64,000 nt of DNA from Thermoplasmatales archaeon (GTDB lineage Archaea; Thermoplasmatota; Thermoplasmata; Thermoplasmatales; Thermoplasmataceae): positions 853,966-917,965 of the forward strand of contig CP060531.1 in NCBI GenBank assembly GCA_016806715.1, read 5' to 3'. The translations under genes were made by a program, and so were the position numbers. Numbering within the stretch: position 1 is the stretch's first letter; every line of letters starts with the position of its first letter. Positions 1 through 64,000 of this stretch are shown here, piece after piece. The notes under the pieces are model-generated. The model was not told where the DNA came from, searched no databases, and worked only from the letters and a program-made list of their open reading frames with translations.

Positions 1-1
1 T

Positions 2-871
2 TCATTCACCATTTCTGTCATTGTTCAACCTCCGTAATGTCCACGCTTCCGCTGCCCTGTAGGATGTCCTGACCAGGGGGCCCGACGCAACGTAGGAGAA
101 ACCGAGCCTGTACCCGATCTCCCCCAATCTTCTGAACCTCTCCTCCGGACAGTATTCCTTCACCTCGATCTGCTTCTTTGACGGCCGCAGGTACTGGCCG
201 ATGGTAAGGATATCCACGCCTGCGCCTCTTAGGTCCTCCATGGTATCTATGACTTCCTCATCGGACTCACCGTTTCCGAGCATAATTGAAGATTTTGTGA
301 TCTGCCTGCTATTTGATTCCTTCACATACCTCAGTAAGGATAATGACTGGTCATACCCAGCCCTGGCGTCCCTGATAACAGGAGTCAACCGCCGGACCGT
401 TTCCACGTTGTGTGCAAGTACCTCGGGCTTTTCCCTGATTATATTGTCAATCAGGTCCCTCCTTCCCTGGAAGTCTGGTATTAGTACCTCAACATAGACT
501 CCCGATTCCTTCACCTTCCTGATTACCCGGGAAAAATGGATCGACCCCTGGTCAGGGAGATCATCCCTGTCAACCGACGTAATAACAACATATTTTAATG
601 CCATTGCCTCAACCGACTGGGCAACCTTTTCAGGTTCTTCCACGTCCAGCGGAAGCATTCCTCCATGTGTAACTGAGCAGAACCTGCAACCGCGGGAGCA
701 GTTGCTCCCCATGATCATAAACGTTGCAGTGCCGCTGTCCCAGCACTCCGCGATATTCGGGCACCTTGCCTCCTCACACACAGTGTGAAGGGAACGTTCC
801 CTTAAGGTGCCCTTTATGAAATTGTAACTGTTGCCCGAAGGTATGCTGACCTTCACATACTCTGGCTTCAC
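2..871 (-). CDS. lipA: Lipoyl synthase
   Basis: Radical SAM enzyme that inserts two sulfurs into octanoyl groups on E2 and GcvH proteins in the cytoplasm. The 289-residue protein has both cluster motifs of the family: C32, C37 and C43 for the auxiliary cluster (CEEARCPNIAEC) and C58-x3-C62-x2-C65 for the SAM cluster. The C-terminal RTSY (S270) matches the conserved RSSY, whose serine binds the auxiliary cluster. Translation starts at a GTG (869-871); the stop is at 2-4, so the gene is complete at the window edge. It follows the aminotransferase gene on the same strand after about 50 nt and may be co-transcribed with it. Confidence 0.95.
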   Translation of the reverse strand: MKPEYVKVSIPSGNSYNFIKGTLRERSLHTVCEEARCPNIAECWDSGTATFMIMGSNCSRGCRFCSVTHGGMLPLDVEEPEKVAQSVEAMALKYVVITSVDRDDLPDQGSIHFSRVIRKVKESGVYVEVLIPDFQGRRDLIDNIIREKPEVLAHNVETVRRLTPVIRDARAGYDQSLSLLRYVKESNSRQITKSSIMLGNGESDEEVIDTMEDLRGAGVDILTIGQYLRPSKKQIEVKEYCPEERFRRLGEIGYRLGFSYVASGPLVRTSYRAAEAWTLRRLNNDRNGE

Positions 872-923
872 GCACTTTAATGACTTGAAGATATACTAAA
901 CTATCGTAAATTTGGCAAGAGGC

Positions 924-2015
924 TCAGCTAAGTCTCTTGAAGAAGCTCCGGAGGAGGTCTAATGCCTTTTCCAGGTGCGCGGTTTCGGGAGTGAAGCAGA
1001 GCCTGAATGAGTTTACCGACCCGAAATATTCTCCGGAAGATATCAGCACACCTGTTTTTTCCAGGACCTGCCTGCACAGATCCACTGGTTTAATCCTCGC
1101 ACTGTATTCCATGAGGCAGTAGGGCGTTACCCCCTCTTTCACCTCGGATTTCAAGCCGGTTTCCTCCGCGAAGTCTGAGACTATCCTCCTGTTTTTATCC
1201 ACGAGTTTCCTGGCCTGGTTGAAGAAATAATCCCTTTTCTGGAGAATCTGTGCTGCGATCCAGAGAATATACGACGAATTGCCACCCGTGAAAAGGCTCT
1301 TGAGGTGGTTGATCTTCCCAATAGTTTCCTCATCAGAGATTACGTACCCTGTCCTCATGAAACCCAAGCCATAGAACTTCGAAAATGTATTGGAATACAT
1401 TACTCCTTCACTTACATTTATTTTCTGTGGCTTTTCATAGGAGAAGTCCATAAATGCCTCGTCTATGAGTGCATGAGTTTTATTGCCTGCGACGGATTCC
1501 GTTATCTGCTCAATTATTTCCTTGCTGTACCTTATTCCGCGCGGGTTGTTTGGATCACTTGTCATGAATGATGAATTACTGCTGATTTTTCCCGGAAAGT
1601 CGTGCCAGCCAGCTTTATTGACCTGGACTCCAAGCATCTCAGGAACCGAGAACATGGGCTCATACTCAGGCACAGGTATTGATATGACTTCATTGTTCAT
1701 GGACATCAGGGATGCCGCGATGAAGATAGCCTGTGAACCACCAATAGTGGAAACGACATTCTCTTCCCTCACAGAATGCAACTTTGCAACAGTTTTCCGG
1801 AAAAGGAGTTCGCCGTCAATGTTTGCAGATGCGTACTCCTGGAAATCTGTATTTATGCCAATTTTTGAAATGTCCGTCTGATTCATGCCACTCTGACTGA
1901 GGTTGTACTTTGTCCTGGGCATGCCTTCCATCAGCCAGTCATATAGCTTGAAACTGGAATCCTGCATGATGCAAAGTAACGCTGTTACTCCTAATAATGT
2001 TACCACTTGTGACAT
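924..2015 (-). CDS. PLP-dependent aminotransferase, class I/II
   Basis: Fold-type I aminotransferase, 363 residues. Visible motifs are SDPNNPRG (153-160), DEAF (185-188), the PLP lysine K213 in SNTFSKFYG and the phosphate-binding R221. The layout resembles histidinol-phosphate or threonine-phosphate type enzymes, but the substrate cannot be told. The first 16 residues are hydrophobic and atypical; an ATG at 1967 (M17, MQDSSFKLYDW) may be the real start. It lies just upstream of lipA on the same strand, with no clear metabolic link. Confidence 0.8.
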   Translation of the reverse strand: MSQVVTLLGVTALLCIMQDSSFKLYDWLMEGMPRTKYNLSQSGMNQTDISKIGINTDFQEYASANIDGELLFRKTVAKLHSVREENVVSTIGGSQAIFIAASLMSMNNEVISIPVPEYEPMFSVPEMLGVQVNKAGWHDFPGKISSNSSFMTSDPNNPRGIRYSKEIIEQITESVAGNKTHALIDEAFMDFSYEKPQKINVSEGVMYSNTFSKFYGLGFMRTGYVISDEETIGKINHLKSLFTGGNSSYILWIAAQILQKRDYFFNQARKLVDKNRRIVSDFAEETGLKSEVKEGVTPYCLMEYSARIKPVDLCRQVLEKTGVLISSGEYFGSVNSFRLCFTPETAHLEKALDLLRSFFKRLS

Positions 2016-2103
2016 CGCAAAAGGTTCATTAAAGGATAGGAAAAAAGAGGAAAGAAAAAATTCAGCTTATAAAAATATGAAAATGATCCCTGGAGAGATC
2101 ATT

Positions 2104-3654
2104 TTAGTTTTTAGCCTGTGCAGGTGCTGCCTTGGCTTTCTTACCGGAATACATGAAAACCAGTGTTCCAACCAAGACAACTATGAGATTTGCCAGCAGC
2201 GCGAAAAGTCCGATAAAAAATGGGCCCAATTCCGTGTTCGTGGGTAGAAGGGTGGTTGTCCACGTTTCAAAATGATTTGCTACCTCCATGAAATAGAAGC
2301 CCGTTCCCAGGCCGACGAGCAATCCCAGCGTAAGGGCGTATTTGTGAAGTTTATCGGTAATGAGCCCGAGGAAGAGCGACGGAAGGGTCTGAAGTATTAT
2401 TATCCCTCCAAGGAGCTGCAACTGCACAGAGTATGTCAGCGGGAATAAAAACACAAACCCTACCGCCAGGAAGATGAATAGGACTGCAGCTATCTTGGCA
2501 ATTACAGTTTCTGTACTCCCTTTCAGGTTCGGCCTGAATTCCTTGATTATGTTGCTCGTGAGCAGGTTAGACTGGGAGATCGCCATTATTGATGCCGGAA
2601 CCAGGCCGCCTATGAATATCCCCAGGAAAGCGAAACCGGTAAGCCAGTTCGGCAGTGTGTAAAATATGAGCGCCGGTACCACGTAGGTTCCCCTGCTTGC
2701 CAGAGTATATGGGCTGAGGAAACTCATTGCAGAAGGGTTCGCGTAGACAAACACTCCAAACAGCGCCAGGAAAGCCAATCCAATACCGTAAAGCGGGAGC
2801 AGTGACTGGCTGGTTCTCAATACCTTGGGACTCTTGGCACTGAGCGACCCTGTAACTGCATGAGGGTAAAGGTACAGCGCGAGTGCACTCATCAGGAAGA
2901 GACTCCAGTATGCGTTAAACTGCACGGGTAAAAGGTTGAAATGCCCCGGAGGATTACTATATGAACTTCCCGCTATCGTGGCAAGTTCAAAGGCATGTGC
3001 AATATTGGTTGTGGAAGCAACGACGATAACAACTATTGCAACACTCAGGAGTATTATGGCATCCTTGAATATAGCAGTCAGGGTTGCACCTCTCAAGCCG
3101 TTGAAGAAGGTAAAGGCTGCAAGGATGACGAACGAGATTATGAGGGCTGTATCTGTGACAAGGGTTAAATTTCCTATTCCATGAAGCATAACTGTCATCA
3201 CGGATAGCATTCCAACGATCTGGAGGCCTATATATGGAAGTTCAGCAACTATGCCGACTATGGCAACCAGTACTGCCAGGAGCCTGCTCTTGGAGTAACC
3301 CTTAATGAAGTCAGCCCCTGTAACATAGCCTTTTTCCTTGGATATTTTCCAGAGCTTAGGCATGGCCCACATGGCAATTCCGAACGTGAGGGCAACATAT
3401 GGAACTGCGTAGAAGTATATTGCACCCACCCTGAATACTGATGAGGGGATCGCTATAAACGTGTATGCCGTGTAAAGGTCTGCACCAACCAGGAACCACA
3501 CGATCCAAACACTGAAGTGCCTTCCACCTATGGCCCACTCATCCATTTTTCCGAGGTCGCCTTTCTTGTAATTCCTGCCCCATACACCGAGGAAAACAAA
3601 CACCACGAAGAGTGCAATGAATATGCCAATACCAAGATCACTCAACATATTCAA
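2104..3654 (-). CDS. Sodium:solute symporter (SSS family)
   Basis: Integral membrane cation:solute symporter of 516 residues with about 13 hydrophobic helices, typical of the SSS/SLC5 family. The N-terminal segment with WAIGGRHFSVW and the first helices read like the archaeal and bacterial monocarboxylate/proline-type permeases. The substrate is not determinable; organic acids or amino acids are likely. Its start overlaps the stop of the DUF3311-like gene by 4 nt (ATGA), an arrangement widely seen for SSS permeases and their small membrane partner. Confidence 0.85.
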   Translation of the reverse strand: MNMLSDLGIGIFIALFVVFVFLGVWGRNYKKGDLGKMDEWAIGGRHFSVWIVWFLVGADLYTAYTFIAIPSSVFRVGAIYFYAVPYVALTFGIAMWAMPKLWKISKEKGYVTGADFIKGYSKSRLLAVLVAIVGIVAELPYIGLQIVGMLSVMTVMLHGIGNLTLVTDTALIISFVILAAFTFFNGLRGATLTAIFKDAIILLSVAIVVIVVASTTNIAHAFELATIAGSSYSNPPGHFNLLPVQFNAYWSLFLMSALALYLYPHAVTGSLSAKSPKVLRTSQSLLPLYGIGLAFLALFGVFVYANPSAMSFLSPYTLASRGTYVVPALIFYTLPNWLTGFAFLGIFIGGLVPASIMAISQSNLLTSNIIKEFRPNLKGSTETVIAKIAAVLFIFLAVGFVFLFPLTYSVQLQLLGGIIILQTLPSLFLGLITDKLHKYALTLGLLVGLGTGFYFMEVANHFETWTTTLLPTNTELGPFFIGLFALLANLIVVLVGTLVFMYSGKKAKAAPAQAKN

Positions 3655-3878
3655 TCACCCTCCTCTGTTCTGTTCCAGATAAGAGCAGCGGATCCAAACA
3701 ACACTGTTGCCAGAAACAGCCACATAATCTGGTACCAGTAAAAGAACGGCAATCCCCCCAGTGAAGGGGAACTTACCGCGTATCCAGGCACGTCCAGCAA
3801 AGCTATAAATGGTATTATGGTCAATATCGACACCAAAACTATCAATGACGACTTTTTCATGTCCTTCAAAAAATGCAC
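3651..3878 (-). CDS. DUF3311-like small membrane protein, SSS partner
   Basis: 75-residue protein with two hydrophobic helices (about residues 10-28 and 45-67) separated by a short loop with PFFYWYQIMW, as in DUF3311 proteins. Those proteins are usually encoded directly upstream of a sodium:solute symporter and are thought to be an accessory subunit. Here the stop overlaps the symporter start by 4 nt, so translational coupling is likely. Met7 is an alternative start. The role is inferred from context. Confidence 0.7.
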   Translation of the reverse strand: MHFLKDMKKSSLIVLVSILTIIPFIALLDVPGYAVSSPSLGGLPFFYWYQIMWLFLATVLFGSAALIWNRTEEGD

Positions 3879-4290
3879 GTCGTTTCCATATAATAATGTT
3901 TGTCAGATTACATTACAGAAGAGGGATGACTGGATCGATAATGCCCTGTTCTGCACCAACGTGTGGCACAATTTATTCAATATGGGTCGATTCTGGAATA
4001 GTATACCACATATAGCTGCGTCAATCATTATTTGTATAACTTTTTTTACGAAGATTCTCCTCATGGGCATGGAAAATTGAAGCGATGAAAAGTCCAACTA
4101 CTCGACGCCAACAAAATCAATTTTTGTCAGGAAAAGAGTATAAGATGTTCATTCTTGCCAACTTCGTCTGCGAATTTGGCATCTGCTTCCCTCTGTTTGT
4201 AAAGTTGCTCCTTCAAGTGGTTTCTATCTGTATGCTTGGACATGATGAACTACCTGATTATAATTTTGCACCGAAACGCGGTTCCCCGGT
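3879..4290. other. Intergenic region with one copy of a 29-nt repeat
   Basis: About 410 bases between the DUF3311-like gene and the secreted-protein gene. It contains one copy of the 29-nt repeat also found near 6555. I see no convincing gene; the short reading frames have no recognisable motif. The promoter of the symporter operon should lie at its left end. Confidence 0.4.
4022..4050 (-). repeat. 29-nt dispersed direct repeat, copy 1
   Basis: This 29-nt stretch differs at one base from 6555-6583 (28 of 29 identical). On the minus strand it reads as a run of seven A residues followed by a T/A-rich segment and TGATTG. Both copies lie upstream of minus-strand genes, so it could be a promoter-proximal element or a relic of a duplicated gene start. 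Confidence 0.6.
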
Positions 4291-5016
4291 TCACTGGTTG
4301 ACAAATGGAATCTGGACCGTGCGTGAGATCCACTGCGTTGGCCCTATCACGTAGTACGGACCGTATTCAATCACCGGGGCAACTTCTAGCGAATAAGTAA
4401 CGTTGTAACTGCTTCCGTAAATCATGCCCGCCATCTCATGGTCAAAGGACTTGTTGATGGCAAAGGGAATTTGCGGTGTAAAGGGATATCCGTATAGATT
4501 AATGGTATCATTGTAAGCCAGCTCACTCGGGGTTTCCTTCAGGTAGTTTGGGTTTCCCGCTATATGGACATCCTGGTAAATCCTGGTCCCGTTGATCAGG
4601 ATTGACATGTTTGCGGTGTGTACTTGCAGCAAGAAGGTCCCAAGATAGGGGAATCCCATAGATTGACTTACCTTTGTCACCAGGAAGAAGAACGCGGCTA
4701 TCAGACCTGGCTCAAAATATTGATAATCAAGGTACAAAGCTAGGCTGAATCCATAGGTGGCGCTGCTCCCGTCCAAAGTGAAGTTATGGAAGAAAAGTGT
4801 CGAAAGGGAACTATACGAGGGAAAACTAAAATTGACAGGAGCGCCTTTTTCGACGTTGATCCCTGTGATGGTAATTTCCCTTGCGAATGCTTCACTTGTC
4901 ACTGCCGGATTGGGAAGGCGTGGTTCGGTGACGTAGCTTGCCAGCGTGTATCCCCCCATGCTGACTAGGATCAATGATACCAATAAGGCAAAGATCCGTT
5001 TCCTCTTTATTATCAT
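4291..5016 (-). CDS. Secreted or membrane-anchored glycoprotein, unknown function
   Basis: 241-residue protein with a basic N-terminus (MIIKRKR) and one hydrophobic helix at about 8-27, followed by a Ser/Thr/Tyr-rich extracellular domain. Many N-glycosylation sequons are visible (NFS, NFT, NMS, NGT, NDT, NKS, NVT), as is usual for surface proteins of acidophilic archaea. It starts 10 nt after the stop of the larger secreted protein upstream, so the two are probably one operon. I do not recognise a family. Confidence 0.65.
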   Translation of the reverse strand: MIIKRKRIFALLVSLILVSMGGYTLASYVTEPRLPNPAVTSEAFAREITITGINVEKGAPVNFSFPSYSSLSTLFFHNFTLDGSSATYGFSLALYLDYQYFEPGLIAAFFFLVTKVSQSMGFPYLGTFLLQVHTANMSILINGTRIYQDVHIAGNPNYLKETPSELAYNDTINLYGYPFTPQIPFAINKSFDHEMAGMIYGSSYNVTYSLEVAPVIEYGPYYVIGPTQWISRTVQIPFVNQ

Positions 5017-5026
5017 AATATCCCCA

Positions 5027-6429
5027 TCATATCAGGTAACCCAAGGGAGAGTTCATATGTTCACTTCCGCCATAGTGTAGTATAAAGTGTTGGTTGCAAG
5101 TTATGTATTTGTATCCGGTGAGCCCACTATCGTATAATATTTGGTATATGTTAACATTCCAAGGTATCCGGGATATAGAAAGTTTGGATTGGAAGCTGAA
5201 ACCCAAATTAGTCGGTTGAACAATGAGTGCTGCAATCGCAAGTGCAATGGAAACCGCTCCAATGGGTCCAAGATCGGGCGAAAGGGCAATTAACGCAAAA
5301 GCAACAAAAAGAGCGCTCAGGGAATCCGATGGAATGTTGCTGTTCTGGTAATTCTGGAAATATCCGATTACAGAAGACGTAGGGTATTTTGGGAAATCAG
5401 GATTTCCTATGCTCCTGTTTCCGCTGTAAAACGAGTCCACCTGGCTCACACTGTTGACGCCGTACGACGTGCTGTAGGGCAGGAACTTGGTGTTCAACGC
5501 AGTTGATTGACCGTTTCCAAACGCGTCGGAGGGTAGCCGAGGGTCCATGCTATTGACAATGTACCCCACAGGTGTTCCGCCAGAAGTGGCAGTGTAAATC
5601 TCTGATGAAGAATCCGTAGCGGTAAAATTAATGCCAACAATCTGCGAATATGATCCGCCATATGAATAGCTGGCATACACTTTCACATTACTGTAGAAAT
5701 ACACAGTTCCCGTGTTTCCATACCGAGTGAATGCCAAATTCCCCGTTGAACTTCCGTCATGAACCGAGGTGAGTTCCGTCCAGACTCCATTTGTAACGTT
5801 TTGCCAATATATATAGAACGACACTGCACCCGAACCGACGCTGGGCTCACGTGCAGTCACAGATATTGATGGCTGTACTGCCAGTTCTTTTGAAACTGCA
5901 TTGACAATTATTGGGGTGCCCGGCTGTGTTCCACTGCTTCCACCGCCGAAGCCCCAACTGCCTCCAGGCATTGCATCTACAGTGCTGAATGATACAGGGA
6001 ACCTGTAGGTGGCAGTGCCGATGCCATATGTACATGCACGGCTCTGGTGGTTGGTGCTCATCTCATACACAGCATAATACACGGCAGTGGTATTGAGGAG
6101 GTTCTGTACGGCTATACTGGCGTCCACTGAACCTGAGGAGAGTGAGAATATCTCGGCGACCCGCACCTGGCTATTGCGCAACAGCATGACCACGGAATTC
6201 TGGTAGGTATCATTCACAACTCTCATGGAAACGACCTGCGTAACCTCAGGCACTTCGGAAGTGCCGTTAATCCCGTATATTTTCCAGTTAACGTTATACG
6301 ATCGCCCTTCCATGGTGATCAGGGTGTTCGTTATAGGTGCAGGAAAAAGTTGGATCATGAACACCTGGAGCAACTCCCCCCACTGCCTGAAACGGCAACA
6401 ATAAATGAGATCAGGATCGATACTAACAT
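5027..6429 (-). CDS. Large secreted protein; N-terminus apparently split by a frameshift
   Basis: The open frame runs to 6538, but its first part (6538 to about 6380) overlaps an AT-rich promoter-like stretch and looks non-coding. In the next frame an ATG at 6429-6427 starts a hydrophobic signal or anchor (MLVSILISFIVAVSG) that ends shortly after a run of six G (minus strand, 6376-6381). One extra G, or a -1 slip, would join it to the long frame at GELLQVFMIQ. The body is Ser/Thr/Gly/Tyr-rich with sequons (NGT, NVT, NFT). A hydrophobic segment lies near the C-terminus (SALFVAFALIAL and AVSIALAIAALIV). It is probably a surface protein cotranscribed with the gene at 4291-5016. Function unknown. 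Confidence 0.55.
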
Positions 6430-6554
6430 CTGTATTGCCTTCCTGCCGGAATATTTCGGCGGGATACTTCGAACTTGTTATAAATACAAGATAATTATAT
6501 TTATATTTTATGGTGGTTCCCAGCTCAGTATCGCCCATCGTCGGTCAGCATCGC

Positions 6555-6583
6555 CAATCATTATTTGTATGACTTTTTTTACG
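6555..6583 (-). repeat. 29-nt dispersed direct repeat, copy 2
   Basis: Second copy of the 29-nt repeat at 4022-4050, in the same orientation, differing at one base. It lies upstream of the large secreted-protein gene. Confidence 0.6.
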
Positions 6584-6728
6584 TTGAATCTCCCCCAAGG
6601 AATAGAAGTTTAGATCGTCCCGAACTCTGGACCCGCGACGTCATCAAAATATATTTATTGGCCCGGATAGCGGCTGGGTCAAACATGCTTCCTTTCATAA
6701 AATGTCAGGGATGAACCCATAATTCTGG

Positions 6729-7616
6729 TTACTTCAGCAGACCAAGGATTTTCGGGACAACCTGGTACATATCGCCGACAATTCCATAGTCGCATTCCTC
6801 GAATATCGGCGCAGACTTGTCCTTGTTTATGGCTATTATTACCTTTGATCCCCTTATTCCGGCTATGTGCTGTATCTGCCCGGATATTCCAAGCGCAAGG
6901 TAGACCTTTGGGCTCACCTTCTTCCCGGAAATGCCGACCCATCGATCCTCTCCAAGCCACTGGTAGTCCAGACAGACTGGCCTCGATCCAGCGAATTCTG
7001 CATTTAGTGCCCTTGCCAGCGGCTCAATCTGCTGCAGGCCTTCCTTCTTACCGAGACCCCTGCCTATGCTTACAAGTATTTTGGCACTGGATATGTCGAC
7101 ACCGGTTGATGCCTTGTTCTCTGACTTTTCTACAGTCACGTTGGGTTCCTGGAGCACAATTTCCTCAACTTCTGCTTTTCCACTGGCCGCACTGGCTTCT
7201 GAAATCCCAGGGGCAACTGTGAATAGTTTCGAGGACGACTCTTCCTCAAGAACCGTCTTTCCTCCATAGAAGAAACGCTTTGTCCTTACTTTCCCGCCAG
7301 CGACCTCGAAGCTATTGATCTCACCGATGCATGTTGAGCCCATGACTGCTGCCATGTATCCGGCAACTTCCCTTCCCAGTATTGTGGAATCCACGAAGGC
7401 GTAATCGTATCCGGTCTTGAACAACTCGGAGAGCTTTTCCGCCACGTTCCCGGAACTGAGGGTTCCAGTCAGGGAATATATCCTCCTGGCTCCGGATGAG
7501 GCGAATTTTTCCCCCAGTTCGGATGGCACCGCAACGCCCACTTCCATTTTACCGCGCAGGTACGATACTGTTTGATTCCCCTGCACTACACTGTCTGAAA
7601 ACAGGAGCGCTTTCAT
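6729..7616 (-). CDS. etfA: Electron transfer flavoprotein alpha subunit
   Basis: 295-residue FAD-binding alpha subunit of ETF, which takes electrons from acyl-CoA dehydrogenases and passes them to the membrane. The C-terminal FAD domain signature is clear: SIGRGLG, then LALGISGQIQH, VIIAINKDKSAPIF and CDYGIVGD. The N-terminal half is divergent and shorter than in bacteria. The start overlaps the etfB stop by 4 nt, so EtfB and EtfA are translationally coupled. Nearby genes for the Fe-S quinone reductase, thiolase and acyl-CoA dehydrogenases support a role in fatty-acid or acyl-CoA oxidation. Confidence 0.93.
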   Translation of the reverse strand: MKALLFSDSVVQGNQTVSYLRGKMEVGVAVPSELGEKFASSGARRIYSLTGTLSSGNVAEKLSELFKTGYDYAFVDSTILGREVAGYMAAVMGSTCIGEINSFEVAGGKVRTKRFFYGGKTVLEEESSSKLFTVAPGISEASAASGKAEVEEIVLQEPNVTVEKSENKASTGVDISSAKILVSIGRGLGKKEGLQQIEPLARALNAEFAGSRPVCLDYQWLGEDRWVGISGKKVSPKVYLALGISGQIQHIAGIRGSKVIIAINKDKSAPIFEECDYGIVGDMYQVVPKILGLLK

Positions 7617-8356
7617 CTCATCTCCTCCTTCAGGACCTTTGTAATTTCTGTAACGCCCTTGTCAATGTCTTCGAATATTATCTTTTTCCTTTCGCTCTTG
7701 GGAGCCTTATTGGATATGATTCCTGTGTATTCCTCAGGCGGGAATGCCGCCTTTTCCGTGTTTATGGGTTTCCTTCCAGCAGCAAGTATCTGCATAACGG
7801 GCGGGAGTCTTGGCTGGTTAGATTCCTGCGTTACTGACACAACAACCGGCAGTTTCGATGAAATTGTCACGTCCCTGTCTTCCAGCACCCTCTTCACGCG
7901 TGCGATCCCGTTTTCTATGTCAACAGAGACTGCGTTTCCAAGTAGCGGCGCACCGATCAGGCGGGATATCATGCCGGGAAGCAGACCAGAAATCGAATCG
8001 GCTGCCTGGTTACCCATTATAACGACGTCATGCTTTATCTTGCCTATCTTGTCAGAAATAACCCTGGCCGTATAATAAGGATTATTGCCCGTATATCCAG
8101 TTATCACGAAACCTTCGTCCACGCCCATTGCATAAGCTTTTTTCATTATTGCGGGAGACTGGGCATCTCCGAAAATGATCGCAGTAACCTTGCCTCCGCG
8201 CTTTTCCTTTATCTGGACCGCTGCCTCCACTGCATTCTCGCTCAATGTTTCCATCCTTAACTGGACGTTTTTGACCATTGGCTCACCGGTTGCAGGGTCC
8301 GGTTTTATCAGTTCGAGGTCAGGCATCTGTTTTATGAGAACTATTATGTCTACCAT
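7613..8356 (-). CDS. etfB: Electron transfer flavoprotein beta subunit
   Basis: 247-residue beta subunit, which in group I ETFs binds AMP and docks the dehydrogenase. Visible family features are the N-terminal IVLIKQMPD, the NPYYTARV/NQAADSISG region and the late segment RLPPVMQILAAGRKP. It is first in the etfBA operon; an AT-rich promoter region lies between it and the divergent gene at 8528. Confidence 0.93.
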   Translation of the reverse strand: MVDIIVLIKQMPDLELIKPDPATGEPMVKNVQLRMETLSENAVEAAVQIKEKRGGKVTAIIFGDAQSPAIMKKAYAMGVDEGFVITGYTGNNPYYTARVISDKIGKIKHDVVIMGNQAADSISGLLPGMISRLIGAPLLGNAVSVDIENGIARVKRVLEDRDVTISSKLPVVVSVTQESNQPRLPPVMQILAAGRKPINTEKAAFPPEEYTGIISNKAPKSERKKIIFEDIDKGVTEITKVLKEEMR

Positions 8357-8527
8357 TGAAACACCTATCCAGCATGGACATTGAATGTTAGCCTTTATAC
8401 TTTTTCCGAATATCTAAGTGTGTTGTTCATCACCTGAACCGTCTGCTCTTCCAGCATACTCTTCTGCCTAACACAGAGAGTTCATAAATTTCAATAAGAA
8501 TAATATATCATAACGGTATCGGAAAAC

Positions 8528-8917
8528 ATGGGATTCTTCAAGAAAGAAATGAATTTTACCACAAGCAAGAGCCTGAACGACATTGTCTCCCAGTTTGGAC
8601 AGTTTCTACAGAACCAGAGATGGAAAGTACAGAGCAACGTGCAGGGAGATAAGGCAGTAATGCAGGCGCAGAAGCCGGGGATACTGAGGGATCTGGTCGC
8701 CGCGGACAGGGCGCTGACGTTCACCTTTGACGCAACTGCACCTGGCCAGCTACAGGTGACGACTGGAGTCGGAAAGGTTCTCAAGAATCTTGCCATTACC
8801 GCAATAGAAACCCTACTTCTGTCAGAGATATTCGTGGTTGTCGATATTCCTGAAATACTGTTTACTGAACACATTGAGAAAGAGTTGCTGACGCAACTGC
8901 AAGCAATAGCCCAGTGA
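8528..8917 (+). CDS. Conserved hypothetical protein
   Basis: 129-residue protein without a motif I recognise. It has a mostly polar N-terminal domain (KSLNDIVSQFGQFLQNQRW) and a hydrophobic stretch near 108-118 (TLLLSEIFVVV), so it may be peripheral to the membrane. The ATG lies about 20 nt after an AT-rich TATA-like stretch (near 8500-8512), consistent with a leaderless transcript. It is divergent from etfBA and convergent with the quinone oxidoreductase gene. Confidence 0.6.
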   Translation: MGFFKKEMNFTTSKSLNDIVSQFGQFLQNQRWKVQSNVQGDKAVMQAQKPGILRDLVAADRALTFTFDATAPGQLQVTTGVGKVLKNLAITAIETLLLSEIFVVVDIPEILFTEHIEKELLTQLQAIAQ

Positions 8918-8988
8918 TCCAGCAGGAAATTCGCAAAATTTTATTTGGCCAGTAGAAATGCAGGAGGCAGAGAAGTCAGTATCTGCCT

Positions 8989-11037
8989 TCATTGGCTTTT
9001 ATCGTTTTCGGACGGCAGGATACGTTCTGCCACAAGTTCGGATATATCAGTAATCTTCATCTTTTCCTCGCGGTTTGTGACCTTCCTTGCATCATCCAGC
9101 ATTGTCATGCAGTACGGGCATGCAGTGACTACTGTTGTGGCATTTACCTTGTCAGCCATCTCTATCCTCTTATGCGAGACCTTCTGTCCCACATTTTCTT
9201 CCATCCATAACCGTCCTCCGCCAGCCCCGCAGCAGAGACCTTTCGTCTTGTTCATGTCCATCTCCTCGTAGTTCTCTGCAAACTCGTTCAGCACGTTCCT
9301 GGGCTCTTCAAAAATCCTGTTGTACCTGCCGAGGTAACAGGCATCGTGGTACGTATACTTCTCAACAAGGTCCCTGTCCAGTTGCTTGATCTTGATTTTG
9401 CCGGTAGCCAGAAGGTTGTTGATGAATTCCGTATGGTGATGAACTTCCAGTTCGATGCCAAAATCCTTGTATTCATTTTTCAGCGAATTGAAGCAGTGTG
9501 CACAGCCCGTGATGACCTTCTGCACCTTCTTCTCCTTGAATGTCTCGATGTTCTGCTTCATCAGTATCTGTGCAAGGTATTCATTCCCTGTTCTTCTAGC
9601 TGGATCTCCTGAGCATTTCTCCTGTGAGCCCAGGATGGCGAATGATATTCCGGCAGTCTTCAGTATCTTTACGATGGACCTGGCTATCTCCTGGTTTCTC
9701 CTGTCGAAACTTGCTACGCATCCCACCCAGTAGAGAATGTCAAACTTTGCGTCAGGTGTCTTTGAAAGATCCACAACATCAAGACCGTTTGCCCAGTCTC
9801 CCCTAGTGCTCGGATCCACAACCCATGGCGCACCGTAGGATTCCATGTTCCTCTGGAAATCGAGAACTTCTCTCGGAGCTTTCCCTTCATTAAGAACAAG
9901 GGAGCGCCTCATGTCTACAATCTTCGGCACGTGGTCAATCATGACCGGACACTGTTCCACGCATGCCATGCAGGTTGTGCACGACCAGAGGTCTTCTTCC
10001 AGTATGGGATCACCAATCACCTTGGTGAAAACAGACGATGTTGCAATGTCTTCATGGTTCTTCCTGAGCTCCTTGCCTTCCTTCATCACCACTTCTCTCA
10101 GGTCCCATATTATCTCCCTGGGGGAAAGCGTCTTGCCGGTAAGATTGGCGGGGCAGTTTGCCGTGCATCTTCCACACTCCGTGCAGGAATCAAAATCCAG
10201 GTAATCCTTCCAGGTGAAGTCTCTTGCATCGGTAGCCCCAAACCTCGTCTCGGTATCGAAATCTATTGGAGCCAGCTTAGCAGGTTGGTCATCCTTGGTT
10301 AATATAACATTAATTGGTGCCGCAAACAGGTGAAGGTGCTTGGATCTCGGTACATATACGAGGAAAATAAGGAATATTGAAGCGTGTATGGACCACGTTA
10401 TCCAGTACAGGTAAAGACCTGCTGTGGCACCAATCTTCGGGAATATCGACGCAAAGAAATTAGTGACAGGGGTGACATTTGGAGCGAGCCCTTCCATTAT
10501 GCTTCCCGGATAACCTGAACTGATGCCGTCAAGCCGTATTACGCCAAGTATGTAATACGTAATCATCAGCCCTCCAATAAGCGCAAGGATGAAGGCTGCT
10601 TCAAAGCCATTATGCCCCTTGTAGCGAGGTATCTTTATTACCCATCTCCTGACAACTGCATATATTACATCAGCAATAACTATTAAAGCGAATATGTCCA
10701 CTGTGAAGAAAATTGCGTCTTCCAGCAATCCGGGTGAAAACAGGGTTGCCGATGGATCGATACCCCTGACGAAAAACTCTGACGAATAGGCCGCAAATGC
10801 CAGGAACCCCCAGAACATGAGGGCATGCATGATTCCGCCGCTTCTTTCCTTGAACAGCTTGCCCTGCAGGATCACGTTTCTTATGAAGAGGTAAATACGC
10901 TTTGGTACGATGCTTTTCATCCGTATCTTCTTTACAGGCATCTTGAGTGCGTCCCACAACACTTCATAGATCGCATAGAAGAAAAGGAAGACAGCAAGCA
11001 ATAATCCGACCAGCAGTATAATCGAGAAGAGATACAT
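8989..11037 (-). CDS. Membrane Fe-S ETF:quinone oxidoreductase (HdrDE-like fusion)
   Basis: 682-residue fusion. Residues 1 to about 250 carry five to six membrane helices like the gamma subunit of nitrate reductase/HdrE. Then two 4Fe-4S motifs (CTECGRCTANCP and CTTCMACVEQCP) and two CCG domains of the HdrD/GlpC type (CVASFDRR...EKCSGD and HDACYLGRY...LCCGAGGG). This architecture is known from ETF:menaquinone oxidoreductases (FadF/Emo-type proteins beside etfAB). The likely role is moving electrons from EtfAB to the membrane quinone pool. The neighbourhood of etfBA, thiolase and acyl-CoA dehydrogenases supports this. Confidence 0.85.
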   Translation of the reverse strand: MYLFSIILLVGLLLAVFLFFYAIYEVLWDALKMPVKKIRMKSIVPKRIYLFIRNVILQGKLFKERSGGIMHALMFWGFLAFAAYSSEFFVRGIDPSATLFSPGLLEDAIFFTVDIFALIVIADVIYAVVRRWVIKIPRYKGHNGFEAAFILALIGGLMITYYILGVIRLDGISSGYPGSIMEGLAPNVTPVTNFFASIFPKIGATAGLYLYWITWSIHASIFLIFLVYVPRSKHLHLFAAPINVILTKDDQPAKLAPIDFDTETRFGATDARDFTWKDYLDFDSCTECGRCTANCPANLTGKTLSPREIIWDLREVVMKEGKELRKNHEDIATSSVFTKVIGDPILEEDLWSCTTCMACVEQCPVMIDHVPKIVDMRRSLVLNEGKAPREVLDFQRNMESYGAPWVVDPSTRGDWANGLDVVDLSKTPDAKFDILYWVGCVASFDRRNQEIARSIVKILKTAGISFAILGSQEKCSGDPARRTGNEYLAQILMKQNIETFKEKKVQKVITGCAHCFNSLKNEYKDFGIELEVHHHTEFINNLLATGKIKIKQLDRDLVEKYTYHDACYLGRYNRIFEEPRNVLNEFAENYEEMDMNKTKGLCCGAGGGRLWMEENVGQKVSHKRIEMADKVNATTVVTACPYCMTMLDDARKVTNREEKMKITDISELVAERILPSENDKSQ

Positions 11038-11234
11038 TTTGAAACTCCTGCGCGGCAGGCTATAGCCAGATCCGCTTGATTACAATATTTTACCGGTTGT
11101 ATTAAATATTGGCGTAGCGACATGGTGATGACAAAATAACATTCAGTATCTCCTTATAGCAGTAATCAGGACATATTACCGCAATATGACTCTTTTGACG
11201 CTAAAGTATTTTGAATGATTAGGGATATAAGATA

Positions 11235-12428
11235 ATGAAAATGTCAGAAGACGCATATCTGGTTTATTACAAAAGAACCGCCTTTTCCAGGTCCAGGCCA
11301 AATGATCCGGAAAGGGATGTTTTTAACTCAATAAGAATGGATGAAGCTCTGGGACAGCTTATAAGAGATTCAGTTTCCACCACCGGCATAAAGGCGGAGG
11401 AAATAAACGACGTCATTACCGGCTGCGCGATCCAGGCCGATGAGAACTGGACTTACGGAGGGAGACAGCCGGTCCTGCTGGCTGGAATGCCCGTCAGCGT
11501 TCCTGCAATGTCGCTGGACAGGGCGTGTTCTTCATCACTGAATGCAATGACAATAGGTGCCATGGAAATAATGACCGGTGTTTCCGACATTGTTCTGGCC
11601 GGAGGGATGGAGCACATGACCCATGTCCCTCTGTCAAACAATCCACACATAAAACCAAACATAAAGCTGCTCGTAAGGCCGGAGTACCTGAAATACGATA
11701 TGAACACAGGGTATTCCATGGGGCTGACTGCCGAGAAGCTCGCGAAAATGAAGGGAATAGGAAGGGCAGAGATGGATGAATTCGCCCTTAGAAGCCATAA
11801 ACTCGCTGCAAAGGCAAGAGATGAAGGATTCTTCAGGGAAGAGATACTGCCGCTGGAGGTTGAGAACAATGGTTCCACTGTCAGGGTAGACAGTGACCAG
11901 AGCATAAGAGGGGACACAACCATGGAACAGTTGCAGAAACTGCCGCCGGCGTTCAAGTCTGACGGCGTTATAACTGCTGGAAACTCGTCGCCCTTGAACG
12001 CAGGTTCCTCTCTTGTCATGATAATGTCGGGAAAGAAACTCAAGGAGTATGGGCTGAAGCCCATGGCCAGGTTACAGGCTTTTGGATGGGCGGCTGTCGA
12101 TCCGTCAATCATGGGAGAAGGACCGGTTCCGGCATCCAGGAAAGCACTGCAGAATGCGGGACTCAAGGTCGACGACATAGACCTCTGGGAGATCAACGAA
12201 GCTTTTGCTGTTGTAGTGCTGAACGCAATGAAGGAACTTGGGATAGACAGGGAAAAAATCAATGTTAACGGAGGAGCCATATCCATTGGGCATCCCCTTG
12301 GAGCTTCCGGTGCGCGGCTTGCCGGGACGCTGGCAAGGACAATGAACTCCAGGAAGCTGGAAAGAGGGCTTGCAACATTGTGCGTTGGTGGCGGACAGGG
12401 ATACTCCGTTATTTTTGAAAGGGTGTGA
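11235..12428 (+). CDS. Thiolase (acetyl-CoA acyltransferase)
   Basis: 397-residue degradative-type thiolase with all expected catalytic residues: C98 in LDRACSSSLNAM, H353 in SIGHPLGASG and C383 in LCVGGGQG. It would cleave 3-ketoacyl-CoA with CoA in the last step of beta-oxidation, or make acetoacetyl-CoA. It is the first gene of an apparent operon with two acyl-CoA dehydrogenase genes; the next ATG follows after 4 nt. It is divergent from the ETF:quinone oxidoreductase gene across about 200 nt. Contrast with the second thiolase at 21388, which lacks these residues. Confidence 0.93.
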   Translation: MKMSEDAYLVYYKRTAFSRSRPNDPERDVFNSIRMDEALGQLIRDSVSTTGIKAEEINDVITGCAIQADENWTYGGRQPVLLAGMPVSVPAMSLDRACSSSLNAMTIGAMEIMTGVSDIVLAGGMEHMTHVPLSNNPHIKPNIKLLVRPEYLKYDMNTGYSMGLTAEKLAKMKGIGRAEMDEFALRSHKLAAKARDEGFFREEILPLEVENNGSTVRVDSDQSIRGDTTMEQLQKLPPAFKSDGVITAGNSSPLNAGSSLVMIMSGKKLKEYGLKPMARLQAFGWAAVDPSIMGEGPVPASRKALQNAGLKVDDIDLWEINEAFAVVVLNAMKELGIDREKINVNGGAISIGHPLGASGARLAGTLARTMNSRKLERGLATLCVGGGQGYSVIFERV

Positions 12429-12432
12429 AAAT

Positions 12433-13557
12433 ATGGATTTTGATTTTCCGGAAGAACTGGTGGAAACAAGGAAGAAGATCAGGGAGTTCGGTTTGAAGGA
12501 GCTGACTCCAGAACTTGCAGAAAAATACGACAGGGAAGAGAAGTACCCAAACGAGATAAGAAAGAAGGCGTTTGAAGCGGGTATCATCAACTACGAGAAT
12601 CCCTGGGGAATGCTTATGGCAATAGAGGAGTTGTGCCGCATTGATCCTGGGCTGGGAATATCTGCGACAGTTTCGCTCTTCGGGGAAGAGATTATAATGC
12701 TATTTGGAACCGATGAGCAGAAACAGAAATACCTTACCAGGGTTAACAGCGGTGAGCTGATCATGGGCCTGGCAGTTACAGAACCTGGAGGAGGAAGTGA
12801 TGTGGCAGGAATAAAGACAACAGCCACGAGATCTGGAGACAAATTCATCATCAACGGCGCAAAGATGTTCATTACCAATGGACAGATTGCGGATTTCATG
12901 GTCACCCTCGTCAGGACGTCGCCACCTAACGGGAAAAGACACCATGGTCTCAGCACAGTCATAGTGGACACAAAGTCGAATGGCTTTACGGCAAACAAGC
13001 TTGAGGGAAAACTCGGTGTAAGGGCAACAAACACAGCTGAACTGGTTTTTAACAACGTGGAGATACCGGTTGAGAACCTTGTTGGACCTGAAGGGAAAGG
13101 TTTCTACCACATAATGACGTTCTTCAACATAAGCAGGGTTTACGTTGCCGCGCAGGGTCTTGGAATTGCACAGGGAGCTCTTGATAGAATGCTTCAATAC
13201 ATAAAGAAGGCAAACGCGCTTGGAATAGCCGATGCAAATTCTGAGAGCACACAGTTCATTCTGTCCGAGGTAGCGGCCAAGATCGAGGCTGCCAGGCTTC
13301 TGACATACAAGGCGGCTTCGTATCTCTTCCAGTTCAAGCCAAACCCCATCATAACGAGCATGGCGAAGTGGCATGCGGCAGAGGCTGCGGTATTTGCTGC
13401 GGAGAAAGCCATGGAACTAACGGGAACTACAGGCATCACAAGCGATCTTGAAAGATTCTACAGGGATGCCAAGATCCTGGAGATATGGGAAGGAACAAGC
13501 GAGGTTGAGAAACTGATTATTGCAAGAATGCTTACGAAGGAGGAGGGGGCGCAATGA
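12433..13557 (+). CDS. Acyl-CoA dehydrogenase, catalytic
   Basis: 374-residue FAD flavoenzyme introducing the alpha-beta double bond in acyl-CoA. It has VTEPGGGSDVAG (FAD loop), the helical C-terminal domain and the segment LEIWEGTSEVEK, whose glutamate occupies the catalytic-base position of the family. ATG at 12433 gives the typical N-terminus MDFDFPEELVE; a longer frame upstream only overlaps the thiolase. It overlaps the next dehydrogenase gene by 4 nt. Electrons would go to EtfAB encoded nearby. Confidence 0.93.
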   Translation: MDFDFPEELVETRKKIREFGLKELTPELAEKYDREEKYPNEIRKKAFEAGIINYENPWGMLMAIEELCRIDPGLGISATVSLFGEEIIMLFGTDEQKQKYLTRVNSGELIMGLAVTEPGGGSDVAGIKTTATRSGDKFIINGAKMFITNGQIADFMVTLVRTSPPNGKRHHGLSTVIVDTKSNGFTANKLEGKLGVRATNTAELVFNNVEIPVENLVGPEGKGFYHIMTFFNISRVYVAAQGLGIAQGALDRMLQYIKKANALGIADANSESTQFILSEVAAKIEAARLLTYKAASYLFQFKPNPIITSMAKWHAAEAAVFAAEKAMELTGTTGITSDLERFYRDAKILEIWEGTSEVEKLIIARMLTKEEGAQ

Positions 13558-14609
13558 TTAGCGAGGAGTATAAAATACTGGCCGATACCGTGAGGGAATT
13601 TTCCGGTAAGAACCTGGAGGGATCTTCCCTGAAGATAGAGAGAGGAGGACTTGGAGAAGATATCATACTTAAGATGGCCGGACAGGGATTTCTCGGAGCC
13701 AAGATTCCGGTTGAACTTGGCGGGTCCGGTATAGACGAGAAAGGGTACCTAATAATCCTTGAAAACCTTGCCAGGGTTTCTCCTTCGGCGGCGTTGAAAG
13801 TTCTCATAAACAATTCGCTTTTCTACCCACTTGTTGCTGAATCAGGAGACAGGGATACCATAGCAGGAGTGGCCAGTGGAAAGATAAACGCCACTGTTGC
13901 GCTGGAAGAGGTGCAGGAAGGATTCCTTGAATCCGGAAAACTCTCCCTTTCCGGCGGAAAACTTTCAGGCACAAAGATAGGAGTCATAAACAGCGACGCA
14001 GGCGTGGTCGTTGCCCTGGGAGGAGAATCCGGAAAGGAACTCTTCCTGATAAGAAATGGAGTTTCAAGGGGGAAAGATAACCCGTCCCTTGGATTCAGGG
14101 GGCTGGCGCTATCACAGATAGTAGTTGATTCAGATAATTATGCGAACATTGGCAGCGAAGGGCTTGAGCAAATGACGAAGGTAATGGACGCACTGGACCT
14201 TGAAACGAGCGCCATTGCACTGGGCATATCGGAAGGCGCCCTGAACAAGGCGATAGAGTACACAAAGGTAAGGAGCACATTTGAGCACCTGCTGAAGGAT
14301 TATGAGCCCGTTGCTTTTTCACTTTCCCACCTCAGCGCCGAGATTGATACACTGAAAAGCTTCCTGTTCGACAGGGATGAACTGGATGCAAAGGAAAAAC
14401 TTGAACTCAAGTTCCTTTCAGTAGACCTGGCGAAAAGGTGCACCAAGCAGGCTCTCCAATCCCACGGAGGGTATGGATATCTGCAGGATTTTGGTGTGGA
14501 GAAGTTCTACAGGGATGCCATGGCTCTTTCCTCCATGTTTTTCAGGCGTGAGAGGGATAACAGGCGACTCTCCGAAGAGGTCTTCCAGGGCAAGGCAGGG
14601 TTCATTTAA
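13554..14609 (+). CDS. Acyl-CoA dehydrogenase-like protein lacking the catalytic glutamate
   Basis: 351-residue paralogue in the acyl-CoA dehydrogenase family. The domain order is kept (N-terminal helices, central beta domain, C-terminal helices, QSHGGYGYLQDFGVEKFYRD). At the position of EIWEGTSE in the preceding gene it reads ALSSMFFRRE, so the usual catalytic base and EGTS loop are missing. The ATGA overlap with the catalytic paralogue suggests equimolar synthesis and a heteromeric enzyme, as known for some actinobacterial steroid-degrading dehydrogenases. An alternative is a base at another position. Confidence 0.85.
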   Translation: MISEEYKILADTVREFSGKNLEGSSLKIERGGLGEDIILKMAGQGFLGAKIPVELGGSGIDEKGYLIILENLARVSPSAALKVLINNSLFYPLVAESGDRDTIAGVASGKINATVALEEVQEGFLESGKLSLSGGKLSGTKIGVINSDAGVVVALGGESGKELFLIRNGVSRGKDNPSLGFRGLALSQIVVDSDNYANIGSEGLEQMTKVMDALDLETSAIALGISEGALNKAIEYTKVRSTFEHLLKDYEPVAFSLSHLSAEIDTLKSFLFDRDELDAKEKLELKFLSVDLAKRCTKQALQSHGGYGYLQDFGVEKFYRDAMALSSMFFRRERDNRRLSEEVFQGKAGFI

Positions 14610-14670
14610 GCTATATATAATATATAATCATATTTATCCAATATTTATCTATTTATTTTATTTAGAAGAC

Positions 14671-14679
14671 TTTTATACC
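14671..14679 (+). promoter_or_regulatory. TATA box of the MFS transporter gene
   Basis: TTTTATACC lies 27-35 nt before the ATG at 14706, after a strongly AT-rich stretch, consistent with a near-leaderless transcript. Confidence 0.55.
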
Positions 14680-14705
14680 TATCCTGAAAATATTCTTCCG
14701 AGAAT

Positions 14706-16169
14706 ATGAGTGAGAGAGATGTTTCTAAGGAGTTACTTGACGAACTGGATGATGCCAGAACGTCAAGGTTTCACCTGAAGACAATATTTGTTGCCGGCAT
14801 GGGATTTTTCTCTGATGCCTATGATCTATTTGTCCTGTCTACAGCGCTGCCAGCTATAGTTGCAGTTTTTGGAATAACCTCATCGAGCAATCTTTTTGGT
14901 GCTTCCACTGTTAACTTCCTTGGCGTTGGCCTTTCTGCAGTGACAATCGAGGAGGGACTAATCGGGGCTGCGGCACTATTCGGAGCATTTGTTGGCGCTT
15001 TGGTTTTTGGAAGGATTGCTGACCTGAAGGGAAGAAAATATACCTATGGTGTAGAGATGAGCATTCTTGTAATCTTCGCACTGGTATCGGCTTTCTCGGT
15101 GAACATACCAATGCTGATAATCTCAAGATTTATCCTGGGAATCGGCGTGGGAGGGGATTACCCCATCAGTTCCACGATAATGAGCGAGTACTCAAACGTG
15201 AAGAACAGGGGAAAAATGATCGCTTCCGTCTTTGCGATGCAGGGCTTTGGACTGCTGACCGGATCGCTCATCGGTATAGTTGCAATACACTTCCTTCCAC
15301 TGGACGAGGCCTGGAGGTTTATGCTTGGATTCGGTGCAGTTCCGGCATTGTCGGTTATCTACCTGAGGAGAAAGATAAGGGAGACGCCAAGATACAAACT
15401 TCAGGTACAGGGGGATGTTAACGGCGCCTCATTGTCTGTGAAGGATGCTACAGGAAAGACTATGGAAGCCTCCGGACCTGTCAAGGTTTCAAAGAATAGT
15501 TTCTGGGACACTGCAAGAAAATACCGGCTACTTATCCTTGGAACCGCTGGATCATGGCTCCTCTTTGATATGGCGTTTTACGGCACTTCGGTGAACTCGG
15601 GCCTGATCCTTCAGGACATAGGGTATGGGAGCGTGGCTGGCAATCTACATCAGACCATATTCAACATAGCTGTGGGAAACACCATACTGGCTGCACTGTT
15701 CGAGGTGCCGGGATACTGGATAGCCGTTGCCGCTATCGATAGGGTTGGTAGGAAGAAACTCCAGTGGATAGGTTTCACCGTAATGGCAGTAGCCTACCTG
15801 ATACTGGCACTAACATACACCAGCATTGTGACAAGCCTGACATTATTCCTGGCTGTATACGGAATATCGTTCCTCTTCGGAAACATTGGCCCCAATACTA
15901 CAACCTTCGTGCTGCCAACGGAGCTGTTCCCTACACAGTTCAGGACAACGGGTCATGGCATAGCCGCTTCAATGGGAAAGTTTGGAGCAGGAATTTTCAC
16001 ATTCCTGGAACCTATACTGCAGTTCGTGTTCAAACTCCAGGGCGTGTTTGCCATACTCGTGGCTGTCTCCCTGCTTGGAGTCATGCTGACCCTGCTGACA
16101 ATAACAGAAACGAAAAAGAGGTCACTGGAATCAACTTCAGCGATTACCAAGGCCAAAGTTCCGGATTAA
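14706..16169 (+). CDS. MFS transporter, phosphate:H+ symporter-like
   Basis: 487-residue, 12-helix major facilitator protein. The loop after helix 2 (GRIADLKGRKYTYG), the GIGVGGDYPISSTIMSEY segment and the WLLFDMAFYGTSVNSG region in the second half follow the PHS (Pho84-like) family. In archaea such proteins may carry other solutes, so phosphate is only a suggestion. It is preceded by its own TATA box and appears monocistronic. Confidence 0.8.
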   Translation: MSERDVSKELLDELDDARTSRFHLKTIFVAGMGFFSDAYDLFVLSTALPAIVAVFGITSSSNLFGASTVNFLGVGLSAVTIEEGLIGAAALFGAFVGALVFGRIADLKGRKYTYGVEMSILVIFALVSAFSVNIPMLIISRFILGIGVGGDYPISSTIMSEYSNVKNRGKMIASVFAMQGFGLLTGSLIGIVAIHFLPLDEAWRFMLGFGAVPALSVIYLRRKIRETPRYKLQVQGDVNGASLSVKDATGKTMEASGPVKVSKNSFWDTARKYRLLILGTAGSWLLFDMAFYGTSVNSGLILQDIGYGSVAGNLHQTIFNIAVGNTILAALFEVPGYWIAVAAIDRVGRKKLQWIGFTVMAVAYLILALTYTSIVTSLTLFLAVYGISFLFGNIGPNTTTFVLPTELFPTQFRTTGHGIAASMGKFGAGIFTFLEPILQFVFKLQGVFAILVAVSLLGVMLTLLTITETKKRSLESTSAITKAKVPD

Positions 16170-16307
16170 TCCCGAACCAGAATTATTTTTTTATTCCCGG
16201 TTAAATTTTTCATTTCTCTATATTTTTACACAATAAAAGATTGTATCGGATTGCCGCAGAACCTTGTGGAAGAGTGGCTGTCATTTAAGGATACTGGTTA
16301 TGGCCAA

Positions 16308-17318
16308 TTATCCAAGAAAGAACTGTGACTTCTCATTGTGCTCTTCTTTGCCAGTCTTGACTTTCTTCCAGTCACTTTTCACGTGAGGTTTTCCCTTGAG
16401 CCCCTGAAGGTAGTTATATGCAGACAGAGCTGCTATCGCTCCTTGTCCCGCCGAGATAACGGCCTGCTTGTAAGGTACATTGGTAACATCCCCGGCGGCG
16501 AATATGCCCGGCATTGAAGTTGACCCGTCTGGATTGGTTATGATCTCGCCCAGTCCGTTCATGTTTACAATCCCCTTCAGGAATTCTGTCTTCGTTACGT
16601 AACCCATTTCGATGAAGAGACCACTTACCTTCAACTCCTGGGGAGGAGCGTCCCTGTTTTCCAGGTCAATGGTAAGTATCCTCTCCAGCTTCCCGGATCC
16701 CTTGATCTCCTTGACAACCCTATTGTTCAGGAATTCCACGTTTTCCCTCTCCCTGAGATTTCTTATGGTGTCTTCATCACCAATGGGTGACTTTCCCCTG
16801 AGCACAATATTAACCTTGCTTGCCAGGTCGGAAAGCATCTGAGCAGCTTCAAGTGCAGGGTCACCAAGCCCAACCACGGCGACCTCCTTTCCCTTGAAAA
16901 GCGGGCCGTCGCATATTGCACAGTATGAAACTCCTTTGGCCTTCAACTCCTCCTCGCCGGGAACACCCAGATCACGCGGGGTTTTTCCAAAAGCCAGGAT
17001 AAGTGCACACGTGATGAAGCTGTTATTGGCTGTGACAATCTCGAAACAGCTCTCCTCTGCATAGTTGATTTTCTTTACCTCGTCGTAAAGGAAAACTGTG
17101 CCGTACAGTTCGCACTGTTTTTTTATCCTGTTCATGAGTTCAAAACCGCCGATGCTCTCAAATCCGGGATAATTTCCGATCTCGTTTGTCAGAAGAGCCT
17201 GCCCGCCGATGTCCTTTGTTATAACCAGGGTCTTCAGAGCCTGCCTGGAACTGTAAAGTGCTGCAGTCAATCCTGCTGCAGCCCCGCCTATTATTATGAC
17301 ATCGTATTGATCGTCCAT
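16308..17318 (-). CDS. trxB: Thioredoxin reductase-like flavoprotein, NADPH motifs absent
   Basis: 336-residue FAD protein with the dinucleotide motif IIGGAAAGLTAA (9-20), redox pair C133-A-I-C136 and the closing GIFAAGDVTN motif. The NAD(P)-binding region reads VVGLGDPALEAAQ followed by IVLRGKSPIG, so the HRRxxxR arginines that bind the NADPH phosphate are missing. The Thermoplasma acidophilum enzyme is known not to use NADPH, so this fits a Thermoplasmatales enzyme. It is downstream of the MBL gene on the same strand. Confidence 0.85.
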   Translation of the reverse strand: MDDQYDVIIIGGAAAGLTAALYSSRQALKTLVITKDIGGQALLTNEIGNYPGFESIGGFELMNRIKKQCELYGTVFLYDEVKKINYAEESCFEIVTANNSFITCALILAFGKTPRDLGVPGEEELKAKGVSYCAICDGPLFKGKEVAVVGLGDPALEAAQMLSDLASKVNIVLRGKSPIGDEDTIRNLRERENVEFLNNRVVKEIKGSGKLERILTIDLENRDAPPQELKVSGLFIEMGYVTKTEFLKGIVNMNGLGEIITNPDGSTSMPGIFAAGDVTNVPYKQAVISAGQGAIAALSAYNYLQGLKGKPHVKSDWKKVKTGKEEHNEKSQFFLG

Positions 17319-17386
17319 TCTTATCTGTTACAGATTTTGAATGCTTATTAAAAATGTGTGTTTTAATTCGGGTGTTGCTGGTAAGG

Positions 17387-18016
17387 TCAATGCACATCGA
17401 GAAACGCATCTGACAGGTATGGATTATCTGCCTTTTCTCTGTCCAGCGTGGTGGATTCACCGTGACCGGGAAGCAGTACATAACTTCCCTCTGTCTTCCT
17501 GAATTTGATCAGCGATCTTTTCATTTCCTCCATGGAACCACCAAAATCTACACGACCAATTGTTCCCCTGAAGACCATGTCCCCGGTGAACATGATATCA
17601 CCGGTTTCAAAAATGGTGCTGCCCGGAGTGTGCCCGGGGTAGATCGCAGCACGGATTATTGAATCACCGAGCCTGAAATCGTGCCCGTTATCAAACGTTA
17701 TGGTTTCAAAATCCGAATCCATTTTCTCCCCCGTGAAATCGTATGACATCCCCGCTGCTCCATCCAGTGTATCTACGTCATCCGCACTTATATTGAGGCG
17801 CAGTCCATATTCCCTGTAGAAGTCACCAGCACTGAATACATGATCAAAATGCCCGTGTGTTGCCAGCACCAGCGTAGGTTCCAGCTGGTTTTCCGTGATG
17901 AAATTCCTGACCAGACCAAAATCACCTCCTGGATCGAGGATTGCACACTTCCCCTTGTCCTGGATTAAGTAGCAATTAGTGCTGAGCATCCCGACGGTAA
18001 ACCGATGGATTTTCAT
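17387..18016 (-). CDS. MBL-fold metallohydrolase (glyoxalase II-like)
   Basis: 209-residue metallo-beta-lactamase fold protein. The metal motif ATHGHFDHVFSAGD is present, with later ligands in YPGHTPGS, FTGDMVF and LPGHGES. The family hydrolyses thioesters such as S-lactoylglutathione or related substrates; archaeal substrates are uncertain. It sits about 20 nt downstream of alaX and upstream of trxB, so the three may be cotranscribed. Confidence 0.8.
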   Translation of the reverse strand: MKIHRFTVGMLSTNCYLIQDKGKCAILDPGGDFGLVRNFITENQLEPTLVLATHGHFDHVFSAGDFYREYGLRLNISADDVDTLDGAAGMSYDFTGEKMDSDFETITFDNGHDFRLGDSIIRAAIYPGHTPGSTIFETGDIMFTGDMVFRGTIGRVDFGGSMEEMKRSLIKFRKTEGSYVLLPGHGESTTLDREKADNPYLSDAFLDVH

Positions 18017-18036
18017 CTAGCCATAGCCCCGCGCCA

Positions 18037-18771
18037 TCAAGATAGCGTAAATTCGACTCTCTTGTTGTGGGACCCCTTGCTCTGTATTCCCTTGAAAAGT
18101 ATTTTTCCCACCTCTGCCGTTCTTGAAACATGAGTGCCTCCGTCAGCCTGAAGATCAAAGCCTGAAATGTCTATTATGCGAACCTTTTCCAGTGACTTTA
18201 TGAGTTCCCTTCCCGGTGCGGTCCTAGCGAGGCCGGGAATCTTCTCTGCCTCCTCTCGGCTCAGTTCCCTCGCATAAATGTCATGGTTTGACATTACTAC
18301 CTCATTGGCTTTGCCAATTATCTCCTCTGCCATCTCCCTGGTTATGCCGGGAAGGTCAAAGTCCACCCTGGCCCTGTCATCGTATATCTGGCTGCCTGTT
18401 ATGAGCCCCCGATCTGAAAAATCCCTGTTCACGACACCATCCATTATGTGTATGGCTGTATGAAATCTCATGTGTGCATATCTTCGGTCCCAGTCCAATA
18501 CACCGTGAACCTTTTCGCCGGCCTCTGGAAGATTGCCGGAAGATATGCTGTGTCCTACGTTGTCCGCGCTCTTGACAACGTCGGCGACCTGGTATTTCAA
18601 GCCACCGCTTCCCAGCAGGTAACCAGTATCGTTGGGCTGTCCTCCCCCAGAAGGATAGAATGCTGTCCTGTCAAGAAACACCAGATCCCCATCCGATCCA
18701 ACAACCGTAGCGTCAAACTCCTTCAAGTACATGCTGTCAAGATAAAGTTTATCTGTCAATATAATCCACAT
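18037..18771 (-). CDS. alaX: Alanyl-tRNA editing protein AlaX
   Basis: Free-standing editing domain that deacylates mischarged Ser- or Gly-tRNA(Ala). The ATG at 18771 (MWIILTDKLYL) is preferred over the longer frame to 18810. Motifs seen are TAFYPSGGGQP, HTAIH (first metal pair) and DGGTHVSRTAEVG. The cysteine of the usual CGGTH metal motif is an aspartate here, so zinc binding is probably altered. Upstream sequence is shared with the divergent gene at 19033. Confidence 0.85.
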   Translation of the reverse strand: MWIILTDKLYLDSMYLKEFDATVVGSDGDLVFLDRTAFYPSGGGQPNDTGYLLGSGGLKYQVADVVKSADNVGHSISSGNLPEAGEKVHGVLDWDRRYAHMRFHTAIHIMDGVVNRDFSDRGLITGSQIYDDRARVDFDLPGITREMAEEIIGKANEVVMSNHDIYARELSREEAEKIPGLARTAPGRELIKSLEKVRIIDISGFDLQADGGTHVSRTAEVGKILFKGIQSKGSHNKRVEFTLS

Positions 18772-19032
18772 TCCCCGATTATAAAAGAATGTTTTGCAGG
18801 CCTGGTACATGGCACCAATACGTAGTCCAATAATTCATTACAAGGATAGTACGATTTGATAAATGACCCTTAATTGCCGTATCTCAATCCCGGATGTGCG
18901 TGGACACGACCCCCCTGTTTGCCGCCAGACCGAAGCGAGATTAACGGCATTACTGCAGGCCTGAACTATACTCTTCCATAACCTTGTCAGAGAATGGTCA
19001 AATTCTTAAATGGGAGCGATATCAATATCCTA

Positions 19033-19278
19033 ATGTCAAAATTCAATTTTGAAGTTGGCAATGCGGAGAAGCATCAGGTCAAGGTAAACTTTAGCAAGCT
19101 TATGAAACAAGTTCGCATTGAGGTAGACGGGCAGATGGTCATCAATGAGCCCAATTTTTCTCCTGCTGTTAAAAAGTACGAGTTCGATGTTGGAGAATCT
19201 GAAAAACACAAGGTGGAAATAAGTGAGGGTTTGTTTTCCCCGCTCAAAGTGGTCGTGGATGGAAAGCAAGTAAATTAA
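19033..19278 (+). CDS. Small protein with a tandem beta-rich repeat
   Basis: 81-residue protein made of two similar halves. FNFEVGNAEKHQVKVNFS..KQVRIEVDG is repeated as YEFDVGESEKHKVEIS..LKVVVDG, about 40 residues apart. Alternating hydrophobic residues suggest beta strands. ATG 19033 gives a clean start 22-30 nt after a TATA-like stretch (19003-19011); an earlier GTG or ATG would cover it. Function unknown. Confidence 0.6.
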   Translation: MSKFNFEVGNAEKHQVKVNFSKLMKQVRIEVDGQMVINEPNFSPAVKKYEFDVGESEKHKVEISEGLFSPLKVVVDGKQVN

Positions 19279-19915
19279 GAACTTCAAGACAAGGGATGAA
19301 CGGGTGAAACCGTACAACTCAAAGACCAGAGTATCTCATCTGCAAGATATGTTTAAAGGGCATGTTGTTCCATTAATGTCATAAGGTTACGATTTCCGTT
19401 AACCATGTTAACAGCTATCTTTGGAAGTTATCATCAGACTGATGCTTAAACTTCGTGGGTATAACCCTATACCCTCTATCCCGTTCCCTTTCGGTTCAGG
19501 GATTGCTTTTTTGACGCTTAGCCTGACCTATTTTGCCTGTGTTTTACGGTAGGTCACCAACCCCATACACATCCATCTTCTCTTGCGCAGAAGACTTCAT
19601 TATGTTCATCGCTTCCCGGCACCTTTGTCCAAATTCCAAGGAATTGGACTAATGCAGTTATGCAGAAAAGCTCACGGAAAACAGATATCTGCATGATATA
19701 AAAAATTGCGTATGCTGACGTTGTTTTTAGATCCTTCATACTGTTCTATTTCGCTTTCATGGTTAATTCCATACACACTATGAATACGTATGGTTATCAT
19801 TTTACTTGACCATAATTTTCAACATCTCAAAAAAAGTGAGACCAGCATTTTAGTAAATAAAAAATGAAAAATAATAGAGTTGGGTTTTGTTCCTTGAATT
19901 TTACTGGGTTCCAAG
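19279..19915. other. Gene-poor interval holding a tnpB relic
   Basis: Between the small beta-repeat protein and the wHTH gene. It holds the tnpB/right-end relic (about 19384-19535), then AT-rich sequence with a 7-bp inverted repeat (19524-19530 with 19550-19556). I see no intact gene in the rest. Confidence 0.5.
19384..19535 (-). pseudogene. Relic of an IS607-type tnpB 3' end and right end
   Basis: Read on the minus strand, this encodes VKKAIPEPKGNGIEGIG followed by YPRSLSIS and a stop. It aligns closely with the TnpB C-terminus at 26870-27000. The match continues past the stop, through the palindrome GTTAACATGGTTAAC, to CGTAACCT, and ends abruptly at 19384 (matching 27024). Nothing of the rest of the element is recognisable, so this is the scar of an older, related insertion. 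Confidence 0.75.
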
Positions 19916-20131
19916 CTACTTGATAACAAAATACCCGGCGCTCTTCTGCCTTGCTATCCTCTTTACATAACCCTTATTAGTGAGTTCCTGCAGAGCCGCA
20001 GCAACAATAGCTTTTCCAACCGAGGCGGCCTTCATAATATCGTCCGCAGTCTTCAGCTTGTCCTCAGAAGTTGCACCAACTTTCTTTATCGCATCGTACA
20101 CCTTTTTTGCATTAGGAGAAATTTCATCCAT
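19916..20131 (-). CDS. Small winged-helix protein
   Basis: 71 residues from ATG 20131 (MDEISPNAKKVYDAIKK). The pattern helix, helix, recognition helix (KAIVAAALQELTNKG) and wing (YVKRIARQKSAGYFVIK) is that of a winged-helix DNA-binding domain, as in small archaeal regulators. The longer frame to 20242 runs into the HMG-CoA synthase upstream region and is unlikely. It is divergent from the mevalonate operon and might regulate it, which is only a positional guess. Confidence 0.65.
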   Translation of the reverse strand: MDEISPNAKKVYDAIKKVGATSEDKLKTADDIMKAASVGKAIVAAALQELTNKGYVKRIARQKSAGYFVIK

Positions 20132-20304
20132 AAGCCCACCGGCAATCGAAGTAGATAAAGACAGTATATGAATGTTGCTAACTGCAAGCACGCGTACGGT
20201 TATCAAATTCGCAGCTAGACAGAACGTTGAAAAGTTAAGCAATGGGGCTATTTTGGGATATCCCGAAGTTACATCGGTAATCGACGAATACGCATTCGTT
20301 AATT

Positions 20305-20312
20305 TTTATATA
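20305..20312 (+). promoter_or_regulatory. TATA box of the HMG-CoA synthase operon
   Basis: TTTTATATA-type box 31-38 nt before ATG 20343; AGGAG at 20331-20335 is a good ribosome site 7 nt before the start. Confidence 0.55.
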
Positions 20313-20342
20313 CTTCTGACGGTTTGCCAGAGGAGTGGTTTA

Positions 20343-21398
20343 ATGTCAGGAATAGTTGGATACGGTTCATACATACCGAAGTACAGGATCAAGCCTGATG
20401 AAATTGCCCGTGTCTGGGGAGAGGATGCCGAGAACATCAGGAACGGAATTTTCGTCCTGAGCAAATCCGTTCCGGCCCCAGATGAGGACGTCATCACGAT
20501 TTCGGTAGAAGCAGCCAGGAATGCAATCAGGAGAGCTCGAATAGGATCAAAGGATATAGGGGCTATCTACATAGGGTCAGAATCACATCCTTACGCCGTG
20601 AAGCCTACCGCAACCGTTGTTTCCGCAGCAATCGGGTGCGATTTTCCACTTTTCGCAGCTGATTACGAGTTTGCCTGCAAAGCAGGAACTGCTGCAATGC
20701 AAAATGTAAAGGCCATGGTGGATTCAGGTGCGATAAAGTACGGACTTGCAATAGGATCGGACACCTCCCAGGGGGCCCCTGGAGACGCACTTGAGTATAC
20801 TGCATCCGCAGGCGGAACCGCATTTATCATTGGAAAGGAGAAGACCATTGCAGAAATCAACGACACTCTTTCCGTAACATCCGATACCCCGGATTTCTGG
20901 AGAAGGGAGGGACAACCGTATCCCAGCCACGGTGAGAGATTCACCGGCGAACCGGCGTATTTCAGGCACACGCTTACTGCAGCGAGACTGATGATGGAAA
21001 GGGTAGGAACGAAACCCGCAGACTATAATTATGCAGTGTTTCACCAGCCAAACGGGAAGTTTCCAACGAGGGCGGCAAAAACCCTGGGCTTCACCGAAGC
21101 ACAGTACAAGGATGGCCTTTTGACCCCATACATAGGGAATACATATTCCGGCGCGATGATGACAGGACTCTCTGCAATACTCGATAAAGCAAAACCGGGT
21201 GACAGGGTGCTTGCGGTTTCTTTTGGGTCGGGAGCCGGATCTGATGCTTTCGACATAACAGTGACGGACGAGATATTGAGGATGGACAGGCATGCTGCAC
21301 CGATGATCAGCGACATGCTTTCTGACGTGAAATGGATAGATTATGCTATCTACGCAAAATTCAAGAAAAAAATAGTTCTGGGTGAGGATGTTGAGTAA
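20343..21398 (+). CDS. Hydroxymethylglutaryl-CoA synthase
   Basis: 351-residue archaeal HMG-CoA synthase, second step of mevalonate synthesis for isoprenoid lipids. Catalytic residues are visible: E80 ([14 protein letters not shown]), C112 ([12 protein letters not shown]) and H234 ([10 protein letters not shown]). ATG 20343 is preferred over upstream in-frame codons because a ribosome site and TATA box precede it. The next two genes, thiolase-like and DUF35, overlap or abut; in archaea these three proteins form a complex that channels acetoacetyl-CoA. Confidence 0.95.
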
Positions 21399-22557
21399 TA
21401 ACGTTTACGTGATAGGAGCAGGCGAGACCAAATATGGTGAACTGTGGGAGAGATCCCTCAGGGACCTTGCAGTGGAAGCTGGATTAAGGGCAATAGAGAA
21501 TGCAGGAATATATTCAAAAGACATCCAGATTCTTTATGGGAGCAACAGTCTTGCGGGCATAATCAATGGACAGGAAAACATCGGGTCGCTTATCGCAGAT
21601 TTCTCAGGCATAGCGGCGCAGAATATTCCTGCTGTGAGAATTGAGGCTTCAAGTGCATCAGGCGGTGCCGCCGTCAGGGAAGCTTACCTTGCAATAAGGT
21701 CGGGAGAGTACGACGTTGCGGTTGTGGGTGGAGTGGAGAAGATGACAGATATATTCGGGAACGAAGTCCTGGACATGATGTCGTCGCTCCTGGACCGCGA
21801 ATGGGAAGCTTTCTTTGGTGCAACCCCGGCTGCACTTGCTGCAATTTCCGCGAGAAAGTACATGAAGGATTTCAACGTGAAGAAGGATGCACTGGCAATG
21901 ATGTCTGTGAATGACCACGCAAATGCTTCCCTGAACCTAAACTCACACTTCAAGAACAAGATAACCCTTGAGCAGGCTTTAAATGCAACACCAGTTGCGG
22001 AACCGTTGAATCTTATGGACTGCAGCCCGGTGACCGATGGTGCATCTGCATTAGTAATGGCATCCGAGAGCTACATGAAGAAAAACCGGCTGAGTGGCGT
22101 CAAGATAGCTGCATCTGCAATATCCCAGGACTACCTGGCCCTGCACAGCAGGAATTCCCTTTACACTCTGGATTCTACCAAGATAGCTGCTAAGGAGGCG
22201 TTCAAGAGGTCCGGACTGAAGCCAGAGGATATGTCATTCGTGGAGCTGCACGATTCCTACAGTATATATGGACTGATGGAACTTGAGGACCTTGGATTTG
22301 CCGAGAAAGGCAAAGCGAGCACGCTAGTTGAAGATGACATAAAGATAAACGGAAGGCTCCCGGTAAACCCGTCCGGAGGGCTCAAGGCAAAGGGAAACCC
22401 GCTCGGCGCAACCGGAGTCGGACAGTTCGTTGAGGCTTTCCTTCAGCTGAGCGGAAAGGCTGACAAAAGGCAGGTTAAGGATGCAAAGTATGGAATCCTT
22501 CAGAACATGGCCGGAACTGGGTCTACTTCTGTAGTGCACATAGTCGGAGGCGATTAA
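21388..22557 (+). CDS. Thiolase-family protein of the HMG-CoA synthase complex, Cys to Ser
   Basis: 390-residue archaeal SCP2-type thiolase, expected to make acetoacetyl-CoA for HMG-CoA synthase. It starts at ATG 21388 inside the end of the previous gene (11-nt overlap). The nucleophile motif, normally EGACASGG, reads EASSASGG with S89 (codon AGT) for the cysteine. GHPxGATG reads GNPLGATG, so the histidine is also replaced. Overall length and fold motifs are kept ([18 protein letters not shown]). It may be structural, or use different chemistry. Confidence 0.85.
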
Positions 22558-22558
22558 T

Positions 22559-22960
22559 ATGGGTGAGCTGTCAAGAATATGGAGGGAATCCGAACACAGG
22601 TACAGGCTGATGGGAAATAAATGCGGACACTGCGACATGGTATTCTTCCCAATAAGGGATGTTTGTCCACACTGCCACAGGGAATCCATAGGGAAGATGA
22701 AACCTGTCGAGCTTTCCGGTAAAGGCGAAATAGTTTCATTCACCATAGTGCACGACACGCCGCCTTCATTTGTCAGGCAGAGGCCATACACGCTTGCCCT
22801 TATCAGGCTGGACGAGGGTCCTGTCTTGACTGGCCAGATAGTGGACGCCGAAAAAGATGCCGTAGAGATAGGGAAGAGGGTGAAATCCGTCTTCAGGAAA
22901 ATCGGAGAGGACGGCAAGAGTGGCATTATCCAGTATGGATATAAATTTGTACTTGAGTGA
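22559..22960 (+). CDS. DUF35 Zn-ribbon/OB-fold acyl-CoA-binding protein
   Basis: 133 residues with an N-terminal rubredoxin-like zinc ribbon (CGHC...CPHC) and a C-terminal OB fold (GKGEIVSFTIVHD...ALIRLDEGPVLTGQIV). In archaeal mevalonate complexes this protein bridges thiolase and HMG-CoA synthase and holds the CoA moiety. It starts 1 nt after the thiolase stop, completing the operon. Confidence 0.93.
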   Translation: MGELSRIWRESEHRYRLMGNKCGHCDMVFFPIRDVCPHCHRESIGKMKPVELSGKGEIVSFTIVHDTPPSFVRQRPYTLALIRLDEGPVLTGQIVDAEKDAVEIGKRVKSVFRKIGEDGKSGIIQYGYKFVLE

Positions 22961-23213
22961 TTGCCAAATCACTCATATTTTGCAGTTAATTATTCCATCT
23001 GTATTGTCAAGCATGGTTTGCGCCGGAATGGGAAACCTTCCCCGGTAGTGCCTGCAGGCGGAATGGAAAGCAGGACGCGGCCTGTTATCTGGATAGCGTC
23101 GTTATGACATTAATCATCTTCGTCCTGATATTTTTCGCTTCCAGGGTATCACCAATGCTTTCCGGTGTTAAAACGAACCCTGTTCAATTTGTGCTTTATC
23201 TCGAGGCGCGCAA

Positions 23214-23822
23214 TCAGGGTCTAAGCACCCTCTTTCCGGATATTCTGTAGTTGCTTTCCAGTACTGTATTAATTGCATCAACGATTGCAACGTGCTCTTC
23301 GTGATGTATCCTTTCCGCAAGCGACTCCGGTGTGTCTGAATCAAGGACGCTTACTATTCTCTGCAATATTATTGGTCCACCATCAATTTCACCCGTTACG
23401 AAATGGACGGTACAACCGGAAAATTTCGCCCCACTGGCTATAACCGATTCATGAACCTTCATTCCGTAAAAACCCTTACCGCCGAAACACGGCAGGAGAG
23501 ACGGGTGTATATTTATCGTCCTGAATTCCTTTACTGTACTGTCATTGAGAATCCTGTTGAACCCGGCCAGAACCACCAGGTCTGGGCTGATTGCCCTGAT
23601 TGTGTTCTCTATCGTGCTGTTAAGAAAATCCGGATCGCTCTTCCTGTATGTTACAATCTTGAAAGGGATATTTCTGGTCCTGGCCCTGCTGAGAACGTAA
23701 GCGTCTTTCCTGTCTGATAGGAGGAGCTTGATACCTGCATGTATCCTTCCATCTTCTATGGCATCTACTATCGCCTGGAAGTTTGTTCCATTACCGGATG
23801 CAAGAATGACGATGGATCTCAT
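23214..23822 (-). CDS. purN: Phosphoribosylglycinamide formyltransferase
   Basis: 202-residue GAR transformylase (third step of purine synthesis). Visible motifs: the N-terminal ILASGNGTNFQAI, NIHPSLLPCFGG (catalytic Asn and His) and GCTVHFVTGEIDGGPII with the catalytic Asp. Length and motifs match PurN. It is divergent from rfcS across about 85 nt. Confidence 0.93.
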   Translation of the reverse strand: MRSIVILASGNGTNFQAIVDAIEDGRIHAGIKLLLSDRKDAYVLSRARTRNIPFKIVTYRKSDPDFLNSTIENTIRAISPDLVVLAGFNRILNDSTVKEFRTINIHPSLLPCFGGKGFYGMKVHESVIASGAKFSGCTVHFVTGEIDGGPIILQRIVSVLDSDTPESLAERIHHEEHVAIVDAINTVLESNYRISGKRVLRP

Positions 23823-23907
23823 TGCTTAGTGTATTGATCCAGCGAATAAAACCAATAGGTAATATTTTAAGTCCGGCATGCCATGAACCATAGAAAAGTG
23901 GAACCTG

Positions 23908-24864
23908 ATGATTGACATTTGGACAGAGAAGTACAGGCCAAAAAACCTTTCAGAAATAGTCGGGCAGGAAGAGAATGTGAGGAAGCTGAAATCCTTCGTT
24001 GAACGCAGGGAGTTGCCACACCTTATTTTTGCCGGGCCTTCTGGAATTGGAAAGACTACTGCCGCACTTGCCATTGCAATGGAACTCTTTGGACAGGACT
24101 GGAAGCAGAATATCCTTGAACTGAACGCGTCCAACGAGCGTGGAATAGACGTAATAAGAGAAAATGTCAAGGATTTCGCACGGATAATGGCCTCCAATGA
24201 CCTCGGCTTCAAGATAATATTCCTGGACGAGGCGGATCAGCTGACGCCTGAAGCGCAAGCTGCACTCAGGAGAACCATGGAGGTTTATTCATCCACAACC
24301 AGGTTCATATTTTCCTGCAATTACTCATCACAAATTATTCCGCCCATACAGTCACGGACAGTTGTGATGCGATTCAGGCCGGTGAAACCTGAAGACATGG
24401 TAAAGAGGCTTAGATTCATTTCAGACCAGGAGAAGTTGACCATAGATAATGAGTCACTTCTATCCATTGCCGAAGCATCGGAGGGTGACATGAGGAGAGC
24501 GCTGAATGTTCTTCAATCCGTTAAAGCTTCAGGGAACTCCGGAGCCATGAACATATTTGAGATACAGGGAATGGCAAATAAGGAATCTTTCAGGAAACTC
24601 GCTGCTGCGTCCCTGGCTGGACTGTTCAACGATGCAAGGGAAATGCTGGACAGGATGCTCATCGAAGAGGGGCTGTCCGGAATCGATATTATAAGGGGAA
24701 TGCATTCTGCGATTAGAAAGGAGAATATGCCTGCAAAGCAGAAAATACAGGTAATAATGGCCCTTGGAGATGCTGAATTCCGCCTGGTTGAAGGCTCAAA
24801 CGATAATATACAGCTTGATGCCATGATAGCGCGGATTTGCAACATCGGACAGGAAATCAACTGA
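23908..24864 (+). CDS. rfcS: Replication factor C small subunit
   Basis: 318-residue AAA+ clamp-loader ATPase that loads PCNA. Walker A GPSGIGKTT (43-51), Walker B FLDEAD (105-110), sensor 1 FIFSCNYSSQI and the SRT version of the SRC arginine-finger motif are present, followed by the C-terminal collar. It ends 13 nt before tRNA-Ala. Confidence 0.95.
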   Translation: MIDIWTEKYRPKNLSEIVGQEENVRKLKSFVERRELPHLIFAGPSGIGKTTAALAIAMELFGQDWKQNILELNASNERGIDVIRENVKDFARIMASNDLGFKIIFLDEADQLTPEAQAALRRTMEVYSSTTRFIFSCNYSSQIIPPIQSRTVVMRFRPVKPEDMVKRLRFISDQEKLTIDNESLLSIAEASEGDMRRALNVLQSVKASGNSGAMNIFEIQGMANKESFRKLAAASLAGLFNDAREMLDRMLIEEGLSGIDIIRGMHSAIRKENMPAKQKIQVIMALGDAEFRLVEGSNDNIQLDAMIARICNIGQEIN

Positions 24865-24877
24865 ATCCTGAAAATTA

Positions 24878-24949
24878 GGGCCGGTAGATCAGCGGTAGAT
24901 CGCCTGCTTCGCAAGCAGGAGGCCTCGGGTTCAAATCCCGACCGGTCCA
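24878..24949 (+). tRNA. tRNA-Ala (anticodon CGC)
   Basis: Complete cloverleaf of 72 nt: acceptor GGGCCGG pairs with CCGGTCC and gives the G3-U70 pair that marks alanine tRNA. D stem GATC/GATC; anticodon arm CCTGC-TTCGCAA-GCAGG with CGC at 34-36 (reads GCG); T arm TCGGG-TTCAAAT-CCCGA; discriminator A. No intron and no encoded CCA. It marks the left boundary of the accessory island, and its 3' end is echoed by repeats downstream. Confidence 0.95.
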
Positions 24950-25178
24950 TTGTGTGCATTGAGTGATTCGAGCAACATATGACAGACCAGCCCTGTGTCT
25001 TAATATCCAGTTCAACTCCACACATTTACACTTCCTTTTTGTATTGTGGTGGAATAGTTTAGAAATTATTCCCACAAATGTACAGTAGTTCCCACAATCT
25101 TAATTAGTCTGTTCTGTATTATCATATAGTCAATTAAAATAGCAGTAATATATACTTATTTTGTATAATACATTAACC

Positions 25179-25766
25179 ATGAAAGCTGAAGAAGTTTTGA
25201 ATTTATTGCAAATTTCCAGAAAAACTCTTCACGTTTACTCAAAGAACGGCAGGATCAGGTACACTGTGATGCCGAATAAACGATACAACTACAATGAGGA
25301 AGACGTTTACAAAATCCTGAACAAGGACGTCAAGAGAAAAACTGTGCTGTATGCACGTGTATCCACATCCAAGCAGAAGAACGATCTGCAGAACCAGATT
25401 CAACAGCTGAAGCAGTGGTGTTTCATGAATGGATATACAATAAGTGCAATATACTCGGATATTGCATCCGGCGTATCATTCGAGAAAAGGAAAGGATTCT
25501 TTGAGATGCTTGATGAGATCATAAACAACAAAGTAGAAAAAGTGATAGTAACCTATAAGGACAGGCTAAGCAGGGTTGGTTTTGAATTATTCAGTTACCT
25601 GTTCAGGAAATACAGGACAGAAATAGTTGTTATATCTGAAGTAGGCAGTACAGAACTTGATTCCGGGGAGTTCTTTGAGGATATAGCTTCAATGCTGCAC
25701 AGTTACTCCATGAAGATGTATTCCAGACACCGGAATCATTCCATTGAGGTCGGGTATGAAGGTTAG
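25179..25766 (+). CDS. tnpA: IS607 serine recombinase (TnpA)
   Basis: 195 residues from ATG 25179; the upstream TTG (25161) lies in the TATA box TTGTATAATA. The N-terminal MerR-like helix-turn-helix (VLNLLQISRKTLHVYSKNG) is followed by the serine recombinase domain with YARVSTSKQKNDLQ (catalytic Ser in RVSTS), the conserved YSDIASG and TYKDRLSR. It moves the element through a circular intermediate. The C-terminus overlaps tnpB. Confidence 0.93.
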   Translation: MKAEEVLNLLQISRKTLHVYSKNGRIRYTVMPNKRYNYNEEDVYKILNKDVKRKTVLYARVSTSKQKNDLQNQIQQLKQWCFMNGYTISAIYSDIASGVSFEKRKGFFEMLDEIINNKVEKVIVTYKDRLSRVGFELFSYLFRKYRTEIVVISEVGSTELDSGEFFEDIASMLHSYSMKMYSRHRNHSIEVGYEG

Positions 25767-27000
25767 GAGAACAGAGCAGGTATACTTAAGGGAAAACGAC
25801 ACCATCTCACATATGTGCCATCTCTCCAAGAACCTCTACAACCAGGTCAATTACATACTGAGACAGCAATTCATGAATAAAGAGAAGCTCACAACATACG
25901 GAGATCTGGTCAAACTGTTCCAGGAACCATCTGAAGAAGAGGATCACAACAATTACCAGAAATTACCGGCACAGACAGCACAGTGGACAGTAAGGAAGGT
26001 TGTAATGTCATGGCATTCATTCTTCAAGGCCATAAAAGCATGGAAGAAGCATCCGGATAAATTCATGGGAAGGCCGGGATTGCCGGGATACAAGGCCAGA
26101 GACGGTGAATTTCTACTGGTCTTTACAAACCAGCAGTGCAGCATAGAGAATGGGATACTGAAATTCCCCAGGATAATGGGTGTGGAGGTAAAGACAAGGC
26201 TGAATGATGTAAAGCTGAAAGAGGTAAGGATAGTGCCGCAGGGCACAGGTTACATGATGGAAATAGTGTACGAGAAGGAGATAGCGGACATATCCGGCAT
26301 GAAACCAAAAAGGGTCATGGGCATAGACATCGGTGTGAGGAATCTTGTAACTATGGGTAACAGCATCTCTGAAAAAGGGATTGCTGTAAGGGCAGGATTG
26401 CTCAAATCGATCAACCAGTATTTTAACAAAGAGCTCGCAAGATACAGGAGCATAAACGACCTTCAGGGAAATGAACGAAAGACTACAGAGAAGATACAGA
26501 AACTTTTCATGAAGAGAAACAGGAGAGTAAAGGATATCATGCATAAAGTTTCGAAATCCATTGTGGAGTATGCCAGAAGCCACAATATTGACACAATAGT
26601 CATAGGACATAACGGCGGATGGAAAGATTCATCGAACATGGGAAAGAGAAACAACCAGAACTTTGTCCAGCTGCCATTCAACATGCTTATAACACAGATA
26701 AAATACAAAGCTGAAGAGGCTGGAATCAATGTCATGATACAGAACGAGGATCACACAAGCAAATGTTCCTTCCTGGATAATGAGAGCATAGAACACCATG
26801 ACACATACTTGGGAAGGAGGATCAGGAGAGGCACATTCCGATCCGCAAACGGAAAGTTGATCCATGCCGATCTGCAGGCATCGTACAACATAATAAAGAA
26901 AGCAGTCCCCGAAGCTTTCGCCAACGGGATAGAGGGTATTGGGTTATATCCACGAAGTTTAAGCATCAGACAGATGATAACTTCCAAAGGTGGCTGTTAA
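25756..27000 (+). CDS. tnpB: TnpB RNA-guided nuclease of the IS607 element
   Basis: 414 residues from ATG 25756. RuvC-like residues are present: D191 (MGIDIGVRN), E331 (IQNEDHTSK) and D372 (HADLQASYN). The zinc ribbon is reduced: after TSKC comes SFLDNE and no CxxC pairs, a variant common in archaeal OrfB proteins. TnpB enzymes use an RNA made from the gene's 3' end and element right end and cut at the donor site. That would make sequence just past 27024 the guide. Confidence 0.9.
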   Translation: MKVRRTEQVYLRENDTISHMCHLSKNLYNQVNYILRQQFMNKEKLTTYGDLVKLFQEPSEEEDHNNYQKLPAQTAQWTVRKVVMSWHSFFKAIKAWKKHPDKFMGRPGLPGYKARDGEFLLVFTNQQCSIENGILKFPRIMGVEVKTRLNDVKLKEVRIVPQGTGYMMEIVYEKEIADISGMKPKRVMGIDIGVRNLVTMGNSISEKGIAVRAGLLKSINQYFNKELARYRSINDLQGNERKTTEKIQKLFMKRNRRVKDIMHKVSKSIVEYARSHNIDTIVIGHNGGWKDSSNMGKRNNQNFVQLPFNMLITQIKYKAEEAGINVMIQNEDHTSKCSFLDNESIEHHDTYLGRRIRRGTFRSANGKLIHADLQASYNIIKKAVPEAFANGIEGIGLYPRSLSIRQMITSKGGC

Positions 27001-27024
27001 CATGGTTAACAGAAACCGTAACCT
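26994..27024 (+). ncRNA. Putative omega-RNA 3' scaffold / right end
   Basis: The segment spanning the tnpB stop contains the palindrome GTTAACATGGTTAAC and ends in CGTAACCT. It is conserved in the old relic at 19384, with about 8 differences over the whole 100-nt match. By analogy with other TnpB systems it should form the end of the guide-RNA scaffold. Expression is not shown. Confidence 0.4.
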
Positions 27025-27028
27025 AGCA

Positions 27029-27301
27029 ATGATTGAAGAAGCAAAATTGGACGAAAAGGGACGAATTAACGTAGGTCAAGAGGCAAGAATATTATATGGG
27101 GACAGATTTTATGTTGTCAAATTGTCTGGAGGGATTCTGCTAATTCCCAAGCCCAAAGATCCAGTGACTGAGTTACGAAAGTGGGGCAAAAAAATCGGTC
27201 TCGACAAGCAAACAGCAAGAGATACCACGATGTTGGCTGTTGACCAGGCTAACAAAGAAGTTGAAGAAAGGGCCAACAGAAGGCAAAAGGATATGCGATA
27301 A
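27029..27301 (+). CDS. vapB: VapB antitoxin, AbrB/SpoVT type
   Basis: 90 residues from ATG 27029 (MIEEAKLDEKGRINVG). The swapped-hairpin AbrB domain covers about 1-47 (KLDEKGRINVGQEARILYG..LIPKPKD); the charged C-terminus would bind the toxin. The ATG is 5 nt after the inferred IS607 right end, so its native promoter was probably displaced. Earlier in-frame codons lie inside the IS. The stop abuts the toxin ATG. Confidence 0.8.
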   Translation: MIEEAKLDEKGRINVGQEARILYGDRFYVVKLSGGILLIPKPKDPVTELRKWGKKIGLDKQTARDTTMLAVDQANKEVEERANRRQKDMR

Positions 27302-27673
27302 ATGCCATACGCTGATACAGATTTCTTCATCGCAATTTCGAATTCGAATGACAGGCTGAACAATTGGGCTATCAACACACTGGAAAATTATAAAGGAGCA
27401 ACCTTCACTTCTATACTTACCCTGGTAGAACTAGCGCTGGTAAGCGTCAGGAAAGGGGTACCCGTCGAAGGCATGATCGCTAGCGTCCTATCCATAGCTG
27501 AACTGAAAGGCGCTAGTAAACAAAATGCGTTGGCAGCTGCACACCTTATCGATCATGAAGGTGTGGGTGTGTTTGATGCGTTCCACGCATCACTGTGTGA
27601 AGGTGAGATAATAAGCTCAGATCATATATACGAGAAGCTTGGCGTTAGGCGAGTGGGGTCCGGTTATCTTTAA
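27302..27673 (+). CDS. vapC: VapC toxin, PIN-domain RNase
   Basis: 123-residue PIN nuclease with the acidic residues expected: D5/D7 (YADTDFF), E in TLVELAL and D in GVFDAFHASLC, then SSDHIYEKLG. It starts directly after the vapB stop. It appears intact. PIN toxins cut tRNA or rRNA when freed from antitoxin. Confidence 0.8.
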   Translation: MPYADTDFFIAISNSNDRLNNWAINTLENYKGATFTSILTLVELALVSVRKGVPVEGMIASVLSIAELKGASKQNALAAAHLIDHEGVGVFDAFHASLCEGEIISSDHIYEKLGVRRVGSGYL

Positions 27674-28432
27674 CATCAATCCAAGATAAAGAAAGCATTA
27701 GGCAAATATGAAATTCTTAGAAGATTGCAGTATGGCATTCAATTAAAAATTAAGCAAATCCGTAATAGGTCCACTCGCTTCGACTTCTTATGTTCTTTGA
27801 ATAAATGAGTAGAAGCTTTCATTTCTTTACATTTATCACCTAAAATAATGCCAGGCGCTTCAATATATCCACTCAAATAGAGATTGGATTGAGTTTTAGC
27901 AAAAATCCCACCAATGCATGCTTGTTAGCAACTGAACAATGACCAGTACTTCATATTGCGCAACTTCTGATCGTCGAGAACAAGGTCTCTTACCTCGGAT
28001 TGCAGCTGTTCCCGCTGCCACAGGCATTCCAGGCGACCCACCTCGTCGCGCTGATCTTCAGGAAAGACTGCACGTACAGCTCTGATCCCATAGGCGGCTG
28101 CCCCAATTCCATGTGCAGCCAGATGACACGGACCAATGACTCGGTTTTACAACACGACTCACGAGTTTGAATTCCAATTTCCTTTTGACCCATGGTGAGG
28201 AATAAGCAAATGAGTCATATGGCCAGGATAAGCAGAGAATGGCAATAAATACAATGTCAACGTCACCAACTGAATTGCTAAAACCTTCTAAGAGACCATT
28301 TGAATCTCCATCACCACCATTCTGAATGCGGGGAGATTTTATTGGGAACTCTTATAACCCCTATCTGGAGTATTCGCTTAAAACATTACGTAAATAACGG
28401 AAATTCCATTGATTGTAGTCCGTGAGTAGCGA
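27674..28432. other. Gene-free stretch with a GC-rich coding-like relic
   Basis: About 760 nt. The middle (about 27960-28150) is richer in G+C than its flanks. On the plus strand it stays open as a protein-like frame (LLIVENKVSYLG..., ...DPIGGCPNSMCSQM) without a start or recognisable family. It is probably a fragment of a transferred gene. Repeat R1 lies near the right end. Confidence 0.4.
28371..28404 (+). repeat. att-like repeat R1
   Basis: TATTCGCTTAAAAC followed by ATTACGTAAATAACGG. It keeps the left half of the repeat family, while the tRNA-like right half is weak. It lies about 30 nt from the 3' end of the vapC gene. Confidence 0.5.
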
Positions 28433-28819
28433 TCACTTCAGATCCGAACTTGTCATTACGCGAACTTTCGAACTCGCAATCTTGTATAATTTCATGTCAT
28501 CTGTAACAAGGTTATAGCCTGTTTCAATAGCAGAAACGAGATAGGATGAATCGTAGAATGTCAGCCCTTCTTCCAGTGATAAACTCAGAGTTAATTCTGA
28601 AGAAGGTTTAACAGGTTCAATAGAATCAAACAATTCAAATAAGACAGTTCCCGATTTCAAGGCTTCTTCCTTCGAAATTCTTCCTCTAATGTTATAATTC
28701 TTCCACAGAATATTTCCAATTTCATACCTAGCTAGAGGAATTGTGGCGCCCATCACCAGAATTTCGTACTTTCCGCCCTGAAAGAGATTAAAAATCGCTG
28801 AAGCGTCCAGTATGTTCAT
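28433..28819 (-). CDS. vapC: VapC toxin, PIN-domain RNase
   Basis: 128 residues with intact PIN acidic residues: D5 (ILDASAIFNL), E in ARYEIGNIL, D in TFYDSSYLVSA and D in LVTDDMKL. Its start overlaps the antitoxin stop by 4 nt. The operon is closely flanked by repeats R1 and R2. Confidence 0.85.
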   Translation of the reverse strand: MNILDASAIFNLFQGGKYEILVMGATIPLARYEIGNILWKNYNIRGRISKEEALKSGTVLFELFDSIEPVKPSSELTLSLSLEEGLTFYDSSYLVSAIETGYNLVTDDMKLYKIASSKVRVMTSSDLK

Positions 28820-29043
28820 CTTTCTCTATCTTCACGAATATCTGATACTATATCATCCATCTTTAATTTCAAGATAATTGGTCTAACTTCCTTCATTTTC
28901 TCAATCAATTCCTTATTTCTCTCTCTCCTTATCTCTTCTCTGACTGCCCTTCTAATAATCGTAGTTGGATTTAGTTTGAGCTTTTTGATTTCTTCTCTAT
29001 CTTCTACTGAAATTTTCGCAGAGATTGTGGAATACCGTTTCAT
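28816..29043 (-). CDS. vapB: VapB antitoxin, ribbon-helix-helix-like
   Basis: 75 residues: an N-terminal strand and helix pair (YSTISAKISVEDREEIKKL, TTIIRRAVREEI), then a highly charged helical tail that would wrap the toxin. It is coupled to vapC through an ATGA overlap. An AT-rich promoter region lies at 29044-29075. Confidence 0.8.
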   Translation of the reverse strand: MKRYSTISAKISVEDREEIKKLKLNPTTIIRRAVREEIRRERNKELIEKMKEVRPIILKLKMDDIVSDIREDRER

Positions 29044-29175
29044 AATACAAAATGTAATACATATATTTAAGAATAATGTATAACTAGTGGTATTACCATT
29101 AAGCTAAAATGCCATCCATTGAAATGAACACGAATATACTGTTAAGTATCTTCGTTACTACAAGTGCAGTTTCAG

Positions 29176-29213
29176 TAATTCCTTAAAACTTTAATCAAAT
29201 CCCGACCGGTTAG
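29176..29213 (+). repeat. att-like repeat R2
   Basis: CCTTAAAACTTTAA followed by TCAAATCCCGACCGGT. The last 16 nt are identical to the T arm/acceptor end of tRNA-Ala (24931-24946). It is the best tRNA match in the repeat family. Confidence 0.7.
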
Positions 29214-29263
29214 TATTATTTTGAGGGTGAATTATGTATATTTTACATTCATTATATCCACCT

Positions 29264-29689
29264 ATGGAATCTACACTGAAAAAAGGAGTTACTATAAAAA
29301 AAGAGACCTGAAGCAGTATGGAAGGCACTGACAGACCCTGCAATGACAAAACGGTGGATATGGGTCTTGAAGTCAGCTCAGAATGGGTAGCGGGCGGCAC
29401 CATAACCTGGAAAGGATTTAAAGACGGAAATGAGATCATACACAAGGGCACAATTAAGAGCGTGGAAGTATTAAAAACGCTTCAGTTTACTGATTTTGGA
29501 ATGGAATTAGGGTTATACGACACTCCGGAAAATTACACTAGAATAACTTACAATCTTTCGTTCAACGGTTCCGAAACTATGTTGAGCGTTGTGGAAGATC
29601 ACATCAATGGAAACGAGAAGAGATATAAGGATGCTGAAGCCTTTTGGGAAGCTGTATTATCAGAGTTAAAGAGGACAGTTGAGAGTTAG
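29264..29689 (+). pseudogene. AHSA1/SRPBCC-domain gene with two compensating frameshifts
   Basis: Reading from ATG 29264 gives MESTLKKGVTIKK, then an out-of-frame piece RPEAVWKALTDPAMTKRWIW, then the main frame again from GLEVSSEWVAGGTITWKG to the stop. A one-base insertion just after the A7 run (29296-29302) and a one-base loss near 29357 explain this. Restored, it is a normal START-like ligand-binding domain of the Hsp90-activator family. A short product could start at 29318, but would lack the first strand and helix. Confidence 0.65.
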
Positions 29690-29698
29690 GGCTTAATT

Positions 29699-29732
29699 GT
29701 ATTCCCAAGTGATGTGTAAATACCGGTCTACT
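29699..29732 (+). repeat. att-like repeat, degenerate copy R2b
   Basis: GTATTCCCAAGTGATGTGTAAATACCGGTC is a weaker member of the family. It separates the AHSA1 pseudogene from the relE relic, as expected if each block was once a unit. Confidence 0.35.
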
Positions 29733-29833
29733 TTTGTTAGGTCATAATTTAGAAGAAATCAACATGGTTCCTATTGTGTTCATTTGGCCTTTTGGCAGTA
29801 AGGGAGGGTTTAGTCATAAAAACTATTCATTTA

Positions 29834-29945
29834 TAGATGTTCCTCCTGTGACCCAGCGATCTAACAACTATAACTCGGTTCTACTTCCGAACCTAGCAAA
29901 GAGTCTGTGCGATTGATTCCTGGGCTTTCAGTCTTCTGGTGTTCT
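29834..29945 (-). pseudogene. relE relic with internal deletion
   Basis: On the minus strand the 3' part reads RVIVVRSLGHRRNIYK and stop, the canonical end of a RelE/ParE-type toxin. It matches the relE gene at 33216 at DNA level over about 45 nt. Further upstream, HRLFARFGSRTE resembles HRFFVRLVGRTE of that gene. The central strands are missing, and the junction lies at a short shared GAGTTA-like sequence. No antitoxin remains. It is clearly non-functional. Confidence 0.65.
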
Positions 29946-31381
29946 CATTTATTGTAGAGCTCCCTTTCTATGTCGGAAAGGTTCATCAAAGTCACGCCTT
30001 CAGCAGACTCATGCAGGACTCCCTTGAATCCGCTCTTGGAAAACACTGCATATGTATATCTTTTTCCGGGGTATTGCTTTATCAGTGTTTCTGATTTTGC
30101 CCTTAAGTCTGCAGCCACACTCATTGGTACAGGCTTATTTGTCCACTTACATTCGGCAAAAAGCAATTCATTCCGTGTTTCAGAGTAAGCAACAATATCA
30201 ATCTCCTCGATGTCTTTGCCTTTCTTTCCAGTTCCATTCCTCCCCCACCATCTGGAAACAGTACCGAATGTTCTGCCCAATATGCCTTCCGTCACAAGCT
30301 CCTTCATGAGGACCTCAAACTGTTCGCCAGCAAAAGATGCAAAATCTCCCATTATGCTGTCAAGGGCTTCCTCCGTGTGTGAGCTCTCAATTTCACTCCT
30401 ATGTGGCAATATATATCTGAACCAGAACTTCAGGTACTGGTCGGATATCCAGTAAAGCCTTCTCTTGAACTTTTCGGGAGCTCCAAAAGGTTTCTCAGGA
30501 ATAATAAGTCCCAACGAAATAAGCACGTCCAGGTATTTTGACACCATGCTCTTGTCCATGCCAGAGTAGTTGCATATCTCTGCAAGCGAATGGTTTCCGT
30601 ACGATATGGACCTGAGAATCAGCATGTAATTTCTTGGTTCCCTGAATTCAGTCATGAGCAGGAATTCTGCTTCTTCATACAGTGACGTCCCCTTTGAAAG
30701 CATGAACCTTGAAACGTTTTCCCAGAATTTCAGATCCGGGTCAAATTTCAGGAGGTATTCAGGTATCCCGCCAAGGATGAAATATGTCCGGCAGAGATCT
30801 TCAAACCCATAGTTAAAAAACCTGGTCAAGAACCTGAACTTTAATGGGGTTAACTGCAGCTGTCCGGTTCTTCTGCCGTATAAAGGGCTTTTGTATGAAA
30901 GTACTTCATTCTCCATGATGCTGACTGAAGAGCCAGACAGAATCAGCATTACATTCATTTGACTGATTATCGAGTCATATATCTTCTGGAACACTGACGG
31001 GATAGCTCTATTGGCTTCTATGAGATACGGGAATTCATCTATTGCAATGATAACTTTTGATATTCTTACCCTGGACTGAAATGAACTGCTGGAGGCCAGT
31101 ATGGAGAAAAATGAGTACCAGTCCTCGAAATGCACTTTGAGTATGCTGTTGTCCTGGAGAAACTTTGAGAATGCCACCTTGAAATTGTCAATGTTTTCTC
31201 GGTCACCTTCCGTGGTGGCAAGAAAATAAACCCCTCTGTTTTCTATGAACCTAGAGATAAGTTCAGTTTTCCCAATCCTTCTCCTTCCGTAAATAATGAA
31301 GAGCGATGCCCCCTTAGAAGAATAGGCATCTTCTAGTATTTTCATTTCCCGGTCCCTACCTACGAATAGTTGTTGAGACAT
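29945..31381 (-). CDS. Archaeal ATPase with DUF234 nuclease-like C-terminus
   Basis: 478 residues. The N-terminal STAND-like archaeal ATPase (PF01637 type) has VGRDREM, Walker A YGRRRIGKTEL (about 31-41) and Walker B IIAIDEFPYL. A winged-helix segment follows (NYSGMDKSMVSKYLDVL). The C-terminal DUF234 domain has FAECKW, which resembles the ExK of PD-(D/E)xK nucleases. These proteins are common in archaeal mobile regions and are of unknown role. A TATA-like stretch lies at 31388-31400. Confidence 0.85.
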   Translation of the reverse strand: MSQQLFVGRDREMKILEDAYSSKGASLFIIYGRRRIGKTELISRFIENRGVYFLATTEGDRENIDNFKVAFSKFLQDNSILKVHFEDWYSFFSILASSSSFQSRVRISKVIIAIDEFPYLIEANRAIPSVFQKIYDSIISQMNVMLILSGSSVSIMENEVLSYKSPLYGRRTGQLQLTPLKFRFLTRFFNYGFEDLCRTYFILGGIPEYLLKFDPDLKFWENVSRFMLSKGTSLYEEAEFLLMTEFREPRNYMLILRSISYGNHSLAEICNYSGMDKSMVSKYLDVLISLGLIIPEKPFGAPEKFKRRLYWISDQYLKFWFRYILPHRSEIESSHTEEALDSIMGDFASFAGEQFEVLMKELVTEGILGRTFGTVSRWWGRNGTGKKGKDIEEIDIVAYSETRNELLFAECKWTNKPVPMSVAADLRAKSETLIKQYPGKRYTYAVFSKSGFKGVLHESAEGVTLMNLSDIERELYNK

Positions 31382-31456
31382 AAGTATTATACTTTATAGT
31401 CCACGATTATTTATATCTACCCAAATCCTAATCTCCAAAATGCTCACGCACAACGT

Positions 31457-31496
31457 TTTCCCTTAAAACCTTAATCAAATCCCAACCTGTCCATTC
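31457..31496 (+). repeat. att-like repeat R3
   Basis: CCCTTAAAACCTTAA then TCAAATCCCAACCTGTCCAT. The right half matches the tRNA-Ala 3' end including the discriminator region, with two substitutions. Confidence 0.65.
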
Positions 31497-31579
31497 CGGC
31501 TTATTCTTTGACCGTAAGAATTTAAATTTGTGTATTCTTTTCCACGTTAATCTGCGTCGCAGTGCTCAAAGCGACAAGG

Positions 31580-31588
31580 TTTATAATT
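31580..31588 (+). promoter_or_regulatory. TATA box of the vapB gene at 31610
   Basis: TTTATAATT, 22-30 nt before ATG 31610. Confidence 0.5.
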
Positions 31589-31609
31589 TACACACATATG
31601 TGATTGTAT

Positions 31610-31810
31610 ATGTCGAGCAAGAACATATCGATCTCAGATGATGCTTACAACAGATTAAAGAAATTCAAAGGCAAAAAAGAAAGCTTCACCGACGTTATAA
31701 TCCGGCTCACTTCAAAGGCCACTTTGCTTGAATTGAGAGGCACCCTCTCAAAGGAAGAAGCTGACTCGATGAGAATTAGTCTTGAGGAGTCAAGAAGTGC
31801 AAGCAGGTAA
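31610..31810 (+). CDS. vapB: VapB antitoxin, DUF217-like
   Basis: 66 residues from ATG 31610 (MSSKNISISDDAYNRLKKFK). The pattern KKESFTDVIIRLT is typical of the archaeal VapB family (DUF217/UPF0330), with an N-terminal DNA-binding part and an acidic/basic tail. It precedes a PIN gene that carries a stop codon, so the antitoxin may be an orphan. Confidence 0.8.
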   Translation: MSSKNISISDDAYNRLKKFKGKKESFTDVIIRLTSKATLLELRGTLSKEEADSMRISLEESRSASR

Positions 31811-31837
31811 AAATGGATTTGCTTTTTAGGAATTAGA

Positions 31838-32236
31838 ATGACAGTGATAGCTGATGGAACTTTTCTCATAGATCTCATGAGAAATGACAAACCTGCGGTA
31901 GAGAAGGAAACCATTCTTGAGGAAGATGGGATTTCTGTTTTTCTAACAACAGTATCTGTGTTTGAACTTTACGTGGGTCTAAACCTTAGCAGTAATAGGG
32001 TACATGAGAGCAGGAAAATAGAAAGAGTTCTTGGGAATCTTGAGATATTGCCGTTTGATTTCGATTCTGCGAAGGAAGCAGAAGAAATTTATGCCTAGAA
32101 GAAGAGAAGCGGACTTACTATAGACCAAGAAGACGCAGTGATTACGGGTATATGCAGGACAGCCATGGAACCTGTTATGACAAGAAATATCGACCGTTTT
32201 TCGGGAATTGAAGGTGTAGCATTGGAAACGTACTGA
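31838..32236 (+). pseudogene. vapC: VapC toxin interrupted by an in-frame amber codon
   Basis: The frame runs from MTVIADGTFLIDLM to EEIYA, then TAG at 32096-32098, and continues in the same frame as KKRSGLTIDQEDAVITGIC...RNIDRFSGI to TGA (32234). Both parts together make a normal 130-residue PIN domain with D6, E in VFELYVGL, and the late acidic residues in DQED and NIDRF. The TAG probably replaced a leucine TTG. The truncated product loses half the active site. Confidence 0.75.
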
Positions 32237-32401
32237 TCAAGTTGGCATGACCCATCCCCTCATGAAAATTAAAGCCCCAAGTATACTCGCTTTTCTTCTT
32301 AAAAGCCTAGGCAATCTATGCAATCTGAAGCACCGGATTCAGACTTAAATTACCCAATTATCTGATCTGAAACGCGGTAGACGAATGATCTGCTCGGTAG
32401 A

Positions 32402-32809
32402 TCACACCTCAATAACTTCTATTCCAATCTTTTTGCACTCTTTAGTTAGTGTCTTATCAAAAGTTATTAGTGGCATATTCCTAGAATGTGCGTCGTATGC
32501 AACTATCCAGTCATTAAATTCTCTGAAGCTGAGACTGTTTTCAACCATGAATGCTGAAGTCCCTTCGATCATCCTGGCAGATAGCCAGGAAACCGTAAAA
32601 TAATCACTATGGAGTACTTCCTCAAGCTTCAACCCGACCTTTTCCCTATCGATCCCATATCTTGGTAATACAAATCCGAGTTCAACAATTGAAAGTGAAT
32701 TTACCAACGGATCTCCTGTTTCATCTATAATCTCAGATGCCCGATTATGGTGTGGCGAGTTCTCAATAGCGTCGTAGACCAGAACGTTGGTGTCAACCAT
32801 GGTTTTCAT
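32402..32809 (-). CDS. vapC: VapC toxin, PIN-domain RNase
   Basis: 135 residues from ATG 32809, which overlaps the antitoxin stop by 4 nt (ATGA) and is preferred over the upstream ATG at 32827. Acidic PIN residues: MVDTNVLVYD, SIVELGFVL, FNDWIVAYDA and ITFDKTL. It is intact and convergent with the broken vapC at 31838. Confidence 0.85.
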   Translation of the reverse strand: MKTMVDTNVLVYDAIENSPHHNRASEIIDETGDPLVNSLSIVELGFVLPRYGIDREKVGLKLEEVLHSDYFTVSWLSARMIEGTSAFMVENSLSFREFNDWIVAYDAHSRNMPLITFDKTLTKECKKIGIEVIEV

Positions 32810-33042
32810 TCGTTTCTTCTTTCCCACCCCTTTCTAATCTCACTGTCTGCATCCAGCGATGCAAGATCTTTCCTGACTTTAAACTGGATTCGTGTTACCC
32901 TTTTTCCTCCTTCGGTTGCCTTTTTCCCGAGGCGTTGATTAATGATCTTTGATATGTTCTTTGTGCTGCCATATTTTTCAATGGATTCTTTAACAATATC
33001 GGCATAGATTTCATCGTCAAGGTTGATTGTGGTCTTAACCAT
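32806..33042 (-). CDS. vapB: VapB-like antitoxin
   Basis: 78 residues from ATG 33042 (MVKTTINLDDEIYADIVKE). TTINLDDEIY is the beta strand of a ribbon-helix-helix fold, followed by a basic region (RLGKKATEGGKRVTR) and an acidic tail. The TATA-like GTTTATATGG (33061-33070) lies 19-28 nt upstream of this start, which rules out the longer frame. Confidence 0.75.
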   Translation of the reverse strand: MVKTTINLDDEIYADIVKESIEKYGSTKNISKIINQRLGKKATEGGKRVTRIQFKVRKDLASLDADSEIRKGWERRNE

Positions 33043-33160
33043 GACTGAATAATTATAATGCCATATAAACATTTTACGGTAAAACGGCATACCCAATAAC
33101 AGCACATAGTTCCACCGAGCAAATTGCATTCCATTGCCTGTCTCCAATCCTACGTTAATG

Positions 33161-33200
33161 TATTGCCCAACACCTTAATCAAATACCTACCGGCCCATTC
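33161..33200 (+). repeat. att-like repeat R4
   Basis: TATTGCCCAACACCTTAATC then AAATACCTACCGGCCCATTC. It lies 15-50 nt from the relE 3' end. Confidence 0.55.
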
Positions 33201-33215
33201 TGACTGTAATTCGCC

Positions 33216-33509
33216 CTAGTGATTGCAAAAGCACGATCTAAGAAGGAACTTAGTCACTTGTAGATGTTCCTTCTGAGACCCAAGCGATCTAACAACTATA
33301 ACTCGTCTATTCTCTTCAATGTCCGCAATCACCCTGTAGTCACCGACTCGTAGCTTGTATTCGGTCCTACCAACTAATCTCACGAAGAACCTATGCGGAT
33401 CGCTTCTTGTGTTTTCTATCTTCTGAAGAATCCTCTTTGCTACAGGAATGTCAAGACCCTTAAGCTGAAAAAGAGATTCCTCGGAATGTTCAACTTCAAA
33501 GTCTGTCAC
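33216..33509 (-). pseudogene. relE: RelE/ParE-type toxin with a 3' frameshift
   Basis: 97-residue frame. Residues 1-75 follow the RelE fold (RILQKIENTRSDPHRFF, LRVGDYRVIADIEENRRVIVV). The end reads RSLGSQKEHLQ instead of the canonical LGHRRNIYK. The relic at 29834 lacks one base near 33282; removing that base here gives RSLGLRRNIYK and a stop at 33254-33256. So this copy has a +1 insertion, which replaces the catalytic C-terminal tail with about 20 foreign residues. Activity is doubtful. The gene is coupled to relB by ATGA. Confidence 0.7.
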
Positions 33510-33748
33510 TGGATTCCCAACTGTTTCTTCACTTCTTCTGTGGTATGGGTCTTCTTTTCCTTCACATCAAGGAGGCCCCTAAGCAGGGATGCCCTGAAAT
33601 TCTCAGTATAAACTCCCTCTTCATCTCCCTCGGGAATCAGCGACATCAGTGCATTCAGCAACTCATCATATGTCATTCTCTTGTAGGCTCTCAATCCATT
33701 CAGTTTCTCCCTCGTAGATCGGCTGATTTGTATGGTGGTGTAATCCAT
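33506..33748 (-). CDS. relB: RelB-like antitoxin
   Basis: 80 residues: MDYTTIQISRSTREKLNGLR is a ribbon-helix-helix start (strand then helix), then TYDELLNALMSLI and a charged tail ending VKKQLGIQ. It partners the downstream RelE-type gene with a 4-nt overlap. The pair is bracketed closely by repeats R4 and R5. Confidence 0.8.
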   Translation of the reverse strand: MDYTTIQISRSTREKLNGLRAYKRMTYDELLNALMSLIPEGDEEGVYTENFRASLLRGLLDVKEKKTHTTEEVKKQLGIQ

Positions 33749-33880
33749 GTATATGACTTGTATAATCTATCTATAACTACAATATAATCCTTGCATTTTA
33801 GACCATCGAGCCTGGAACTCAAGTAATGTTGTGGCATTATGAGATTACGAAGAGTTTATTTTATTCGCACATAGCAGAAA

Positions 33881-33922
33881 GTATTCCCTTAAAACTCTAC
33901 GCAAATACCAACCGTCCCGTCA
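33881..33922 (+). repeat. att-like repeat R5
   Basis: TATTCCCTTAAAACTCTACG then CAAATACCAACCGTCCCGTC. It has a full left half and a recognisable tRNA-like right half. Confidence 0.55.
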
Positions 33923-34164
33923 TGATAAGGATGCTATGCATTCTTTATTCAAGAATTATTAATTCGATTTGAATAAGTGGAAGGGTATACTGACCTGCCA
34001 GATGAGCCCTTGTTGTGGAAACCAATGATTGGATTCACGTATTTTTATCAATATCCAATCTGGTTTTGATGTCTATAGGTTAGGCGACCTTGAAACGCGC
34101 CTGCAACATGAAATGAAGGGGTATGCCAGAGATTGTAGTTGAAAATCGTAGTTGGTTTGGATTA

Positions 34165-34740
34165 TCAGCTAGTGTCCTCCGGGATCCACTCTATCTCTAT
34201 ATGCATCTCCAATTTTTTATTTTCTTTGGCATATACGAATTTGAATTTCAAGGGTTCCACGGGAATGATACTCACGCGCTCTTCAATGGGAAAAAGACGT
34301 GACGTCTCGATCATGTCATTCCTGAGCGCTGATCCTATTTTTTCAAGAATATTCGCAATCTCATCCTTACTGGCTTCGCTCCTGAACCTTACTATTGTTT
34401 CGTGCATTTCGCGATAGTTTTCGAGCACTTCGGTAATTTTTGTCCAATGGTGCATCGAATGTTTGAGCTCCGTGATTCCATTCTCAGTTAAGGCATAGTG
34501 TCTACGACTCGGCAATTCGTCTGTGAACTCCACGCTGCTTGTTACAAATCCTTCTTGCTCAAGTTTCTCAAGTGCGGGATATATTGTCCCAGTCTGTGGC
34601 GTCCAGAATCCAGAGAACTTTTTCTCCAATTCCTTTATCATTTCATATCCGTACATTGGCCTTTCTGACAAAAGCAGAAGGAGCCAGAGGGAGACCGTAC
34701 CAACCCTCATGCCTCTCGGCATCTTCTTCGGCACAATCAC
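34165..34740 (-). CDS. PadR-family transcriptional regulator
   Basis: 191 residues with an N-terminal PadR winged helix: LLLLSERPMYGYEMIKELE, then GTIYPALEKLEQEGFV and the wing with RRHYALTENG. A helical C-terminal domain for dimerisation follows. It is divergent from the chrB-like gene with only 52 nt between starts, so it probably represses both. The effector is unknown, perhaps an oxyanion or oxidative stress. Confidence 0.88.
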   Translation of the reverse strand: MIVPKKMPRGMRVGTVSLWLLLLLSERPMYGYEMIKELEKKFSGFWTPQTGTIYPALEKLEQEGFVTSSVEFTDELPSRRHYALTENGITELKHSMHHWTKITEVLENYREMHETIVRFRSEASKDEIANILEKIGSALRNDMIETSRLFPIEERVSIIPVEPLKFKFVYAKENKKLEMHIEIEWIPEDTS

Positions 34741-34750
34741 TCATTGGAAA

Positions 34751-34784
34751 CATTTATATTAATTCATCTTATACCTATGTAGGT
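34751..34784 (+). promoter_or_regulatory. Divergent promoter with candidate PadR operator
   Basis: CATTTATATT (34751-34760) is a TATA box for the chrB-like gene. The inverted repeat ACCTATGTAGGT (34773-34784) lies just after it, where a repressor would block initiation. Both divergent genes share this short interval. Confidence 0.45.
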
Positions 34785-34792
34785 GAACTACT

Positions 34793-35260
34793 ATGAGATG
34801 GGTAACTAGAGAAAAAGCGAAAGTAGATAGGATTGCATGCCCGTGGGTAATTTCGCGGTTTATCGACAAAGAGCCAGAATTTCTGTTTGTACCGAAGGAT
34901 AAAGTCCTAGAGGTTGCCAAGGCGAAAAATGCCATCCCATTCGACTCCCCCGGAGCTGAATTGTACCATTATGAAGTGGACGGAAAAGAGTATGTGAGCT
35001 TTGATTCTATCATAAAGAAGTATAATCTCAAAGATCCCGCTTTGCTAGAATTTGCCAAAATAGTAAGAGGAGCAGATGCAAACATACCTGACGCTCCGCC
35101 AGAATCAGCGGGACTTGAGGCTGCTGCGCTTGGATTCAGGGAAATAACGAAAGATGACCATGAGAATATGAAACTTCAGTTCCCGTTTTACGATGCCATG
35201 TATGCATATGTGAAAGGACAGATGGAAGGAAAGGCCAAACTAGAACACGCAAAGAAGTGA
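34793..35260 (+). CDS. ChrB-like (chromate resistance) domain protein
   Basis: 155 residues matching the C-terminal domain of ChrB. The start RWVTREKAKVDRIACPWVISRFID with conserved Cys, PFDSPGAELYHY and IVRGADAN are typical. In bacteria ChrB relates to chromate sensing or resistance, sometimes with a chromate transporter; none is seen here. It is followed by the beta-propeller gene, and a role in metal or oxidant stress is plausible. Confidence 0.8.
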   Translation: MRWVTREKAKVDRIACPWVISRFIDKEPEFLFVPKDKVLEVAKAKNAIPFDSPGAELYHYEVDGKEYVSFDSIIKKYNLKDPALLEFAKIVRGADANIPDAPPESAGLEAAALGFREITKDDHENMKLQFPFYDAMYAYVKGQMEGKAKLEHAKK

Positions 35261-36008
35261 AAACCAGAGGCAATCCAGGTAGGAGAAGGGGATAATATTG
35301 TTGCATTTTCTGGAGAAAAAAGAACTCCCTGAGGAAGAAGAATGCGAATTCGATCATGGGGATGTGGACAACTCTACGGGAAGAGTCTTTGTCACGCATA
35401 CAAGCACAGGGACAGTCAAAATATTTGACGGGAAAGAAGGCGAGTGGACAGGCTCCATACCTAATTGTGCCGGTGGAAGTGGAGTGGTTTTTGACCCAAA
35501 CACAAAAATTGTCTTTGCCGCATCCAGGGCAGAAGGTCATATTCTTGCGATAAATCCTGTTTCCCTTGGCATTCTGAACAAATTCGGAACCGGAAAGAAG
35601 CCGAATGGACTGGCCGTGGATGGAAAACGAGGTATTCTCATGACAGCAGATGTTGGGGACAATATAGCGAGGTTCCACAACCAGAAGACAGGGGAAATTG
35701 TTGCCACCGTTAAGCTGAGCGGCAGGCCAAGATGGTGCACCTATAGGAAAGAAAGTGACGAGTATGTGATCAACATAATGGATCCACCAGGCGTGGAGTT
35801 CATTGCAGGGAAGGGCTTTACACGAACCAGATTCTTCGATGTCGACCAGAAAGGGCCGCATGGACTTGTGATTGAAAGAAACACGGCATATGTTGCATGC
35901 GACGATGCCACCATGGTAACTATTGATCTCGACTCCGCAAAACTTGTATCCAGGGTAAAGCTGGCAGGCTCACCGGATGTCTTGTGGTACAACAGGAAAC
36001 AGAATCTA

Positions 36009-37221
36009 GATTATCGTTCGCTTAATTACTAGTCTATCTTTATATCTTCATTTACGTTATACTTGCGATATAAATGGTTTTTAAGAGAAAATATCCAAAG
36101 CCAGACCTTTCAGAAGAGGATCTGAACAAGCTCAGGAGAATCAGGTCATCGATGAAGGAGGAAAAGAGGAGAGTAACAAGGGCATCCATAATCCTCGATT
36201 ATCTTGAGGATTACAGCGACGACAGGATTGCAGCAAGGAACGGCATGAACAAGAATACGGTGAAGAAATGCCTGTCAAAGCTGAGGGAATTTGGCATGGA
36301 GGCTGCACTGAACGATCTTCCAAGACCTGGAAAGCCCAGAACGATTACAGATGATGATAAGTCATGGATCCTTAACCTTGCATGCACAAAACCAGCGGAA
36401 CATGGATACCCGGACGAGCTCTGGCCCTATACCCTCTTGACCGGACACATAAGGAAGAACAGGTCATCCCTTAAGAATATAAGCAGATCCACAGTCTTCG
36501 AAATACTCAATGAGGCGGAGATAAAACCTCACAAAATCAGGTACTATGTGGAAAAGAGGGATCCTGACTTTGAGGGAAAAATGGCCACGGTACTGCACGT
36601 ATACAAGGAGGTGGACATGATCAACAATGGTTTCATAATACCCGAGCTGAAGGACACAATAACCGTATCATTCGATGAGAAGCCGGGAATGCAGGCAATA
36701 TCAATGACATCAGAGGAGCTCCCTCCCGTTCCCGGAAAGTATCCATCTGCCACGAGGGATTATGAGTATAAGAGGCTGGGCACCCTGTCCCTTCTGGCAG
36801 GCATAGACCTGCATTCCGGTATTGTTACGGAAACTGTGAGCAGAACACATAACAGCAATGATTTCATAGCATTCCTGAAGAAACTGGATTCGTCGTATCC
36901 CAAAGATAAGAGGATAAGGGTTATTCTGGATAATCTAAGGGTGCACACATCGGCGAAAACAAGGGAATTCCTGCTGACAGTGCCAAACAGGTTTGACTTT
37001 GTTTTCACTCCAAAGCATGGATCATGGCTCAACATAGTGGAGACACTTTTCAGCAAACTGGCCAGGACCATGCTCCGTGAGATCAGGGTAAAAAGCATGG
37101 ATGAACTGAAGGACAGGATTGATCAGTACTTCCAGGAAATTAACAAGTCTCCTGTCATCTTTAGATGGAAGTATAAAATGGATGATATCACAATAGCATA
37201 GGAATTAAGCGAACGCTAATC
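36009..37221 (+). mobile_element. IS630-family insertion sequence
   Basis: 1213 bp. Terminal inverted repeats are GATTATCGTTCGCTTAATTAC (left, 36009) and its counterpart at 37201-37221, matching at 19 of 21 positions. Target duplication is TA (36007-36008 and 37222-37223), within CTAG. The single transposase gene fills the element. Clean ends and an intact gene suggest a recent insertion. Confidence 0.92.
36074..37201 (+). CDS. IS630 transposase
   Basis: 375-residue DDE transposase: N-terminal helix-turn-helix (DDRIAARNGMNKNTVKKCLSK, shown here in parts: RIAARNGMNKNTVK), then the catalytic triad in VSFDEKPGM, RVILDNLRVHT and WLNIVETLFSKL. The triad is complete and the frame is open throughout, so it looks active. 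Stop at 37199-37201 overlaps the right inverted repeat by one base. Confidence 0.93.
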   Translation: MVFKRKYPKPDLSEEDLNKLRRIRSSMKEEKRRVTRASIILDYLEDYSDDRIAARNGMNKNTVKKCLSKLREFGMEAALNDLPRPGKPRTITDDDKSWILNLACTKPAEHGYPDELWPYTLLTGHIRKNRSSLKNISRSTVFEILNEAEIKPHKIRYYVEKRDPDFEGKMATVLHVYKEVDMINNGFIIPELKDTITVSFDEKPGMQAISMTSEELPPVPGKYPSATRDYEYKRLGTLSLLAGIDLHSGIVTETVSRTHNSNDFIAFLKKLDSSYPKDKRIRVILDNLRVHTSAKTREFLLTVPNRFDFVFTPKHGSWLNIVETLFSKLARTMLREIRVKSMDELKDRIDQYFQEINKSPVIFRWKYKMDDITIA

Positions 37222-37497
37222 TAGTTTATTGCAGCGTTGGCGATCCAGGGGTCGTGCAGGTCTTTAACGGAAAAACCCTTGAAATGGTTCAGCAGGTTGA
37301 AACAGAGTACGGTAGCCACACCCTAACCTTTGATGAAAACCTGCAGAAGCTTTACACTTTCCTTCCTGAAAGCCATTCAGTCGGAGTTTATCAGGCTTAA
37401 TTGAAGTTGAATATACATTTCACAAAAGTTTATTTTTTTAAAACATGCAGTGAGTTGCACTGACCTAGATTGATTAGCTCACTGCAAGAGAATATTG

Positions 37498-37520
37498 TAT
37501 TTCCTTAAAACATAAATTAC
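37498..37520 (+). repeat. att-like repeat, weak copy R6
   Basis: TATTTCCTTAAAACATAAAT keeps only the left half of the repeat family. It is included because it falls between two gene blocks. Confidence 0.25.
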
Positions 37521-37592
37521 TTAAGAAATTATTCAATTGATAGTTTCAGAATCATCGTATTTGAGATTGTCAGGGGATTCTCCAAATTCATA

Positions 37593-37805
37593 ATGGACAA
37601 AACAAAATCACCTGACTTCAAGATTCCTGAACTCAGTACATCAAGAAACGAAAACAATACAACCAGGGAAAGAATAATTTCCACTGACTCTGAGGAAAGG
37701 AAATCGTTAGGGATAAACAAGTCAACATTGTGGTATCAACAAAAAAGATTAAAAAAAGGTAAGCTGGTTAAACTTTACAAAAAGACAAGGTCAAGAATTG
37801 AATGA
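37593..37805 (+). CDS. Small basic protein, possible gene fragment
   Basis: 70 residues; the second half (EERKSLGINKSTLWYQQKRLKK in parts: RKSLGINKSTLWYQ, KGKLVKLYKK) looks like a helix-turn-helix tail. I recall a similar motif at the C-terminus of some archaeal Cas1 proteins, but this is from memory and weak. It is probably a truncated remnant. It overlaps the next reading frame at 37802 by 4 nt. Confidence 0.35.
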   Translation: MDKTKSPDFKIPELSTSRNENNTTRERIISTDSEERKSLGINKSTLWYQQKRLKKGKLVKLYKKTRSRIE

Positions 37806-38643
37806 CAAATTACAAGTTAATAGCCATAAAACTAGGAGATAATTTGAAATATGGTAGTTCTGTCAACGAAATTAACAGAATTGCCAAAGCTGTATTCCCC
37901 TTTAACAAGAAGTAGCATTCGAATGATAGCATAACATCAGTGAGATCTCAAGAAGTCTATGACTGGGTTCTAACCCTGTCAGAACAAGATTTAACAGAAA
38001 GCGATAGGGAAAAACTTCTTTCAAGCATTACAATGGAATTGACAACAGAATTTGCCATATCTTAAGTCTCTGAAGGGTTTGATATTGTAAAAAAACCGTC
38101 CGAAAGACCGAACGTTAAAAATGTAGATTCTAAGAACGTGTTCGTTTTAATGCCCTTTGAAGACCAATTCCAAACTATGTACTGTAATGTCATAAAACCA
38201 GTGGTCGAATCACTTGGCTATTCAGTATCGAAAGCCGATGAGGATTTAAGTATCGGTAATGTAATTGAACAAATACAGCAATCCATAAGAGATGAACGGT
38301 TAGTTGTAGCCGATGCGGCCGGTGCAGCTGGTTCTGCTTCACTAAGCGTTGGCTTGGGCACAACGGCTGCAGCTGTATTCGCCATTACCGATGCACTGGT
38401 GACAAGCGACTTGTTAAATCATCCGGATGGGCCATACTATACCATTTACGATGAATTTGGAGTCGATTTCACCAATACTTCTATTTGGGAGTTTTGGGCA
38501 TTGCCACCTAATTTTGGTTTCTATGGAGAGTTTGGAGCCAAAGTTGGGGCAGCATATAGCGGATCTGGCGTAAGCATTTACTATCCTGTTATAACAAGTT
38601 ATCTGCTTCCAAAGAGTCATTGTACATTCATGCCATATTATTA
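37802..38643 (+). pseudogene. Degraded gene with TIR/deoxyribosyltransferase-like domain and two in-frame stops
   Basis: One frame from ATG 37802 runs to 38643, broken only by TAG (37913) and TAA (38063). After a helical N-terminal part comes VFVLMPFEDQFQTMYCNVIK, with SKADEDLSIGNVIEQIQQSI and LVVADAAG. This pattern fits TIR-like or nucleoside 2-deoxyribosyltransferase-like domains of defence proteins. From about 38308 the sequence changes to a Gly/Ala/Tyr-rich stretch unlike that fold, so the 3' end appears fused to foreign DNA. A shorter product from GTG 38138 is possible. Confidence 0.55.
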
Positions 38644-38726
38644 GCCTCCGTGGTACTGAAGGCCAATTCATTCTTTGTAACCAAGATTTTTTATATCTTA
38701 TTTAATAATATGAGGTGAGGGATCGA

Positions 38727-39257
38727 ATGCGCCTTGGGAGAGTTGCATATATTCTAATTGTTGCCGGCATGTTTCTCTTTATTCTGGGGGTTGGAATTAA
38801 CCCTTATTTGCATGATATGAACTCATCAGGTACCATCACAACCGCAAGATTTTCCCAGTTGACATATTATGAAAATGGCCTCTATGTAACGATAATTCCA
38901 TCCAATATGACAGAACAGATGACGAGCATGGATGTGGCAGTGAATCCAAATTCCAGCGGACCTGGTAACGTCTCTCTGCTGGTTCTGGTCAAGGATCTTC
39001 CCACTCTGAACTACTCAAATGCCCAGAATTTCGGCATAAAACCATCAAACAACGATTCGGCAAATATATGGTTCGACAATGTCCCGCCCGGTTCCTATGC
39101 GTTCGTTGAATCACAGAACAATTCCATGGCAATGATTGTTGACCCGCAGATACCTTTGGATACTGCAGGTGTGCTGACATTTGTAGGGGCAGCCCTGATC
39201 TTTTCCGGTTTTGTCATATTCATTGTTTCATTTGCCACTAGAGGACGAAGGAGATAA
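38727..39257 (+). CDS. Two-helix membrane protein with extracellular domain
   Basis: 176 residues from ATG 38727, preceded by GAGGTGAG at a good distance. Hydrophobic helices lie near residues 6-24 and 145-168, with a sequon-rich domain between (NMT, NSS, NVS, NYS, NDS, NNS) and a basic C-terminus RGRRR. Topology suggests a short loop outside the cell. No family is recognised. Confidence 0.65.
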   Translation: MRLGRVAYILIVAGMFLFILGVGINPYLHDMNSSGTITTARFSQLTYYENGLYVTIIPSNMTEQMTSMDVAVNPNSSGPGNVSLLVLVKDLPTLNYSNAQNFGIKPSNNDSANIWFDNVPPGSYAFVESQNNSMAMIVDPQIPLDTAGVLTFVGAALIFSGFVIFIVSFATRGRRR

Positions 39258-39374
39258 TGACAAAATTAGATGAAAACATTGGATTGACTGCAGTAAGTAA
39301 TCCATTGCACCTGTCATAACATCTGTTTAAACAGATTCAATATCCTCCAGTACCCCTCTTATCTACAATCTTTA

Positions 39375-40511
39375 TTGGTACCGGTTCATACAAGCCTAGC
39401 GAGATTCAAAAAGGTCATTCTTTCCTGGTTGAAGTTTAACTGCATCGGTTTGCAGTTAACCGTTAACATATCCGTGGAAAACGAAACACCGACAATCGTT
39501 AACGAGAGAGTGCCCAGCAAGGAAGAGCTTGCCAGAATACTCAGGAAAGCCACTTCCAGAGGCAGAGTTGCCATTGCAATTATGGCTTTTTCCGGACTGA
39601 GACCGGAATCCCTGGGAGACTATGAAGGCACAGATGGCCTGAAGCTAGGCGACATCAAGGACTTGCACATATCGATGAGATACAGTTCGAAAAGACCCCC
39701 TGCGATGATTGTGGTGAAGAACAAGCTGAGCAAGGTAAGGCACCAGTACTTCAGCTTCATCGGAGAAGAAGGTGCCACTTATATCAAAGAATATCTTGAA
39801 GAGAGAAGGAAACAGGGTGAAGAGTTGACCTACGAGTCTCCATTATTGCAGTTCGACGTTAGGGGAGTAAAGAAGAACGCATTCCTGAGAACCACTCTTG
39901 TTACCATGGATATACGGGAAGCCATAGAGAACTCAGGCCTGAAGGTGCGTCCCTATGTCCTGATGGCATACTTCTCGCCGGCACTGGACATAGCAGAAGC
40001 GAGGGACTTAATATCTCACCCATGGAGACAGTTCATAATGGGCCACAAGGGAGATATTGAGGCAGGATAAAGCACAAACAAAAGATTGCCTCCTGATATG
40101 ATCGAGGAGATGAGAGAGGCATACAGTAAGAGCACGAAATTCCTTAAAACCAAGTACAGTGAGCTCGAAGAGGATAAGGCAAGATTGTATCTGCAGCAGC
40201 AACTCCTGTCAGCGGTTGGCTACAAACCGGAGGAGATTGACAAAATGGATCTTACTGACATAAGCAACGACCAGTTGGGGAGCTCGTTCAGTGTAACAGG
40301 CGCAAATGAAAATGCCATAGCTATCCTGAGCAGAGTTCAGGAAGAAACCGGCGATCCTGCTGCTCTGGCATTCCTGTGCATAGCTCTGTTCAGGTATGGA
40401 GAACTTAAGAAGTCACTCAAGACCGCCTTAAGTTTCGTCCTGTCATTAAATTACGGGCTATTGCCTGAGTATAAGGGAGCCCTTTCAAGGTACATTGATG
40501 AAATTTGTTGA
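39375..40511 (+). pseudogene. Tyrosine recombinase/integrase, nonsense at the nucleophile position
   Basis: The frame from TTG 39375 gives a SAM-like end and catalytic domain: FSGLRPESLG (first Arg), KNKLSKVRHQYF (Lys), HPWRQFIMGHKG. After GHKGDIEAG comes TAA (40068) and the same frame continues STNKRLPPDMIEEM to 40511. Archaeal homologues have a Tyr there (RYSTNK or similar), which is the nucleophile. The second Arg of RPYVLRAYF is Met here. It is dead, and the probable relic of the island's integrase. The N-terminal half is also missing. Confidence 0.75.
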
Positions 40512-40560
40512 CGTCTGATTGTCGTGTTGCGACTCAATCTTGGAAATACAAGATTGAATA

Positions 40561-41463
40561 TTACTCTCTTCCTTTAATTTCGCTATAAAGAATTATGGCT
40601 GCCTGACTGGTCTTCCACCTGTTGTTTAATCTAATTCCAGGAAGCTCCCCCTGCTGGATTCTGAGTGCCAAGTATTTGGTCGAGTAATCCGTACCTGAGG
40701 TTTTTTTTGCCTCGTCCAGGGTTAATAGCATATCCTCCTCGGCTCCTACCTTGTCAAGCACAAAAATGAGAGACCTTGCCATACTTGTCTCCAGAAAACC
40801 TGTCAATGTGTCCAGGCCATTAAGATGGGCAGACTCAAGAGCATCAAGGTAGGAGTTCCTGTCATGAGGTAGGATGTGGATGAGTGGCCAGTTGTGATTA
40901 AGGAAGTGTATATTGAGCAGTAACCTGCCAACTCTTCCATTTCCGTCTGAAAATGGATGTATGGATTCAAATCCAAAGTGCATTGCAGCGGCTTGAGAAA
41001 ATACATCTTCGCGATTCAATTCCAATGACATGTAATGTTTCTCCCATTCCTGCAGGAGAGAAATTAGCTTCTCCACTCTTGGAGGAGAATACCTTGAACC
41101 CGAGATTCTGACATTAACCCTTCTCCACTGTCCTGCATCAGTAAGGATTCCATGAAATATCATGTCATGCAAATCCAGGGCACTTTCCATGTTGACTCCA
41201 CGTATTTTTCCACGTACCACTTCAGCTAGAGCTGATAAGTGCTGAACAGTTTCTTGCAGGTCTCTGACAGGTCGATCAGGTACAGTCATGCCACTTTCAA
41301 TTACCTTGGTCACTTCAGCCAGAGTGAGAGTGTTCCCCTCAATTGCATTGGTTCCCCAGGTATTCAATATAAATGATTCTTGAAGCGTCTTTTCTGGCAA
41401 ATTACGTAATGGGCCTCGGTCCAACATTCTCATCCTGAGTTTGTTCAATATGTCTCTATCCAT
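40561..41463 (-). CDS. Fic family protein
   Basis: 300 residues. The Fic core motif HPFSDGNGRVGR (169-180) is intact. The N-terminal TNAIEG (38-43) matches the inhibitory (S/T)xxxE(G/N) helix, so it is a class II Fic with built-in inhibition. A winged-helix-like tail follows (SQAAIILYSEIKG). Fic enzymes transfer AMP from ATP to Tyr, Ser or Thr of proteins. The target is unknown. It is intact among decayed neighbours. Confidence 0.88.
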   Translation of the reverse strand: MDRDILNKLRMRMLDRGPLRNLPEKTLQESFILNTWGTNAIEGNTLTLAEVTKVIESGMTVPDRPVRDLQETVQHLSALAEVVRGKIRGVNMESALDLHDMIFHGILTDAGQWRRVNVRISGSRYSPPRVEKLISLLQEWEKHYMSLELNREDVFSQAAAMHFGFESIHPFSDGNGRVGRLLLNIHFLNHNWPLIHILPHDRNSYLDALESAHLNGLDTLTGFLETSMARSLIFVLDKVGAEEDMLLTLDEAKKTSGTDYSTKYLALRIQQGELPGIRLNNRWKTSQAAIILYSEIKGRE

Positions 41464-41971
41464 AGTTCAGATAGTGATACATATTTAATATATAAGTATG
41501 TATGGTTTAAATGAAAAATATTATAAATTCCATATTACAATTTCCAATTTTGGAACTCCTCTGGTTACTATTCCCGAACCGCTCATTATGATTTCACTAT
41601 CATTTCTGATTATAGCCTCTACCAGTCTCTGAAAGACCGGCATTAGAATGGGGTTTGTTATGAAAAAAGTGAATACAACCTTTTCTGCAGTATTCGCTTA
41701 AAATATTATACGAATCCCCCTCTGACCGCTATATCACAAATACTCTCGCTAGGGCTTGTGAAGTAACTGGATTTCTCATGATGAATGGAAATAAACTTGG
41801 TAAAATAGGCATAAAGTAAGTTAATTCAGGATTTTTCATTTGATGTGTGATGGAAATTATCAAAGTTAAAGCATAAACTTTTTTTGCCTTTCGGAATGAC
41901 ATTTGTGTGATGAATTGGGAAACATTCGAGATAATGAACATAATAGATACCGAAATAGAAGCAAAGCTTGC
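41464..41971. other. Intergenic region with repeat R7
   Basis: About 510 nt. It holds the AT-rich promoter of the fic gene (near 41470-41520), repeat R7 and the upstream region of the HxlR gene. No further gene is convincing. Confidence 0.4.
41691..41729 (+). repeat. att-like repeat R7
   Basis: TATTCGCTTAAAATATTATA then CGAATCCCCCTCTGACCG. It has the family left half, with a diverged right half. It is the rightmost copy seen. Confidence 0.5.
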
Positions 41972-42322
41972 ATGATCGAGTATAAGGATTCTACCGTCTG
42001 TATAGATCCTTCACTTCCTCTGCTCAACCTGATTGGCAAGAAGTACACCATGCTGGTATTGGGTGTGGCAGGAAACAGGGGAACCAGGAAGAACTTCAAT
42101 GAAATACTCAGCGACATACCTAATTCAAGTTCAACGATTATATCTAGGAGGCTGAAAGATTTGCAGGATCACGACTTGATCCAAAGAATTGAGGGCGCGG
42201 ACGGAGTATCTTATTCACTAACCAGCTTTGGTCAGGATGTAAGAGATAGTTTGATGCCTCTGCTGCATCTGGTTGAGGACAAATCATCGGGTCGTGATGC
42301 GAATCAATCTAAATATGAATAG
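41972..42322 (+). CDS. HxlR-type winged-helix regulator
   Basis: 116 residues from ATG 41972. The pattern CIDPSLPLLNLIGKKYTMLV, FNEILSDIPNSSSTIISRRL, then a wing with YSLTSFGQDV is that of HxlR regulators, which bind DNA as dimers and often respond to redox or electrophiles. It lies in the metal-resistance end of the island and may control that operon, but no operator could be matched. The longer frame upstream is less likely. Confidence 0.8.
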   Translation: MIEYKDSTVCIDPSLPLLNLIGKKYTMLVLGVAGNRGTRKNFNEILSDIPNSSSTIISRRLKDLQDHDLIQRIEGADGVSYSLTSFGQDVRDSLMPLLHLVEDKSSGRDANQSKYE

Positions 42323-42586
42323 GCCTGGATTTGATGATTCCATACACAGAATACGCAGACATCATCCCCTAGCTAAAGCATTGGAGGTCCCTGCTTCAGT
42401 GAGACATGTATTGCGTGCTTGAAGAAATAGTAAGAGTTACCGAGTCGCAGTGCAGCCTGATAAATTCTTATGATTATTTTGGTATCCAAAAAAATGGTTT
42501 TTATTTTGGTTTCTACTGAACTGATCAACCCCGATATGTTCAGTTCGGCGCTAAAATGATTACGCTGCCAGAAAAAACAGCGTAGA

Positions 42587-42994
42587 TCAGGCCAGGCTTT
42601 CGAGCAGGCCAATTACCTTCAGATCGAATTTTGAGCCTATTTCGCTTTTTTCTCCGAGAGAATGCCTCTCTTTCACGTATTCCATCTTATTGAAAAATAC
42701 CCTGGTAGCACCATTTCCCAGCACAAGAATCCTGGACGGCAAATCGATTGCCATTGTGGGTGATTCCTTCATCAGATTCGTTCCTCCTGCGGGATTTCCA
42801 AATATAATTACAGTAGCTGGAAACAGCTCCATGCCCACACTCGTGGCAACTTTCCTGTGATCTATGACAGCAAAGACCGTGAATCCGCTGTCGACCAGCT
42901 TTGACTTTACGTCTTCCAGCACCTTCTCGAAAGGCAAAGCAAATTCGCGATAATATAACCCGTCTGGAATTTTATCTATTGACATAATAATCAT
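42587..42994 (-). CDS. DUF302 protein
   Basis: 135-residue DUF302 domain (YYREFALPFEKVLEDVKSKL, FTVFAVIDHRKVA, IIFGNPAGGTNLM, DLPSRILVLG). The structure of the family is a small alpha/beta fold of unknown function, frequent near metal and redox genes. It is last in the mercury operon, 40 nt after merA. Met4 is an alternative start. Confidence 0.85.
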   Translation of the reverse strand: MIIMSIDKIPDGLYYREFALPFEKVLEDVKSKLVDSGFTVFAVIDHRKVATSVGMELFPATVIIFGNPAGGTNLMKESPTMAIDLPSRILVLGNGATRVFFNKMEYVKERHSLGEKSEIGSKFDLKVIGLLESLA

Positions 42995-43034
42995 CTTGAA
43001 ATTTCCCTTTGGTATTTTATCTTTGAGACCTCTG

Positions 43035-44459
43035 TCACTCCATACAGCAGCTCATTTTGGAAATATCACGCGTGAAGGATTGTGCCGTGAGCTTTATCCC
43101 CTCTGATACAGTGGGAAATATGTGGCTGTTCTCAATCAAATCACTGTACGTCAGCCCAAACTTTATTGCATACACCCCTTCTATTATGAATTCTGCAGCA
43201 TATGGTGAAACTGCATGCACCCCCACAATCTTTCCGCTCCGGGCATCAGTGACTATCTTGAACATACCCCTGCTTTCCCTGAGAATTCTCGCCTTTGGAA
43301 CTGACGCAAGAGGCACAGTCCTGCTTTCGGCCTTGCCGAATCTCGAAGAATACTCGGCCTCTGTATATCCAACTGAGGCAAACTGAGGTTCGGTGAAGAC
43401 TGCCCACGGTACCTGATTGAGACTGATGCCGTTTTCCTGATGGTTGAATATATTTGATGCTACGGTTGCTCCTTCCCGCGCCGCTAACGTCTCGAGTTTA
43501 TACCTCTGATCAACTACGTCTCCAGTGGCATATATAATTGGATTGGAAGTCCTGAAACTTTCATTCACGCTAATGCCCTTTTCAGAATAATCAACTCCTG
43601 CCTTCTCAAGTTCAAGGCCATTGACGTTCGCAGTGCGTCCGGAAGCAATGAGAATTTCATCGGCCTCTATCTCCTCCCTGCCTTGTTTGGAGGATGTTTC
43701 CACAACTTTCTTTCCATTTCTCCTGAACACCGCGGTTACCTTTCTGCCTGTCAGGAATTCAATTCCTTCACTGGCCAAAGATTCCTTGAGGGCGTTTCCA
43801 AGTTCAGGCTCGATCCCGGCTGTTATCGTATCGTGTTCCTTGATTATCTTCACGCTGGAACCCAGCCTGCTTAACGCCTGGCCCATTTCAAGACCTATAA
43901 AGCCGCCGCCTATTATTGCAAGCGTTTGTGGTAGCCTGTTCATCTCCCACACACTGTCACTTGTCAGGTAACCGGTTTCCTGGAGTCCTGTGATTTTATT
44001 TATCTTGGTGGAAGAACCTGTGGCAATGATGAAGTTGTACCCTTTCAGAACAGTCTCTTCTGAACCATTCTTTATGGAAACTTTATCTCGATTTATAAAT
44101 GCGGCTTTTCCGTCAAATACCCTGATGTTGCCATATGATTTCAGCACATCTGCATATTTTGTTTTTCTCTCTTCAAGAACGGCTTCCCTCAGTGAACCCA
44201 TGAGCTTTCCAAAATCAACCTGAGCTGAACTTGAAGATATGCCGGGGTACCTTGGGTTAGCCTGGGTGTGCACCACCTTGGCTGCTTCTATGATATATTT
44301 CGATGGGACGCACCCCACGTTAACACATGTTCCTCCCAGAGGGCCAAACCCGATCATGGCTATGGATGCCTGCCCCGATGCAAGTTCGCTGGCCTTAATG
44401 GCGGCGGAAAAGGCAGCCGCACCTCTCCCTATGATAACGAGGTCGAACTCCTCTGTCAA
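43035..44459 (-). CDS. merA: Mercuric reductase
   Basis: 474-residue FAD/NAD(P) disulfide oxidoreductase. Redox pair C45-VNVG-C50 (GGTCVNVGCVPSK), NAD motif IGGGFIGLEMG, FAD motif IYATGDV, and near the C-terminus C471-C472 (MSCCME). The terminal cysteine pair that shuttles Hg(II) distinguishes MerA from dihydrolipoamide dehydrogenase. It lacks the N-terminal metal-binding domain, which is a separate gene here. It reduces Hg2+ to volatile Hg0 in the cytoplasm. Confidence 0.92.
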   Translation of the reverse strand: MTEEFDLVIIGRGAAAFSAAIKASELASGQASIAMIGFGPLGGTCVNVGCVPSKYIIEAAKVVHTQANPRYPGISSSSAQVDFGKLMGSLREAVLEERKTKYADVLKSYGNIRVFDGKAAFINRDKVSIKNGSEETVLKGYNFIIATGSSTKINKITGLQETGYLTSDSVWEMNRLPQTLAIIGGGFIGLEMGQALSRLGSSVKIIKEHDTITAGIEPELGNALKESLASEGIEFLTGRKVTAVFRRNGKKVVETSSKQGREEIEADEILIASGRTANVNGLELEKAGVDYSEKGISVNESFRTSNPIIYATGDVVDQRYKLETLAAREGATVASNIFNHQENGISLNQVPWAVFTEPQFASVGYTEAEYSSRFGKAESRTVPLASVPKARILRESRGMFKIVTDARSGKIVGVHAVSPYAAEFIIEGVYAIKFGLTYSDLIENSHIFPTVSEGIKLTAQSFTRDISKMSCCME

Positions 44460-44464
44460 TGAAA

Positions 44465-44698
44465 TCAGTCCACCTTTCTTAGCTGTGCCTTATATTGCGA
44501 GTCCTTCCCGAAAACAGGTAGCTTTACCAGATCCTCCGGTGAAACTTTGCTGTCATCAACAACCGCCGAAGCTATTCCATTTTCCAGAGATACTGATATC
44601 TTATCAGCACCGCCTTCTTTCAAGCCCCTGCTCACATGTATTACACAATCATCGCATGTCATTCCAAATACTTTCATTGTTACTTTCCTTGTTGCCAT
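44465..44698 (-). CDS. merP: Heavy-metal-associated (HMA) domain protein, MerP-like
   Basis: 77 residues, ferredoxin-like HMA fold with GMTCDDC (C15 and C18). No signal peptide is visible, so it is cytoplasmic and probably does the job of the N-terminal NmerA domain, handing Hg(II) to MerA. It ends 5 nt before merA. The symbol is used loosely; a copper chaperone would look similar, but the operon points to mercury. Confidence 0.75.
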   Translation of the reverse strand: MATRKVTMKVFGMTCDDCVIHVSRGLKEGGADKISVSLENGIASAVVDDSKVSPEDLVKLPVFGKDSQYKAQLRKVD

Positions 44699-44715
44699 AT
44701 GCTATGATTGGAAGA

Positions 44716-44729
44716 TGCTATATATAGCA
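44716..44729 (-). promoter_or_regulatory. Palindromic TATA/operator of the mer operon
   Basis: TGCTATATATAGCA is a perfect 14-nt palindrome 18-31 nt before the start of the HMA gene. Its position fits a TATA box, and the symmetry suggests that a dimeric regulator could bind the same site. Confidence 0.5.
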
Positions 44730-44916
44730 GAAAGTAAACTTTCCTTTACCTCTGGCAAACATTTGTCGGCATGGGAGGAGAATCAGGGTGACTGAATGAT
44801 TGATAAATAGAGAGGGAATGCCATGAGGAAAGTTCTTTCGTACACTCCGCACAGTATGGTATACAACCAAAGATTTCTTTCACAGTAAGTTTAACTTATC
44901 TTAGTGACCCCTATAA

Positions 44917-44965
44917 TGCGCCCTGACATACTCCCACGGCTAAAGCAAGAGGCTTTCTGCCCGGA
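44917..44965 (+). mobile_element. IS200/IS605-type end hairpin remnant
   Basis: ATACTCCCACGGCTAAAGCA followed by AGAGGCTTTCTGCCCGG. GGCTAAAGC with GGCTTTC can fold as a hairpin, and the sequence resembles the conserved subterminal hairpins of many IS200/IS605 elements. No transposase remains next to it. Confidence 0.35.
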
Positions 44966-45120
44966 TGATCGTAATTTGCTGATGCAAGTTTTTTGCACAT
45001 TCCCGGTAATTTTGCGTTGAAGTACGCCAGGAACTAGTCGCAGCACCGCTGTAGCCGATGCCAATGTTCAGGCTGCCTGAAAAGACTTCTCTTTTGTGCA
45101 TAATATAAGGGATTATCTGG

Positions 45121-45960
45121 TCAGAACGGAAACCTGATCGTTCCTCCGTCTATCTGTATATTTGTCCCGTTGATGTAGGCAGCCTCAGTGGAGCAGAGGA
45201 AAGACACCAGATGGCCTATTTCTTCCGGGTTTCCGAACCTGCCGGCAGGAATTTCGGATTTTATCCTGTTATATGCCTCTTCCTTTGTTGTGCCATTTTT
45301 GATCGCGTTATTCTCAGCAATACTCTCGAGCCTGGGAGTCTGGAAATATCCCTGGGATATGCTGTTGAATGTTATTCCTTTTGAGGCGTATTCCATGGAC
45401 AACACCTTTGACAAACTTACCACTGCAGACCTCAGAGAGGCAGAGATTGCGAAGTTCTGCAGCGGCTGCTTTGTAGTCATTGACGTTATGAACACCACCC
45501 TCCCGCCATGCTCCTGCATATGCGGTAAAACGCTGCGGACCATGGTGATAGTGCTCCTGAGTATCATGTTTATGCTGAAATCCCATTCCTCTTCCGTTAT
45601 TTCCAGGAATGGTGCAACTTTCGGATCACCGTAGTTCACGATAAGGCAGTCTATAGGTCCTGTCTTCTGTTTCACCTCTTCCATTATTCTCCGCACATCT
45701 GATGAATCTGCCAGGCTTCCCACACTGAAATTAACCGCATTTCCTGTTGCATCTCCTATTTCCCTTGCAGCCCTGCTTATTTTTGCCTGGGTATTTGAGA
45801 ATATGTGCACCTTGCAGCCGTCTTCTGCCATAACCTTCGCAACGGCCTTGCCTATACCAGAACTGGAAGCACTGACCAGGGCTACCTTTCCATTCAAACC
45901 TGACATGTTTTCAAACATGACGGGTGAGTATAAAGATATCTCCAGATCGCCAGCGGACAC
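45121..45960 (-). CDS. Short-chain dehydrogenase-like protein, YxxxK motif lost
   Basis: 279-residue Rossmann protein. The nucleotide motif SASSSGIGKAVA, NYG in the NAG position (IVNYGDP) and the catalytic-type Ser in FITSMT are present. Where the family has YxxxK, it reads ISASL, so both Tyr and Lys are replaced. Ends in GTNIQIDGGTIR as usual. Met15 or Met19 (MSGLNGKVALV) are better start candidates than 45960, which overlaps the divergent MFS frame. It may be inactive or use a different mechanism. Confidence 0.75.
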   Translation of the reverse strand: MSAGDLEISLYSPVMFENMSGLNGKVALVSASSSGIGKAVAKVMAEDGCKVHIFSNTQAKISRAAREIGDATGNAVNFSVGSLADSSDVRRIMEEVKQKTGPIDCLIVNYGDPKVAPFLEITEEEWDFSINMILRSTITMVRSVLPHMQEHGGRVVFITSMTTKQPLQNFAISASLRSAVVSLSKVLSMEYASKGITFNSISQGYFQTPRLESIAENNAIKNGTTKEEAYNRIKSEIPAGRFGNPEEIGHLVSFLCSTEAAYINGTNIQIDGGTIRFPF

Positions 45961-45998
45961 ATCACGGATGCCCGATCAGACGAACATTGAAGCGAAGC

Positions 45999-47453
45999 GT
46001 GCAGCTCGCTGAAATTAAAAATATCATAAGCCAATACTTGACAGTGGAAAGCGAAAACAAGCTTATCATTGCACTTTTGGTAGCAGTACTGATGGGTGCA
46101 GTGGATTCCACTATTGTAATACTTGCCCTACCAACAATTACGGTCGATCTTGGCACAACACTTTCCCTGTCCATCTGGATCATAATGATCTACCTTCTTG
46201 TGATTGCAGTTGGAACCACGCAACTTGGAAGATTGGGAGACATACTCTCAAGAAAGAGGATATTCAACGCAGGAATCGCACTTTTTACCCTTGGGTCTGC
46301 CCTGTGCGGTGCATCTCCAACAATCCTCTACCTGATTTTGTTCAGGGGTATACAGGCGTCAGGAGCCGCAATGATACAGTCAAACAGCGGGGCAATTGTT
46401 GCAGACAATTTTCCCCCAAACAGGAGAGGCAGGGTCTTTGGCTACACTTCAGTGGGATATAACGCCGGCGCAATGCTGGGAATAGTCTTTGGCGGCTTGA
46501 TAACCACGTTCATAGGGTGGCGTTACATTTTTTACATTAATGTGCCCATAGGGATATTTGCTTTTATTTTCGCGGTACGGAACATAAAACCCGGCAAGAG
46601 AGTGGACAACAAGCTTGACATTCCCGGAACTACGACCCTCGCAATCTCCTTATCTCTGATATCCTACGCGGTTGTTGATATAACGGCTAACGGCGTTGAT
46701 GCATTCAATGAACTGCTTGTCCTATCTGGCCTCATACTGGTAGTTATATTTGTGCTGATCGAGAGGGTTGTATCCAGGCCGCTGCTTCCCCTCAAGATTT
46801 TCAGGATACGGATCCTCAGTTTCTCCATAATGGCATCATTCTTCCAGAGTCTTGGATTTCTTGCGGTTGTTTTCATTGTTATAATGTATCTGCAGGGCAT
46901 CAGAGGACTTTCTCCGCTGGATAGCTCGCTTCTGCTTCTTCCTGGATACGTTGTCGGCAGTGTTCTTGGCCCTTTTTTTGGAAAACTTACCGATCGCATC
47001 GGTTCAAGGATTCCAGCTACCATGGGCCTCTTTATAATGGGTTCAGCCATACTTGTATACCTGACCATCACAGTCACCTCCTCGCTGTACATAGTGCTTG
47101 TTGGTTCGTTCCTCACCGGCACGGGTTCATCCATGTTCTACCCCGCAAACAACAGCGCCGTGATGGCAAATTCTCCCAGGGAACTCTACGGCCTCTCGTC
47201 AGGATTCCTGAGGACGATGGCTAACATAGGGATGCTGGGCAGTTTCATCGTTGCCATAACAATTGCCAGCATTAGCGTCCCAAGGTCAGTTGCTTTCGCG
47301 GTTTTTGCAGGGGTACTCAATTCACTTGGGAGCGTTTCTGCATCGTTCATGACCGGAATTCATTCCGCGCTCCTGGTGGCTCTCCTGATTCTTGCAGTGG
47401 CTGGCATTCTTTCGCTTTCAAGGGGTGGAGAAAACCGGCCCGGACAGCACTGA
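45999..47453 (+). CDS. MFS efflux transporter, DHA2 (EmrB/QacA) family
   Basis: Drug:H+ antiporter-2 type protein with about 14 hydrophobic helices. Motifs: MGAVDSTIVILALPTI (motif D1-like), GRLGDILSRKRIF (motif A) and FRGIQASGAAMIQ. The frame is open from 45924, but the first 25 residues are polar, odd, and overlap the SDR gene. A GTG at 45999 (VQLAEIKNII) is a better start, though not certain. It probably exports hydrophobic toxic compounds. Confidence 0.8.
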   Translation: MQLAEIKNIISQYLTVESENKLIIALLVAVLMGAVDSTIVILALPTITVDLGTTLSLSIWIIMIYLLVIAVGTTQLGRLGDILSRKRIFNAGIALFTLGSALCGASPTILYLILFRGIQASGAAMIQSNSGAIVADNFPPNRRGRVFGYTSVGYNAGAMLGIVFGGLITTFIGWRYIFYINVPIGIFAFIFAVRNIKPGKRVDNKLDIPGTTTLAISLSLISYAVVDITANGVDAFNELLVLSGLILVVIFVLIERVVSRPLLPLKIFRIRILSFSIMASFFQSLGFLAVVFIVIMYLQGIRGLSPLDSSLLLLPGYVVGSVLGPFFGKLTDRIGSRIPATMGLFIMGSAILVYLTITVTSSLYIVLVGSFLTGTGSSMFYPANNSAVMANSPRELYGLSSGFLRTMANIGMLGSFIVAITIASISVPRSVAFAVFAGVLNSLGSVSASFMTGIHSALLVALLILAVAGILSLSRGGENRPGQH

Positions 47454-47527
47454 AGAGAGATTGCCTCGTTATGCATGAGAGACCCGGCAAATGTTTCCAG
47501 AAATACTGCATGAAAAACGGATAGCCG

Positions 47528-47537
47528 TATATATAAA
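47528..47537 (+). promoter_or_regulatory. TATA box of the sdh operon
   Basis: TATATATAAA lies 43-52 nt before the TTG assigned as sdhA start. An ATG at 47564 sits at the normal leaderless distance but opens a different, short frame. Confidence 0.5.
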
Positions 47538-47579
47538 GCGCTTACTTAAAGCCATTTTAAGCAATGACTGTTCCGGGTC

Positions 47580-49289
47580 TTGATTTTGGAGATTGTAAGG
47601 GAAGATGTCATCATAATTGGAGGAGGCATGGCTGGTCTCAGGGCTGCCATAGCTGCTGCCGAATACAGTAAAAACATATCAGTGGGGGTAGTGTCAAAAC
47701 TGTATCCTCTTAGGTCACATTCAGTTTCAGCAGAAGGGGGGACCGGTGCAGTACTTAACCCGAATGATAGTTTTGACCTTCATTCCTTTGACACCATCAA
47801 GGGGAGCGATTATCTGGCCGACCAGGATGCGGTTGAAAGGTTCGCCAGGATCGTGCCTGAGCAGATCTATGCCACTGACCACTGGGGTTGCCCATGGAGC
47901 AGGAATCCTGACGGAACCATATCGCAGAGGGACTTCGGCGGCCTGAGTTTTCCAAGAGCCACATTTGCAGCTGACAAAACTGGATTCCACGTTATGCAAA
48001 CGCTCTTCAGCAGGTGCATGAAGTATGATAACATACATTTCTACAACGAGTATTTTGCCACCTCGCTCATAGTGTCCAACAATGCGTTCAATGGCCTGAC
48101 TGCAATCAGGATGAGGAATGGGGAATTCACGGTCTTCCAGGGAAAATCACTTGTGTTCGCTGCGGGAGGCGCCGGCAGGCTATACAAATTCAGCACATAT
48201 GCGCATTCCGTAACTGGAGACGGAGATGCCATAGCATTCCGTGCAGGACTCCCGCTTAAGGACATGGAGTTCATACAGTTTCATCCGACCGGACTTGTCC
48301 CCTCTGGCATACTCATAACGGAGGCGGCAAGGTCAGAAGGAGGTTATCTTGTCAATGGCGAAGGAAAGAGATTCATGGATAAATACGCCCCTACTAAACT
48401 TGAAAAAGCGCCCAGGGACATAGTTTCCAGGGCCATAATGTGGGAGATCGAGGCGGGAAGGGGTGTAACCGGTAAGTATGGGAATGTTCCGTACATAAAC
48501 CTCGATATGCGGCATATGGCCGACATCCTTGAGGAAAAACTTCCCATGATCACGGAAATAGCAAAAAAATTCAATGACATAGATGCCGCAACCGATTTCA
48601 TTCCAATACGGCCTGCAACACACTACACAATGGGCGGAATCTCTGTCGGCCTCAATACTGAGACAGAAATCCCAGGGATTTTTGGTGCCGGAGAGAATGT
48701 TGCAATAAGCATTCATGGCGCAAACCGTCTCGGATCAAATTCAACCAACGAGTGCCTTGCATTCGGAAATGTTTCCGGAGTCATGGCAGCGGAGTGGGCA
48801 ATGAGCCACTCTGTCCCGGAACTTGAACGATCCAGGGCAGAACTTGAGGAGAAGAGGATATGGGATGGCCTCCTGAACAGCGATGGGGGAGAAGACGTAT
48901 CGAAGATAGCGGAAGACCTGCGGACCACCATGGACTCAAATGTTGGTGTATTCAGGAACGGGGACGATCTCATGGAGGCAATGAAGCAGATTAAGGCCAT
49001 AGAGGATCGCTACAGGAAGGTCACAATAGTGGACAAATCAAGTGTCTTCAACCTTGAACTGACACGTGCCCTTGAGGTTGGATTCATGATAGACCTGGCG
49101 GATATCATCACAAAGGGTGCCCTCATGAGGAAGGAAAGCAGGGGGGCACATTACCGGAAAGATTTTCCGCAGAGGGATGACGTTAATTTCCTCAAGCATA
49201 CAGTTGCCAGATACACAAAAGAGGGTGTGACGCTCGAATACACACCAGTTACCATAACAAAGTGGAAACCCGCTCCAAGAGTATACTGA
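47580..49289 (+). CDS. sdhA: Succinate dehydrogenase flavoprotein subunit
   Basis: 569 residues, FAD-containing succinate:quinone oxidoreductase subunit of the TCA cycle and respiratory chain. Motifs: IIGGGMAGLRAA, LRSHSVSAEGG (FAD-linking His), QFHPTG, TEAARSEGGYL, HGANRLGSNS. No ATG precedes the dinucleotide motif in frame; TTG at 47580 (or 47586) is the likely start. It is the first gene of sdhABCD. Confidence 0.95.
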   Translation: MILEIVREDVIIIGGGMAGLRAAIAAAEYSKNISVGVVSKLYPLRSHSVSAEGGTGAVLNPNDSFDLHSFDTIKGSDYLADQDAVERFARIVPEQIYATDHWGCPWSRNPDGTISQRDFGGLSFPRATFAADKTGFHVMQTLFSRCMKYDNIHFYNEYFATSLIVSNNAFNGLTAIRMRNGEFTVFQGKSLVFAAGGAGRLYKFSTYAHSVTGDGDAIAFRAGLPLKDMEFIQFHPTGLVPSGILITEAARSEGGYLVNGEGKRFMDKYAPTKLEKAPRDIVSRAIMWEIEAGRGVTGKYGNVPYINLDMRHMADILEEKLPMITEIAKKFNDIDAATDFIPIRPATHYTMGGISVGLNTETEIPGIFGAGENVAISIHGANRLGSNSTNECLAFGNVSGVMAAEWAMSHSVPELERSRAELEEKRIWDGLLNSDGGEDVSKIAEDLRTTMDSNVGVFRNGDDLMEAMKQIKAIEDRYRKVTIVDKSSVFNLELTRALEVGFMIDLADIITKGALMRKESRGAHYRKDFPQRDDVNFLKHTVARYTKEGVTLEYTPVTITKWKPAPRVY

Positions 49290-49297
49290 GTGAGAAA

Positions 49298-50026
49298 ATG
49301 ACAAAGACAGAATATGAATTCACCGTGAAGCGCAAGAATGATGAGGGGGCTGTGAGTTATTCCAGATACAGCGTGCCAAAGGACAAGATTTCCACGGTCC
49401 TTGAAGGCCTTATATATATAACGGAAAACATCGACCAGACCCTGTCGGTTAGATACTCATGCAGGATGGAGATATGCGGAAGCTGCGGCATGGAAATCAA
49501 CGGGAAACCCAGGATGGCCTGCTCGACAATAGCTTCAAAACTTGGGACTGACAAGATAAGGGTCGAGCCTTTGAAGCACTATGATGTTGTTAAGGACCTG
49601 GTAGTGGACATAGATCCGTTCTTCGAAAAATACAGGAAGGGGCTTCCATACATAATCAGGAATGACGAGGAGGATTACAGTTCCGAACTGAGGCAGACTC
49701 CGGAACAGTTCAAGGAATATGAGAAGTATTCTATGTGCATCAAGTGCGGTCTGTGCCTTGACGCATGCCCCATTGCAGGTACTGATCCGGATTACATGGG
49801 ACCTGCAGCCCTTGCAGGCGTACTCAGGTACAACCTTGACAACAGGGACCAGGGCTCAAGATACAGGCTGGAGATAATAAACGGTGAAGAAGGCACATCA
49901 AGATGCCACTTCGTCGGGGAATGCACGGAGGCATGCCCCAAGGGCGTCGATCCATCATTCGCGATACAGATACTGAGGTCGCAGGGGCTCAAGCATGAGA
50001 TTTCAAAAATATTCCGGAAGGACTGA
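49298..50026 (+). CDS. sdhB: Succinate dehydrogenase iron-sulfur subunit
   Basis: 242 residues from ATG 49298. The 2Fe-2S motif SCRMEICGSCGMEINGK with later Cys (MACS), the 4Fe-4S motif CIKCGLCLDACP and the third cluster motif CHFVGECTEACPKG give the three-cluster pattern of SdhB. It passes electrons from FAD to quinone. Starts 8 nt after sdhA. Confidence 0.95.
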   Translation: MTKTEYEFTVKRKNDEGAVSYSRYSVPKDKISTVLEGLIYITENIDQTLSVRYSCRMEICGSCGMEINGKPRMACSTIASKLGTDKIRVEPLKHYDVVKDLVVDIDPFFEKYRKGLPYIIRNDEEDYSSELRQTPEQFKEYEKYSMCIKCGLCLDACPIAGTDPDYMGPAALAGVLRYNLDNRDQGSRYRLEIINGEEGTSRCHFVGECTEACPKGVDPSFAIQILRSQGLKHEISKIFRKD

Positions 50027-50030
50027 TCGC

Positions 50031-50426
50031 ATGGAAAGCAAGGTTGGAATCCTAGAGTGGTTCAGGTTCAAGGGCAAGGGCATCGGATACTTTGGGTACA
50101 CATTCCAGAGACTTTCAGGAATCGTGATCGTGCTTTACCTTTACCTGCACTACATTGTCCTTTCAAATCTGCTGAGGGGCCCGGTGACATATAACGAGAT
50201 TGTTGGCTCAATAACCTACGGTCCATATGACATATTCGTTGCATTTGACGTTCTTCTTGCTCTCGTCATCTTCTATCACGGGGCAAACGGGATCAGGCTT
50301 GCACTGAATGAGATGGGCGTCGGCCTGAAGCACAACAAACTGTTCTTCTTCCTCTTCGAGGCAGTATCCATGGTTGTACTGGTCGTATTTCTCTATTATG
50401 CATGGAGATTCATAGCGGTAGGGTGA
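50031..50426 (+). CDS. sdhC: Succinate dehydrogenase membrane subunit C
   Basis: 131 residues from ATG 50031, three hydrophobic helices. YTFQRLSGIVIVLYLYLHY and IFYHGANGIRLAL carry His residues at positions where the family binds heme b and quinone. It anchors SdhAB in the membrane, 4 nt after sdhB. Confidence 0.88.
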   Translation: MESKVGILEWFRFKGKGIGYFGYTFQRLSGIVIVLYLYLHYIVLSNLLRGPVTYNEIVGSITYGPYDIFVAFDVLLALVIFYHGANGIRLALNEMGVGLKHNKLFFFLFEAVSMVVLVVFLYYAWRFIAVG

Positions 50427-50430
50427 ATAA

Positions 50431-50826
50431 ATGGAAAACAAAAATCTCATCAGGCCAAAAACAAGCAGGGGGACACTGGGTCCCATACAGTGGTTCTTCC
50501 AGGCGGTATCCGGAATATTCCTGGTTTTCTTTGTCGGGGTGCATCTTTACCTGGCACACATAAACTTCGGTCATCCCATAGCCTTCTATGATTCCGTGCT
50601 GAACAATATGCACAACCCATGGTGGCTGGCATTCTACATTGCATTCGACTGGATCGTCACGTACCATGCACTGAATGGCGTGAAGGGCGTGATTTATGAC
50701 ATGGGAATCAAGCCTGCTACCAGAAAATGGGTGTCTTACGGGCTCATCGCGCTTTACATTGTCTCCATAATATATGGAACGGTACTTGCAATCGCTGTCT
50801 CACACATTACAGTTCCGCCGCCATGA
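50431..50826 (+). CDS. sdhD: Succinate dehydrogenase membrane subunit D
   Basis: 131 residues, three hydrophobic helices with QAVSGIFLVFFVGVHLYL and TYHALNGVKGVIYD, the second heme/quinone side of the anchor. Starts 4 nt after sdhC and closes the operon. The C versus D naming is by order. Confidence 0.85.
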   Translation: MENKNLIRPKTSRGTLGPIQWFFQAVSGIFLVFFVGVHLYLAHINFGHPIAFYDSVLNNMHNPWWLAFYIAFDWIVTYHALNGVKGVIYDMGIKPATRKWVSYGLIALYIVSIIYGTVLAIAVSHITVPPP

Positions 50827-50838
50827 ACTGTGCAGCAA

Positions 50839-51115
50839 TCAGTCCAGGCGCTTGATGATGTGATACCCATACTGTGTTTTAACGATTCCGGAAACCTCGC
50901 CCTTCTTCAGGCCGAAGGCGGCCTTTTCGAATTCCTTGACCATGGCTCCACGCCCAAAAAAAGCCAATGTCCCCTCCTCTCTTCCTTGATCCGTCGATTG
51001 AGTATTGTTCGGCAAGCTTTCCGAAGCTCTCTCCTTTGCTGAGTTTATCAAGTATTTCTTTCGCAAGTGCCTCCTTCTGCACGAGTATGTGGGAGCACCT
51101 TATTTTTTCCGCCAT
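50839..51115 (-). pseudogene. ppiC: Parvulin-type peptidyl-prolyl isomerase with a homopolymer frameshift
   Basis: The frame from 51115 reads [15 protein letters not shown]...GGDIGFF, then shifts. A second frame continues [16 protein letters not shown]...[12 protein letters not shown] to 50839. Joined, they make a normal 91-residue parvulin domain with cis/trans isomerase motifs at both ends. The shift falls in a run of seven T on the minus strand (A7 at 50956-50962); six would restore it. It could be a sequencing error. The enzyme assists protein folding in the cytoplasm. Confidence 0.85.
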
Positions 51116-51208
51116 GGATCTCAGTAACGCAGATACAATTAAATTTGCTGCTATACAACTCGCGCATCGATGATCAATTAATAGGTGTGCTTTCCATTAA
51201 CTCAGTGA

Positions 51209-52438
51209 ATGGAATCGCAGCAGAAGCGTTCTCGCGGCTTCATAGTCGGCTACAACCTCATCTACCTTGGCGTGAACTACCTGTGGATATCTTTTGAAAC
51301 GCTAATACTTCCGATCCAGATTGGCAGCGTTGTCCCTGAATCAGAAATGGGATTGTTCCTCGGTATTGTTGCCTCTCTGGGAAGCTTCTCGGGAATAGTT
51401 GGGAACATTTCCTCAGGTGTTCTAAGCGATCGGTTCAGGATAGGGAGGGGAAAGAGGTCGCCATACATATTCATAGGAATAGTTTTAGTGGCTGCAATGC
51501 TGATTGGCGAGAGTTTTTTCAGCCCCTCGTTATATGAAATCCTGGCCGGCTACATTGTCCTCCAGTCATTCTCAAACATGGCCATAGGGTCGACCCAGCC
51601 CATACTTGCCGAGATTGAGAGCCATGAACAGAGGGGTACATCTGCCGGGCTGAACGGTCTTTTCACCCTCATAGGAGCAGCCATGGGATTCGGCGTCACA
51701 TCCTATTTCCTCAACTCGCCATACAGGAACGGAGATATGTATGCGCTGGCCGCGGGCATAATCATTACGGGACTTGCCACCATTTACACAATCCGGAAGG
51801 TCGATTCTCTTCCTGCCCCGGAAAAAATGGATAAATTACCACTGCGCATGATCAGGAGACCACCCCGGGACATGAGGAAATTCAGCGGACTTGCCACCGG
51901 GAGCTTCTTCGTTTTCATGGGAATAACGGGGTTGACTTTCTTTGAGCTATATTTCTTCAAGCAGGTTCTTGATATCCCGAACCCGGCGACGTATGTGGCA
52001 ATTGCCGGCATATTAGTGCTTGCCGTATCTGCAGTGGCCTCAATTACCCTCGGGCATTTTTCAGGGAGGATCGGCAGGTGGAACATCCTTGTTGCCGATG
52101 CCATTATTGCAGCAGTCCCCACTGTGCTGATTCCATATTTCAGGACCTTCTATATTTTCCTGATCCTCGGATCATTCATTGGCGCCGCGTATGGAACATT
52201 CTACAGTGTCTCCTATGCTCTTGCCAGCGACCTTGTCCCAAAAGGTGAAACGGGAAAATACATGGCCCTCTTTAATCTCTCCCTTACAGGTGCGTCAACA
52301 ATATCCCCGCTCATCTACGGACTGATACTTTACCTGTTGAGGGCTTCGGTGCACCTCGGCTATGTTGGCCTCTTCTCCGCAGCCGGTTCATTCTACGTAG
52401 CGGGAGCAGCCATCCTGTTCGTTGCCTCCAGGAGGTGA
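51209..52438 (+). CDS. MFS transporter
   Basis: 409-residue, 12-helix major facilitator. Motif A version GVLSDRFRIGRGKRSPYIF lies after helix 2, with repeat-like GHFSGRIGRWNIL in the second half. It resembles the sugar/cation-type permeases of unknown substrate. Convergent with the TauE-like gene, with only 4 nt between stops. Confidence 0.75.
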   Translation: MESQQKRSRGFIVGYNLIYLGVNYLWISFETLILPIQIGSVVPESEMGLFLGIVASLGSFSGIVGNISSGVLSDRFRIGRGKRSPYIFIGIVLVAAMLIGESFFSPSLYEILAGYIVLQSFSNMAIGSTQPILAEIESHEQRGTSAGLNGLFTLIGAAMGFGVTSYFLNSPYRNGDMYALAAGIIITGLATIYTIRKVDSLPAPEKMDKLPLRMIRRPPRDMRKFSGLATGSFFVFMGITGLTFFELYFFKQVLDIPNPATYVAIAGILVLAVSAVASITLGHFSGRIGRWNILVADAIIAAVPTVLIPYFRTFYIFLILGSFIGAAYGTFYSVSYALASDLVPKGETGKYMALFNLSLTGASTISPLIYGLILYLLRASVHLGYVGLFSAAGSFYVAGAAILFVASRR

Positions 52439-52442
52439 CGGT

Positions 52443-53255
52443 TCACAGGAAAGCATTCGCATTCATGTATAGCATGTATATTGCAACGATTATTATTATG
52501 ACGGCAAACACCCTGGTGAGGGTCCGTTTAGGCATTTTTGAAGAAAAGTTTGCGCCAACCCATCCACCTAACACGCCTCCGATTATGAACAATACCGATA
52601 TGACAAGGTCCAGGTCTCCGCTGAGGGCGTACCTTGCTGCAGTTACAACGCCAAATGTCCCCACTGCAAATAGGGAGGTACCTACCGCCTGGATTATATT
52701 AAAACCAGCAGAGAAAATAAGGCCCGGCACTATGAGGAAACCCCCGCCTATGCCGAAGTATCCGGATGCAAAACCCACAAGTGCTCCAATTCCTGTCAGC
52801 TTCTTCAGGTTGAGTTCCTTCTTCTGTGGCTCAACTGCGGTGTCGATGCATTTCCTCTTGAGCATATAAGCGGCGATGACTATCATAAGAATTGCGAATA
52901 TGAACAGGAGCTTGGTTCCGGGAGTTAGCAGGCCAAGTTCTGCCCCTATGAGCACACCTATTACACCGGGAATGCTGAACAGGATACCCACTCTGAGGTT
53001 CACGTGCCCTTTCCTCGCATGTGGAATCAGGTTTAGGTACGCATTAATCCCCACAGCAAGTGCCGTAGTGCCTATTGCCAGGTGGGGATGGTCGAAACCC
53101 ACAAAGTAAACGAGCAATGGTATTGCGAGGATCGAACCTCCGCCGCCTATTAGCCCCAGAGAAAAGCCTACGATGAATCCTGATATCACAGACAGGAGGA
53201 GCTGCAGTGTACTTACCTCTATAATACTAAATCCCTTCCTCTCACTGCATTGCAT
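52443..53255 (-). CDS. TauE/SafE family permease
   Basis: 270 residues, about eight hydrophobic helices in two repeats, each with the family glycine-rich loop: SLGLIGGGGSILAIPLL and ASGYFGIGGGFLIVPGL. Members export sulfite, sulfoacetate or related anions. The first residues MQCSERKG may not belong; a start near residue 14-17 is possible. Confidence 0.85.
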   Translation of the reverse strand: MQCSERKGFSIIEVSTLQLLLSVISGFIVGFSLGLIGGGGSILAIPLLVYFVGFDHPHLAIGTTALAVGINAYLNLIPHARKGHVNLRVGILFSIPGVIGVLIGAELGLLTPGTKLLFIFAILMIVIAAYMLKRKCIDTAVEPQKKELNLKKLTGIGALVGFASGYFGIGGGFLIVPGLIFSAGFNIIQAVGTSLFAVGTFGVVTAARYALSGDLDLVISVLFIIGGVLGGWVGANFSSKMPKRTLTRVFAVIIIIVAIYMLYMNANAFL

Positions 53256-53293
53256 TATTCCTCATAAACAATAGGGATTTTGCAGGAATCCGT

Positions 53294-53680
53294 TCATTTC
53301 CTTGCTTTTTTTCCGACCATGTTGTTGAAATTAGTCGCGAAGGCACTGCCAAACATCTGCTCAAGTTCCTGATCGGTAAAAAGATTCAGCGCCTTTACAA
53401 GCAGGGGATAGAGTGGCCTGTATGGAGGTACGGCCTCCATTGTTAGCGCAGCATGCCCGATGAAGTCAACAGACCTCAGCTCCACGTTGTCAGGCCCGTT
53501 GAGTGTTTCCGTCCTGAGCATGCCCATGAACCATTCCTTGTATGCCTGGATTGATTTTCCGAGATTGTCTTCCTCATTCTTCCGTCCGAAGAATCCCGGT
53601 GATTCCAGCCTGGACATTATGGATGCGACCTTGTTTGTATATTCACGTTCAATGATTCCAAGGAACATCCGGTAATTCAT
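53294..53680 (-). CDS. Hypothetical protein
   Basis: 128 residues, largely helical and polar, no membrane segment. Segments such as GFFGRKNEEDNLGKS and LFTDQELEQMFGSAFA give no family I can name. It lies alone upstream of the TauE gene on the same strand with about 40 nt between. Confidence 0.55.
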   Translation of the reverse strand: MNYRMFLGIIEREYTNKVASIMSRLESPGFFGRKNEEDNLGKSIQAYKEWFMGMLRTETLNGPDNVELRSVDFIGHAALTMEAVPPYRPLYPLLVKALNLFTDQELEQMFGSAFATNFNNMVGKKARK

Positions 53681-53772
53681 CTAATTTAATATTGGGATGT
53701 GGATATTAAGCGTTGTGGGACAAAAATCGGGATATTGCGCCGGACCGCAATATTTCCCCTTCTATCAATCGG

Positions 53773-54510
53773 CTAAAGCTGGAGTTTCTCCCTCATTTTC
53801 ATCGGTACGTCGGTTATTATTCCTGATGCGCCCCTCTCCATGCATGCCCTCGCTTCATCCTCGGTGTTCACTGTCCATGGAATGATGGGAATACCCTTGT
53901 TCTCAATTCCCGATACTCCACCCTCCAGGTACAGTGATGCGTCCGGCTGCACAAAATCCACCGAAAAGCGCTTCAGAAGGTCTGTATCAATTTCACCGTA
54001 GTATTTCATGGTTTCCCCGGAAACGTTCAGGCCGGCTATGAATCCGGAATTTAGCTCCTTCAGCTTCCTTATTGACAGTGGGTTGAATGACAGGAACCTG
54101 TAACGGGATGCCGCCCTTCCCTTTATCAGGAGAGAAAGCGGATCCTCCAGGCCATAATTGACCAGGCCGCCGTTATCGTCAACAGTCTTCAGTTCAATAT
54201 ATATGGGAAAATTTCCAAGGGCATCCATGACTTCAGTGATTGTCGGTATGGTTTCCCTTGCCCTGCCTATACGGAATCGCTTAATTTCCGCCAGTGTGTA
54301 ATCCCATGGGGCTCCATCAACTCCGCACAGCCTCTTCAGGTCATAGTCGTGAAAAACTATTATCTGCCCGTCCTTTGTAAATTGAACATCAAGTTCAACC
54401 GCGTCCAGTCCAGCTGCTTTAGCCGCCTTGAAACCTTCAAGGGAATTTTCCTCGTGCTTCTCCTGAAGCCCCCGGTGACCCACTATTATGAATGCATCCT
54501 TTCCTGCCAT
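53773..54510 (-). CDS. ugpQ: Glycerophosphodiester phosphodiesterase
   Basis: 245-residue TIM-barrel GDPD. Catalytic motifs are present: VGHRGLQEKHEENSLEGF (first His, Arg, Glu), VELDVQFTKDGQIIVFHD (Glu, Asp, second His), and later YIELK. It releases glycerol phosphate from deacylated phospholipids. It follows the methyltransferase gene by 6 nt. Confidence 0.9.
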   Translation of the reverse strand: MAGKDAFIIVGHRGLQEKHEENSLEGFKAAKAAGLDAVELDVQFTKDGQIIVFHDYDLKRLCGVDGAPWDYTLAEIKRFRIGRARETIPTITEVMDALGNFPIYIELKTVDDNGGLVNYGLEDPLSLLIKGRAASRYRFLSFNPLSIRKLKELNSGFIAGLNVSGETMKYYGEIDTDLLKRFSVDFVQPDASLYLEGGVSGIENKGIPIIPWTVNTEDEARACMERGASGIITDVPMKMREKLQL

Positions 54511-54516
54511 GCACGA

Positions 54517-55068
54517 TCACCGATTTTGCCTCGCCCTGTATTTCTGTGCATAGTGGTATTCGAATTCAATCTCCTTTACGAGATCGAATCCATGCCTTCC
54601 CAATTTCCCTGCCAGCGCTTCGCTGGAAAAGCGTATATCCCGTGGCGGGCCGAACGGGGTATCGGGCTTGAACTCTATGAATGTTATCTCCAGCCCGGCG
54701 ATCCTGCCCAGCCGGTCCAGGAGTTTGTCCTGGCAGTCCAGATCATGAAACACGTTTGAAAAGAACACTTTATTGAAGCCTCCGGGCAAATCAGAAGAGC
54801 ATATGTCCTTTTCAATTATCTGCACGTTCTTTATCCCGTTGCTTGCAATGTTTTTCCTTATTGCATCCACCCCTGCACTGTTATGCTCAAAGGCATATAC
54901 CATTCCATCCCCGATTAACTGGGCGAACTTTACTGCATAGAATCCGTCGCCTGAACCAAAATCAATTATGACATCCCCTTTCCCTGCATTCACAAGCTCC
55001 TCAATTCTGGCAAAGGGTATGTGGTCCTCCCTCGTCTGCCTCACGCGGTCATAGTTATGGTGCTCCAT
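54517..55068 (-). CDS. Class I SAM-dependent methyltransferase
   Basis: 183 residues. Motif I IDFGSGDGFYAVKFAQ, motif II acidic end VYAFEHN and the VFHDLDCQD region are clear. The substrate is unknown; the family resembles UbiE/COQ5-like small methyltransferases. It precedes ugpQ in a two-gene operon and is divergent from the MBL gene at 55170. Confidence 0.85.
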   Translation of the reverse strand: MEHHNYDRVRQTREDHIPFARIEELVNAGKGDVIIDFGSGDGFYAVKFAQLIGDGMVYAFEHNSAGVDAIRKNIASNGIKNVQIIEKDICSSDLPGGFNKVFFSNVFHDLDCQDKLLDRLGRIAGLEITFIEFKPDTPFGPPRDIRFSSEALAGKLGRHGFDLVKEIEFEYHYAQKYRARQNR

Positions 55069-55169
55069 TCCTGATTAGTTTAAGCGGAGATAATAGGTTT
55101 TTCATATTCTGGCAATTTCATTAGACGGGAAAAGAGGAACAAATATAATCTGAGAATTTATCACTCAAT

Positions 55170-55934
55170 GTGGAGAAGCTATTTTTCAACATGGTCTCGA
55201 GCGGAAGCAGCGGAAACTGTTCGCTTCTCTGGGACCAGGACAACCTCATCGTGATCGATTTCGGGATATCACTCAGGAGGCTCAGGAGCAGGTTAAGCGA
55301 CCTGAAGATAGATTTCGGTGATATCTCGCTGTTCATAAGCCACGAGCACAGCGACCATTCCAGCGGAGTCAGGACGCTTATGAGGAATCTTCCCACAGAT
55401 GTTTACACCAGGCAGGGAACTGCTGATTCACTTTCCCTAAAGGATGCTTTCGCCATAAGGGACTCCGTCGTGATTGGAAATTTCACCGTCACTCCCATAA
55501 CTGTATCACACGACGCTGCGGATCCGGTTGTTTATGTCATAAAGAATGGCAGGGCAAAGATTTCCGTGGTGTCCGACCTCGGGTTTGTATCGCCGGAACT
55601 GATCGGCGCGATGAGCGGTTCCCAGATAGTGGCTCTTGAGGCCAACCATGACGTCGACATGCTGAAGTCGGGAAGTTACCCGTTCATGCTGAAAAAGAGG
55701 ATACTCAGCGATCACGGACACCTTTCAAATATACAGACAGCAGAGGCCTTGGAAAAACTCAGCGGGCCATCCACGCGAATAGTGCTCACCCACCTCAGCC
55801 AGGAGAACAATCTCCCGGATCTTGCCAGGCAGATTGTAAGCGATCACCTTTCCAACCGCGGCATAGAATACATGTCCATAGAGTGCGCTTCGCAGGATAT
55901 GGGCTCCTCATTATACGACATAGAGATTTTCTAG
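55170..55934 (+). CDS. MBL-fold hydrolase, YycJ/WalJ-like
   Basis: 254 residues. The start MVSSGSSGNCSLL, metal motif FISHEHSDHSSGVR and later SHD, SDLGFV and THLSQENN follow the YycJ family. Members are exonuclease-like metal-dependent hydrolases in DNA repair in some bacteria. GTG 55170 is the likely start; M8 is another option. Confidence 0.82.
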   Translation: MEKLFFNMVSSGSSGNCSLLWDQDNLIVIDFGISLRRLRSRLSDLKIDFGDISLFISHEHSDHSSGVRTLMRNLPTDVYTRQGTADSLSLKDAFAIRDSVVIGNFTVTPITVSHDAADPVVYVIKNGRAKISVVSDLGFVSPELIGAMSGSQIVALEANHDVDMLKSGSYPFMLKKRILSDHGHLSNIQTAEALEKLSGPSTRIVLTHLSQENNLPDLARQIVSDHLSNRGIEYMSIECASQDMGSSLYDIEIF

Positions 55935-55953
55935 CATGAATTGATATAGTAAT

Positions 55954-56832
55954 ATGGAAACCATAGGATTCATAGGCCTGGGAAAGATGCGAAACCCGAT
56001 TACCCGGCACATAATGAGCAAATTTCCCATAACTGCTGTGTACAACCGTAGCGCCTCAAAAGCCCAGTGGTTCAGGAGCAATGGCGTGGAAGTGTGCTCC
56101 ACCCCTGCTGACCTTGCCCGGAAGTGCTCTATTATTTTCACGATGCTCACCGATTCAGAAGCCGTGAAGAGCGTTGTTTCCGGAAAGGACGGAGTCATTG
56201 AAGGTCTTCACCCCGGATCTCTGCTGGTTGATGTCAGCACGATATATCCAGAAGATTCTGAGATGCTGGCAGCCAAAGTCAGGGAGGCTGGATCGGAAAT
56301 GATCGATTCCCCGGTCATCGGCAGCGTCGATCTTGCCACCAGCGGAACGCTAACAATAGCTGTTGGCGGATCCGATGAATCTTTCCGGAGAGCCACGCCA
56401 ATCCTGGAAACATTCGGGAAGAAAGTGGTGCATGTCGGACCAAACGGATACGGCCTGAGGGTGAAACTGCTTAACAACATGATCATGGGATCGAACTATG
56501 CCATCCTGTGCGAGGCTATATCCATGGGAGAGAAGGCCGGAATCAGTACTGGAATGCTGGAAGAGATATTCTCAGGTGGCGGAGCTAATTCGAGGACGCT
56601 TGAGATGAAGGGAAAGCGGATGATCGAGAAGAATTACGATCCTCAGTTCCTGCTGGCACACCAGCTCAAGGACATTAAATACGGCCTGAGGATGTCAATG
56701 GATACTTTCTCCCCTGCACCATTAACCTCAGCCGCAGCAGCAATGTATGAGGCAGCATACAATGAGGGTTTAGGAGAACAGGATTATTCTGCCCTGATTG
56801 AAACCTACAGAAAAGTAAACAGAAAAGCATAA
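55954..56832 (+). CDS. Beta-hydroxyacid dehydrogenase (HIBADH/GLYR family)
   Basis: 292 residues: NAD(P) motif GFIGLGKMRNPI (the usual MG is MR here), DSPVIGSVDLATSGTL substrate loop and catalytic Lys in GYGLRVKLLNN. It reduces or oxidises small hydroxyacids such as 3-hydroxyisobutyrate, tartronate semialdehyde or succinic semialdehyde. The substrate is not determinable. Confidence 0.85.
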   Translation: METIGFIGLGKMRNPITRHIMSKFPITAVYNRSASKAQWFRSNGVEVCSTPADLARKCSIIFTMLTDSEAVKSVVSGKDGVIEGLHPGSLLVDVSTIYPEDSEMLAAKVREAGSEMIDSPVIGSVDLATSGTLTIAVGGSDESFRRATPILETFGKKVVHVGPNGYGLRVKLLNNMIMGSNYAILCEAISMGEKAGISTGMLEEIFSGGGANSRTLEMKGKRMIEKNYDPQFLLAHQLKDIKYGLRMSMDTFSPAPLTSAAAAMYEAAYNEGLGEQDYSALIETYRKVNRKA

Positions 56833-56857
56833 TAAACTCCCATCTCATTGTTTCAGG

Positions 56858-57583
56858 ATGATCCTTCTATTCATCTCCTTCGTGCTTGCGGCACTGATAC
56901 TGCTCTTCACATCGTATACCGACATCAGGAAAAGGACCATAAACTCATATATTTTTATCCCCCTTGTTGCTCTGGCAGCCGTAAATTATGCATACACCGG
57001 ACAGGATTATTCCTTCCTGGCTATCGGGATAGTGTTTTTTGCGGGTACGTTCATCAACACCGATCTCTATCTCTATCCTGCATTCGGGCTTGCCGTTCTG
57101 GTTGCGTCCATCCTCCTGCTGATTCACGATCCGGTCTTCCTTACGGCATCCATAATGATGTTCATAATCTATGAACTTGGCTTCACGGAGCGTCTTTTCG
57201 GGATCGGGGATATAAAGGCCATGATAGCGTTATTCTATACGTTCGTGCAGTTTCCATTCCTCTGGGCATTCACGGCCAGGCAGTCGTTCATACTCACAAT
57301 CCTCCCCCTGTCATTTGCTATGCTCATCAACATTGCCCTTGTCTCCCTTTACCTGCCGGTTTACATGATTGTACTGAACCTCAGGATGGGAAACCGCCTG
57401 GGAATGACCTCACTGTTCGGTATGCGTTACGACGAATCCGTTTACACGGTTAACCAGAAGCGGTATTCCATAAGGGGTGAGGATGGCAGCAGGATAATGA
57501 TATACAGGTCACCTTTCATGATTCCCATAACCCTTGGATTCTTCATAACAGTTATATTTGGATTCTGGATGATATACGCATAA
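56858..57583 (+). CDS. Archaeal prepilin/preflagellin peptidase (A24)
   Basis: 241 residues with about six membrane helices. The aspartyl protease pair is D22 (SYTDIRKRTI) and D118 in FGIGDIKAM (GxGD). The enzyme cuts class III signal peptides of archaeal pilins and archaellins. A FlaK/PibD role is likely, but no pilin genes are seen nearby. The stop overlaps the hutI start (TAATG). Confidence 0.85.
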   Translation: MILLFISFVLAALILLFTSYTDIRKRTINSYIFIPLVALAAVNYAYTGQDYSFLAIGIVFFAGTFINTDLYLYPAFGLAVLVASILLLIHDPVFLTASIMMFIIYELGFTERLFGIGDIKAMIALFYTFVQFPFLWAFTARQSFILTILPLSFAMLINIALVSLYLPVYMIVLNLRMGNRLGMTSLFGMRYDESVYTVNQKRYSIRGEDGSRIMIYRSPFMIPITLGFFITVIFGFWMIYA

Positions 57584-58818
57584 TGCCAGGCAACTTACTG
57601 ATAAGGAACGCATCGCAGGTGGTTGTTACTCATGATACGGGCAAACCGCTCACCGGAGAAATGCTTGGCACAGTGGAAACTGTTGAGAATGCCTCAATCC
57701 TCGTGAGGGATGGCAGGATAGCTGAGATATCCGCCTCTCCGGAAATACCTGAGGGCACCACCGTAATTGACGCTACCGGGATGACCGTGATGCCAGGCTT
57801 TGTGGATTCACATACGCACATTGTCTATGGCGGAACAAGATATGAGGAGTTCTACCTCAGGGCGCAGGGGAAAAGTTACCTGGAGATAATGAACAGCGGG
57901 AACGGCATAAACAGGACCGTAAGGGATACGGAGAAGCTGCAGGCAGCTGGCATACTTGCGCAGACGGCACGCCGTGTTGATGATGCAGTTTCCACGGGAA
58001 CAACGACCATGGAAATGAAGACGGGATACACAACCACTCTTGCCGGCGAGAGCAAGATGCTTGACGTGATGCGTTCTCTTTCAAGCAGCGGCAGGATAAA
58101 TGTCGTACCCACATTCCTTGGCATGCATTCCATACCGCCGGGAACACCGGAGGATGCCTTCACAGATTACATGATCAATACTGTTGCCGAGAGGCTCAAA
58201 GGCAGGTTTGCCTTCACTGATGCCTTCTGCGACAGTGGCGCCTATTCTCCTGAATTGTGTGGAAAACTTGCAGAATGGTCGCGCAGGAACAGTATTCCCA
58301 TGAAACTTCATGCAGACGAACTGCAGGATATCGGATGCCTGGACCTGTGCGGCAGATACAGGTTCCGTAGCGTTGATCACCTGCTGCGTTCAAGCGACGA
58401 TGGAATAGAGAAAATACGTAAGTGCGGCGCTATCGCCAATTTTCTTCCCATAACCGGGTTCTCACTTGACAAAGGGACTTACCCGGACGCGAGAAAATTT
58501 GTGGACGCCGGTATACCCATTGCCCTGTCCAGCGACATTTCCCCGCTTTCCATGAATTCTAACATGATCTTTGCCATGTATCTCGCTGTCAGGTTCCTGG
58601 GCCTGTCTGCAGAAGAGAGCATGAATGCCGTGACAATAAACGGCTCCTACTCTGCCGGAGTTGCCGGCGATAGGGGATCGCTGGACATCGGCAAAAAGGC
58701 GGATATTATCCTCGCGTCGGCAGGCAACTACAGGGAAATCCCATACAGTTATTCCTCTGGAATTGTGGACACAGTGCTGAACGAGGGCAGGATTGTGTAC
58801 AGCAGGAGAGGAAAGTGA
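57583..58818 (+). CDS. hutI: Imidazolonepropionase
   Basis: 411-residue amidohydrolase of histidine degradation (imidazolonepropionate to formiminoglutamate). Metal motif DSHTHIVYGG (H77, H79), GKSYLEIMNSGNGI substrate region, MKLHADEL and SSDISP follow HutI. Other hut genes are not in the window. Confidence 0.9.
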   Translation: MPGNLLIRNASQVVVTHDTGKPLTGEMLGTVETVENASILVRDGRIAEISASPEIPEGTTVIDATGMTVMPGFVDSHTHIVYGGTRYEEFYLRAQGKSYLEIMNSGNGINRTVRDTEKLQAAGILAQTARRVDDAVSTGTTTMEMKTGYTTTLAGESKMLDVMRSLSSSGRINVVPTFLGMHSIPPGTPEDAFTDYMINTVAERLKGRFAFTDAFCDSGAYSPELCGKLAEWSRRNSIPMKLHADELQDIGCLDLCGRYRFRSVDHLLRSSDDGIEKIRKCGAIANFLPITGFSLDKGTYPDARKFVDAGIPIALSSDISPLSMNSNMIFAMYLAVRFLGLSAEESMNAVTINGSYSAGVAGDRGSLDIGKKADIILASAGNYREIPYSYSSGIVDTVLNEGRIVYSRRGK

Positions 58819-59133
58819 TCCTTCCCCATGGCATCCGGCAAAACGGGGATCGGTTTTGTTGAGCCAGTGGTGTTGGTTATTCGTGAACTGCCGAAGCCAA
58901 AACGAGAATGCATCAAAGAGAAGTTAGAATCGGTGTATGGATATCTGAAATGGACTTTCTTGCAATGCAGATATCGTTCACAGCGGATCATTTAGGTTAT
59001 GCAAATTTTGACGATAAAACGCTGGTATATAATTGAACAGCATATTGTTCAGAACGGGGTAACCCAGAACATTCCCTGTTGAAAAATTATCATGACAATG
59101 CCTATTAATAAGAACAAGTAATTGGCACCGCAC
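58819..59133. other. Intergenic region before dph2
   Basis: About 315 nt. A 55-codon frame (58828-58995, MASGKTGIGFVEPVVLV, ending RSQRII) is open, with a basic middle part (PKPKRECIKEKLE), but I cannot support it as a gene. A TATA-like TATTAATAAG near 59102 serves dph2. Confidence 0.35.
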
Positions 59134-60141
59134 ATGTTTTCTGTTGACGTAAACGACACCATCCAGAAACTACAGCAAATGGGTGCAAGGAAGATATTGC
59201 TGCAGCTGCCTGACGGGCTGAAGCCACATGCCTTTGATTACTTCAATGCACTTTCTGCAAAATTTTCCGTTATAATAAGTTCAGATCCATTCTATGGAGC
59301 ATGCGATGTTGGCAACGCTGAGCAGTACAGGGATGTGGATTGCATAGTTCAGTACGGGCATTCCGAGATACCCAACGTGAAATATCCGAAGCCGATGATT
59401 TTCCAGGAAGCAAGAAACGAGACCGCTGTCACCATAAATCCGGAGATTTTTGGCATCCTCGTGCAATCCGGGTTCAAGAGAATAGGACTGCTTTCGTCCA
59501 TACAGTACATGGATAGGATGATGGAAACCCGAAAGATACTGGAGAACCTGGGACTTAAAGTGGTGGTGGGAAGGCAGGACAGCAGGATAGCATATCCGGG
59601 ACAGGTCCTTGGATGCAACTTCAGCTCGGCACACTCCATCTCAATGGACGTGGATGCCTATCTCATCGTCAGCACCGGAAAGTTCCATGCAATAGGCGTT
59701 CAACTGTCAACCGACAAGGAGGTTTTCCTGCTTGACCTTAACTATCTCTCGCTGCAGACCATCAGGGATGAAAAGGACAGTTTCCTCAGGAAGAGATATG
59801 CCAGGATCTCAAAAGCCCTGGATGCAAAGAAGTTCTGCGTTGTCTTTGACACGAAGATCGGGCAGTACAGGAAGAGGCTCGCCGACGTACTGATGACACA
59901 GATCAGGGAGATGGGAAAAGATGGGGTACTCCTGAGTGCTAACGAGGTAAAGCCTTCCGATTATGAAAACCTCAGGTGTGACGCCGTTATCTTCACGGGT
60001 TGTCCCAGGGTCCCCATAGACGATGAAGACCGGTTCAGCATGCCGATACTGACACCACCGGAATTCCAGACCCTTTTTGGATTCAAGAAGACAAAGAACT
60101 ACGTGATGGATGAGATAGTTGAAGTTGATGATCTTCCGTAA
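59134..60141 (+). CDS. dph2: Diphthamide synthesis enzyme Dph2
   Basis: 335 residues from ATG 59134 (the earlier TTG at 59122 is less likely given the TATA spacing). It is a non-canonical radical SAM enzyme that transfers aminocarboxypropyl to the histidine of EF-2. Three cluster cysteines lie in FYGACDVGNAEQY, VLGCNFSSA and TGCPRVPIDD. The C-terminus overlaps the convergent methylthiotransferase gene by 59 nt. Confidence 0.93.
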   Translation: MFSVDVNDTIQKLQQMGARKILLQLPDGLKPHAFDYFNALSAKFSVIISSDPFYGACDVGNAEQYRDVDCIVQYGHSEIPNVKYPKPMIFQEARNETAVTINPEIFGILVQSGFKRIGLLSSIQYMDRMMETRKILENLGLKVVVGRQDSRIAYPGQVLGCNFSSAHSISMDVDAYLIVSTGKFHAIGVQLSTDKEVFLLDLNYLSLQTIRDEKDSFLRKRYARISKALDAKKFCVVFDTKIGQYRKRLADVLMTQIREMGKDGVLLSANEVKPSDYENLRCDAVIFTGCPRVPIDDEDRFSMPILTPPEFQTLFGFKKTKNYVMDEIVEVDDLP

Positions 60142-61345
60142 ACACCGGCTTGCCTATTAGATAGGTTTCTGCGGCGTCCACTACCTCAGCATCCATGACT
60201 GAATATTTTTCAAACTTTCCATGGATAACTACAGGTCTGTAGGATGTGTCCCTGCCAACCACTGTTCCGTCCTTTCCTGTTTCCGTGATGATTACCCGGG
60301 ATAACTTTCCTATATGGGAAATGAGCTTCGCCTGCGTGATCTCCCTGTGCATGTCCGTGTACACCCTGGTCCACCGCTTCACCGCATTGGAAGGCGGCAC
60401 TGCACTGCTGTAGTCCCTGGTGAAAGGCCTGGGGGAAAACCTGGTTATGTTTATTATGTCCGGTTTCACTGCCTCTATAAGTCTGCAGGTGGCGTCAAAA
60501 CTCTGTTCATCGTCTCCGTGGTAACCAGAGATTATATCTGTTGAAATAACCATATCCGGGAAATTTTTCCTGAATTCGTCCACAATCCTGGTGAATGCCT
60601 CGGCCCTGTATTCCCTGTTCATCAGTTCAAGTATCCGGTCATCGCCACTCTGGACTGGCAGGTGAAGGAACTTGAACACCTTATTGTTCCTGTATGAATC
60701 AACAAGCTGCGGCAGTATTTCCATGGTATTCCTTGGCTCCATCATCCCGACGCGGAGCATGAATCTGTCATTGATGGAGGTTATGGCATCAACCAGGTCG
60801 TTCAGCCTGACGCCGATATCCTTCCCGTATGCTGCAGTGTCGAGGGAGGATATCCTTACCTCCCTGATTCCCTTCTCCAGCTGCATAAGCACCTGGTTCC
60901 TGATCTTTTCAGGCGGCCTGGATAAAAGCTTTCCCCTTGCAATGTGCGATATGCAGAAATTGCAGCTGCCGGTGCAACCCTGGTTTATGGGTATTCCCTC
61001 AAATATTGACGGTTCCCTGATCTCGATGTCATCCAGCCTTCCGGAGTAAAAGCTCCTGAAATCCCTGCTGTTCAGTACCTCTATATTGCCCTGAGCCAGT
61101 GATCCCCCATTCATGGTGGAAAGACACCCCATGACCCTGACTCTTGAAACCCTGGAAATTTCCTCTATCCTGCGGATCATTCTGTCTTCTGTCTGCTTTA
61201 TCACGACGCAGGTTCCGATAATACTCATATCGGCTTCCTCTGGTCTTGATACCAGCGTGTTTCCCTCAGCCAGCATCGAATTCACGTACAGTCCGGTTTC
61301 AGACCTGGACTGGGTGCAGCCGTATGATTCGGAGTATATCTTCAT
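60083..61345 (-). CDS. tRNA methylthiotransferase (MiaB/e-MtaB family)
   Basis: 420 residues: N-terminal MTTase domain with Cys in ESYGCTQSRSE, IIGTCVV and VMGCLS; radical SAM motif GCTGSCNFC; TRAM-like end (VGRDTSYRPVVI). In archaea and eukaryotes such enzymes thiolate t6A37 to ms2t6A in tRNA. The gene is convergent with dph2 and shares its last 59 nt. Confidence 0.9.
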   Translation of the reverse strand: MKIYSESYGCTQSRSETGLYVNSMLAEGNTLVSRPEEADMSIIGTCVVIKQTEDRMIRRIEEISRVSRVRVMGCLSTMNGGSLAQGNIEVLNSRDFRSFYSGRLDDIEIREPSIFEGIPINQGCTGSCNFCISHIARGKLLSRPPEKIRNQVLMQLEKGIREVRISSLDTAAYGKDIGVRLNDLVDAITSINDRFMLRVGMMEPRNTMEILPQLVDSYRNNKVFKFLHLPVQSGDDRILELMNREYRAEAFTRIVDEFRKNFPDMVISTDIISGYHGDDEQSFDATCRLIEAVKPDIINITRFSPRPFTRDYSSAVPPSNAVKRWTRVYTDMHREITQAKLISHIGKLSRVIITETGKDGTVVGRDTSYRPVVIHGKFEKYSVMDAEVVDAAETYLIGKPVFTEDHQLQLSHPSRSSLSS

Positions 61346-61398
61346 CTAGACCGATGATGACGAATTGCTATTTTTCCCTTGCCTTTCAAAAAATGGGA

Positions 61399-62772
61399 TT
61401 ATGTTGGTATCCCGCTTTTCATTATCTCTGAGAACTGGTTTCCCGTTACCTTTCCGGTAGCAACGGCCAGGTCCCTGATCGACTTTCCGGTGGTCAACGC
61501 TTCTCTCACAATCTTTGCTACTGTGTCATAGCCGAGATAGGGATTCAGCAGTGCAGCAGAACCGAAGCTCTTTGACAGGTGATCCTGGCAGATCTCCTCA
61601 TTCGCGGTCATGCCTTCTATCAGCTTTTCCCTGAACATCTTCATGCCGTTGGTCATAATGTCAAGCGACCTGTTAAGTTCATAGTCGATGTGCGGCATCA
61701 TAACATTGAGCTCGAATTGACCGGCCTGTACCGACATGTTAACGGCCTGCTGTGATCCAATCACTGAGTGGCAGATCATGTTCATTGCCTCCGCTATGGA
61801 TGGGTTGACCTTCCCTGGCATTATGGAGGACCCCTGCTGTACCGCCGGGATTGTGATCTCATGCATGCCGGTTCCCGGACCGGAATACATCAGCCTGATG
61901 TCGTTGGCCATCTTTGTTATGTCCAGTGCCGCATTGACGGTTGAGTTCATCAGCCTGGAGAAATCGGTCATGAATTCCATTATGCCCGGTAAATTCTTGC
62001 TCTCCCTGAAATCAATGGATGTGTATTTCTTGATCTCGGAAACCACGTTCTTCAGGAAGCCAGGTGATGTGTTTATTCCAGTTCCGACTGCAGTGCCTCC
62101 GATGTTAAGCTCAAGCACGTATTCAACCGATGCCTGAAATTCCTTCAGGTCCTTTTCCAGGGTATATGCGTACGCTGAGAATTCCATTCCAAGGGTTACA
62201 GGTGCAGCATCCTGTAGGTGCGTCCTCCCTGCCTTCACAACATGCCTGAACTCCTCGGCCTTCTTCTTCAGTGATTCCACAAGGCTCCGTCCCTCTGCCA
62301 TGTACTTCATTGCCTTGGTAACTGCTGTCAGCCTTATCATGGTAGGAAATACGTCATTGGTGGACTGGCTCATGTTCACATGGTCATTAGGGTGTATGAC
62401 GGAGTAATCCCCCTTCTTCTTTCCCAGTATATCCAGCGCGACATTGGCTATGACTTCGTTGGCATTCATGTTGTATGATGTCCCAGCTCCCGCCTGGAAG
62501 AGGTCAATAACGAACTGGTTGTGGAATTCACCGCCAATGATCCTGTCGCATGCCTTCTTTATTGCATCGGCCTTGTCCGCTGGCAGTTTGCCTCCCATGT
62601 TGTTGGCAGCTGCGGCAGCTTTCTTGATGATGGCCATGGAATTTATGTGATCCGAGTCGGCAGTCAGGCCGGTTATCCTGAAATTGTCGATTGCCCTTAC
62701 CGTGTTCACACCGTAATACAGCTTATCGTCTATGGAAACTTCGCCAAGAACGTCCTTCTCTTTTCTTTCCAT
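61399..62772 (-). CDS. Aspartase/fumarase superfamily lyase
   Basis: 457 residues from ATG 62772. Signature GSSIMPGKVNPSIAEAMN is clear, with HPNDHVNMSQSTND and LNIGGTAVGTGINTSPGF. The motifs QAGQFELNVMMP and NPYLGYDTVAKI lean to aspartate ammonia-lyase, but class II fumarase cannot be excluded without alignment. As fumarase it would link to sdhABCD in the TCA cycle. Confidence 0.85.
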   Translation of the reverse strand: MERKEKDVLGEVSIDDKLYYGVNTVRAIDNFRITGLTADSDHINSMAIIKKAAAAANNMGGKLPADKADAIKKACDRIIGGEFHNQFVIDLFQAGAGTSYNMNANEVIANVALDILGKKKGDYSVIHPNDHVNMSQSTNDVFPTMIRLTAVTKAMKYMAEGRSLVESLKKKAEEFRHVVKAGRTHLQDAAPVTLGMEFSAYAYTLEKDLKEFQASVEYVLELNIGGTAVGTGINTSPGFLKNVVSEIKKYTSIDFRESKNLPGIMEFMTDFSRLMNSTVNAALDITKMANDIRLMYSGPGTGMHEITIPAVQQGSSIMPGKVNPSIAEAMNMICHSVIGSQQAVNMSVQAGQFELNVMMPHIDYELNRSLDIMTNGMKMFREKLIEGMTANEEICQDHLSKSFGSAALLNPYLGYDTVAKIVREALTTGKSIRDLAVATGKVTGNQFSEIMKSGIPT

Positions 62773-62791
62773 GATCATGATATGGCAAGAC

Positions 62792-62800
62792 ATTATATAG
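62792..62800 (-). promoter_or_regulatory. TATA box of the aspartase/fumarase gene
   Basis: On the minus strand CTATATAAT lies 20-28 nt before ATG 62772, consistent with a leaderless transcript and supporting this start over 62835. Confidence 0.5.
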
Positions 62801-62906
62801 CAATTTTCCGAGTGAAGAGACAGCCTGATATCCAAGCAATATACGGGAAAGGGGGTTCAGATCCTGGCTGAAGAAAGCTTAATTATAGGCAATTAAATCG
62901 GATGCA

Positions 62907-63251
62907 ATGACAGGCAGGGCACTGATAATAATCTCCTCTGGTGAGGAAGCAAGAGAGAAAGCAATGACTGGAATAATGTACGCCGTTAATGCAAAGAAAA
63001 ACAACTGGCTGGATGATGTCAGGCTTATGTTCTTTGGCCCAAGTGAAAAGCTCATACTCAGCGAGGATGAGGAAATCAGGAATAGCATGGAAGCTATCAG
63101 AAAAGCTGGTCTGGTTCCAACGGCCTGCAAGGCCATTGCACGTAACGAGGATATTGAACCGAAACTGATCAAAAACGGAGTGAACGTTGAGTATGTTGGG
63201 ACCACAATAAGCAACCTTATCAGGGAAGGATACTCGGTCCTGACATTCTGA
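62907..63251 (+). CDS. DsrE-like protein
   Basis: 114-residue DsrE/F-like fold: ALIIISSGEEAREKAMTGIM, VRLMFFGPSEKLI and a cysteine in VPTACKAIAR near the position of the sulfur-carrier Cys of this family. These proteins move sulfur or act in redox relay. It is an isolated gene. Confidence 0.75.
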   Translation: MTGRALIIISSGEEAREKAMTGIMYAVNAKKNNWLDDVRLMFFGPSEKLILSEDEEIRNSMEAIRKAGLVPTACKAIARNEDIEPKLIKNGVNVEYVGTTISNLIREGYSVLTF

Positions 63252-63581
63252 CCGTACTGATTTCTAGCGGATCGTGAATATTCTGGCATATCTCTATGAG
63301 AAAGATTCTGCTTCTGAAGCAGTGCTACCACACTCCAAGAGGAAATTTCTTGAACATATAGCGTGAGTTGCCATGATTTTCAGGAAAAATGCGTGTAATA
63401 GAGAGAAATAAGAGAGATTCCAGTGTTTTCCGCGTAAAATGGGATTCCATGGGGAAATGAAGCCATTCCAGTTAAGCCCCTAAGTCATAGGGAATCCTCG
63501 AATGGCATTTTCCCGAGAATTATATAGAAACACTTCGAAGAAATTTAATACATTGTTTCGATTGTGTAAAAGGTAATTTGA
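63252..63581. other. Intergenic region before the 2-oxoacid oxidoreductase
   Basis: About 330 nt with no gene I can support. A TATA-like TTTAATACA (about 63544-63552) lies about 30-38 nt before ATG 63582. Confidence 0.4.
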
Positions 63582-64000
63582 ATGAAAGATACCGAGGTAG
63601 TGGTTAGAGTCGCGGGCGCTGCAGGCGACGGTGTCCAGTCTGCCGGGCTCATAATCGCAAAAGCGTTTTCAAGAAGTGGATTGTACGTTAACACATACAA
63701 TTACTATCAGAGTTTGATAAGAGGGGGTCAGAGCTGGTATCAGATAAGAGCTGCACATGAGAAGGTAAGGAGCCAGGGCGACGGGCTGGATGTCCTCATT
63801 GCACTGAACAAGGATGGATTGACAAGACATACAAACCCCATGATCAACGAGGGTGGAGCATCTCCTCTCGAGGGTGTTGCAATATTTGACAAGGAAATAA
63901 CAGGGTACGAGAAGGGAAAAGCAACGTACTGTGAGATGCCGCTCGGAGAAATAGCCGCGAAGTACGGAAAGAACGCGCTGATGAAAAATACCGTTGCAAT
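63582..64000 (+). CDS. korA: 2-oxoacid:ferredoxin oxidoreductase alpha (gamma-domain), partial
   Basis: The N-terminal 139 residues are visible; the gene runs off the window. VVRVAGAAGDGVQSAGLIIA and NYYQSLIRGGQSWYQIR are the gamma/alpha domain of 2-oxoacid:ferredoxin oxidoreductases, which decarboxylate 2-oxoacids to acyl-CoA and reduce ferredoxin. The exact substrate (2-oxoglutarate, pyruvate or branched) is not clear, so the symbol is a guess. Confidence 0.8.
   Translation, partial: MKDTEVVVRVAGAAGDGVQSAGLIIAKAFSRSGLYVNTYNYYQSLIRGGQSWYQIRAAHEKVRSQGDGLDVLIALNKDGLTRHTNPMINEGGASPLEGVAIFDKEITGYEKGKATYCEMPLGEIAAKYGKNALMKNTVA

Follow-up and report, generated by a model that had tools for sequence, protein, structure and literature searches.

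An integrase reading frame with a stop codon at its catalytic tyrosine raises two questions: is the enzyme dead, and did its death freeze the cassette array in which the gene lies? The frame occupies positions 39375-40511 of the plus strand in a stretch of archaeal DNA of 64,000 nucleotides (the window; G000:C1:853966-917965 of a single-contig genome of 1.96 Mb) and is open except for a single TAA at 40068-40070. The original prediction, made from the window alone, answered yes to the first question and to the second gave a provisional yes: the array would be frozen unless another integrase acted in trans.

A species-level genome scan found relatives of the integrase at 47 loci, nearly all titled Thermoplasmata or Thermoplasmatales, with best segments 49-92% identical. 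With two paralogues from the same genome as the window these make 49 loci, 46 of which cover the catalytic columns. Intact relatives have 429 residues, counted from a Met common to them. By blastn and tblastn, the relic extends from 39383 to 40270 on the plus strand, matching residues about 80-376 of the intact relative L011, with in-frame coverage of the intact relatives at about 85-376. In translated alignments a Tyr stands opposite the TAA. This residue, the nucleophile Y308, is present in all 46 covering loci and is encoded by TAC in 32 and TAT in 14, so that, as predicted, TAA is reachable by one change. The second catalytic Arg, R273, is equally invariant (46/46) and is replaced in the window by Met, again as foreseen; the ATG at 39963-39965 on the plus strand is one change from the AGG used in 26 of the 46. 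Its equivalence to the Arg of the HxxR box comes from hhalign with two recombinases of the same genome, which placed PYVLR on PHVLR and MGHK on LGHS in a low-probability, weakly scoring alignment that served for the column match only. Among the other catalytic residues, R152 and H300 occur in 46/46 loci and K196 in 45/46, and the relic keeps all three (Arg I, Lys and His). What it lacks of an active recombinase is the nucleophile, where TAA stands, and the HxxR Arg, where Met stands.

The damage extends beyond the active site. About 84 of the 429 residues are missing at the N-terminus, approximately a fifth; the predicted N-terminal loss is thus real, but it does not amount to half the protein. 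The TAA lies eight residues past the His of GHKG and six past its last Gly, not nine past the motif. At the other end, 51 or so integrase residues have been lost, and DNA homology stops at 40270. Codon comparison with the relatives also revealed a plus-strand stretch (39674-39700) that is out of frame between two compensating indels, a -1 after 39674 and a +1 in the C run at 39696-39700, garbling about 10 residues. The recombinase can be called dead, as had been claimed: it has lost two catalytic residues, an internal stretch and both ends, and with so many lesions a mistaken base in the TAA would not by itself restore it. On this sequence evidence the relic is a pseudogene of a tyrosine recombinase and, as a single gene, ordinary. 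By a crude test that counted in-frame stops and alignments broken into several pieces, seven loci among the relatives carry damaged integrases, so integrase loss is common.

The assignment to the tyrosine recombinases depends on the intact relatives. Pfam gave no integrase match for the relic; an intact relative failed to reach PF00589, and its NCBIfam match (XerA) fell far below the cut-off. The first profile matched no PDB sequence, and an enlarged one matched a single sequence weakly, the archaeal Xer 4a8e (E 0.0014). An AlphaFold model of an intact relative (24 sequences; pLDDT 76, pTM 0.48, with the stretch around the Tyr below 50) matched tyrosine recombinases throughout: archaeal Xer 4a8e (Z 15.2, rmsd 13.2 over 258 residues), XerA 5hxy (Z 14.6), the integron integrase 2a3v (Z 12.9, rmsd 8.6 over 253 residues) and the SSV1 catalytic domain 3vcf (Z 10.9, rmsd 3.1 over 141 residues). 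The rmsd values of 8.6-13.2 A are as expected if the domains are placed differently. The modelled two-domain catalytic fold and the presence of the R..K..R..H..Y set indicate that the intact relatives are tyrosine recombinases by ancestry. A nucleotide-level search of plasmid records did not find the integrase, and among viral contigs, none of the 29 stretches that fit a pattern encoded an integrase relative.

How long has the relic been dead? Its overall dN/dS against the relatives is 0.03-0.05 (computable in six of eight pairs), so it was functional for most of its history. The excess of dN over that between intact pairs, around 0.03 amino-acid-changing substitutions per site, would give a rough age for the pseudogene; the low ratio fits a recent death, without itself demonstrating recency. 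The same low dN/dS, together with the long open frame, could instead mean that a truncated product was exapted, for example as a DNA-binding regulator like the catalysis-free integrase-like repressors, and SPbeta-type regulators (MrpR/YopR) and phi3T SroF are indeed among the structural neighbors. However, the N-terminal domain and C-terminal tail are gone, there are two frameshifts, and 14 of 218 residues that are invariant among eight intact relatives are altered, compared with 1-7 in the intact copies when each is left out in turn. Nor did any of three same-genus genomes contain a match. We therefore consider exaptation very improbable and treat the frame as a pseudogene.

The position of the intact genes suggests what the enzyme recognized. 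Of the 45 loci with usable upstream DNA, 23 carry an exact copy of the tRNA-Ala 3' end in the 260 bp before the integrase start. The spacing is 49 bp in 22 of these 23; L012 has two copies, the first at 180 bp and the other closer to the gene. ARAGORN called some tRNA upstream of the integrase in 36 of the 45 (Ala, Val, Leu, Gln, Cys, Met, Pro, Arg and one undetermined), and all of the integrases most like the window's (at least 78% identity to L011) for which it called a tRNA have tRNA-Ala there. Three integrases at tRNA-Val, tRNA-Leu and tRNA-Cys (L029, L031 and L045) are 95-100% identical in their catalytic and C-terminal parts (residues 263-429) and 37-46% identical in the N-terminal domain (residues 1-112); the family looks mosaic and has perhaps been retargeted by N-domain exchange.

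This arrangement also bears on whether the relic is the int(C) part of an SSV-type ('suicidal') integrase, split on integration through an attP inside the gene. The missing N-terminal fifth would fit, as would the many N-terminal scraps among the relatives, at least three of which are in fact contig ends. Against it, the relatives carry the whole intact gene 49 bp behind the tRNA, with the core outside the gene, and the window array contains no int(N), the genome's sole N-terminal scrap being at tRNA-Val, about 398 kb away. Given the intact genes behind the tRNA in the relatives and no int(N) in the array, we have rejected this reading as having hardly any likelihood; truncation of a once whole gene is the account we retain.

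A unit of 17-26 kb begins with the integrase in G011 and G015 (two units each), G014 and G026. It also encodes ParA, a serine resolvase and AAA proteins, and it was measured up to the first good site (the G026 stretch being cut at a weak one). By inference from this gene content, the unit is a plasmid-like integrative element. Beyond it in the relatives come cassettes of 0.7-5 kb, mostly toxin-antitoxin. Since in most relatives the integrase adjoins tRNA-Ala and the cassettes lie beyond it, capture may not be strictly at the tRNA. Other orders occur: in G036 a site runs straight into an arm and a scrap of the integrase N-terminus, in G026 a site is followed by a broken integrase, and in G019 cassettes lie between tRNA-Ala and an intact integrase.

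What bounds the cassettes is a site of 41 bp, GTATTCCCTTAAAACATTAATCAAATCCCGACCGGTCCATT, consisting of a 20-bp arm and a 21-bp core, the latter being the tRNA-Ala 3' end plus the next two bases. Across 66 sites, conservation spans 41 columns and ends sharply at both sides. A search pattern with five free positions and up to 3 mismatches found 80 sites in 27 of 61 related genomes, including that of the window, and a reversed-pattern control found none. Four sites were folded as single strands and gave -1.8 to 0 kcal/mol, three no better than shuffles and the fourth only slightly so (z -0.91); no attC-type hairpin was found among these four. Good sites also occur in draft genomes in which no Ala-type integrase was found (G003 and G029, for example), which suggests that the presence of the site and of the enzyme are not tightly coupled among these genomes. 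The best site of the window's genome (44.8 bits; L175:10238; G000:C1:1348237) is outside the window; its core is altered, and it follows tRNA-Val(gac) at a distance of 7 kb.

The window indeed contains the cassette array that the original prediction assumed. It spans 24950-41730 and begins at an intact tRNA-Ala(cgc) gene (24878-24949, plus strand, ARAGORN), 14.4 kb upstream of the relic and in the same orientation. The last bases of this gene plus two more (24931-24951) form the site core and match positions 21-41 of our site model, R1; the tRNA gene is the likely attB. A full scan with R1 (E < 0.02) found eight sites besides the tRNA, all on the plus strand: a decayed partial site at 27737-27761 (16.4 bits, E 0.00066 in the window); a decayed site at 28370-28410, which opens an 805-bp cassette with homologues of 798 bp in G029 and G032; sites at 29175-29215 (39.9 bits) and 31455-31495 (40.1 bits, the best in the window); a decayed site at 33159-33199, which opens a 722-bp cassette matching a 721-bp cassette of G015 over its whole length at 82% identity; a decayed site at 33881-33921 (25.7 bits); an arm alone at 37497-37518 (12.0 bits, E 0.016); and a last decayed site at 41690-41730 (20.2 bits), which is the right end of the array. 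All are eroded, with 4-12 mismatches in 41 positions, and the best reaches 40 bits, where the complete genomes G011, G014, G015 and G026 have best sites of 54-58 bits. The array thus reads as a worn-out row of small cassettes.

Two junctions in this array are informative. At its left end, a VapBC-type cassette of family F2 (24952-27777, plus strand; vapBC homology 82-93%) is joined directly to the tRNA-Ala 3' end; at its start it can be aligned with the F2 cassettes that come after arm-plus-core sites in G015 and G018, and the switch falls inside the core. At the right, the relic passes at 40270/40272 into the C-terminal half of a TPR-like gene (40272-40511, plus strand), fused in frame and 73-77% identical in amino acids to a separate gene in G007, G011, G018 and G020. 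The breakpoint is common to TPR-Fic cassettes of several genomes, and the TPR-like gene with fic is a separate unit in G018, G011, G020 and others. The Fic-domain gene of the window's terminal TPR-Fic cassette follows at 40561-41463 on the minus strand (PF02661, E 1.2e-21; 93% amino-acid identity to G018), and the G018 cassette aligns to window positions 40272-41718 at 87.5%.

Some other contents of the array deserve mention. An IS607-type element with resolvase and OrfB/TnpB-like domains is inserted in the first cassette, at about 25105-26990 (25161-27000), and a DDE_3 (IS630-type) element lies near 36003-37227 (36074-37201), with terminal inverted repeats of 47 nt that are 81% identical. Two ORFs at 38138-39257 have paralogues elsewhere in the genome (L006, about 248.7-249.5 kb), where they neighbor a Phage_integrase-type frame.

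Are the cassettes common to other genomes? We removed the sites from 57 inter-site segments of less than 6 kb and compared the bodies that were left. Counting as pairs those in which more than 70% of each body matched, we found 31 end-to-end pairs in nine families, with neighbors that differ between genomes. Two of the 31 are identical cassettes of G029 and G032, which may reflect binning. One cassette of 1.94-1.97 kb is present in five genomes. Another, of 1829 bp, is 99.9% identical in genomes of different families (f1 and f3; L109:9601-11470 and L174:17719-19588), which suggests recent transfer. The cassettes are small, carry one site each in a single orientation and lie, in the relatives, beside an integrase and an anchor, as in an integron array; in the window the integrase of this set is dead. 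The units are also bounded by copies of a tRNA 3' end and have no recombinase of their own, as in tandem tRNA-anchored islands. Pfam matches among 113 cassette ORFs (of 161 listed, short and duplicate ORFs being excluded) included PIN (14), ParE toxin (10) and VapB (7), as well as methylase, Fic and others.

The repeats could instead be promoters of the toxin-antitoxin genes. The arm does hold a TATA-like CTTAAAA, and several sites in the window are just upstream of minus-strand genes. However, half of the site is a tRNA-Ala 3' end, the ORFs of the cassettes run in either direction with respect to the site, and homology between genomes breaks at the sites: of 1018 ends of homology blocks, 169 (16.6%) fall inside a site, against 1.0% expected (524 blocks of at least 300 bp between genomes, counting both directions, keeping insertion sequences and excluding the G029/G032 pair). 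With block ends in the sites and the switch inside the core, we rejected the promoter explanation, which is left with scant probability, in favor of recombination sites. Homologous recombination between these 41-bp direct repeats might also have moved the cassettes, with no part played by the integrase. This we regard as unlikely, less so than a promoter role, since the cassette at tRNA-Ala is joined there despite only 21 bp in common, and an arm-like motif recurs in inverted form beside the integrase gene. Site-specific recombination is what we favor.

Did the dead integrase freeze the array? A whole-genome search found no second tRNA-Ala-type integrase, which agrees with that proposal. The search did find two intact paralogues of 45% identity, at tRNA-Arg and tRNA-Pro. 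There is also a paralogue of 50% identity with a ruined tail and an N-terminal scrap behind tRNA-Val. The paralogue with the ruined tail (L101, about 9640-9711; G000:C1:1621.6-1621.7 kb) is preceded by a short copy of the tRNA-Pro 3' end and an arm, as if displaced from tRNA-Pro. The proposal is nevertheless supported only in part, since support is lacking for the loss of the integrase as the cause. With 4-12 mismatches per 41 positions in the sites and an excess of only about 0.03 in the relic, most sites had probably decayed before the integrase did, and immobility of the array probably preceded the enzyme's death. No correlation between site decay and integrase loss across genomes is claimed, because integrase-less draft genomes keep good sites. 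The tRNA-Ala gene is intact, so an incoming element with its own integrase could still insert there.

Taken together, these data make it probable that the frame is the relic of a tRNA-Ala-specific recombinase from a plasmid-like element, lying in a tRNA-anchored cassette array built through 41-bp sites. The lesions, the fusion, the sites, the cassettes common to several genomes and the position of the integrase next to a tRNA in the relatives are direct observations. We infer that the intact enzyme would recombine the tRNA-Ala 3' end with the 41-bp site through its arm and tRNA-like core, and that small cassettes without an integrase, mostly toxin-antitoxin, would be excised, captured and shuffled by the enzyme acting in cis or in trans, giving a one-directional array anchored at the tRNA. 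Recombination was not observed in these genomes, and no circular cassette was seen. In the window, later cassettes would have entered at tRNA-Ala ahead of the integrase, displacing the older integrase from the tRNA; a deletion would then have fused it to the TPR gene of the next cassette and removed the remaining element. The N-terminus was also lost, Arg II changed to Met and the nucleophile Tyr changed to a stop.

The relic is less interesting than its setting, a widespread cassette-accumulating locus in acidophilic archaea and a tRNA-anchored, integron-like array of presumed mobility. In the literature searched, a coverage that takes in few subscription papers, no tRNA-anchored cassette arrays of this kind were found. 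With a site defined in sequence, an anchor and a candidate enzyme, integron-like gene capture in archaea becomes directly testable. Similar designs exist in bacteria: in SCC-type and CIME-type arrays, att-bounded passengers without an integrase pile up at the 3' end of a host gene. The window array resembles these in its passengers and their position but is archaeal, uses tRNA-Ala and a tyrosine recombinase, and has much smaller units.

Between them, PMC8371274, PMC9668308, PMC5155288, PMC12302457 and PMC6563490 cover tandem elements and integrons of archaea as well as islands at the tRNAs of acidophilic archaea. Tandem integrated elements and tRNA-targeting tyrosine integrases are described in a review (PMC8371274) and in PMC6563490. 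The present array shares with them the tyrosine recombinase, the tRNA 3' end as target, the tandem arrangement and the integrase-less elements; unlike them, its units are mostly few-gene cassettes of 0.7-5 kb that have one fixed 41-bp site in common, and some of these cassettes are found over their whole length in several genomes. GInts, which have a four-gene module, are described in PMC5385486 as bacterial genomic islands around tyrosine recombinases that were not found in archaea; they are alike in being built around such enzymes and unlike in their host. Archaeal integrons with IntI and attC, as described in PMC9668308, share an integrase, an anchor site and a one-directional array of small shared cassettes, as well as arrays with no integrase nearby. 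The differences are that the site here is a sequence-conserved arm with a tRNA-like core and no hairpin fold, that the anchor is a tRNA gene, and that the integrase resembles Xer and brings a plasmid-like unit with it. We suggest tentatively, at somewhat less than even confidence, that Thermoplasmatales-type archaea have an integron-like capture system independent of IntI/attC, with a tRNA-Ala anchor, an Xer-like integrase on an integrative plasmid and a 41-bp tag, carrying toxin-antitoxin and defence cassettes across genera, and with N-domain-swapped integrases serving parallel systems at other tRNAs. Overall, the window's array is worn out; in other acid-loving archaea it has live relatives, which appear to assemble cassette arrays much as bacterial integrons do.
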